Assembly: GCA_018818205.1 (NCBI GenBank)
Contig: JAHISJ010000019.1
Location: 1-32,919 of the forward strand
Length of the DNA stretch: 32,919 nucleotides
Origin: Patescibacteria group bacterium
GTDB lineage: Bacteria > Patescibacteriota > JABMPQ01 > JAHIRA01
Direction: 5' to 3'
The notes below the pieces were generated by a model. That model worked only from the letters and a program-made list of their open reading frames with translations, made no database searches and was not told the origin of the DNA. The first letter of the stretch is position 1, and the number at the start of each line of letters is the position of its first letter. The position numbers were made by a program, and so were the translations under genes. Positions 1 through 32,919 of the stretch are shown piece by piece.

Positions 1-1
1 A

Positions 2-151
2 ACAATAGCTACAATTCCTCAAGGACACACATATGTGTACCCCAGAGGCACTAACAACTCTTGGCCCTACAAAATCCCCAGATCATGCTTATTTTCTGGT
101 TCTATTGAGTGGATTGAGCGTTCTCAAGGTGGAGCTATACGTATAAAATGA
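2..151 (+). CDS. C-terminal fragment of an unidentified protein, truncated by the window edge
   Basis: Open frame from nt 2 to TGA 149-151: ...TIATIPQGHTYVYPRGTNNSWPYKIPRSCLFSGSIEWIERSQGGAIRIK*. Not in the supplied ORF track because it has no start in the window. Confidence 0.5.
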   Translation, partial: TIATIPQGHTYVYPRGTNNSWPYKIPRSCLFSGSIEWIERSQGGAIRIK

Positions 152-223
152 ACAACACATTTTCTCTCATATTTTGGGAGCAGTATGGTTACAAATATGT
201 AGCTGTACTTTTTTTGTGCTGGT

Positions 224-1810
224 TTAACTCGGCGCATCTGGCATCTCGTCAAGACGCACCAGATTAAACCCTCTCCCTTGAATCATAGAAATAATAGTAT
301 CAAGTGCTCTGGCGGTAGGTGTAGATTGTGTATGAATTAAAATGATTGAGCCATCTCTTAGTCCCGCAAGTGAATGCGTAGTAATAGAACCGACGCTTGC
401 GCCGCCTCTCGAGTCATACGAATCAGCAGTCCAGCCGTAGTAGCGATATCCAAGGCTGCTTACTACACTATCGGTTCTTCCGTCGTGACTTCCGTAAGGG
501 TATCTAAAATAGGGTTTAGTTTCTTTTCCGGTAATTGACTTGGCAATATCGTTTGAGTAGGTAAGCTCATGCACGATTTGACCGTTTGGCATTCGGGTAA
601 AAAATCCATGTGTATAGCTATGATTCGCAAGAAGATGGCCATCACTTACTATTTTCTTCATGAGGTCCGGCCTTCCTTGCATGACTCTTCCTATGATAAA
701 AAAAGTAGCCTTTACGTTCCGTCTGTTTAAGGTGTCTATCATTGATTCAAAAGAGCCACCCTTTGAATAGCCATCATCAATGGTTAACGCGACACAGTTT
801 TTTTGGCATTTCTCCCGGCTTATTTTTATTGGACTGGGCGAAGCAATAATTTCTGCCTTTTTATCACCATTAATATCCGCGGCTTCTACAAGCACGCCTC
901 CCGAGTAGTCTTTATCAAAAGCAACAGCTTGTAAGCCAATCCATTTACCACTTCCGTCAAATACTCTGATTTGCGAGGATCCACCTGCTCCTGCGCCGGT
1001 GATGATTTCTGCCTTTCCGTTTCCGGAAACATCTGCAGCAGCAACGTGGGCTCCACCTTTAAAACCAGCAGGAAACGCAAGAAAATTTGCGTGTATTGTT
1101 TTTTGCTCATTTACTGCATATGCTTTTACCCAGGCCTGTTCTTGGCTTAATTGACTAACAATAAGGTCATCTTTATCATCTCCGTCTATGTCTCCAGAAG
1201 CGACAGATATTCCTCCTCTAAAGTTTTTATGAAATGCAAATGTCTGCCAAATTACACTTCCTTTTTCGTTAAAAATCCGTACTTGTGGGCCACCACCGGG
1301 GCCTGTTCCTGTTATTATCTCATCTTTACCGTCCCCGTTAACATCACCACTTGCTACCAAAATCCCTCCTCTAAAATTTTTATTATAGGCAAAGAATTGC
1401 AAAATAGGTTCGTTTTTGTTATTAAATACGCGAACTTGAGGTCCTCCTTTTGGACCAGCCGCAGTAATAGTTTCGTTTACTCCATCTCCATTAATATCTC
1501 CTGAAGCAACAGACACGCCACCACGGAATTTTTTATCAAAGGCAAAGAAATCGTTTCCTTTTGATTTTCCCTTGGTATCAAAAAAACGAACCTGTGGTCC
1601 GCCGTTTACGCCTGCTCCGGAAATAACAGTGTTATCAGATGCCGCTGTGTATGCACCGCCCTTAAAGCTTGACGCATACGCATCAAATTCAGTTATTGTA
1701 TTTTTGAGGGACGAATCAAACACTTTTATTCGTGGTTGCATGGTATTTTCTGCAAAAGATATACTTGGGATAAGAAGTGCTATCAGACTTATGATTATGT
1801 ACTTTTTCAT
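224..1810 (-). CDS. Secreted FG-GAP/VCBS-repeat protein with C-terminal polysaccharide deacetylase (NodB homology) domain
   Basis: Signal peptide MKKYIIISLIALLIPSISFAE; repeated FRGGxxVASGDxNGDGxxExITxxGPxGGPQVRxF units; NodB motifs LTIDDG, HSYTH, RYPYGSHD, WTADSYD, IILIHT all present. Confidence 0.9.
   Translation of the reverse strand: MKKYIIISLIALLIPSISFAENTMQPRIKVFDSSLKNTITEFDAYASSFKGGAYTAASDNTVISGAGVNGGPQVRFFDTKGKSKGNDFFAFDKKFRGGVSVASGDINGDGVNETITAAGPKGGPQVRVFNNKNEPILQFFAYNKNFRGGILVASGDVNGDGKDEIITGTGPGGGPQVRIFNEKGSVIWQTFAFHKNFRGGISVASGDIDGDDKDDLIVSQLSQEQAWVKAYAVNEQKTIHANFLAFPAGFKGGAHVAAADVSGNGKAEIITGAGAGGSSQIRVFDGSGKWIGLQAVAFDKDYSGGVLVEAADINGDKKAEIIASPSPIKISREKCQKNCVALTIDDGYSKGGSFESMIDTLNRRNVKATFFIIGRVMQGRPDLMKKIVSDGHLLANHSYTHGFFTRMPNGQIVHELTYSNDIAKSITGKETKPYFRYPYGSHDGRTDSVVSSLGYRYYGWTADSYDSRGGASVGSITTHSLAGLRDGSIILIHTQSTPTARALDTIISMIQGRGFNLVRLDEMPDAPS
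820..1670 (-). repeat. About 6 degenerate ~47-residue FG-GAP-like repeats inside the NodB protein
   Basis: Recurrent FRGG..VASGD.NGDG..E.IT..GP.GGPQVR.F in the translation; last unit partial. Limits approximate. Confidence 0.75.
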
Positions 1811-1936
1811 CTGATTTTTATATTTTGCTTTGTCTTTGACCTCATTATAACATATTTTTGAAAGTCGTATGTACCTAGATTGCCAATATAGGTAATTTTC
1901 GTTACTATGTATATATTAATCACTAATAAAAGCAGT

Positions 1937-4480
1937 ATGCCAGAACGTGGTACAGGAGATCCTCGCAAGCGAGGAAACGGTTCGACTTCACAAGACGAGC
2001 TTGAACGAGCAGAGCGTGCTGTAAAACAGCGCGATGTAGTACCAATACCTGCATCAAGTCTTGAGGTTGGTCGAGACCCATATGGAGAAGATGTTCAGAG
2101 AATGTTTAATGAAATCATTGAAGAAATGCATAGAGAAGGCGTTGATGTATTTCTTGATGATCTTTTAGGTGTCAATGAGAAAGAAGTTGAGGCTGCTGAG
2201 GCAGCAGAAATTCAAGCTGATTTTGAGGAGTCCTCATCTGAGTTAGATCCTTTTGCAGAACTAGACCCAGAACTTTTAGCAACTCTAGGTATTTCTCCAG
2301 TCAGTGAAGAAGGGACTGAACCAGACAGAGAAGTTGATGCAGCCATGGAAGGGGTGCGTTTAGAATCTGAACCTACAGAGCTAGAGCCTCCAGGTGTTGA
2401 AAAACGTGTTCAAGAAGCGCATCAAGGAGTTGTTTTGCAAGAACAAAAGAAGCTTGATGAAGAATTTGTCCACAGTCATTTTCCTGAGCGATTTGGAGAA
2501 GTGACTATTTCTGATGCTTCACGAGATGCTGCTCAGCGCATTGCTCTTGCTAAAAAAGGAAGAATTCCAACTAGAAAACCCTCAGGTAGGCGAAGGAAGC
2601 CAGCATTGCCTCTTTCGCTCCAGTGGACTGATGTAAATGAGTCTCAGATCTTTCAGCATTTTTTAAATGCTAAGGCTGAGCCAAGAAAGCACCTGACCGA
2701 TTTTGCTGAGGAGCTTTCAGAGTTTCTTGGCACTGATCAAGAATTTAAGAATGACAAAAAACGGTTAAAACATCTTAAGCGGGCACTGACAGCACTTAAG
2801 GAAAAACTTACAACGGTTACATCTGCTCTGGAGAGAAGCTATCGTTTTCTTGACAGTAAGGGTATTTCACCTCTTTTTACCGAGGAATTTGAGGAAACAC
2901 GGTTTGCTGATAGAGAACAACAGATTATTGATCGGGTTATTCAAGAACAGGGGAGTGATACGGGCCTAGGCCATGTCCCCGGTGCTATTCCTGCTGAGGT
3001 AAAGGCTCAGGAGCATGAAAAGTTGCGGAGGGAAATTTTAGAAAAGTATACTACAGTGGAGGAGCGTGAAACTGGCGTGAAACACATCAAAGATTCTGCC
3101 TCACGGATTAGAATCGAAGAAGGGCAAGCTGATCTTGAAAGTAGTGAAGAGGGCGCTGCAAAGGTTCGTATGTCCATTCTTATGAAGGGTACACTTAAGG
3201 GCAAGGGCCTTACTAGGCTTGAGACCTTCTTACACTATAGCAATGAATTATTTGAGGCAGCTGATGGTAAACCCCCAATGAAGGCGTCAGTTGCAGTTGT
3301 TGATTCATATATTCCTCCTTTTCTCAGGATGGGTGGAAATTTGAATACGGCAAGAAAACGTGTTAGAGCAAGTATGAATCGAAATCAAGAGGATTATCAG
3401 CAGGTGTATGATTTGTTTTCAGAAAAAAAGCAAGAGAACTACCAGGCATTTGAACTACTTATTTTACTTGCTGATCTGTCTAATCAATCGAGAGAGTTCG
3501 AAGGTATGACTTCCGTTGAAGAGAATAGAGCTGAGCTTAGTAAGCGGATTAGACGTTTTTCAGGTGAAGCTGATCGAGTATCTGATCCTGCAGTTCGTGA
3601 AGTTGCAGATCAAATTCTTAACGTTTGTAATGATGCCAGGCAAGAGTCTATGGATACTTCTTCATATGAGACATTGAACAATGCAGTATCAACCTTGCAA
3701 GAAATGTATTCCAGAGGAGATGAAAGTTTTATTGAGACGGAATTGGTACCAGCATTAAAGCGAAGTCCTGAATATATGAAGGCACGTGCAGAATTTCTTG
3801 CTGCAAAAGAAGTGTATGAGGCAAAAAAGGCAGAAGGAACATTGGATGATGACGACATGCAGCATTATTATGATACCGATAGAGCAGTTTCTGTGATATA
3901 TTTTGCACTATTAGAGAATTTGCCTACGTCGCAGGCTGCGCTTGCATCACTTCGTGAAAGCGGCAAGTATAAGAAGCTTGAGAGTAAGATGAATAAGCTA
4001 ACAAACGAGGGTAAAGAATCTGAGGCATACCAAGTGAGACAAGAGCTCCTTGAAATGTATGAAAATGTTGGTGTTCATGAAAAATTATCTAGAGTTGTTG
4101 ATATTGCGCAGGATTTAAGTGACTCACTCAAAAAAGAACTTTTCTTTGAATCACTAATAAAAACACTTGAGATGGTAGCAAATCTTGATACTGATGATAC
4201 AAATGTTTCTGAGGTGCTTACTTTATGTGGGAAAAAATTGCACGAAATAAATGAGTCAGAACTCGCCAGGCTTGATAGGGTTGAGGAACGACTTGAAGAA
4301 GGAGAAGTGTTACCGGTAACCCCAGAGCTTTCTGTAGCATATTTACGTTCTGCAAAAAGTGCCAATAAGATTGGTAGCTACATATTTACTCAAGAGGAGC
4401 TCAAGAGACGGTATATGGATATGATGCAGTCAGTTGAAGATGCAATTGAAGAAACAGAGACTGTCATAGACCGTGCATAA
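1937..4480 (+). CDS. Large acidic, helix-rich (coiled-coil-like) protein of unknown function
   Basis: ORF 1907..4480; in-frame ATG at 1937 (MPERGTGDPRKRG...) is the more plausible start. E/L/K/R-rich, no signal peptide or TM segment seen. Confidence 0.75.
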   Translation: MPERGTGDPRKRGNGSTSQDELERAERAVKQRDVVPIPASSLEVGRDPYGEDVQRMFNEIIEEMHREGVDVFLDDLLGVNEKEVEAAEAAEIQADFEESSSELDPFAELDPELLATLGISPVSEEGTEPDREVDAAMEGVRLESEPTELEPPGVEKRVQEAHQGVVLQEQKKLDEEFVHSHFPERFGEVTISDASRDAAQRIALAKKGRIPTRKPSGRRRKPALPLSLQWTDVNESQIFQHFLNAKAEPRKHLTDFAEELSEFLGTDQEFKNDKKRLKHLKRALTALKEKLTTVTSALERSYRFLDSKGISPLFTEEFEETRFADREQQIIDRVIQEQGSDTGLGHVPGAIPAEVKAQEHEKLRREILEKYTTVEERETGVKHIKDSASRIRIEEGQADLESSEEGAAKVRMSILMKGTLKGKGLTRLETFLHYSNELFEAADGKPPMKASVAVVDSYIPPFLRMGGNLNTARKRVRASMNRNQEDYQQVYDLFSEKKQENYQAFELLILLADLSNQSREFEGMTSVEENRAELSKRIRRFSGEADRVSDPAVREVADQILNVCNDARQESMDTSSYETLNNAVSTLQEMYSRGDESFIETELVPALKRSPEYMKARAEFLAAKEVYEAKKAEGTLDDDDMQHYYDTDRAVSVIYFALLENLPTSQAALASLRESGKYKKLESKMNKLTNEGKESEAYQVRQELLEMYENVGVHEKLSRVVDIAQDLSDSLKKELFFESLIKTLEMVANLDTDDTNVSEVLTLCGKKLHEINESELARLDRVEERLEEGEVLPVTPELSVAYLRSAKSANKIGSYIFTQEELKRRYMDMMQSVEDAIEETETVIDRA

Positions 4481-4506
4481 AATTAAAAATTGAAGCGATC
4501 AAAAGA

Positions 4507-4538
4507 GGGACCGCGATGAAAATCGAAAGTCCCTTTTA
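4507..4538. terminator. Hairpin with nested GNRA-type loop between convergent genes
   Basis: GGGAC-cg-CGAT-GAAA-ATCG-aaa-GTCCC-TTTT following the stop at 4480. Confidence 0.6.
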
Positions 4539-4949
4539 TGTTGCCTTCTGCTGTGCAGAGGCGTAAATTGTTTGTTCAGTGAGCTGCAGATGTGCTTGTT
4601 GCCATGAACCCAACATCAGCTTCTCGGTTACCGAAGTAACGAGTTGCTTCAATTGAAGCGTGATGGTGGTTTCACTGCAAGTAGAATTGAAGCGGTCAAC
4701 TTCAGTAATGACACGCTCATTTCCGTTCTTTCCTTTGAAGACGGATACAATTCCTGTAAGCATCAACTGTTTCTTGAACCATTCAATCGCGAAGGGGATG
4801 GAGATTTTAAGCTCGATGCAGGATCGTGTTACGACCTGCCCCCTCTTCTCGATTTGCGTGGTTTTCAGTTGCTCTTTCACGAACAGTTTGTAAAGAATTC
4901 CTACAATGATATGACGAAATTTCGTCATAAGAGTCGATTCAGTTTTCAT
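4536..4949 (-). CDS. Hypothetical protein (137 aa)
   Basis: ORF with GGAGGG Shine-Dalgarno (minus strand: GGAGGGATCATCTG-ATG) and TTGACA/TATAAT-like sequences upstream. Confidence 0.65.
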   Translation of the reverse strand: MKTESTLMTKFRHIIVGILYKLFVKEQLKTTQIEKRGQVVTRSCIELKISIPFAIEWFKKQLMLTGIVSVFKGKNGNERVITEVDRFNSTCSETTITLQLKQLVTSVTEKLMLGSWQQAHLQLTEQTIYASAQQKAT

Positions 4950-5006
4950 CAGATGATCCCTCCAGATCTATTTAAATCGTCAAGGTACACTTTTTTCCTT
5001 CTACCT

Positions 5007-5037
5007 ATATTATTATACTGTCAAGGAAATGTGTCAA
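5007..5037 (-). promoter_or_regulatory. Putative sigma70-like promoter for the 4949 minus-strand gene
   Basis: Minus strand CCCTTGACACATTTCCTTGACAGTATAATAATATAGG; TTGACA with an AT-rich TATAATAATAT block. Exact -10 register ambiguous. Confidence 0.5.
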
Positions 5038-5178
5038 GGGGGATTGTGATTTTTTACGAGATATGACCGTTTGAATGTTCGGTTTTCTCCTTTGTTTGTA
5101 TGGATTCTATGGTTTTTTTACTATATATATGATTTAATAAAGTGCTCAAATGTGTTACGAACGTTGTCGAGGAGGACT

Positions 5179-5691
5179 ATGAAAAAAAAGGCAAAAAAAG
5201 TGGTGCAGCATCTTATGCTGCACATTCTTAAACACAATTACTTTCTTTTTACTGTTGAAAAGAGAGGTGGACAATTTTACTCGAACTGTATGTTCGATGA
5301 AATAGCATCAACGAAACCCGACGTGCAACGGCTTGGTGAGAATGCTAAAGATATGTTTGTGTGGGAAGATCATAAGGAAGAGGTTGTGGCAAAAACTGTG
5401 GAGCAGCTTGTCAAAGGAATTTTACAAATTAGGCTTACTCGAGAGAAAAAGATATTTGGCCATACTTCTACTATTGATAACGTTGTTCAGTGTAAGCAAC
5501 CCAGTGCTTCTATACTAGACACTACATCGGAGGGAGAATCACAGGATTTTGAAGGATTGACAGATGAAGAAAATAGGAAATTTAAAAGGGAATGGGAGAA
5601 GTGGCGCGACGTATTTTGGGATGAGTTGAGCATTGAAGATGTTGATGTATCACCAGGATTGACGGTGTCGACAGACAAATATGAACAATAG
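5179..5691 (+). CDS. Hypothetical protein (170 aa), cytoplasmic
   Basis: ATG 5179 preceded by GAGGAGG; in frame with ORF 5071..5691. MKKKAKKVVQHLMLHILKHNYFLFTVEKRGG...; acidic C-terminus. Confidence 0.7.
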   Translation: MKKKAKKVVQHLMLHILKHNYFLFTVEKRGGQFYSNCMFDEIASTKPDVQRLGENAKDMFVWEDHKEEVVAKTVEQLVKGILQIRLTREKKIFGHTSTIDNVVQCKQPSASILDTTSEGESQDFEGLTDEENRKFKREWEKWRDVFWDELSIEDVDVSPGLTVSTDKYEQ

Positions 5692-5698
5692 ATTATAA

Positions 5699-5731
5699 AA
5701 GGCTTGGGAAGACAATCCTAGGCCTTATTTT
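5699..5731 (+). terminator. Rho-independent terminator
   Basis: AAGGCTTGGG-AAGACAAT-CCTAGGCCTT (10-bp stem with two G-U pairs), then ATTTTG; overlaps the 3' end of the convergent gene. Confidence 0.7.
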
Positions 5732-6852
5732 GTTTGTGTTTCACTTTTCAAATAAGCTATCATCTTAGAGACAAAAACATTTTCATTGTACTGTGCTATA
5801 TGTTTTTGTAGTTTTTGCTGCAATCGAGCTACATCGTCTTTGTTTAGGGAAAGTAAATTCTCAAGCATAGTTTCAGCATCATCTAAATCATCAAACAAAA
5901 GGCTATTATCTCTAACAACTTCCTTATGGCCTCCAGAGTTATGACAAAGCGGCACACACGCACTCGCAATGCCCTCGACTACAGCAATGCCAAAGTGTTC
6001 ATCTTGAGTTGCGGAGATAAAATAGAGAGATTCGGCAAGTGTGTCTTTTACTTCTTTGCGACTGGCATTGGTAATAAAATGAACATTTTCTAAGCCATGT
6101 TCATTTTTGTATGATCTAAGCGTACTATAATATGCTTTATCATCGTTTATACCAATAATATAGAATGATATTATTTCCTTTTCTTGCTCATTTTTAAGCC
6201 TTTTTGCCAATTTTAGAACAAAAAGTTGATTTTTTTCAGGACTTATTCTACCAAGACAGATAACCTGACTTTTTTTCTGTACATTAGCGTTAAATGCATG
6301 TATATCCACCGGGGGATAGATTATTGGGACCTCTATTCCTGTTTTTTCTTTAATCTCAGCTTGAATGTAGTGAGACTGTGTTACATTAATTATTCCCGGA
6401 GCAATCTTTTTAAACTTCTTAATGCCAAGAGAAGTAAGGAACGTGTAGAAATTGTATTGCAGCTTTCTATAAAAAGACCTATCAAGAACGCGTTTATCTT
6501 CAATAACATATATATATTTGAGATACTTCTTTGAGTTTCTTAAGACCGGTGGCTTGTTGGTGAAGTCGTATACAAAATCGTAGTTATCTAGTTTGTTTTT
6601 TAGTGGGTGGGGGAGTAGAATTTCGGCTAGAGTGCGTAAAAGTATGTTTCTTGGACGAGAAAATGGCTTCCACGTATACTGGATTTTTTTACCAAAGTAG
6701 TGTAGCATTTCCTCATCAGTTGTATTTTCTTCTGAGAAGATGTCAGGAACAATCCCTACTTTGTTTAAGCCTTCAGTAAGGGTAATGAGGTCTTTTTCAC
6801 CTCCACCAAACTGCCGGAGGTTTCTAATTATTAGTGCTACTTTTGCATGCAT
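5725..6852 (-). CDS. GT4-family glycosyltransferase
   Basis: MHAKVALIIRNLRQFGGGEKDL...VICLGRISPEKNQ...HFGIAVVEGIASACVPLCHNSGGHKEVV, typical GT4 motifs. Confidence 0.88.
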   Translation of the reverse strand: MHAKVALIIRNLRQFGGGEKDLITLTEGLNKVGIVPDIFSEENTTDEEMLHYFGKKIQYTWKPFSRPRNILLRTLAEILLPHPLKNKLDNYDFVYDFTNKPPVLRNSKKYLKYIYVIEDKRVLDRSFYRKLQYNFYTFLTSLGIKKFKKIAPGIINVTQSHYIQAEIKEKTGIEVPIIYPPVDIHAFNANVQKKSQVICLGRISPEKNQLFVLKLAKRLKNEQEKEIISFYIIGINDDKAYYSTLRSYKNEHGLENVHFITNASRKEVKDTLAESLYFISATQDEHFGIAVVEGIASACVPLCHNSGGHKEVVRDNSLLFDDLDDAETMLENLLSLNKDDVARLQQKLQKHIAQYNENVFVSKMIAYLKSETQTK

Positions 6853-7698
6853 ACTACTTCCGTCATTTTTGTAACGTATAACGCGATGCCATGGCTTCGC
6901 GAGTGTTTTGATTCTCTAAAAAATCAAACACGTACTGACTTTGATATCTATGTGGTTGATAACGGATCAACGGATGAAACTGTCTCAGTCATTGAGAAAG
7001 AGTACGATCACGTTGTTTTAGAAAAATCAAAAGTAAATTTAGGTTTTGGAAAGGGGAATAACGTGTCTATTAAGAAAGCTCTTGGGAACGGTGCGGAGAT
7101 TATTATATTACTGAATCAAGACACTGTTGTACAGGAAAATTTTGTTGAAGAATGTGTAAAGGCAGTTATGGATCCTGCGGTTGGACTTGCAAGTCCTAAA
7201 ATACTCTACAAAGAGAACAATAAGATTTGGTGGACAGGCTCAAAGCTTTTTAGAGGTAAGGATTTGCTTTTTAGACCGCAGTTTCAAATTGCTACTCATA
7301 TTGCAAAAAAAGAGGATGATACTGGTCAATTTGATACAGATACGGAAACTGATTATATTCCCGGTACCGCACTGGTTACTAGAAAAGATGTACTTGAGAA
7401 GATTGGACTTTTTGACGAAGACTTCTTTATGTATAGCGAAGACGTTGATTTGAGTCTCAGGGCAAAAGAAGCAGGATATACACTCAAATATTTCCCCTCA
7501 ACAACCGTGTATCATGATACACCATTTACCAAGAAAAAGGAGAAATTCTCTTTTCGGCGGCTCTGGTTTAAATACTCGAACTACTTTAGAGGAGTAAAGC
7601 GTGTGGTAGACAAACACTTTACTACAAAGGAAAAGATTATCTGGTATGCAAAGCTTCCGTTTACGCTTCTGTTGACGCTTATTTATGAAGTAGTGTAG
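6847..7698 (+). CDS. GT2-family (rhamnosyltransferase-like) glycosyltransferase
   Basis: SVIFVTYNAMPWLRECFDSLKNQT...VVDNGSTDET...LLNQDTVV...DVDLSLRAKEAGY. Confidence 0.9.
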   Translation: MHTTSVIFVTYNAMPWLRECFDSLKNQTRTDFDIYVVDNGSTDETVSVIEKEYDHVVLEKSKVNLGFGKGNNVSIKKALGNGAEIIILLNQDTVVQENFVEECVKAVMDPAVGLASPKILYKENNKIWWTGSKLFRGKDLLFRPQFQIATHIAKKEDDTGQFDTDTETDYIPGTALVTRKDVLEKIGLFDEDFFMYSEDVDLSLRAKEAGYTLKYFPSTTVYHDTPFTKKKEKFSFRRLWFKYSNYFRGVKRVVDKHFTTKEKIIWYAKLPFTLLLTLIYEVV

Positions 7699-9808
7699 TA
7701 AGCAGTGCTCTGTATTCGACTATTTCTTGCTCCGTCAAATTTTCTTTAATAACAAGCTTGTTTGGATCTTTCACTTTTAGAAGTAGTAGACTATTTGACA
7801 CCTCCTCAGTTGTTCTTGGCGGGGTGTTTTTTTGACTCTCTCGTATAACCTTAAGATCCATGTCTGACCCCGAAGTTTTAATGTATCCAAGGATTTGCGT
7901 ACTGGGCTTAAGCGTTTTATAGTTCCATTTTGTCTCTTCTATGAAATCCATATTTAATACATCGTAAAATGGATATTTAAAAGGGGAACTTGTTAGCACG
8001 TAGATATTTTTGTAATCTTTGAGATATGGTTTTAGCGATTCAATACGTTTTTGGTCGTGATAGTGCTTAATATGCATAAGATCAGTAGTATCCGTTTCCC
8101 AGTTTGGATATTTTTCAGTAAGTGCAGGAAGTTCTTCTGCAAAAAAATGATCAGGGTATACACTCAAGTTTGGAATGACGTTTACATCATACAGAAAGTG
8201 CATAGCATAACTCCATTTCTGCCAATCCCATCCTGGTTCCATGAGGAGCAAATCATCATCTGAAAATTCTTTAGAAAAAGAAGAAAGTGTATTAGACATC
8301 CCTTTATTATCAACAAAAGCCAAAACGGGGAGAGCAATGACTATATTGAGAGTTAATACACCAACAAAGACAAGAACTTTCTTTTCTGGAATGAGCTTCA
8401 TCTTCATGAACGAGTATGTCGCGAGAATAATGATGTAAGGGATAAAGACTGCTAAAAATCGTCTCATGAACCAGGGTTGGTCTGGAGCAATGTTGGATTC
8501 AACAAGAAAGATAAATGAGGGAAGCGCAAAAAGGGTTAAATAAAATTGCTTTTTCCCATATATTTTTCTGAAAAGTCCACTAAATACGAGCAGAATAAAA
8601 ATGAAGAAAAAATATAAAATGAGAATTTCGAGTGAAAATTGAATGCGGTAAAAAGACCAGGTAAGTCTGCCTCTAATGAGCGAATAGATGAAATATGTTT
8701 CAACACCCGTGAGTATTATTACTATCGCATACAAAAGTAATCGTTGCCTTTGTTTCTTGTAGTCGTATCTATCACTACTTTTAACAAAGAGGTATAAGCC
8801 AAGAATACCAATTCCAAGAAGTACAATAATAATAAGAAAGAGTGTTGAGAAAGAGCTTAAAGCGCCTTGATACGTTTTAATTTGTGAGAACAGGTATTCT
8901 GCATTAAACTTTTTAAGATATACTCCAAGAAGTACAACCACATAGAGTGGCAGGAGAAGGAGTAAGATGTGTCTTTTTTGAAGGAGCCGGTCTTTCTTAC
9001 TTCTAGGGAGGGTAAAGTAAATTATTGCACTGACCAGCATATAGACGCCAAAGTATATCAGCCCTTCTCCACGAGTAACGAGTAGTAAACTTGCCGGTAG
9101 GAATGAGAGGAAGTACCAGACTGTTTTTCTTGTTTTAAGAAAATTAAAAAAGTACCAGAGTGTAATCCAAAATAATGCAAAAAACAGCATTTCTGAATTG
9201 AGGCGTTTACTAAACCAAAAAGCAACATAAAATGTGCCAAACCATGATACAGCTATAAGTCCTGCGACACTGTTTTTAAATGACTTGGCAATGTAATATA
9301 TGGCAATAAGACCAAAAAAGAGGAGCATGCCATTAATCAAATAGAGGCCGGTCATACCAAAAGCAATGTAGCCACTTCCTAGTGCAGTGATGTAATTTGG
9401 TAGAAATTGTGGTGTGAAGTGATTTTGGTCAATAATCTGAAATCCACTGTAGAGCCCTGCAAATTGATCGGTAAATTCAAGAGAATGATACTTGGTAAGC
9501 TGAATTGCGGAGACTAAATGTACCATTTCATCGCGGCCACGAGTGATGTCATGATGGAAATAAAATGCCAGAAAACAAAAGAGTAGAATAATGAGGATAG
9601 CAATAATATCTTTTGCAGAAAACCAGATTTTTGCTTTGTTTAAAAAGAAATTTTTAACACAAAAAACAAGTACGATTACAATAAGTGCATACCCTACATA
9701 TTTAAAGTTCTCAGCGGTAAAAATGCCAAAAATAGAGAAAGTTAAAGCAATACAAAGCAGGAATGAAAAGACTAAAGCGATTTTTTGGAGGAGTGATTCG
9801 AGTGTCAT
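7679..9808 (-). CDS. Polytopic membrane protein, putative GT-C (GT39/ArnT-like) glycosyltransferase
   Basis: 709 aa with many TM segments; HHDITRGRDEMVHL acidic loop after an early TM and later SKRLNSEMLFF motif, as in GT-C enzymes. Confidence 0.7.
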   Translation of the reverse strand: MTLESLLQKIALVFSFLLCIALTFSIFGIFTAENFKYVGYALIVIVLVFCVKNFFLNKAKIWFSAKDIIAILIILLFCFLAFYFHHDITRGRDEMVHLVSAIQLTKYHSLEFTDQFAGLYSGFQIIDQNHFTPQFLPNYITALGSGYIAFGMTGLYLINGMLLFFGLIAIYYIAKSFKNSVAGLIAVSWFGTFYVAFWFSKRLNSEMLFFALFWITLWYFFNFLKTRKTVWYFLSFLPASLLLVTRGEGLIYFGVYMLVSAIIYFTLPRSKKDRLLQKRHILLLLLPLYVVVLLGVYLKKFNAEYLFSQIKTYQGALSSFSTLFLIIIVLLGIGILGLYLFVKSSDRYDYKKQRQRLLLYAIVIILTGVETYFIYSLIRGRLTWSFYRIQFSLEILILYFFFIFILLVFSGLFRKIYGKKQFYLTLFALPSFIFLVESNIAPDQPWFMRRFLAVFIPYIIILATYSFMKMKLIPEKKVLVFVGVLTLNIVIALPVLAFVDNKGMSNTLSSFSKEFSDDDLLLMEPGWDWQKWSYAMHFLYDVNVIPNLSVYPDHFFAEELPALTEKYPNWETDTTDLMHIKHYHDQKRIESLKPYLKDYKNIYVLTSSPFKYPFYDVLNMDFIEETKWNYKTLKPSTQILGYIKTSGSDMDLKVIRESQKNTPPRTTEEVSNSLLLLKVKDPNKLVIKENLTEQEIVEYRALLTTLLHK

Positions 9809-10866
9809 GAGGTAGTTATTTTTTCTAGTAAGCTTTCATACTGTTTGGCTACTTTGTCCCACGTACAATAATAATTTGTAAAAGTATATGCAGATTTAGA
9901 AAGTGTACGAAGTACAAGGTCGTCATCTAGGAGACTAGTGATTGTTCTAAGAAAGTCAGTTTTGCTTTTCTCAGATATCAGTACTCCCATTTCAGTTTTT
10001 ACGGCATCAGTTGTTCCTTGTATGTTTGAAGCGACAACAGGTGTGCCGTGAGACGCTGCTTCAAGTGCAACAATGCCAAATCCCTCTGGATCATTATTGA
10101 CGGTGATATTAGGCATGATGAACAAATCAGCTTCTGTGTAGAGCTTTGTTCGCTCCATATCAGACACTGAATCTACCAAAAAGACATTCTCCAGCTTTTT
10201 TTGCTGGATTGCGTTTATTATATCAGACTTCTCTGGTCCATTTCCAACAATAATATACACTATATTTTGTGGAAGGGCTTCTGCCACGTTTTTTACAAAC
10301 CATAAAAATCCTTTTCTTTTGACCAGTCGTCCGAGAGATACGATTACTTTTTTATTTTCTAGAGACCTATTGATCAGTTTTTCAAGAAATATTCTTGGTT
10401 TTGGAAAAATAAAGGGCTGCATATTTTTGACGATGCCGTTTGGGATAACAGAGATTTTATCACTAGGTATACTGCTTTTTTCAGCAAGTGCTTTTGTGTA
10501 TGTGCTTACCGCTACGATGCTATCAGCGTGCTTGAGCGAGTTTACATTTAATGTTTGGTGAAGCTTGGAAGGGTGAGTTATATCAAGTCCATGTATAGCA
10601 ATAGCTGTCGGTTTTTTTGTGAGCTTCTTAATGATTTTTGCCATAAAACCAAAGACTGCATCCCCATACAAAATAGTATCGTACTTATGTGCGTTAATAA
10701 GCGTTTTTGTAAATGCGTAGGTCAAAAACCATATCAAATGTGCGTTTGGTTTTTTTAGTGCGATAAGCTTCTTTTTTGTTTTGAGGTGCTTAAAAAGTTC
10801 GTATGAAAAGGTCTCCATTCCTCCCTTCTCAGGCGGATATTTTCGCGTAACAAAAAGCACACTCAT
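9805..10866 (-). CDS. GT4-family glycosyltransferase
   Basis: MSVLFVTRKYPPEKGGMETFSYELFKHL...IVSLGRLVKRKGF...PEGFGIVALEAASHGTPVVAS. Confidence 0.9.
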   Translation of the reverse strand: MSVLFVTRKYPPEKGGMETFSYELFKHLKTKKKLIALKKPNAHLIWFLTYAFTKTLINAHKYDTILYGDAVFGFMAKIIKKLTKKPTAIAIHGLDITHPSKLHQTLNVNSLKHADSIVAVSTYTKALAEKSSIPSDKISVIPNGIVKNMQPFIFPKPRIFLEKLINRSLENKKVIVSLGRLVKRKGFLWFVKNVAEALPQNIVYIIVGNGPEKSDIINAIQQKKLENVFLVDSVSDMERTKLYTEADLFIMPNITVNNDPEGFGIVALEAASHGTPVVASNIQGTTDAVKTEMGVLISEKSKTDFLRTITSLLDDDLVLRTLSKSAYTFTNYYCTWDKVAKQYESLLEKITTS

Positions 10867-11822
10867 TAGTCTCTGTTAGGTGAAGAAAATTCGTTCTTTT
10901 TCTCTCGATACAGCGTTTCTTCAAGTATTTTTCTGTTCCATCCAATTGCCGATGAAATAAGTGCAAGAACTGCAATTTGGAAGCCAATAATCATGAGCGC
11001 TGAGGCCAAAATGAGAGATTGAATGTGGCCTTCACCGCCCATAGTAATATAATAGTAGAAAAATCTAAGGACCACAATGAGCCCGAGAAGGAATATGGAC
11101 CCACCAATAAAGAGCATGACTCTAAGCGGCTTATAAATCGTGAGAATTCTTAAAATAACAATCAGTGACTTAAAGATATGAACGGGGACGTTGTTAATGA
11201 GTCTTGAGGGACGTTCTACGTTTCTTGCAGGAATATCAATGCAGGCAAGGGCTATACCATGATCATATGCTTGAATGAGCGTTTCGTGTGCGTAGGTATG
11301 ATCGGAAAGGACATTTATTTTAAGTGCCGCATCTCTTGAGTATGCTCTAAAACCTGAGGATGCGTCCACTTTAAGGGGGATACGTGCAATTTTTCTGACA
11401 AAAAAACTTCCAAGCGTATTTCCGAGTTTTTTTGAAAAGGGCATATCTGTAAGCTCCCAAATATTTCTGTTTCCCACAACAATCTCGGCTTTTTTCTTTA
11501 GAATCGGCTCAATAAGTTTAGGGATTTGTGTTTGGTCATAGTGGTTGTCAGCATCGGTGTTTACAATGATATCCGCATCTCGCTTGAGTGCTTCTTCAAT
11601 AGCTCGTTTAAACGTACGGGCGAGCCCCTTGTTTTGAGGCTGAGAAATGACCCAGTCTGCACCTGCTTTTTTAGAAACGGATACGGTATTGTCTTTTGAG
11701 CCATCATCAAGAATAAGGATCTTTACGTCCGTAATACCTTCTATTGACCGCGGGATTTCTTTAATCACTTCCGCTATTGTTTGCTCTTCATTTAGAGCCG
11801 GAATGATTACGACGAGTCGCAT
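10866..11822 (-). CDS. GT2 dolichol-phosphate mannosyltransferase-like protein with C-terminal TM helices
   Basis: VVIIPALNEEQTIAEVI...ILILDDGSKDNT...NTDADNHYD; two C-terminal TM segments. Confidence 0.88.
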   Translation of the reverse strand: MRLVVIIPALNEEQTIAEVIKEIPRSIEGITDVKILILDDGSKDNTVSVSKKAGADWVISQPQNKGLARTFKRAIEEALKRDADIIVNTDADNHYDQTQIPKLIEPILKKKAEIVVGNRNIWELTDMPFSKKLGNTLGSFFVRKIARIPLKVDASSGFRAYSRDAALKINVLSDHTYAHETLIQAYDHGIALACIDIPARNVERPSRLINNVPVHIFKSLIVILRILTIYKPLRVMLFIGGSIFLLGLIVVLRFFYYYITMGGEGHIQSLILASALMIIGFQIAVLALISSAIGWNRKILEETLYREKKNEFSSPNRD

Positions 11823-13272
11823 ATGTCTTGAGATAATGAGGTAACTGTTTTACGTAGAATACCTCTTTTTTGGTAAAAAATTTGAACAGAATAAGAATGA
11901 GTACAAAGAGTGTTAGAGATACACATTGTATCATAAGATCAATGGGAAGCAAGGAGCTTTTGAAAAGTAAATGGACACTGAGGGCTAATGCAGCGGCAAA
12001 GAATGCTATGACGAGTCGCTTCTTTTCATACACAAATGCGTAGTATTTTTGGACCAGCGCTACTGTCAAAATTCCCATAAAGAGGAACGAGATAAACGTG
12101 GTTATGGCTGCTCCTATCATACCATAGGGTGGGACAAGGAGGTAGTTTAGAATAATGTTCAACAGAGCAGGAAAAACAATGAGGATAGGGTAGAGGTGCG
12201 AGCGTTCCTTAAGATGCAAGCCCACCACCACAATGTAGTGAATGCCAAGAAATACGTATGAGAGTGTCACTGGGAGGACAATAATAGATGCGCCCTCGTA
12301 CGCGTTTGTCGCAATAATGCGTATGATATGTGTACTGAAAAAGGTGAAGGTAAGTGCAATAAACAGTGCAATCGTTACAAAGTAGGTGAGTACTCGTCCA
12401 TACATTTTTCTTGCGTCGGGCTTATCTGCAAGCGAAAAGGAAACAGTTGGCCAGGCTAGCTGGAACGGCGTAACAAGCATAATAGCCATGGCAATGCCAA
12501 ATTTGTACGCAAGTGAATACACACCCACCTCTGCAAATCCATGATAGTGATTAATAAAATATCGGTCGATAAGGTCCATAACCCAAAGTGCAAGACTTGC
12601 TGGGATAATAGCAAGACCAAATACCAATAGTTTTTTAAATAGTTTCTTTGAAAAAGTAAACGAAACATTTTTGAAAAAGGTGGGGAGAAGCAAAAGAAGC
12701 GTGATGCTGTTTGCAAGAAGTAGACCAGTCAAAATGCCCTCTATGCCTTTTTTAAAGACTAAAACAAGCGTAACGTTGAGTCCTAAAATAAGAAGAAAGC
12801 GTATAATGTAGATTACCGTGTATTTAATCGACTGTTCATTTGACCGGAGCATAGAAAATCCCAGATTTCCAATAATCAATGCTAAAGCAGAGGCAAAAAT
12901 AATATAGAGGTACGTTGTTTTTCCAAAGTTAAATACTGATGCAATAGGATCTACAAAAAGAGAGAGTATAAGGAGTAGTGTGGTTGCAAAGATAAGTACA
13001 AAAAATACTGCAGTTCCCGCAAGCTTTTTCTTTTCTTTTTCCTTATTTATGTCTCGCTCAGCTGTTTTTATATACGCAGACGCAAATCCCAAAGAAAGGA
13101 CACTCACCAAGATAAGAGAAATGGTGTTTAAGAGCTCGTACTGTCCGTAATCGGCAACAGAGAGTGTTTTTGTGTAAACAGGGATCAAAAGAAGACCCGC
13201 AATTCCTTGAATTCCGGAGCCAATGGCGTAGATAAACGAGTGTTTAGTAAGTCGTTTTAAGCCCTCAATCAT
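11788..13272 (-). CDS. Polysaccharide flippase (Wzx/MOP superfamily)
   Basis: HSFIYAIGSGIQGIAGLLLIPVYTKTLSVADYGQYELL, polytopic; ORF extends to 13308 but ATG 13272 (MIEGLKRLTKHSF) is more plausible. Confidence 0.85.
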   Translation of the reverse strand: MIEGLKRLTKHSFIYAIGSGIQGIAGLLLIPVYTKTLSVADYGQYELLNTISLILVSVLSLGFASAYIKTAERDINKEKEKKKLAGTAVFFVLIFATTLLLILSLFVDPIASVFNFGKTTYLYIIFASALALIIGNLGFSMLRSNEQSIKYTVIYIIRFLLILGLNVTLVLVFKKGIEGILTGLLLANSITLLLLLPTFFKNVSFTFSKKLFKKLLVFGLAIIPASLALWVMDLIDRYFINHYHGFAEVGVYSLAYKFGIAMAIMLVTPFQLAWPTVSFSLADKPDARKMYGRVLTYFVTIALFIALTFTFFSTHIIRIIATNAYEGASIIVLPVTLSYVFLGIHYIVVVGLHLKERSHLYPILIVFPALLNIILNYLLVPPYGMIGAAITTFISFLFMGILTVALVQKYYAFVYEKKRLVIAFFAAALALSVHLLFKSSLLPIDLMIQCVSLTLFVLILILFKFFTKKEVFYVKQLPHYLKTYATRRNHSGSK

Positions 13273-13332
13273 ATACTTCACGGTAGCAGAAAATGGGGGA
13301 CTCGGCAATGATGTGGGAAATCGCGTAGTTTG

Positions 13333-13361
13333 TTGACAAAAGGTAAGATAAATAGTATAAT
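13333..13361 (+). promoter_or_regulatory. Consensus sigma70-type promoter
   Basis: TTGACA (13333-13338), 17-bp spacer, TATAAT (13356-13361), upstream of the 13395 gene. Confidence 0.85.
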
Positions 13362-13394
13362 TATCTGCTTTTTATAAAAACTTTTGGAGGAAGT

Positions 13395-14498
13395 ATGAAA
13401 AAAATACAGTGGATTGTTCCGCTCCTATTTTTGTGTAATTGCATTCAGCATTCAGTGGTTGAAGTGAAAGTTAAAAAAAGTGTACCTATTGTTTCTAAAA
13501 GGAAACTGGTACGTACAAAAAAGGTGCAAAAGCCTTTGAATGTTCGTTTTTATACTGATACAAAAAAGTGTCAGAAAGTTGGCAATTTTGAGCAATGTTT
13601 TACCAAATTATCATCGTATTGTGCAAGCGGCTATAGAGCTACGTTTATCTTACAAAGTAAGCATGTGATGTTTGCTTGTTACGATTGCTGTCCTTCAGAC
13701 TTACTGGTACTTAGAAAGTCATTAACACTTCAAGAAAAAGCGTATAGTTGTGTGTCACGTTTCTTAGGGGTTATATCTAGAAATCATGGAAGAGATGTGA
13801 TGATCAACTTACAACCGGGGAATAGTATCAAACAAGTTGGTGTTGAAAATAAGAAGGGTATTCCTTTGAGAGGGCGGCCTATGGTTATTTACCGACTATA
13901 CCATCTTAAAAAACCCATAAAGATTAAGAAAGGTAAGTGTCAAACAGCGCCTATGCATGTTCGGGTCAATTATGCGACAGCACCGGGGTTTATAGGTTGG
14001 CTGTGTTATGGCAAAAAACGTGTTACCGATACAGATCAAGTGTTTATGGACCTTCATGAGATGGGACACTCGCTTATTGGTATTTCTATGATTAAAGATC
14101 TTCCTAGATGGTTTGAGGAAGGACTGGTAATCCAAATGTCTAACCGAATGAAATGTCATAATTATAGAGGTGATACCTCTGACGGTTCGAATAAATGGGT
14201 TTTACAGTTAAAGAAAGTTTGGAAGCTTCTTAAGAAACGGAAGAAAATTCCCAAGAAGTGGCGTACACTCTTGGGAAAAAAGGATAATCATTTTGTTGGT
14301 AGTCTCTTTTTTGCCGCGTTAGAAGTTGAATTTGGTTGCACACTTGAATGTGCGCGCAAAATTTGGCGTGGGCTTTATAATGAGTATTTTGTGAAGCGCT
14401 ACATTAAGCTTGATAATCGTAAAATTCGTGAAATTGTTGAGCGCGTTGTTAAAAATAAAGGGCGTGTTCGCAAGATCTTTAGGAGGTTAGGATTATGA
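13395..14498 (+). CDS. Putative lipoprotein with zincin (HEMGH) metallopeptidase-like motif
   Basis: GGAGGA SD; signal peptide and Cys (LFLCNC); HEMGHSLIGISMIKDLPRWFEEGL (HExxH...P.WxxEG gluzincin pattern); Cys-rich. Confidence 0.75.
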   Translation: MKKIQWIVPLLFLCNCIQHSVVEVKVKKSVPIVSKRKLVRTKKVQKPLNVRFYTDTKKCQKVGNFEQCFTKLSSYCASGYRATFILQSKHVMFACYDCCPSDLLVLRKSLTLQEKAYSCVSRFLGVISRNHGRDVMINLQPGNSIKQVGVENKKGIPLRGRPMVIYRLYHLKKPIKIKKGKCQTAPMHVRVNYATAPGFIGWLCYGKKRVTDTDQVFMDLHEMGHSLIGISMIKDLPRWFEEGLVIQMSNRMKCHNYRGDTSDGSNKWVLQLKKVWKLLKKRKKIPKKWRTLLGKKDNHFVGSLFFAALEVEFGCTLECARKIWRGLYNEYFVKRYIKLDNRKIREIVERVVKNKGRVRKIFRRLGL

Positions 14499-15598
14499 AA
14501 AGTACTGTGTGGCTAAAAGCAGCACTTCTGTTTTTTATTATTGCGCATGTCGATTCTGTCTATGCACGTTCACGTAAAATTGTGCTGGTACAGCGTAGTG
14601 TGGATAGTACTTGTAGGGGCGTTCAGAGAAGATTTGAGAGTGAGTTCAAAAAATCGTTTCGATCACACACTATTAACGTTGTTCGGTTTTCTTCGCTTTA
14701 CAGGATTTCTGGCAATAACAGTAGTATGTTTGTTGCTCGGATGAATCGCCAGTATCGAAAGGGTTTTAGATTTGTTGTTGAAGCAGATTGTCGTGATGAA
14801 CAAATGGATTCAGTTGTTGCACATAACGTATTGTTTGTTCGAGTGCATAAAATGAATCAACTCGGCGCACTTTCTGTGTTGTTTGCTGGAATCGGTTTTT
14901 TGCGAGTGCCTAGTGAAGATGATTTGCACTTCTTTAAGAAGAAATACAATTTATCGTTTCACCATTCTTCTCGTATTCCAGATTTCTTGAAATATCTTAA
15001 GCATTATTTTAGAACTGGCAAGAATCTAAAAGTTCAGAGAATTACTGGTTCACAAAAGCATTCCGTATCACAGAAAAAATATAGAGTGACGACCAAGATT
15101 TTAAAGAAGAACATTGTTAAACGTCTTCCCTTTGGCTTAGATGTAGCATTTGTTATGTATACGCCACTTGTAGGGATTTCTACTGCGATAGGTCTTCTTT
15201 TGGGCGGTCTTAATCTAAGGTTGTTTGTGAGAGACGAATGGTTTGTAGAATTTGGTGCTCTTTTTGGGAAGTCAATCAGTGACTACTATAGTTATGGGTG
15301 CGATATTGGTGCAGGCTATCGTTTTGTATTATTTAGAACTATAAGTGATGCTGAGATTGCCGTTTCGCCAGTGCTTAATTACCGAGGCTTTTTTGTAACA
15401 AAGTCAGGGCCTGGCATGTTGTATACCATGCACCATATTTTTGCAGCAGCTGAGATTGCTTTGGAGGTTGGTTCTAATCTACGCTTAAAAGTATTTTTTT
15501 CTCTGGGGATTGGTCCGGGATTTTACTTAAGAAGGACGTTGTATGGAGGCTTCTCTACATTGGTATTAGGAAAGATTGGGCTAAGTCTGTATTTCTAA
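14495..15598 (+). CDS. Exported protein with N-terminal globular domain and predicted C-terminal beta-barrel (barrel paralog 1)
   Basis: ATGA overlap with the previous gene; SD TAGGAGG; signal peptide; alternating C-terminal strands ending GLSLYF*. Confidence 0.7.
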   Translation: MKSTVWLKAALLFFIIAHVDSVYARSRKIVLVQRSVDSTCRGVQRRFESEFKKSFRSHTINVVRFSSLYRISGNNSSMFVARMNRQYRKGFRFVVEADCRDEQMDSVVAHNVLFVRVHKMNQLGALSVLFAGIGFLRVPSEDDLHFFKKKYNLSFHHSSRIPDFLKYLKHYFRTGKNLKVQRITGSQKHSVSQKKYRVTTKILKKNIVKRLPFGLDVAFVMYTPLVGISTAIGLLLGGLNLRLFVRDEWFVEFGALFGKSISDYYSYGCDIGAGYRFVLFRTISDAEIAVSPVLNYRGFFVTKSGPGMLYTMHHIFAAAEIALEVGSNLRLKVFFSLGIGPGFYLRRTLYGGFSTLVLGKIGLSLYF

Positions 15599-15611
15599 CA
15601 AAAAATTATTT

Positions 15612-15642
15612 GGTCTACTCTATTTTGTGGTAGGCCTTTTTT
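15612..15642 (+). terminator. Rho-independent terminator of the 13395-15598 operon
   Basis: GGTCTAC-tctattttgtg-GTAGGCC followed by TTTTTT. Confidence 0.7.
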
Positions 15643-15684
15643 GTTCGCAAAAGATGATGGATCTATTATTATCTAGAATATGCC

Positions 15685-15712
15685 TTGACTCCCTATGTTT
15701 TTTTGCTACTAT
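15685..15712 (+). promoter_or_regulatory. Putative promoter of the structured RNA
   Basis: TTGACT (15685-15690), 16-bp spacer, extended -10 TGC-TACTAT (15707-15712). Confidence 0.6.
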
Positions 15713-15718
15713 CTACAT

Positions 15719-16147
15719 CAGTGATTATTTAGCATTCCTTAATTTTTTGACCATTTGGTCTCAATAAAACTAGACACGGAATGCTAAATTATCAAAAGAG
15801 TGAGTGGAATAAGTGCTGCAGAAAGGATTGGCTTTGTGTTAGAACGAAAGCCTCAAAAATCATCGTTTTGAACGAGCAGCACGTGGGGTTTGTTTTTGGG
15901 AGAAGTAAGGCAAATGTTTTTTCAAACTGCAAAAACAATGCTTAACAGGGAGAACACCACCCACCAGCTTCATGAATGTCGTGAGAATACACGAGAAGAA
16001 AGGCATTAAGGCAAAAGACATAGACATTCACTGAAGCTGTAAATAAAGGTCGCCTGACCACGACCAACTTGTGCCGTCCTGGCATACAAATCACTCTTTT
16101 GATGAATATCATTTGCCCGAGACACCTAGTGTTTTGGGCTTTTTTTT
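15719..16147 (+). ncRNA. Candidate large structured noncoding RNA, family not recognised
   Basis: No ORF in the supplied track in this gap; promoter at the 5' side; many complementary helices listed in the findings; strong intrinsic terminator at the 3' end. Confidence 0.7.
16115..16147 (+). terminator. Strong intrinsic terminator of the candidate RNA
   Basis: GCCCGAGACAC-CTA-GTGTTTTGGGC (11-bp stem with G-U pairs) followed by 8 T. Confidence 0.9.
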
Positions 16148-16154
16148 ATGCAAA

Positions 16155-16208
16155 TAAAAAACCTACTACATTTGCAAGAATCATCAGTGATCTCAGGTGT
16201 GGTAGGGG
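16155..16208 (-). terminator. Possible terminator of the minus-strand MopE/LamG gene
   Basis: Minus strand CCTACCACA...TGTAGTAGG-TTTTTTA, one mismatch and a long loop. Confidence 0.45.
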
Positions 16209-16214
16209 TAATTA

Positions 16215-17606
16215 TTAATGATAATATCTGAGCTTGTACAAAACTGATATTTCTTTATCCGTTAACGCTCTGCTTAAATAAATAATGCTTCTGTATCGAG
16301 CTTTCATGTGGTTGTCAGTGTATACCCCAGTTTTTGGATCCCAAGAAATATACATATAAGAAGATAGTGGGGCTGGGCTACATTTGATGTTTATTGCAGT
16401 GCCATCAAGTGTACCTTCAACATAAAATTTAATCATTGGGGTTGCTTTGTCATATACATAGGCAAAATGTATATGTTTGTTAACCTGAAACAACGTCGGT
16501 GCGCTGCTGTCCGTCCCCTGGCCACAAGATCCAACGTACTTTTTTGACCGGTGACTAAGGTTTAACGAAGTTCCAGGTGATCGAATAATGAATGATGCTC
16601 CGCTTGTGGGTACGCTTGTTACGTATGCAAAGACTATAATTGTAAAGGATTCTACGCTTGTCGTTTGAAGGGGAGAAATGTTGGTAATAACCGCGTATCC
16701 TTTGGTAGAAGTATCGAAATATGCTCTAGATAAATATGTTTTAACTACACCACCATTTTTAATAATAGCGTGTTTTCCTTTTCCAGAAATGTCCGGAATT
16801 TTCGTGGTGTCCTTTTGATCTGGGATCAAAAGAAATTCTAGCGCGGAGCAGTTAGCTTCATCTGTTTGACCATCACAATTATCATCGATTATGTTCCCAC
16901 AGATTTCAACACCATAGCTGCCACAGCATTTTCCATAGATACACATCTGAGAGCCTTTGCAGACGTTTCCACAGCTTCCACAGTTATTCTTATCTTGCTG
17001 CAAATCAAAGTCTTCATCTGTTTGACCGTCGCAATCATTGTCTTTCCCATCGCATGTTTCAGTTTTGGGGTAGGTTATCTGAAGGCAGGCCAGAGTTCTA
17101 TTAACACATGTGAAGGCTGCATCAGAGCAGATACCTGGAGTTCCGGTTTTGCAAGGTTTTCCAATTAATGGGCTAAACTTTTCACATGGGCCATCATCTT
17201 CAGGCTTGGGAAGTATCTCCTGCGAGGGTTCTTTTTCCGGTAATTGCGTTTCTTCTGAAATGGTCTTTCTTTCTGAATACTCTGAATGCTCAATCTCAAT
17301 TTCTTTGGGAATTTCCTCTGGAAGTACGCTTGCATCATGTAAGTCAGAAACATGTTCATCTTTGAGTTTCTCGTGCTTCTCATGAGAATATTCAGTGATT
17401 TTTTCAGGCTTTGTGTTTTCTTCATTCAAGACTTCTTGAGAAGTCTCTTGTGTAATTAAACGAACACAAGAATTGTCTTTGGTACAATACTGAAATAGGG
17501 GGCAGTCGTCATGATAAACACACTCAGGTTTTTTAGGAGGATCTGCACAATTGAGCGTAAGAAGAAAAAGTAGAGTACTGACGTACAAAAAAACAGTTTT
17601 TTTCAT
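16215..17606 (-). CDS. Lipoprotein with MopE-like Cys/Asp repeats and C-terminal LamG/concanavalin-like domain
   Basis: ATG 17606 (MKKTVFLYVSTLLFLLTLNC) after GGAGGGAGAC; CDGKDNDCDGQTDEDF and DDNCDGQTDE; E/K/S-rich linker; LamG-like C-terminus. Confidence 0.82.
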   Translation of the reverse strand: MKKTVFLYVSTLLFLLTLNCADPPKKPECVYHDDCPLFQYCTKDNSCVRLITQETSQEVLNEENTKPEKITEYSHEKHEKLKDEHVSDLHDASVLPEEIPKEIEIEHSEYSERKTISEETQLPEKEPSQEILPKPEDDGPCEKFSPLIGKPCKTGTPGICSDAAFTCVNRTLACLQITYPKTETCDGKDNDCDGQTDEDFDLQQDKNNCGSCGNVCKGSQMCIYGKCCGSYGVEICGNIIDDNCDGQTDEANCSALEFLLIPDQKDTTKIPDISGKGKHAIIKNGGVVKTYLSRAYFDTSTKGYAVITNISPLQTTSVESFTIIVFAYVTSVPTSGASFIIRSPGTSLNLSHRSKKYVGSCGQGTDSSAPTLFQVNKHIHFAYVYDKATPMIKFYVEGTLDGTAINIKCSPAPLSSYMYISWDPKTGVYTDNHMKARYRSIIYLSRALTDKEISVLYKLRYYH

Positions 17607-17738
17607 GTCTCCCTCCAATTTGAGAGTAAAAGAATAACAGAGTTCGTAAGGTGATTTATATTATGGGACGTTTTACCAAAAAAATCAAGAGTATTGATTA
17701 TTTAAAATGTCATAAAAATAGAAAAGCCTCTATCGTTC

Positions 17739-17767
17739 TTGACACAGGGCTTATATAAAGTTATATT
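17739..17767 (+). promoter_or_regulatory. Near-consensus sigma70-type promoter
   Basis: TTGACA (17739-17744), 17-bp spacer, TATATT (17762-17767). Confidence 0.8.
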
Positions 17768-17800
17768 AAAGAGCTTCTTTTACACATTCTGGAGGGATTT

Positions 17801-19318
17801 ATGAAATATTGTTTTATCACCACACTATTTTTTCTACACACTTTTGGGTTTGCTTTTGCAAAGAGTAACCCTACATCTAAGAGGGCATTTTCTGCTATCC
17901 CGCTTACTATTTTGCAGTTTAACGGATCACATAAGTGTCCAATTGTTCATGAGGAGGCATTAGTACAAATTTTGAACGTATATGCATATTTTCATCCTGA
18001 TTTTAAGCGAGGTAAACACGCTGTTAAATTGCGTTTCAAAAGTGCTAAAAGTCGCTATAAACAAGAAAAAGCTCGACTAAAAGAGCTACTTTCTAAAAAG
18101 GATCGTGCATTTATTCGTGAGACAAAAAAACTTGAGAAACGTTGGACAGATAAAGGGCAAGAGCAGCAATACCAGAAGCTCGAGCAAGCGCATATGCGCT
18201 TTTATATTGCCTATCCAAAAATGTTCAACAAAAATGTAGAGCAGCTTGAGCGTGCAACTTTTGCAAGGAGACTGGCGCTTCTGAGAATCGGACTCAAAGT
18301 TATGAAGAATTCCGTTGTTGTACTAAAAGACTGGGAAAACTCTGCAGATTATATGCGCAATAAATTACGTGAACACGCAAAAAAGGGTATGCGCTATTTT
18401 TACTTGATGCATTGTGCACCATCTGCGTCGACGCACATTCTAACGATGTATTTTGCAGAAATGATTGGGACGGACATGTGGCGACCACTTACTCCCAAGC
18501 GAGCATTTTACTTTGGATCACAGGTAATCTTAAAAAGTGATCCTACCTTTTATGAGAAAAAACGTTGGTTGGTACACATAGTTAATAAAGGAGACATTCT
18601 AGCAATAATGTCTACGAGATCCTTAAAACTTAAAAATGTCTCAAAAAAGACCAGGAGTGATAGGAACGACGGAAATTTTGCTCATTTTAGGGATGCGTAC
18701 TGGAGAAAGTATCGTGTACAACTTATGTCTACGCTGTTAATACCACTTTTTGCTGACCGTACAGCGGCATTTGCAAAAAATGGTAAGAAAAAGCCATTAC
18801 GCTTTGCCGCAGACTCGAGGCCGCTTTCTGGGCTTTTAAGAGAGAAATCGAATGGATACTGGTCACTGCATGCAGAATCGACATTACTTGGTGATATTCT
18901 TTCTCCTAAATATACCTTTGCTATTCATGGAGGGCTCGGGCTGTATCTCACATTAAATACCTCTTTTAGTTTAAGTGTAGGCGTTGGCTTTGGGGATGGA
19001 TTTGGAAGAAAAGGGCTGAGAGTTATCTCATATATTGGTACGTATAGCTTTTTAGGGCAATTGTCGTTTTTTGAGTTCAATTTTCACACACGTTTTTATG
19101 TGTCATTGAGACTAAGCACAGGGAAAATTAGAGAGACCATGTATGCACTTGTGGTAGGGCCAAGGCTTAGTATTGATCCTGCTTTGCTTTTTAAAAGGCG
19201 AAGTAGGATGCGTGTGCGTCTTATGAGTCTGATTGGACCTGCTCTTAGACGTAAAACGAGTACATTAGATGCTGGATTTCTTTTTGTTGCGCTTGCTGGG
19301 TTAAGCTGGCAGTTTTAA
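17801..19318 (+). CDS. Exported protein with predicted C-terminal beta-barrel (barrel paralog 2)
   Basis: SD GGAGGG; signal peptide MKYCFITTLFFLHTFGFAFAK; C-terminus alternating strands ending LAGLSWQF*; similar to the 19651 gene product. Confidence 0.75.
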   Translation: MKYCFITTLFFLHTFGFAFAKSNPTSKRAFSAIPLTILQFNGSHKCPIVHEEALVQILNVYAYFHPDFKRGKHAVKLRFKSAKSRYKQEKARLKELLSKKDRAFIRETKKLEKRWTDKGQEQQYQKLEQAHMRFYIAYPKMFNKNVEQLERATFARRLALLRIGLKVMKNSVVVLKDWENSADYMRNKLREHAKKGMRYFYLMHCAPSASTHILTMYFAEMIGTDMWRPLTPKRAFYFGSQVILKSDPTFYEKKRWLVHIVNKGDILAIMSTRSLKLKNVSKKTRSDRNDGNFAHFRDAYWRKYRVQLMSTLLIPLFADRTAAFAKNGKKKPLRFAADSRPLSGLLREKSNGYWSLHAESTLLGDILSPKYTFAIHGGLGLYLTLNTSFSLSVGVGFGDGFGRKGLRVISYIGTYSFLGQLSFFEFNFHTRFYVSLRLSTGKIRETMYALVVGPRLSIDPALLFKRRSRMRVRLMSLIGPALRRKTSTLDAGFLFVALAGLSWQF

Positions 19319-19332
19319 AAGGAGAGAAAATA

Positions 19333-19491
19333 ATGAAAAGAGCATTTGTACCTCTTATTATTGGCTTAGCTGTTTATTTCTTGTCAAGTTTCCTGTATAT
19401 TGTCGTTGAAGTTGATCGAGAGTTTCTGAAAAAAAATAATGTTATGTGGTGTTTGGATACTTTTTGCAGTTCTATTTATGATTGTGAATAA
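19333..19491 (+). CDS. Small single-TM protein (52 aa)
   Basis: SD AGGAGAG; MKRAFVPLIIGLAVYFLSSFLYIVVEVDREFLKKNNVMWCLDTFCSSIYDCE*; shorter than the smallest ORFs listed in the supplied track. Confidence 0.6.
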   Translation: MKRAFVPLIIGLAVYFLSSFLYIVVEVDREFLKKNNVMWCLDTFCSSIYDCE

Positions 19492-19502
19492 AACTTTGTG
19501 CG

Positions 19503-19535
19503 AATGGGTGATCTTAATCTAGGTCACCCATTTTT
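19503..19535 (+). terminator. Rho-independent terminator
   Basis: AATGGGTGA-tcttaatctagg-TCACCCATT followed by T tract. Confidence 0.8.
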
Positions 19536-19582
19536 GATACCAAAAAAAGAGCTGTGTGTACTATAAAAAATCTTGTTATATT

Positions 19583-19617
19583 TTCACGCTTGACTATATA
19601 GAAAAAAGATGGTACAT
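19583..19617 (+). promoter_or_regulatory. Putative sigma70-type promoter of the 19651 gene
   Basis: TTGACT, 17-bp spacer (ATATAGAAAAAAGATGG), TACATT. Confidence 0.65.
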
Positions 19618-19650
19618 TATGGAGCTTTTTTGAAAATAACAGGAGGGATT

Positions 19651-20790
19651 ATGAGATACACTTTTTTTCTTAGCATCATCATCTGTATTTTTTGTTTCAA
19701 TTCAAGCAATTCCTTTGCGAAAAAGAACATTGTTGGGATTATGTATTTTGTGCACAAAAGTATTCGTAAGGAACCCGATATCTGTAGAGGTCTTATTGAT
19801 CGATTTGTGAAAACCGTTAAAACAAGATTGCCATTTCATACTATTAAATTGGTGCGGTCGTGGGAGATTGGAACGAGTGTTTTAAAGCACATTAGAGATT
19901 TAAATCTGCAGGGAATGAAATACTTCTTCACCGTTAAATGCAGTGTTATATGTAATTCACGCGCACTTACTGTTTCTCTTAATGTGGTACCAAGGCCATG
20001 TTGGATAGAGGTCACCCTTGGTAGTAGAACGTGGAAATGCAAGATTGAGTATAAAACAACCACTGCTGCATATTATTTTGGTGACAAGCACGGGATTCAA
20101 GGTGGACTTAAAGCAAAAAAATCTACTTACAACTATTTTGGTGTAAAAGTAAGAAAGATGGCTTTAGAGCAGTATCACAAGTTGAGAAACGTGTATGCCA
20201 GTCGGTACAACTTGCCACTCTATCCGCCAGAGCAACTTTCACGAGACATTGGTTATATGGCGGATTTAATTACGGGAAGACGAGACTCATACGATCTTAT
20301 CTTGACGCGACATATGAGCAAATGTGGCATGTCACTTCTTGCGGTTGGTTTTGCTGACACGCTTAAATTACAGTCGTATCACTCGCTTTCTGGAATGCTT
20401 GAGGTATATTATATTCTGGACAGAAACGTTACATTACGATTTTCTTTTGGAGTAGGCGAGGGGCTTAAAAATAGGGGAGTCAGGACGCAGTTTTTTGCGG
20501 GTGTTTCATACTTAATTTTTGAGCGGTGGCGCAGCGGCTTTCAGCTTAATGTTGGCCTTTTGTATACTGGTCAACTTGCGTTTTCCCAAACCAAAGTTAG
20601 GTTTCATTTGCATGGTGTTCTTGTGGGGCTTGAAGCGTCTTTAGATCCTGCAGTACTTATTAATAGAGACAGTTCGTTTCGATTATCACTTAGAACAATT
20701 ATTGGACCTGGTGTACGTATCGGTAGCACAGGAATGCCGTATTTTGCATTGCCAGCGAGTGCATTGTTTGGTCTATCATATCAGTTTTAA
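19651..20790 (+). CDS. Exported protein with predicted C-terminal beta-barrel (barrel paralog 3)
   Basis: Start reassigned from 19609 to ATG 19651 (SD AGGAGGG); signal peptide MRYTFFLSIIICIFCFNSSNSFAK; C-terminus ends ALFGLSYQF*. Confidence 0.75.
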   Translation: MRYTFFLSIIICIFCFNSSNSFAKKNIVGIMYFVHKSIRKEPDICRGLIDRFVKTVKTRLPFHTIKLVRSWEIGTSVLKHIRDLNLQGMKYFFTVKCSVICNSRALTVSLNVVPRPCWIEVTLGSRTWKCKIEYKTTTAAYYFGDKHGIQGGLKAKKSTYNYFGVKVRKMALEQYHKLRNVYASRYNLPLYPPEQLSRDIGYMADLITGRRDSYDLILTRHMSKCGMSLLAVGFADTLKLQSYHSLSGMLEVYYILDRNVTLRFSFGVGEGLKNRGVRTQFFAGVSYLIFERWRSGFQLNVGLLYTGQLAFSQTKVRFHLHGVLVGLEASLDPAVLINRDSSFRLSLRTIIGPGVRIGSTGMPYFALPASALFGLSYQF

Positions 20791-20821
20791 CTCACAGTAC
20801 CGTGTACTTGTGAGTTTTTTG
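20789..20821 (+). terminator. Rho-independent terminator
   Basis: AACTCACAGTAC-CGT-GTACTTGTGAGTT (12 bp, one bulge) followed by T tract. Confidence 0.85.
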
Positions 20822-20925
20822 TTTTTCGCAGAAAAAGTAGCATTCTATCGTATTCTTGTAGTAAGTATTTCATATCTGTTTTAATGTGATAAAATTACCA
20901 TAGAGATTAACACTAGTGATTTTCT

Positions 20926-22089
20926 ATGAACATACTCATATTTAACATGAGTTCGTATTCTGAGTGGACAAAAAAAGACATTCCCAATAGGAATCGTCAT
21001 GTGCTTTTTGAATTGCTAAAAAGACCCGATGTAGAAAAAATTGTATCAGTCGATTTTATGCCGTTTACAAAAAAGAGAGCACTCCGCATGTATATGGAGG
21101 ATTTTTTCCATGGTGATGGTGAGGTGATTTCAAAAACTGCCTTTGATGTCTTGAGGAAGGTAAACAAGAAGCTCTATATCTATACTTCGGTAAGATCCGC
21201 ACTTTTTAGTGAAGATGCCTTTTATGCTCATTTAAAGAAAAGGCTTGAGAAGATTGATATGAATACCTTTGTTTTGTGGTCATATTTTCCGTATTATGTG
21301 GGTTATTTTGACTACTTTTCTTCCGCACAAAAAAAGGTCTTTGATACGGTTGATGATTGGAGTAAACATCCAAATTTTTCTGAAAAAAAAGAACAGCTTG
21401 AAGCAAATTATAAAACCATAGATAAAAAAGCAGACGTGGTATTTACGGTGTCTGAAAAACTTAAAGATATCTATCCAAGCAACAATAATGTTCATTGGAT
21501 ACCAAATGGGGTTGATTTTGATCATTTCCAAAAGAAAATAGACAAAGAAGACGAGGTAATAAAAAGACTTAAAGAGATTAAAGAACCACGGGTAGCGTAT
21601 GTTGGTATTATTCAAAAGCGAGTTGATTTTGAGTTGGTTGCTCGCGTTGCAAGGATGAACCCACGTGTCTCTTTTGTGTTCTTTGGCCCTCTTTGGCCAG
21701 ATGCAGAGGATGAAAAAGTGCGGAGTTTAGACAATGTGCATTTGCTTGGTCCGGTGAGATACGGTATGTTGCCAAAAGCGCTCAGTTTATGTAGTGTAGG
21801 CATGATTCCTCACGTGGTAGATGCGTTTACTGACACTATGAATCCGTTAAAGATGTACGATTATTTAGCAACTGGTCTTCCTGTGGTAACTACTTCAGTT
21901 GCAGGAGTAGGGAAGTATAGTGATGTAGTAACGGAAGCTACAAGCACTGAGGCGTTTAGTAGTGCAGTGCAACATGCGATTTTGTATTCTAAAAATGAAC
22001 ATATGCAAGACAAGAGACGAGAAGTAGCAAAAAAATGTTCGTGGAATCGTACGGTCAATGCTATGATGTCAGTAATTAAAGACACTTAA
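20926..22089 (+). CDS. GT4-like glycosyltransferase
   Basis: VFTVSEKLKDIYP...NVHWIPNGVDFDHF...AYVGIIQKRVDFELV...GMIPHVVDAFTDTMNPLKMYDYLATGLPVVTT. Confidence 0.87.
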   Translation: MNILIFNMSSYSEWTKKDIPNRNRHVLFELLKRPDVEKIVSVDFMPFTKKRALRMYMEDFFHGDGEVISKTAFDVLRKVNKKLYIYTSVRSALFSEDAFYAHLKKRLEKIDMNTFVLWSYFPYYVGYFDYFSSAQKKVFDTVDDWSKHPNFSEKKEQLEANYKTIDKKADVVFTVSEKLKDIYPSNNNVHWIPNGVDFDHFQKKIDKEDEVIKRLKEIKEPRVAYVGIIQKRVDFELVARVARMNPRVSFVFFGPLWPDAEDEKVRSLDNVHLLGPVRYGMLPKALSLCSVGMIPHVVDAFTDTMNPLKMYDYLATGLPVVTTSVAGVGKYSDVVTEATSTEAFSSAVQHAILYSKNEHMQDKRREVAKKCSWNRTVNAMMSVIKDT

Positions 22090-22094
22090 ATTCT

Positions 22095-22967
22095 ATGGAT
22101 CTCTCAGTTTTGATAGTCAATTGGAATACCAAAGATCTTCTTAAGGAATCGCTTGAGAGTATTTTTGCGTATACCAGAGAAATCGATTTTGAAGTTATTG
22201 TTTTTGATAATGGCTCTACCGATGGCAGTATAGAAATGGTAAAATCTGAATTTCCTGATGTGGTTTTGATTGAAAGTCCAGAGAATAAGGGGTTTGTTGT
22301 AGGAAATTTAGAGGGGTATAAAAAGAGCACCGGGAAATATGTAGTGATGTTTAATAGTGATGCGTATTTAAAAAGTGATGCTTTTTCTACAATGGTGAGC
22401 TATTTGGAAAAGCATAGTAATGTAGGTATCCTTGGTCCTAAGCTCTTGTATCCAAATGGTGATTTGCAGGAATCATGCAGACGATTTCCTGATTTTACAT
22501 CGCAAGCTATGATTTTGCTTAAACTTCATAATCTTTTCCCACATTTTGGGCCTATTTCTCGCTATTATATGCGTAATTTCTCGTATGACAAGACGAGTGA
22601 AGTCGATCAAGTAATGGGAGCGTGTCTTGTAACTAGACGATCTATTATTGAGGACATTGGTTTTTTAGATGATACATTTTGGGCATGGTTTGAGGAAGTT
22701 GATTATTGTAAGAGAGTGAAGGATAGGGGATATATAAACATTTTCTATCCGGGGATAGCGGTGTATCATCATAAAGGGCAGAGCTTTAAAAATCTTACAA
22801 AACGACAGCGTCTTTTTAATACGAGTATGCGGTATTATTTTAAGAAACATAAACCGTACATACAGTATTTGGGGATCACAGCGCTCTGGCCTGTAAGCAT
22901 GATACTTTCATACCTTACTCAGCTTATAGTCTACGTGTTTCCGGTCAAAAAAGATAAAAATCTATAA
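22095..22967 (+). CDS. GT2-family glycosyltransferase
   Basis: DLSVLIVNWNTKDLLKESLESIF...VFDNGSTDGSIEMV...FNSDAYL. Confidence 0.9.
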   Translation: MDLSVLIVNWNTKDLLKESLESIFAYTREIDFEVIVFDNGSTDGSIEMVKSEFPDVVLIESPENKGFVVGNLEGYKKSTGKYVVMFNSDAYLKSDAFSTMVSYLEKHSNVGILGPKLLYPNGDLQESCRRFPDFTSQAMILLKLHNLFPHFGPISRYYMRNFSYDKTSEVDQVMGACLVTRRSIIEDIGFLDDTFWAWFEEVDYCKRVKDRGYINIFYPGIAVYHHKGQSFKNLTKRQRLFNTSMRYYFKKHKPYIQYLGITALWPVSMILSYLTQLIVYVFPVKKDKNL

Positions 22968-22970
22968 ATT

Positions 22971-24548
22971 ATGTTTACATCTGAGGTTAAAAAAATTGGT
23001 CTCCTGGTATTGCTGGGCTTCGGACTCTACCTTCTTTCTTTTGTTGGGTATCTGTCCCCCGTATTAAATAGCGTGTTTTTTTGGGTGATACTTTTTGTTG
23101 CGGCATTTTTTACGGTCAAAAAACTTGAGTATGGTGTTTTGTTTTTACTGTTTGAGCTTGCAATAGGGGTAAAAGGGTATTTGTTTTCTTTTAATCTCTT
23201 GGGGTTTGTTGTTTCTCTACGATTAGCACTCTTTGCGCTTGTTTTTCTGATTTGGCTCTACAGAGTGATTAAAGAAAAGAAGCCTATTAGATTTGCTCAG
23301 TCTAAACTGTTTCCAGTCTATGCGTTGTTTACACTCTATATAGTGGTTGGCATGATTTTGGGCCTTGCACACGGAAACTCACTTAAAAACGTCTTTTTTG
23401 ATGTAAATGGATACTTCTATTTTGCGTTAGCGTTTCCGTTGTTTCAGGTATTTTATACAAAGAAGGCATATAAAAAACTCATCAGCGTGCTTATTGCAGG
23501 AGGGATAACTATTAGCCTTTTTTCACTTTTTGTTGCGCTTGAATTTACGTTTTTACATCAGGATTCACGACCTGATCTTGCTGAAGCGGTATCTACTGAG
23601 CTTACGCTTGAAGATGCAGACGATGAGGAAATGAGGGAAAAACTCTCACATTCTGTTACCGCAAAAGACGAACTTAAAGAAAGTTTTGGTCTGTCTCGCA
23701 ATTTTGAAAATCAAAAACCACCCATTTACCGGTGGACACAAGATGTGAGTATCGCAGAAATATCGTATCTTGCGGGGCCGTTTTTTAGAGTGTTTTCACC
23801 GGGACAGATATACTCACTTGCGCTCTTTATCATTGCACTTTTTTTCTTATTCCATACATTCTTAAGTAAAAGCAAAAAAGAGGTGCTTCTAAAGTTACCA
23901 CGGTGGTTTTTAATTGGAGCGCTTGCTCTTTCCGGTGTTGTGGTAATTTTAGGCTTTTCGCGTAGCCTTTGGCTTGGCATGCTTGCAGCAATTATTTACG
24001 GACTTTTTTCTGTACCGTTTAAGAAGGCAATGAAGATTGTATTTTGTGGTGTCGTGGTGCTTATTATTGCGGTGCTATTGCTTGTTTTCTTAGCACCGAG
24101 TGCCTATTCGCTTATTGAAGGAAGAGTTACCAGTATTATCAATCCATCTCAAGAGTCATCAGGGTCAAATAGAATCAATGTGCTTGGACCTGCGCTTGAT
24201 CAAATTTGGGAAAATCCTTTGTTTGGAACTGGCTACGGCACTACCATTGAATATGAAAGTGTTGTGCCTGAGAAATACGGTACGCTCAGAGTGTTTGCCT
24301 TTGAATGGGCATACCTTGATACTATTATCGAGATTGGCGTGGTTGGCTTGTTTTTATACTTTGTACTTTTATTTTCAGTTATCACGCGACTCGGGTATAG
24401 GGGGTATGTGTTTTATCAGGCACTGCTTTTTGCGCTTCTTGTTGCAAACATTACCACACCGTACTTGAACCATCCTTTAGGGATAGGACTAGTTCTTATT
24501 GGTATGGTGCTCGCAGAACGTAAAGCGATTCATAAGAAAAGTAAATGA
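22971..24548 (+). CDS. O-antigen ligase/polymerase-like membrane protein
   Basis: Polytopic; GSNRINVLGPALDQIWENPLFGTGYGT motif typical of the Wzy/WaaL family. Confidence 0.82.
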   Translation: MFTSEVKKIGLLVLLGFGLYLLSFVGYLSPVLNSVFFWVILFVAAFFTVKKLEYGVLFLLFELAIGVKGYLFSFNLLGFVVSLRLALFALVFLIWLYRVIKEKKPIRFAQSKLFPVYALFTLYIVVGMILGLAHGNSLKNVFFDVNGYFYFALAFPLFQVFYTKKAYKKLISVLIAGGITISLFSLFVALEFTFLHQDSRPDLAEAVSTELTLEDADDEEMREKLSHSVTAKDELKESFGLSRNFENQKPPIYRWTQDVSIAEISYLAGPFFRVFSPGQIYSLALFIIALFFLFHTFLSKSKKEVLLKLPRWFLIGALALSGVVVILGFSRSLWLGMLAAIIYGLFSVPFKKAMKIVFCGVVVLIIAVLLLVFLAPSAYSLIEGRVTSIINPSQESSGSNRINVLGPALDQIWENPLFGTGYGTTIEYESVVPEKYGTLRVFAFEWAYLDTIIEIGVVGLFLYFVLLFSVITRLGYRGYVFYQALLFALLVANITTPYLNHPLGIGLVLIGMVLAERKAIHKKSK

Positions 24549-25531
24549 GGCCACTAGTAAGCGTTATTATTGTTACGTTTAATAGTGAGCGGTACCTACC
24601 GCATCTTTTTAAATCGATTAAAAATCAGACATGGTATGAGAAGTGTGAAGTGATTGTTATAGATAATGATTCTAAAGACGGAACGAAAAAGATAGTGCAC
24701 AATGAGCACTGCAGTGTCATTGAAAATAATGATAACGCAGGATTTGCAAAAGCGAACAATCAAGGCATAGAACGTGTAATGGGGGACTATATCTTTTGCC
24801 TAAACCACGATGTTATTTTGGAAGAAGACTATATAGAAAACCTAGTTACTTTTTTGGAAGAACACAAAAAAGCTGGAGCAGTATCAGGTACGGTTAAAAA
24901 ATGGGATTTTGCAAATAGAAAAAAGACAGAGAAAATAGATACGCTTGGCTTTAAGATGTATAAAAATCATAAAGTTGTCGATATTACAGAAAAACCGGAT
25001 GGGGACCTTCCTTCATATGATGTGTTTGGTGTTTCTGCTGCTGTGGTAATGTACCGTAAATCATGTTTAGATACTCTTCGGGATATTTCTGGTCACTACT
25101 TTGATGATGATTTGGTAAGTTATAAGGAAGATGTGGATATAGCGTATCGTATCTTGCATGCGGGATACACGTCGAGTATTGTGCGAGATGCCGTGGCGTA
25201 TCATGATAGGTGGGAGACGGGGAGTGGGCAATCAAGCGTTAAGCAAAAAAGAGAAGCTCGTAAATCAAAACCCGTTTTTATTAATCAGCTCAGTTATCGA
25301 AATCATTTGATAGTTCTTTTTAAGAATGAGTTTTGGTCAAATCTCCTTATTTATTCAGTATTCATTCTTTTTTTTGAATTGCAGAAGTTTGTATATTTTC
25401 TTTTGTTTGAGCCAAAAACGGTGCTTGGGCTGGGGCAGTTTATTAAGGCAATTCCTTTGACTCGTGCAAAAAGACGTGCTATTTTTAATAAGACGACCAT
25501 TTCTAAGCAAGATATTAGAAAGTGGTATTAG
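24545..25531 (+). CDS. GT2-family glycosyltransferase
   Basis: VSVIIVTFNSERYLPHLFKSIKNQT...VIDNDSKDGTKKIV...EDVDIAYRILHAGY. Confidence 0.9.
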   Translation: MRPLVSVIIVTFNSERYLPHLFKSIKNQTWYEKCEVIVIDNDSKDGTKKIVHNEHCSVIENNDNAGFAKANNQGIERVMGDYIFCLNHDVILEEDYIENLVTFLEEHKKAGAVSGTVKKWDFANRKKTEKIDTLGFKMYKNHKVVDITEKPDGDLPSYDVFGVSAAVVMYRKSCLDTLRDISGHYFDDDLVSYKEDVDIAYRILHAGYTSSIVRDAVAYHDRWETGSGQSSVKQKREARKSKPVFINQLSYRNHLIVLFKNEFWSNLLIYSVFILFFELQKFVYFLLFEPKTVLGLGQFIKAIPLTRAKRRAIFNKTTISKQDIRKWY

Positions 25532-25536
25532 TGGTA

Positions 25537-25565
25537 GTAAACCCATAAAGGGTTTACCTTTATTT
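25537..25565 (+). terminator. Hairpin between GT2 genes, possible weak terminator/attenuator
   Basis: GTAAACCC-ATAAA-GGGTTTAC perfect 8-bp stem, then CTTTATTT. Confidence 0.55.
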
Positions 25566-25573
25566 AATGTACT

Positions 25574-26440
25574 ATGAGCGAGCAGACACTAGAAAAATCA
25601 GGTGAAAAGACGGATATGACGCTATCTATCATTATTGTTCATTACAAAACGCCGTCGCTACTGAGGCAATGTATCAGAAGCATCAGAAAGCATGAACCGT
25701 CCTTTAAGTACGAGATTATTGTTGTAGACAATAACTCGATGGACGAAACTGCTCAGATGATTGAGGAAGATTTTCCTTCCATCACCATGATTGCTAATAA
25801 AGAGAATCTTGGGTTTCCAAAGGCGGTCAATCAGGGTATTCGTGTGTCAAAAGGCAGGTACGTATTGCTTCTAAATCCAGATATTACTGCACTTCCGGGA
25901 GTACTTGAGAATATGATTACATACATGACCAAGCATCCTGATATTGGTATGCTTGGTCCAAAGCTCCAAAATCCAAATGGTTCACTACAGCTTTCTTGTT
26001 TTGATTCATATCCAAACGTACGACTCATTATTTATAGACGAACGTTTCTTGGAAACTTTAAGCGTCCTCAAAAGCAGATCAGAAAGTTTACCTTGGCAGA
26101 TTGGGATCATGGCTCAAAGCGAGAAGTGGCGTGGATTTTAGGGTCAACAATGCTTGCGAGACGTGAGGCGATTGATGATGTTGGCCTCATGGATGAACGG
26201 TTTTTTATGTATATGGAGGACGTGGATTGGTGTAGACGTTTTTGGAATAAGGGGTGGAAAGTACTGTACTATCCGGATTTTCATATGATTCACTACTATG
26301 CACGTGCATCGGCATCCAGTCCTAATGTTTTTTTTGCTTTTTTCAATAAACAAACACGCATTCATATTGTGAGTGCGATAAAATTCATCTTAAAATATGC
26401 AAAACAAAATGAATCGAAGGACAAACAAACTAAAACCTAA
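25574..26440 (+). CDS. GT2-family (rhamnosyltransferase-like) glycosyltransferase
   Basis: LSIIIVHYKTPSLLRQCIRSIRKH...VVDNNSMDETAQMI...LLNPDITALPG...MEDVDWCRRFWNKG. Confidence 0.9.
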   Translation: MSEQTLEKSGEKTDMTLSIIIVHYKTPSLLRQCIRSIRKHEPSFKYEIIVVDNNSMDETAQMIEEDFPSITMIANKENLGFPKAVNQGIRVSKGRYVLLLNPDITALPGVLENMITYMTKHPDIGMLGPKLQNPNGSLQLSCFDSYPNVRLIIYRRTFLGNFKRPQKQIRKFTLADWDHGSKREVAWILGSTMLARREAIDDVGLMDERFFMYMEDVDWCRRFWNKGWKVLYYPDFHMIHYYARASASSPNVFFAFFNKQTRIHIVSAIKFILKYAKQNESKDKQTKT

Positions 26441-28394
26441 TTTAGCAAAACCTGAACCTATGCAGCCTACAAAGAAACCAAAGAAAAAAAAGCGATTTCC
26501 AAAGTGGCTAAAAATTACACTCCTAGTGCTTGTTGCGCTTGTTTTAATACTAGGTGTTCTTGCTGGTTTAAGCGTCAATCCAGCAAAGTCTGCGTATGCG
26601 TCTGCTCTTTCCGGTAAAGAAAAAATTCAGAAGGTACCTGAGCTTTTGGAAGAGCAAAAATTTGATGAAGCCGCTGAACTAATAGAAAGTGCAAAAAAGG
26701 ATTTTGAAGAAAGCAACGAGAGTTTTAAGAAACTCTCATGGGTGAAAGTTATTCCGTATGCTCGTAGACAGTATGTTGCTGCAGATCATTTGTTTAAAGG
26801 GGCTATGCAGATTACAAGCTCAGTTGAAACAGCAATTTCTGTTGCTCAAAATATCATGGATCCACTTGGTGAGAATGGGGAGGTGACAAGCTTTAAAGGG
26901 ATGAGTCCAGAGCAGAAAGGCGAGATCTTAAAGCAACTTAAGCAAAGTGCGCCTGAACTTGAGAGAAGTCTCAGTCAGTTTGAATTAGCAGAGGTAGAAT
27001 TTTCACAAATACCTGAAGATGGTGTTGTCACGCAAATTTCTGAGGCACGGGATTTAATTGGAGAGAGTTTGCCCGACGCAAAAAAATATCTTAAAGATAT
27101 CGTGGTTATCTCAAAATTATTTCCGGCGCTTGCGGGATATCCAAATGAACAGACCTATTTATTACTATTCCAAAATAATACTGAGCTTAGACCTTCCGGT
27201 GGTTTCCTTGGAAGTTATGGCATAGTAAAGGTTAAAGATGCTGAAATGCTAGAGTTTACGACACATGATGTGTATGGTCTTGATCAAAAAGCAGATATTG
27301 AAGTTGATCCTCCGTGGCAAATCAAAAAACTTGCCGCACCGTTTAATAAGAGCTGGTACATGCGGGATGCAAACTGGTCGCCGGACTTTGCTGAGTCTTC
27401 AAAGGAAGTTATGAATTTTTATGCGTTGGAGGGTGGTACAGAAACGTTTGACGGTGTTGTAGGTATTACCCCTGATTTTATTTCATTCTTACTTGAAATT
27501 ACCGGACCAACACAGATTCCTGGGTATCCGTATACTTTTACAAAGGACAATGTTACTGAGCAGCTAGAGTTTCACGTCGAGAAGAATTTTGTAGACAAAG
27601 GTATTGATTTTCATGAAAGAAAAGATATTATTAGTGATTTGGCAGCGGTGCTTCTTGGAAAAGTTATGACATTACCTCGAGAAAAGTGGATGACTATGGC
27701 TGATGTTGTACAACGTTCGCTTATGGAGAAGCACTTGGTAATGTACATGGAGAATCCTGATATTCAAAAGTTCTTGGTTGATAAGAATTGGGCTGGCACA
27801 GTGCAAGATGTCCCCGGTGATTACATGATGGTTGTTGACTCAAATATGGCGAGTCTTAAAACTGATGAATTCATTGAGCGGCAATACGAATATACGCTTG
27901 ATGCAACGGGGGATAAGCCACGCGTTGAAGCACATTTGACGTACAAAAATACAGCGCCCGGATTTACCTGGAAAACAACGCGGTACAGAAACTGGAATAG
28001 GATTTACGTTCCAGAGGGGAGTGAATTCTTAGGTGTAGAGGGCAATGAAAAGAGTGGAGAATACTATATTGATCCAGCTAATCCGTATGAAGTGACTCAA
28101 GAACTTGGAAAAACATCATTTGGTACTTTTGTAACTATTGAACCGGGGGAACAGCGTGAGTTAACGTATTCATATGATGTTCCTGTAACTATCTTTGGGG
28201 ACGATAACGAGTATACACTTTACTTCCAAAAGCAGATAGGGCAAAAGAAGCCAAAAATTAGGGCGAATCTTACATTCAAAAAGCCTATTGCATCCTTTGA
28301 GCCTGCAGAGTATGGTACACTTGTTTCAGATAATGTGGTTGAGTTTAACGCTGATTTACAGATAGATAGAGAATTTAAAGTGACCTTTAAATAA
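26397..28394 (+). CDS. DUF4012 domain-containing membrane-anchored protein
   Basis: N-terminal basic region plus TM; YLLLFQNNTELRPSGGFLGSYGIV...WYMRDANWSPDFAESSKEVMNFY characteristic of DUF4012. Start may be ATG 26409. Confidence 0.85.
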   Translation: MQNKMNRRTNKLKPNLAKPEPMQPTKKPKKKKRFPKWLKITLLVLVALVLILGVLAGLSVNPAKSAYASALSGKEKIQKVPELLEEQKFDEAAELIESAKKDFEESNESFKKLSWVKVIPYARRQYVAADHLFKGAMQITSSVETAISVAQNIMDPLGENGEVTSFKGMSPEQKGEILKQLKQSAPELERSLSQFELAEVEFSQIPEDGVVTQISEARDLIGESLPDAKKYLKDIVVISKLFPALAGYPNEQTYLLLFQNNTELRPSGGFLGSYGIVKVKDAEMLEFTTHDVYGLDQKADIEVDPPWQIKKLAAPFNKSWYMRDANWSPDFAESSKEVMNFYALEGGTETFDGVVGITPDFISFLLEITGPTQIPGYPYTFTKDNVTEQLEFHVEKNFVDKGIDFHERKDIISDLAAVLLGKVMTLPREKWMTMADVVQRSLMEKHLVMYMENPDIQKFLVDKNWAGTVQDVPGDYMMVVDSNMASLKTDEFIERQYEYTLDATGDKPRVEAHLTYKNTAPGFTWKTTRYRNWNRIYVPEGSEFLGVEGNEKSGEYYIDPANPYEVTQELGKTSFGTFVTIEPGEQRELTYSYDVPVTIFGDDNEYTLYFQKQIGQKKPKIRANLTFKKPIASFEPAEYGTLVSDNVVEFNADLQIDREFKVTFK

Positions 28395-29638
28395 TGTATT
28401 CAAAAAGCTATCAAAAGTGGTTTCGTGTTTATCTTGTCATTCTCTTTGTCCTTGTTAGTTTTCTTGCCGGGCTTTTTTATGGACGGAGCAATAGTGTTGC
28501 ACAAAATGTTGAAGAGCAGCAGGCTGAGACGAACGTAAAGCATAAATACACGGACAGGGTAGATGAAGTCGACTTTGACTTGTTTTGGGAGCTTTGGGAC
28601 TTAATTAGTAAAAAGCATATTAACGGCACGGTTGATTATCAGAAGCTCTATTACGGTGCAATCAAAGGTATGGTTGACTCACTTGAGGATCCGTACACGG
28701 TGTTTATGGATCCCGAGGAAACTAAGGAGTTTAGAGATGAGGTTTTAAATGGGCATTTTGATGGTATTGGTGCTGAGCTTACCGTGCGAGACAAGATGCT
28801 TACGATAGTTTCTGTACTCAGAGATACTCCTGCAGAGAACGCGGGTGTACGGGAAGATGATATTGTGCTCAAAATTGATGACCAGGATGTATCAAAAATG
28901 TCTTTGTATGAGGCGGTAAAGAATATTCGTGGTAAAAAGGGTGAAACGGTAACCTTAACTATAGTAAGAGAAGGTGAAGAAGAAGCGCTTGAGATTCCTA
29001 TAGTACGCGATACCATTCAAGTGGATAGTGTTGATTCCCGCATTATTGAGACTGAAGAAGGAAAAACTGTTCTTTATATTGAGATCTCTACCTTTTCTGA
29101 GACGACTTCAGAAGAATTTTCTGAAGCAGTAAAGGTAAATCTTTCAAAAAATCCAGATGCGATTATTCTAGACATGAGAAATAACACTGGAGGGCTGCTT
29201 GATGAAGCAGTGACCGTTTCTGGAGAGTTCTTTGACAAAGGCTCTGTTGTGGCAATAGAAGAATTTAGCGATGGAAGAAAAGAAGAATACAAAACGCTTC
29301 AGTCTCCACGACTAGACACTATTCCTGTGTATGTGCTTGTAAATGATAATTCAGCTAGTGCAGCGGAGATTGTTGCAGGGGCGCTAAGGGACAATAGCGG
29401 ATCATTGTTAATTGGAAAACAGACATTTGGGAAAGGTACTGTTCAAGAGCTTATTAATACTTCAGGTGATTCAAGTTTAAGAATAAGTGTTGCGAAGTGG
29501 CTGACACCAAAGGGTATTGATATAAATAAAGAAGGACTGGCTGTAGATGTTGATATTGATCGAACCAGAGAGGAGTATGAACAAGAATTGGATCCACAGT
29601 TAGATAAGGCTATTGAATTAATTAATGAGCATGAGTAA
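28394..29638 (+). CDS. S41-family C-terminal processing peptidase with PDZ domain
   Basis: PDZ-like GIGAELTVRDKMLTIVSVLRDTPAENAGV; DMRNNTGGLLDEAV; NDNSASAAEIVAGALRDN; IGKQTFGKGTVQ. Confidence 0.93.
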   Translation: MYSKSYQKWFRVYLVILFVLVSFLAGLFYGRSNSVAQNVEEQQAETNVKHKYTDRVDEVDFDLFWELWDLISKKHINGTVDYQKLYYGAIKGMVDSLEDPYTVFMDPEETKEFRDEVLNGHFDGIGAELTVRDKMLTIVSVLRDTPAENAGVREDDIVLKIDDQDVSKMSLYEAVKNIRGKKGETVTLTIVREGEEEALEIPIVRDTIQVDSVDSRIIETEEGKTVLYIEISTFSETTSEEFSEAVKVNLSKNPDAIILDMRNNTGGLLDEAVTVSGEFFDKGSVVAIEEFSDGRKEEYKTLQSPRLDTIPVYVLVNDNSASAAEIVAGALRDNSGSLLIGKQTFGKGTVQELINTSGDSSLRISVAKWLTPKGIDINKEGLAVDVDIDRTREEYEQELDPQLDKAIELINEHE

Positions 29639-29870
29639 AAAAAATGCTGAGCGTTCTTTTGTAGCTATTGATGCGTTTAAACTCATTTTTGATTCTTCTG
29701 TTCCCTTAAAATACAAACTTATTCCTCTATTTGCTGCACTGTATCTAGTGTTTCCATTGGATTTTTTGACCGATCTAGTTCCTATTTTTGGATATGCAGA
29801 TGATGTTGGTGTAGCTATCGCAGGGATGACGCTTTTTACTGAGCTTGCAAGGAGAAGTAAGAACTCATGA
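29625..29870 (+). CDS. YkvA/DUF1232-like small membrane protein
   Basis: PLKYKLIPLFAALYLVFPLDFLTDLVPIFGYADDVGV. Confidence 0.85.
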   Translation: MSMSKKNAERSFVAIDAFKLIFDSSVPLKYKLIPLFAALYLVFPLDFLTDLVPIFGYADDVGVAIAGMTLFTELARRSKNS

Positions 29871-30142
29871 AGCGTAGAACACGACTCATTGTACATGGCG
29901 CTGTTCAAGGTGTCTTTTTTAGGGAAAATACGGTTAAGTATGCAACGATGCACGGAATAACTGGAACGGTTAGAAATTGTGATGATGCTACAGTGGAGAT
30001 TATTGCCGAAGGTGATGAGAACGCACTTGATAAGCTTACTAAGTGGAGTAGAGAGGGACCATCTGGAGCTCAAGTAAGCGCAGTAGATGTGGATGTTAGT
30101 GACTATACAGATGAGTTCAAATCGTTTACAATAATTAGATAG
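29867..30142 (+). CDS. acyP: Acylphosphatase
   Basis: RLIVHGAVQGVFFRENTVKYATMHGITGTVRN...VEIIAEGDENALDKL, canonical acylphosphatase signature. Confidence 0.93.
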   Translation: MKRRTRLIVHGAVQGVFFRENTVKYATMHGITGTVRNCDDATVEIIAEGDENALDKLTKWSREGPSGAQVSAVDVDVSDYTDEFKSFTIIR

Positions 30143-30154
30143 GTTTATCGATTA

Positions 30155-30613
30155 ATGAAAAGAGTTATGAATGTCATATTACAAGATACTGTCCAAGGGT
30201 TAGGGAAAAAAGGAGACATAGCTCGTGTGTCTGATGGATACGCGCGGAACTTTTTAGTGCCAAAGGGCCTTGCAGTTCCTGCTGACACAGAGGCTTTGGA
30301 AAAAAGAGAGATGCTTCTTGAAAAGAGGCAGAGCGAAGGAAAGGAAAAGAAGGAGCAATTACAAAAATACATTGAGCACATTGAGGGTAAAACTTTTTCG
30401 CATACTGTCAAAGCAGACGAGACTGGTGCACTCTTTGGTTCAATCAGAGAAAAGGATATCGCCGAGATTATGGGAAAAGATATCGGCGAAGTGATTGATG
30501 CTCGCTATATTGCTATTAAGGAACCAGTAAAGAAGCTTGGTGATCATACGTTCCATTTTAAATTAGATAAGGATACGCAGGCAAAAGCGACATTGCATAT
30601 TGAAAAAGAATAG
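30155..30613 (+). CDS. rplI: 50S ribosomal protein L9
   Basis: [36 protein letters not shown]; true start may be ATG 30167. Confidence 0.95.
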
Positions 30614-30637
30614 AAAAATACGAAATAAATTTTTGGC

Positions 30638-32284
30638 ATGAAATCAATAAAAACACGTTATATATTTGTTACAGGAGGTGTTATCTCTAGCTTAGGGAAG
30701 GGGATAACATCGGCTTCTTTAGGTATGCTTCTTAAGAGTAAGGGGTATAGTGTGGTGAACATGAAGTCAGAAATGTACGTTAATATTGATGCAGGCACTA
30801 TTAGACCAACTGAGCATGGTGAAGTGTTTGTAACAAATGATGGGATAGAAACCGATCAAGATATTGGGACATATGAGCGATTTTTAAATAAAAGTTTGAC
30901 GCGTGCACAATTTATAACAACCGGTCAGATTTACCAAGAAGTAATTAAGCGTGAGCGTAACTTTGAGTATGAGGGCGAAGATGTTGAGGTGGTGCCGCAT
31001 GTTCCAGAAGAGATTATCAGAAGGGTGAAAGAAGCAGGGAAGCAGGCAAAAGCCGAGATCGTTATTATTGAACTTGGCGGCACGGTAGGGGAGTACCAAG
31101 GAGTCCTCTTTTTAGAGGCAGCACGTATGATGGAGCAGGCTTTGGGGCGTGATCATGTTATTCATGTGCATGTATCGTATCTTCCTATACCAAAGTCAGT
31201 AGGGGAAATGAAGACAAAGCCAGTACAGTATTCGGTGAGAACGCTTAATTCTCATGGTATTGTTCCTCATTTTATTGTTGGTCGTTCAGAGCGCGAGTTG
31301 GACAAAAAACGCAAAGAAAAGATTAAGCAGTTCTGTGGAGTTGAGTTTGATCATGTAATATCAAACCCCGATTGTGACAGTATTTATCTCGTACCTGAGG
31401 TATTAGAAAAACAGAAGTTTGCAGAGATTGTGCTCAAAGATATGGGCCTTAAACCACGAAAGACCGGTATTAAGAAGTGGGAATCAATGGTTAATGATAT
31501 TATGACCACGAGTGATGAAGTTAATATTGCTATTGTAGGAAAATACTTTAAAACAGGGGACTATGCTTTAGAGGATTCATATGTGTCAGTAATTGAAGCA
31601 ATAAAGCATGGTGCATGGGGGAATAATGTTAAAGCAAATATTCATTGGGTAAATAGTGAGAAATTCGAAAAAGATGCAAAGACACTCAATACTTTGTTGG
31701 AGATGGATGGGGTTATTGTTCCTGGTGGGTATGGTAAAAGAGGTCTTGAAGGAAAAATTAAAGCAGTTCGTTTTGTAAGAGAACATGATATTCCGTATTT
31801 TGGCCTTTGCCTTGGTCTTCAGATGGCTGTAATAGAGTTTGCACGTCATGTTTGTGGTCTGAAGACTGCTAATACTGTTGAGGCTCAGCCAAATACCAAG
31901 TATCCAGTTATTGAGCCAATGGAGGAGCAGAAGAAGCTCCTTGAGAAGAAGCAATATGGTGGCACTAATAGACTTGGAGCGTATGAGTGTGCGGTAAAGA
32001 AGAATACTATTTCTAGCAAGGCCTATGGTAAGAATATGGTTTCTGAGAGACATCGCCACAGGTATGAGGTCAGTAATGACTACAGAGACATTCTCTCTAA
32101 GCATGGATTAGTTTTTGCAGGTGTTAATCCAAAGCTTGATCTTGTTGAAATTATTGAAAATCCGTCGCATCCATGGTTTGTGGGAACACAGTTTCATCCA
32201 GAGTTTCAATCGAGACCTCTTGCTCCACATCCGTTGTTTAAAAGTTTTATTAAGGCATGCAAGGAGCGTAGGAAGAAAATATAG
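30638..32284 (+). CDS. pyrG: CTP synthase
   Basis: TRYIFVTGGVISSLGKGITSASLG N-terminus; glutamine amidotransferase domain with GLCLGLQ and HPEFQSRP. Confidence 0.97.
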   Translation: MKSIKTRYIFVTGGVISSLGKGITSASLGMLLKSKGYSVVNMKSEMYVNIDAGTIRPTEHGEVFVTNDGIETDQDIGTYERFLNKSLTRAQFITTGQIYQEVIKRERNFEYEGEDVEVVPHVPEEIIRRVKEAGKQAKAEIVIIELGGTVGEYQGVLFLEAARMMEQALGRDHVIHVHVSYLPIPKSVGEMKTKPVQYSVRTLNSHGIVPHFIVGRSERELDKKRKEKIKQFCGVEFDHVISNPDCDSIYLVPEVLEKQKFAEIVLKDMGLKPRKTGIKKWESMVNDIMTTSDEVNIAIVGKYFKTGDYALEDSYVSVIEAIKHGAWGNNVKANIHWVNSEKFEKDAKTLNTLLEMDGVIVPGGYGKRGLEGKIKAVRFVREHDIPYFGLCLGLQMAVIEFARHVCGLKTANTVEAQPNTKYPVIEPMEEQKKLLEKKQYGGTNRLGAYECAVKKNTISSKAYGKNMVSERHRHRYEVSNDYRDILSKHGLVFAGVNPKLDLVEIIENPSHPWFVGTQFHPEFQSRPLAPHPLFKSFIKACKERRKKI

Positions 32285-32305
32285 GTATTTGTTTTTAGAA
32301 AATAA

Positions 32306-32342
32306 AAAAACACTTAGATACTACTAGTCTAGGTGTTTTTTT
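32306..32342. terminator. Bidirectional terminator between convergent pyrG and rpmA
   Basis: AAAAACACTTAGA-tactactag-TCTAGGTGTTTTT, A-rich and T-rich flanks. Confidence 0.85.
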
Positions 32343-32348
32343 GTGGTG

Positions 32349-32621
32349 TTACACTACGCGTACGTATTTTGCACGAATAACATTACCGTCGTATTTGGTT
32401 ACTCGCTTGTCGTGAAATTCAACGGTACCTTCTTTAAGTGCAAAAAGAGAGTCGTCTTTTGCTCTTTTTACATTTTCACCAGCTCTAAATTTGGTGCCAC
32501 GCTGCTTAATAATGATTGCACCAGCTTTTGCTTTAGCACCGCCTGCAATTTTAACGCCAAGATATTTTGGATTACTATCACGACCTAGTTGTGTGGAACC
32601 ACCGGCTTTACGATGTGCCAT
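32349..32621 (-). CDS. rpmA: 50S ribosomal protein L27
   Basis: [51 protein letters not shown]. Confidence 0.97.
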
Positions 32622-32653
32622 AGTTGCTTGTTAGCTCTAAATAGGATATGAGT

Positions 32654-32683
32654 ATTATAAGCTATTTATTGTTATGTTGTCAA
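32654..32683 (-). promoter_or_regulatory. Sigma70-like promoter of rpmA
   Basis: Minus strand TTGACA, 18-bp spacer, TATAAT. Confidence 0.75.
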
Positions 32684-32760
32684 TGGTCTTAGGTAACTGA
32701 CCCGCCTGCACTTCCAATAACCCTCATACCATATACCTCCCTTCCACTGTAAGGATAATC

Positions 32761-32919
32761 TCAGAGTGTATCTTTTCCAGGTAGTATCTGACAATACTGA
32801 GTTGCATGTGCTTTCTCTGAATGTGGTGTTTCTTTTGACTGTTCTTGTGTTGCTGCTCTACCGTTTCCAAATGCCACAGAAACCACAGACCCAGCATGAC
32901 AAACCAGAGAGTTACTGCA
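32761..32919 (-). CDS. C-terminal fragment of an unidentified protein entering from the right edge (frame uncertain)
   Basis: Open minus-strand frame ...NSLVCHAGSVVSVAFGNGRAATQEQSKETPHSEKAHATQYCQILPGKDTL*, with A/T-ending codons typical of the window; a competing open frame ends at 32724. Confidence 0.35.
   Translation of the reverse strand, partial: CSNSLVCHAGSVVSVAFGNGRAATQEQSKETPHSEKAHATQYCQILPGKDTL

Follow-up and report, generated by a model that had tools for sequence, protein, structure and literature searches.

The 32.9-kb window, by which we mean the whole stretch of DNA that was analysed, is one contig of a Patescibacteria genome of 1.41 Mb (29 contigs, 97% complete, 1.1% contamination; genome sizes listed for the phylum are 0.5–1.4 Mb with a single 2-Mb exception). 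Its flanks consist of DUF4012 and glycan genes of kinds typical of Patescibacteria: a flippase (PF01943) and GT4/GT2 genes to the left, and GT4, GT2, Wzy_C and DUF4012 genes to the right. Six ORFs for envelope proteins had been proposed at 13309–20925 between the glycosyltransferase genes. All six are present, with the coordinates refined as given in Table 1, and the three proteins said to end in Phe (SLYF, SWQF, SYQF) do so, all with the ending GLS[YWL]xF. The ORF of protein C opens at 19609; its ATG at 19651 is preceded by the leader AGGAGG. Looking for signs of mobility at the island we recognised no long flanking repeats, no tRNA and no integrase ORF.

Table 1. Features of the island and its borders (positions in the window).
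Feature	Position	Strand	Remarks
Polysaccharide flippase (Polysacc_synt)	11788..13308	-	left flank, resident glycan locus
Sigma-70 consensus TTGACA-17-TATAAT	13333..13361	+	before the zincin gene; perfect, 12/12
Zincin-like lipoprotein, 367 aa	13395..14498	+	leader GGAGG; motif and N-terminal Cys; no Pfam, no PDB match
Secreted protein A, 367 aa	14495..15598	+	leader AGGAGG; beta-barrel-like C-terminal domain, end GLSLYF
Candidate structured non-coding RNA	15719-16147	+	extended -10 promoter-like site 15685-15712; intrinsic terminator 16115-16139
MopE-repeat/Laminin_G_3 lipoprotein	16215..17606	-	ATG at 17606; leader GGAGGG
Promoter-like TTGACA-17-TATATT	17739..17767	+	before protein B
Secreted protein B, 505 aa	17801..19318	+	leader GGAGG; barrel-like C-terminal domain, end GLSWQF
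Small membrane protein, 52 aa	19333..19491	+	leader AGGAG; single hydrophobic segment
Promoter-like TTGACT-17-TACATT	19590..19618	+	before protein C; TG preceding the -10
Secreted protein C, 379 aa	19651..20790	+	barrel-like C-terminal domain, end GLSYQF
GT4 glycosyltransferase	20926..22089	+	right flank; without Shine-Dalgarno leader

Two of the island proteins are putative lipoproteins. The first carries a Cys behind an N-terminal hydrophobic stretch (LLFLCNC) as well as HExxH with a downstream Glu (HEMGH...LPRWFEEG), the sequence signature of a gluzincin. Its description as a zincin holds for this motif; homology to a peptidase family was not detected, as we found no convincing family in Pfam and no match among PDB sequences. 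We therefore use zincin-like as a label for the motif only. The second had been described as a MopE/LamG lipoprotein, and here both domains pass the Pfam cut-offs (MopE, PF11617: E 2.4e-9, 37.7 bits, cut-off 27; Laminin_G_3, PF13385: E 1.1e-7, 32.5 bits, cut-off 27.6); it has the lipobox LTLNC and an acidic linker. The lipidation enzyme Lgt is encoded twice in the genome (C25 and C21), so that lipoproteins can be anchored.

The motif GxxPhixF at the C-terminus is a signal recognised by BAM, where Phi is aromatic (PMC13067283). Together with a hydrophobic residue at position -5 it occurs in 5 of 202 sampled genes: three in the window island, two in a second island of the same genome and 0/186 elsewhere. 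The residue at -3 is Tyr, Trp or Leu in the window proteins (Leu in protein A) and Val in protein C23b of the second island, i.e. in A and C23b it is hydrophobic, not aromatic. A C-terminal domain of 133 residues is common to proteins B and C (hhalign 95.7%), to which A is weakly similar; none of the three proteins gave a convincing family match in Pfam. The two-residue periodicity of the C-terminal domains reaches z 3.5 for A, 3.4 for B and 4.8 for C, compared with 3.6 for the transmembrane domain of E. coli OmpA, 1.4 for OmpX and values near 0 for most soluble controls, a test that is not specific since the C-terminal part of DUF4012 scores 2.6. AF2 modelled the C-terminal domain with about eight strands at low confidence (pLDDT 60). 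With this low-confidence model as query Foldseek returned NspA with a probability of 0.94 (TM 0.58/0.59, E 0.49), followed by OmpW (0.84) among the PDB matches listed; E values ranged from 0.1 to 0.9 and none was significant. An AF2 model of full-length protein C was too poor to serve as fold query and its matches were meaningless. Of the proposal that the terminal Phe marks beta-barrels, the C-terminal signal is therefore confirmed, while the fold is predicted with low confidence.

Insertion of such proteins would call for BamA, and the original prediction had suggested a search of the full genome. We obtained no Omp85/BamA match in this genome (97% complete) or in 34 other Patescibacteria, whereas 7/14 control genomes and 3/3 Myxococcota-type genomes were positive. 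An outer membrane of unusual make belonging to the lineage itself, one of the three options offered originally, would accommodate the lipoproteins and the barrel-like proteins with terminal Phe; however, the Omp85 result speaks against it, and the group is treated as monoderm (PMC11665869), making this option extremely improbable.

The candidate RNA element lies beside the gene of protein A. The stretch 15715–16145 folds at -139 kcal/mol (z -7.06), and the frame read in the element contains stops. We found neither an Rfam family nor a homologue in 192 genomes; DNA matches in other genomes were short chance matches, save for a terminator-like hairpin that the element shares with two of them.

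A second MopE/LamG gene is located inside another glycan locus of the same genome (C23:56.7–58.6 kb, from 56725), with 56–66% identity to the window copy (63–66% in the LamG part). A second, longer island (G000:C23:2982-16853) again lies between GT-type genes and codes for Cys-rich lipoproteins and three Cys-bearing secreted proteins, two of which end in VEYWF and LRVGF. In the sampled genomes of the order MopE is found in 5/7, compared with 37/380 in the phylum sample (hypergeometric p 1.2e-4). In the related genomes G001, G003 and G005 the MopE genes adjoin GT2, ugd/rml or metK genes orthologous to C23 genes, and in G005 a single block codes for a MopE protein of the C-type-lectin kind alongside several lipoproteins. 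When the LamG part was used as a pattern against the genome collection, only MopE-motif matches came back. Island homologs spread widely in the same CPR clade had been named as evidence against a foreign origin: the MopE lipoprotein is indeed widespread in the order, but the barrel family was found in this genome alone among 116, with no match in the 115 relatives.

These observations bear on the possibility that assembly or binning attached a fragment of diderm DNA to the contigs of a Patescibacterium. Diderm-type gene content and foreign leaders on one of 29 MAG contigs would agree with such a chimera. Against it, the island lies inside the contig and is bordered by CPR-type genes at either end, its codon usage and GC equal those of the flanks, the contamination estimate is 1.1%, another contig carries both a further island and a further MopE/LamG copy, and MopE genes occupy comparable loci in other genomes. 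We consider a chimera very unlikely.

The clearest sign of a foreign origin came from the ribosome-binding sites. GGAGG or AGGAG before the ATG is present in 5/5 genes of the window island and in 12/186 other sampled genes (Fisher p 3e-6); under the same automatic rule the two islands together with the second MopE gene give 10/16 (p 1.5e-7). Gene-start calls are heuristic, and part of the leader counts comes from starts checked by hand. At hand-checked starts a leader precedes the second MopE gene, most to nearly all second-island genes, the MopE gene of G001 and 6/7 island genes of G005, while the MopE gene of G003 has GGGGAG and flanking genes are without. Among other sampled genes leaders are found in 1/11 (G005), 0/9 (G003) and 0/3 (G001), and in more distant Patescibacteria in 6/16 MopE-type genes versus 7/101. 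Elsewhere in the genome a strong leader is mostly missing from the genes of secreted proteins and lipoproteins. Some native genes do carry a Shine-Dalgarno leader, so it is presumably readable in this cell, although the anti-Shine-Dalgarno sequence of the 16S rRNA was not seen. The island genes also have promoter-like sites of their own and, in many cases, an intrinsic terminator. Counted over the region, promoter-like sites number 38 versus 28.2 expected by chance (sd 5.9), a modest excess.

Codon usage of the window island (z -0.97) and its GC3 equal those of the genome, which indicates an old transfer or a donor of like GC. In the second island both codon usage (z -4.15) and GC3 differ from those of the genome, and the MopE gene of G003 has a GC3 of 0.73 versus 0.46. 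The genes might also belong to an old native secretome of Patescibacteria, in which the likeness to diderms reflects convergence and an ancient MopE transfer, and the leaders high expression. Such an origin would fit the ameliorated codon usage, the syntenic ugd/rml loci with MopE in 5/7 genomes of the order and the lack of outside homologues of the zincin-like and barrel proteins in the genomes searched. Yet the barrels were not found in the relatives searched, the second island and the G003 MopE gene deviate in composition, and the other secreted proteins lack the leader as a rule. We regard a native secretome as rather unlikely.

Concerning the donor, MopE repeats match 129/361 genomes in the phylum to which a Myxococcales MAG belongs. 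The zincin-like protein matched 0/379 genomes of that phylum, and the barrel profile 0/10 named genomes. The likeness to myxobacteria that had been noted thus holds for the MopE repeats, which are common in Myxococcota-type genomes, and was not seen for the zincin or the barrels in the genomes searched. The data support a diderm, Shine-Dalgarno-using donor; Myxococcota as the donor is only a lead. Of the three options offered by the original prediction, transfer from a diderm fits best, given the foreign-type leaders, outer-membrane signals in a genome without detectable BamA and the MopE matches. We therefore read the island, with a probability of roughly 0.6, as resident secreted-protein genes from a Shine-Dalgarno-using diderm kept in the capsule/glycan locus of a monoderm. 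The genome probably contains at least three insertions of this kind, of which the island is one. A literature search for MopE together with the Candidate Phyla Radiation found no paper.

Competence has been described for the phylum (PMC11665869) and would offer an entry route. The products would be exported through Sec by their signal peptides, and Lgt would lipidate two of them, the MopE/LamG protein and the zincin-type protease. Both lipoproteins would probably be displayed on the outside of the single membrane, embedded in the glycan coat. There they could help the cell to make contact with a neighbour, to bind it or to digest it, LamG/MopE being the likely binding module. The three barrel proteins carry a diderm export signal but have no BAM for insertion here, and are most likely donor carry-over cargo or released surface proteins.

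Competence could likewise have led to the uptake and integration of DNA from a diderm host or prey that is non-functional and not yet lost. Several unrelated secreted proteins lying together, barrels without insertion machinery and the patchy distribution would be expected from such cargo; all ORFs are intact, however, the codon usage is that of the genome with frames, promoters and leaders kept, and the MopE lipoprotein occurs across the order. This alternative appears unlikely. The barrels could also be made for another cell, being exported and then inserted in the outer membrane of a diderm host by the host BAM. Five proteins keep GxxPhixF (PMC13067283) in a genome without detectable Omp85, and beyond these preserved signals a role in the host outer membrane, while possible, has no support: no dedicated export route was seen, periplasmic BAM is out of reach from outside without delivery, and simple carry-over explains the signal. 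We judge this quite unlikely. A more far-reaching version, which we rate as highly improbable, is that a BamA-less epibiont retains barrel genes with intact BAM signals since they are functional in its diderm host. Equally speculative is the route this would take, in which proteins, or genes with host-type promoters and leaders, would be delivered, inserted by the host BAM and would remodel the host surface.

To our knowledge, the hosts of most Patescibacteria are unknown. If the island consists of transferred diderm genes as we propose, such blocks of surface genes may point to a host or prey of the Gram-negative kind with which the cell has been in contact. Patescibacteria genomes otherwise seldom have BAM signals or Shine-Dalgarno leaders, and diderm-type surface genes recognised by these two features would offer an easy way of telling from the genome which lineages touch Gram-negative partners. 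The locus also raises the testable question of what use a cell without BamA has for outer-membrane barrels.

Horizontal transfer into Patescibacteria from co-occurring bacteria, including diderms, has been reported (PMC12455944), and the island resembles these cases in its probable foreign genes from such a source. Unlike here, the reported genes have mainly information-processing functions and come from donors such as Omnitrophota and Bacteroidota; that study makes no mention of Myxococcota, outer membrane or glycosyltransferase. The C-terminal domains have the GxxPhixF signal and the alternation of hydrophobic residues known from small barrels of the NspA/OmpW/OpcA type, and the low-confidence model predicts for them some eight long antiparallel strands as in those barrels. 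They differ in being fused behind an N-terminal domain of 200–350 aa, in having no sequence-family match and in lying in a genome in which no BamA was found. The MopE/LamG protein is close to the MopE-repeat lipoproteins of Myxococcota-type bacteria (PF11617, often with LamG or lectin domains), with which it has in common the Cys signal peptide, the DxDC motif, the acidic linker, the CDGxDNDCDGxxDE repeats and the LamG end, although the best outside matches span the MopE repeats and seldom LamG. What sets it apart from them is its setting within a Patescibacteria glycan locus.

A second island, longer than that of the window, is located on contig C23 of the same genome (G000). It carries DUF7107 repeats and two paralogous lipoproteins (L025 14565 and 15789), and its codon usage is deviant. 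Within the C23 glycan locus we also noticed a nucleotide-sugar epimerase ORF that breaks off directly before an IS200-like transposase ORF (L006 10242-11451).

In island lipoproteins of G000 and the related genome G001 the lipobox Cys is often preceded by Asn (LNC, CNC, SNC); in other G000 lipoproteins this position is mostly Gly. Two genes for the lipidation enzyme Lgt, one of them divergent, are present in this small genome (C25:23166 and C21:83111). Shine-Dalgarno leaders are rare: GGAGG/AGGAG was found in 12 of 186 genes in the sampled stretches, where A-rich start regions are typical.

For the candidate RNA of the window an Rfam search gave no match, and no relatives were found in 192 genomes. 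Several genomes of Patescibacteria share the hairpin core ACACCTAGTG, which probably belongs to terminators.

The G005 block encodes several lipoproteins together with MopE-LamG and MopE-C-type-lectin proteins. Its other products are a fragment of a subtilase-like protease and a protein of 378 aa with RFALSF at its C-terminus. In other Patescibacteria (G115, G176), in which Omp85 was not found, genes for secreted proteins with barrel-like C-domains are located beside or near MopE genes.

Features in the window and in stretches (L) of Patescibacteria genomes
Feature	Location	Remarks
Second island	L025 2982-16853 (G000:C23)	Cys-rich secreted proteins, lipoproteins
Lipoproteins compared for lipobox	window 13395-14498, 16215-17606; L006 16717-18762; L025 14565; L022 3865	
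Candidate structured non-coding RNA	window 15719-16147	~430 nt; promoter-like site, terminator; fold z -7.06
Hairpin core	window 16122-16132; L007 3186; L086 1503; L087 1519	
Surface-gene block, related genome	L023 1-10303 (G005:C102)	adjoins ugd and metK
Secreted protein, barrel-like C-domain	L082 10183-10977 (G115)	ends TGWTF
Secreted protein, barrel-like C-domain	L079 6635-7786 (G176)	ends LGFSL

Follow-up and report, generated by a model that had tools for sequence, protein, structure and literature searches.

A candidate stand-alone structured RNA gene of no known family between two envelope-protein genes of a small bacterial genome

The large structured non-coding RNAs closest to the one described here are GOLLD, ROOL and OLE. 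GOLLD and ROOL are encoded by phages or prophages, often close to tRNA islands, and GOLLD RNAs are in many cases longer than 800 nt (PMC12286853). OLE, of ~600 nt, comes from Gram-positive bacteria and has protein partners (PMC9723947). Here, we describe a candidate RNA gene in a window of 32,919 nucleotides (the whole stretch of DNA that was analysed) and compare it with these RNAs. Like GOLLD and ROOL, it would be a large bacterial RNA with many branches that stands alone, has no assigned function and lacks an obvious protein partner, but it is only ~430 nt long, lies near neither a tRNA nor a recognised phage gene and matches no Rfam model. With OLE, which is membrane-associated, it shares the character of a large structured RNA and neighbours that encode envelope proteins, although it is again shorter (~430 nt) and without an Rfam match. 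A sequence-only reading of the window had likened the candidate to this group, and the likeness stands as an analogy, whereas its smaller size, the missing Rfam match and the lack of nearby tRNA or recognised phage genes speak against membership.

Rfam 15 gave no match in the window at gathering score, and a relaxed search with 4227 models at E<=5 gave nothing credible (best E-value 0.16, every score falling well short of its gathering score), so that the Infernal check proposed with the sequence-only reading brought up no known family. The GOLLD, ROOL and OLE models had no match in the window even at E<=5, nor did the RNase P model, the tmRNA model or ARAGORN, and no tRNA was found there; phage matches were likewise absent, the window genes being polysaccharide and envelope genes by Pfam. 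The candidate resembles RNase P RNA and tmRNA in length and folding-energy z-score but matches neither model, and both RNAs are encoded elsewhere in the genome, well over cut-off (C7:39565-40002, 182.8 bits, and C6:55454-55871, 114 bits, respectively), in agreement with the earlier observation that the candidate lacks their features. In the open-licence literature, we found no paper describing an RNA like this from comparable bacteria. The features of the locus, in window coordinates, are as follows.

14495-15598, + strand: upstream gene for a secreted protein with an outer-membrane-barrel-like C-terminus ending in F (judged from sequence only)
15612-15642, + strand: terminator-like hairpin GGTCTAC/GTAGGCC with T6, 3' of the upstream gene
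15685-15712, + strand: promoter-like site, TTGACT, 16-nt spacer and TACTAT, with a TG-extended -10 (TGC before the -10)
15719-16147, + strand: proposed non-coding RNA gene, ~429 nt, based on a z-score of about -7, entropy and high-confidence pairs
15728-15788, + strand: predicted 5' hairpin, 11 bp (15728-15738 with 15778-15788, pair probability P 0.75-1.0), GACC-ATTT-GGTC inside
15789-15806, + strand: predicted 5' arm of the body-closing stem P1, pairing with 16087-16105
15813-15882, + strand: predicted P2 domain, GTGCTGC/GCAGCAC with GGCTTT/AAAGCC and TCGTT/AACGA inside
15883-15964, + strand: predicted P3 domain, 15883-15887 with 15960-15964, 15891-15897 with 15950-15956, 15908-15912 with 15939-15943 and 15915-15921 with 15931-15937
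15965-16039, + strand: predicted P4 domain, 16-bp stem (15965-15980 with 16023-16039) with one bulge and a purine-rich loop
16048-16065, + strand: predicted P5 hairpin GGTCG/CGACC (P 0.95-0.96)
16070-16086, + strand: predicted P6 hairpin, 16070-16075 with 16081-16086 (P 0.78-1.0)
16087-16105, + strand: predicted 3' arm of P1, from the pair-probability ensemble
16115-16147, + strand: intrinsic terminator, 11-bp stem (16115-16139) followed by eight T (16140-16147)
16156-16206, - strand: terminator-like hairpin CCTACCACA/TGTAGTAGG with T6 of the converging gene (read from the sequence)
16215-17618, - strand: converging gene for a lipoprotein-like protein with a MopE metal-binding motif and Laminin_G_3 (Pfam)

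The promoter-like site and the terminator, both of which the sequence-only reading had pointed out, are present and bracket the predicted fold. The promoter-like site matches at 9 of 12 positions and places the predicted transcription start at ~15718-15720; four such sites were observed in the scanned stretch against 2.1 expected in shuffles, and since about two would occur there by chance, the match alone is weak evidence and the promoter plausible rather than shown. The terminator stem has a pair probability of 1.0. A terminator-like hairpin, read by eye in the sequence because its loop exceeded the limit of the terminator scan, separates the upstream gene from the RNA. The gap between the two neighbouring genes (15599-16214) holds no ORF longer than 56 aa on either strand, its short ORFs have no significant match in Pfam, and, in line with the sequence-only reading, there is no credible ORF or message in 15685-16147.

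The predicted fold of the candidate transcript (RNAfold, -139.4 kcal/mol) consists of a 5' hairpin and a stem of 13-14 bp, P1, that closes five domains, P2 to P6. P2, P3 and P4 are directly contiguous, with no spacer bases between them, and the closed fold contains nine G-U pairs and few long single-stranded stretches. Most of the helices picked out by eye in the sequence-only reading reappear in it. The arms of the 5' hairpin, at their full length of 17 nt (15722-15738 with 15778-15794), are 94% complementary, as expected of the 17 bp with one mismatch around GACC-ATTT-GGTC that had been described, and the perfect body-closing helix forms the 13-bp core of P1 (15791-15803 with 16091-16103, P 0.96-1.0). 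Likewise, GTGCTGC/GCAGCAC and GGCTTT/AAAGCC lie where they had been placed, within P2 (outer 7 bp P 1.0, inner pairs P 0.3-1.0), CAGCTTCA/TGAAGCTG (15965 with 16032) continued by GAATGTC/GACATTC is found in P4 (P 0.8-1.0), and the GGTCG/CGACC and TGCC/GGCA segments are complementary. Two of the proposed helices are complementary but not favoured by the ensemble: TCAAAA/TTTTGA, because TCGTT/AACGA (15863-15875) is preferred, and TTGTTTTT (15890) with AAAAACAA (15931), because 15891-15897 pairs instead with 15950-15956 and 15915-15921 with 15931-15937 in P3, where P is 0.74-0.98 for most pairs. The suggestion that the 5' hairpin and P1 might be mutually exclusive through a shared ATCA (15791-15794) did not hold: these bases touch only the four outermost hairpin pairs, with P of ~0.01 there and ~0.98 in P1, and the remaining 11 outer-stem pairs of the hairpin coexist with P1, so a conformational switch is not supported by the pair probabilities. 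A further helix joining the 5' and 3' ends (15720-15725 with 16108-16113), present in one minimum-energy fold, is weak (P 0.11-0.17) and is not claimed.

Single-sequence folding is, according to a review, no evidence of functional structure (PMC8250186). The predicted fold is non-random, being better and better defined than composition predicts. Its energy z-score is -6.8 to -7.4 in three runs, and -6.0 to -6.5 without the terminator; of the domains taken alone, the 5' hairpin (-5.7) and P4 (-5.1) fold strongly, the P5-P6 stretch (-2.9) and P2 (-2.1) moderately, and P3 (-0.6) is unremarkable. Folding is more favourable for the + strand (z -7.4) than for the - strand (z -5.5), which is what G-U pairing in an RNA would lead one to expect. 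None of 1000 dinucleotide shuffles contained a 13-bp Watson-Crick helix whose arms were separated by 200 nt or more. The low entropy (0.37 bits/nt) and the proportion of bases paired at P>0.9 (0.45) were likewise matched by none of 200 shuffles and by none of 400 segments of 429 nt drawn at random from this genome. By both measures, the genome's own RNase P RNA (entropy 0.73, 36% of bases in such pairs) and tmRNA (0.63, 38%) are less well defined than the candidate, whose energy z-score of about -7 is on a par with that of the former and exceeds that of the latter. The long-range energy gain is not unusual, since 12 of 100 shuffles attain it. Sampled from 14 pieces of 20 kb and the window, the genome's intergenic segments have a mean z-score of -2.8 (sd 2.1), and the candidate's z-score alone, which is upper-tail and not unique, overstates the case because strong hairpins are common in the genome's intergenic DNA. 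Two other intergenic stretches came to attention in the same genome: L041:9281-9478, where two very strong hairpins (z about -9) lie in AT-rich surroundings whose composition is atypical, and L037:17422-17871, which forms several strong stems (z about -8), matches no Rfam family and is possibly a leader or another structured RNA.

No relatives of the candidate were recovered. A blastn search of 60 related genomes found no homolog, and one of 389 genomes of the phylum at loose E-values returned only short chance matches, the best of which (32 nt, in genome G336) lies at the start of a frame read by eye as leucyl-tRNA synthetase. A covariance model of the whole body, built on this one sequence with its predicted fold, was run on 98 relatives, 389 phylum genomes and two further classes, and recovered nothing besides the original copy except for one chance match in the latter. 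Its sole other genome match at E<=0.01 (in G410, 62 nt at 18.2 bits, with E 0.0015 when one genome is searched) falls inside a 311-aa reading frame and is expected by chance, as ~420 genomes of the phylum were searched in total, the sets overlapping. The candidate has one copy in its own genome by the same model, and neither blastn of phages and plasmids nor exact-pattern scans of viral contigs gave a match. This absence of homologs is not proof of absence, because filters were stricter in searches over more than 40 genomes, a model built on one sequence reaches only so far, and just one other genome represents the window's family. The earlier claim of a structured RNA bracketed by a promoter-like site and a terminator of its own is well backed by sequence statistics, with no homologs and hence no covariation to add to them; known from one sequence, the candidate counts for now as well supported but not as a defined class.

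The host appears to belong to a candidate-phylum, Patescibacteria-like lineage; its genome is small (1.4 Mb), those of the phylum being mostly 0.5-1.4 Mb. Positions 224-13308 and 20926-29638 of the window make up a surface-polysaccharide cluster, with genes for glycosyltransferases, a flippase, an O-antigen ligase-like protein, a DUF4012 protein, an S41 protease and a polysaccharide deacetylase with FG-GAP repeats; an 857-aa protein encoded at 1907-4480 has no Pfam or NCBIfam match. Between the two parts lies a segment of 7.4 kb (13395-20790) that encodes the MopE/laminin-G protein, a lipoprotein-like protein carrying an HExxH motif and three distantly related secreted proteins whose C-termini end in F and are putatively barrel-like. 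Two of the barrel-like proteins share 23% identity across 352 aa (E 8e-15) and the third aligns at ~20%; the one next to the candidate (14495-15598) matched nothing in Pfam or NCBIfam, and the AlphaFold model of the protein at 19609-20790, with a mean pLDDT of 47.7, was too weak to be of use. No further member of the barrel-like family turned up in the rest of the genome or in 30 relatives, protein scans of the genome and of viral contigs for relatives of the neighbours found none, and Omp85 was undetected in the genome and 10 relatives, although control genomes with outer membranes responded. The segment is also atypical in composition: its tetranucleotide usage correlates with that of the genome at 0.49, where the median is 0.685 and the 5th percentile 0.536. 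From its composition and gene content, it is probably a horizontally acquired island, or possibly an assembly chimera.

Several other explanations of the locus are less likely. The perfect 13-bp inverted repeat spans 313 bp, and inverted repeats are common in this genome's intergenic DNA, as might be expected if the stretch were a hairpin-rich intergenic sequence or a miniature inverted-repeat element without function as RNA, the P1 arms being its terminal repeats. We consider such a DNA-level element unlikely: the covariance model has one match in the whole genome and no second copy, the interior P4 domain folds strongly (z -5.1), the fold is strand-asymmetric and the whole is bracketed by a promoter-like site and a terminator. 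A miniature inverted-repeat element in particular, for which several copies and a target-site duplication would be looked for, is disfavoured, as the candidate is single and no such duplication lies beside the repeats. The position between two envelope-protein genes, one of them converging, and the standard intrinsic terminator at the end would also suit a regulatory RNA that base-pairs with these or other messages, yet both neighbours have terminator-like hairpins of their own, so that no overlap is evident, and the closed fold leaves few long single-stranded stretches; there is at best a small chance of this.

Retron RNAs have ends that pair with each other. The ends of the candidate's body are predicted to do the same, and by this analogy it could be the RNA part of a two-part system (e.g. 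a retron or a guide-RNA system) whose protein partner is located elsewhere or has been lost; no reverse transcriptase or nuclease is found among the Pfam-scanned window proteins, and blastn of phages and plasmids found no copy, which makes such a system improbable. Size and branching, which recall large ribozymes and the large ornate RNAs, would fit a strongly diverged member of a known family, a possibility rendered very remote by the 4227 Rfam models, none of them giving a credible match even at the relaxed threshold, and by the presence elsewhere in the genome of its RNase P RNA and tmRNA, both well over cut-off.

By computation, the locus has promoter-like and terminator sequences, no credible ORF, a non-random, well-defined predicted fold, a single copy and no known family. 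A leader of one of the neighbours is unlikely because terminator-like hairpins stand on both sides and the next gene converges, and with no downstream gene for leader control and no credible message, a trans-acting structural RNA is the best reading. We therefore regard 15719-16147 as probably a stand-alone, trans-acting structured non-coding RNA gene of no known family. Transcription would begin near 15719 from the extended -10 promoter and stop at the intrinsic terminator at 16147, and the RNA would fold into the 5' hairpin beside P1, with P1 closing P2 to P6. Its most likely mode of action would be in trans, not as a message but as a folded scaffold or an RNA-protein particle. The more ambitious proposal, that it represents a new large structured RNA class, carried by a candidate-phylum bacterium on a horizontally acquired envelope-gene island and serving at the cell surface as a scaffold or an RNA-protein particle, is speculative and, in our view, rather doubtful. 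Few large bacterial RNAs without an assigned function have been described, and some of them, GOLLD, ROOL and OLE, proved to form unexpected multi-subunit complexes; another such RNA in a poorly studied, small-genome lineage would thus be worth probing.
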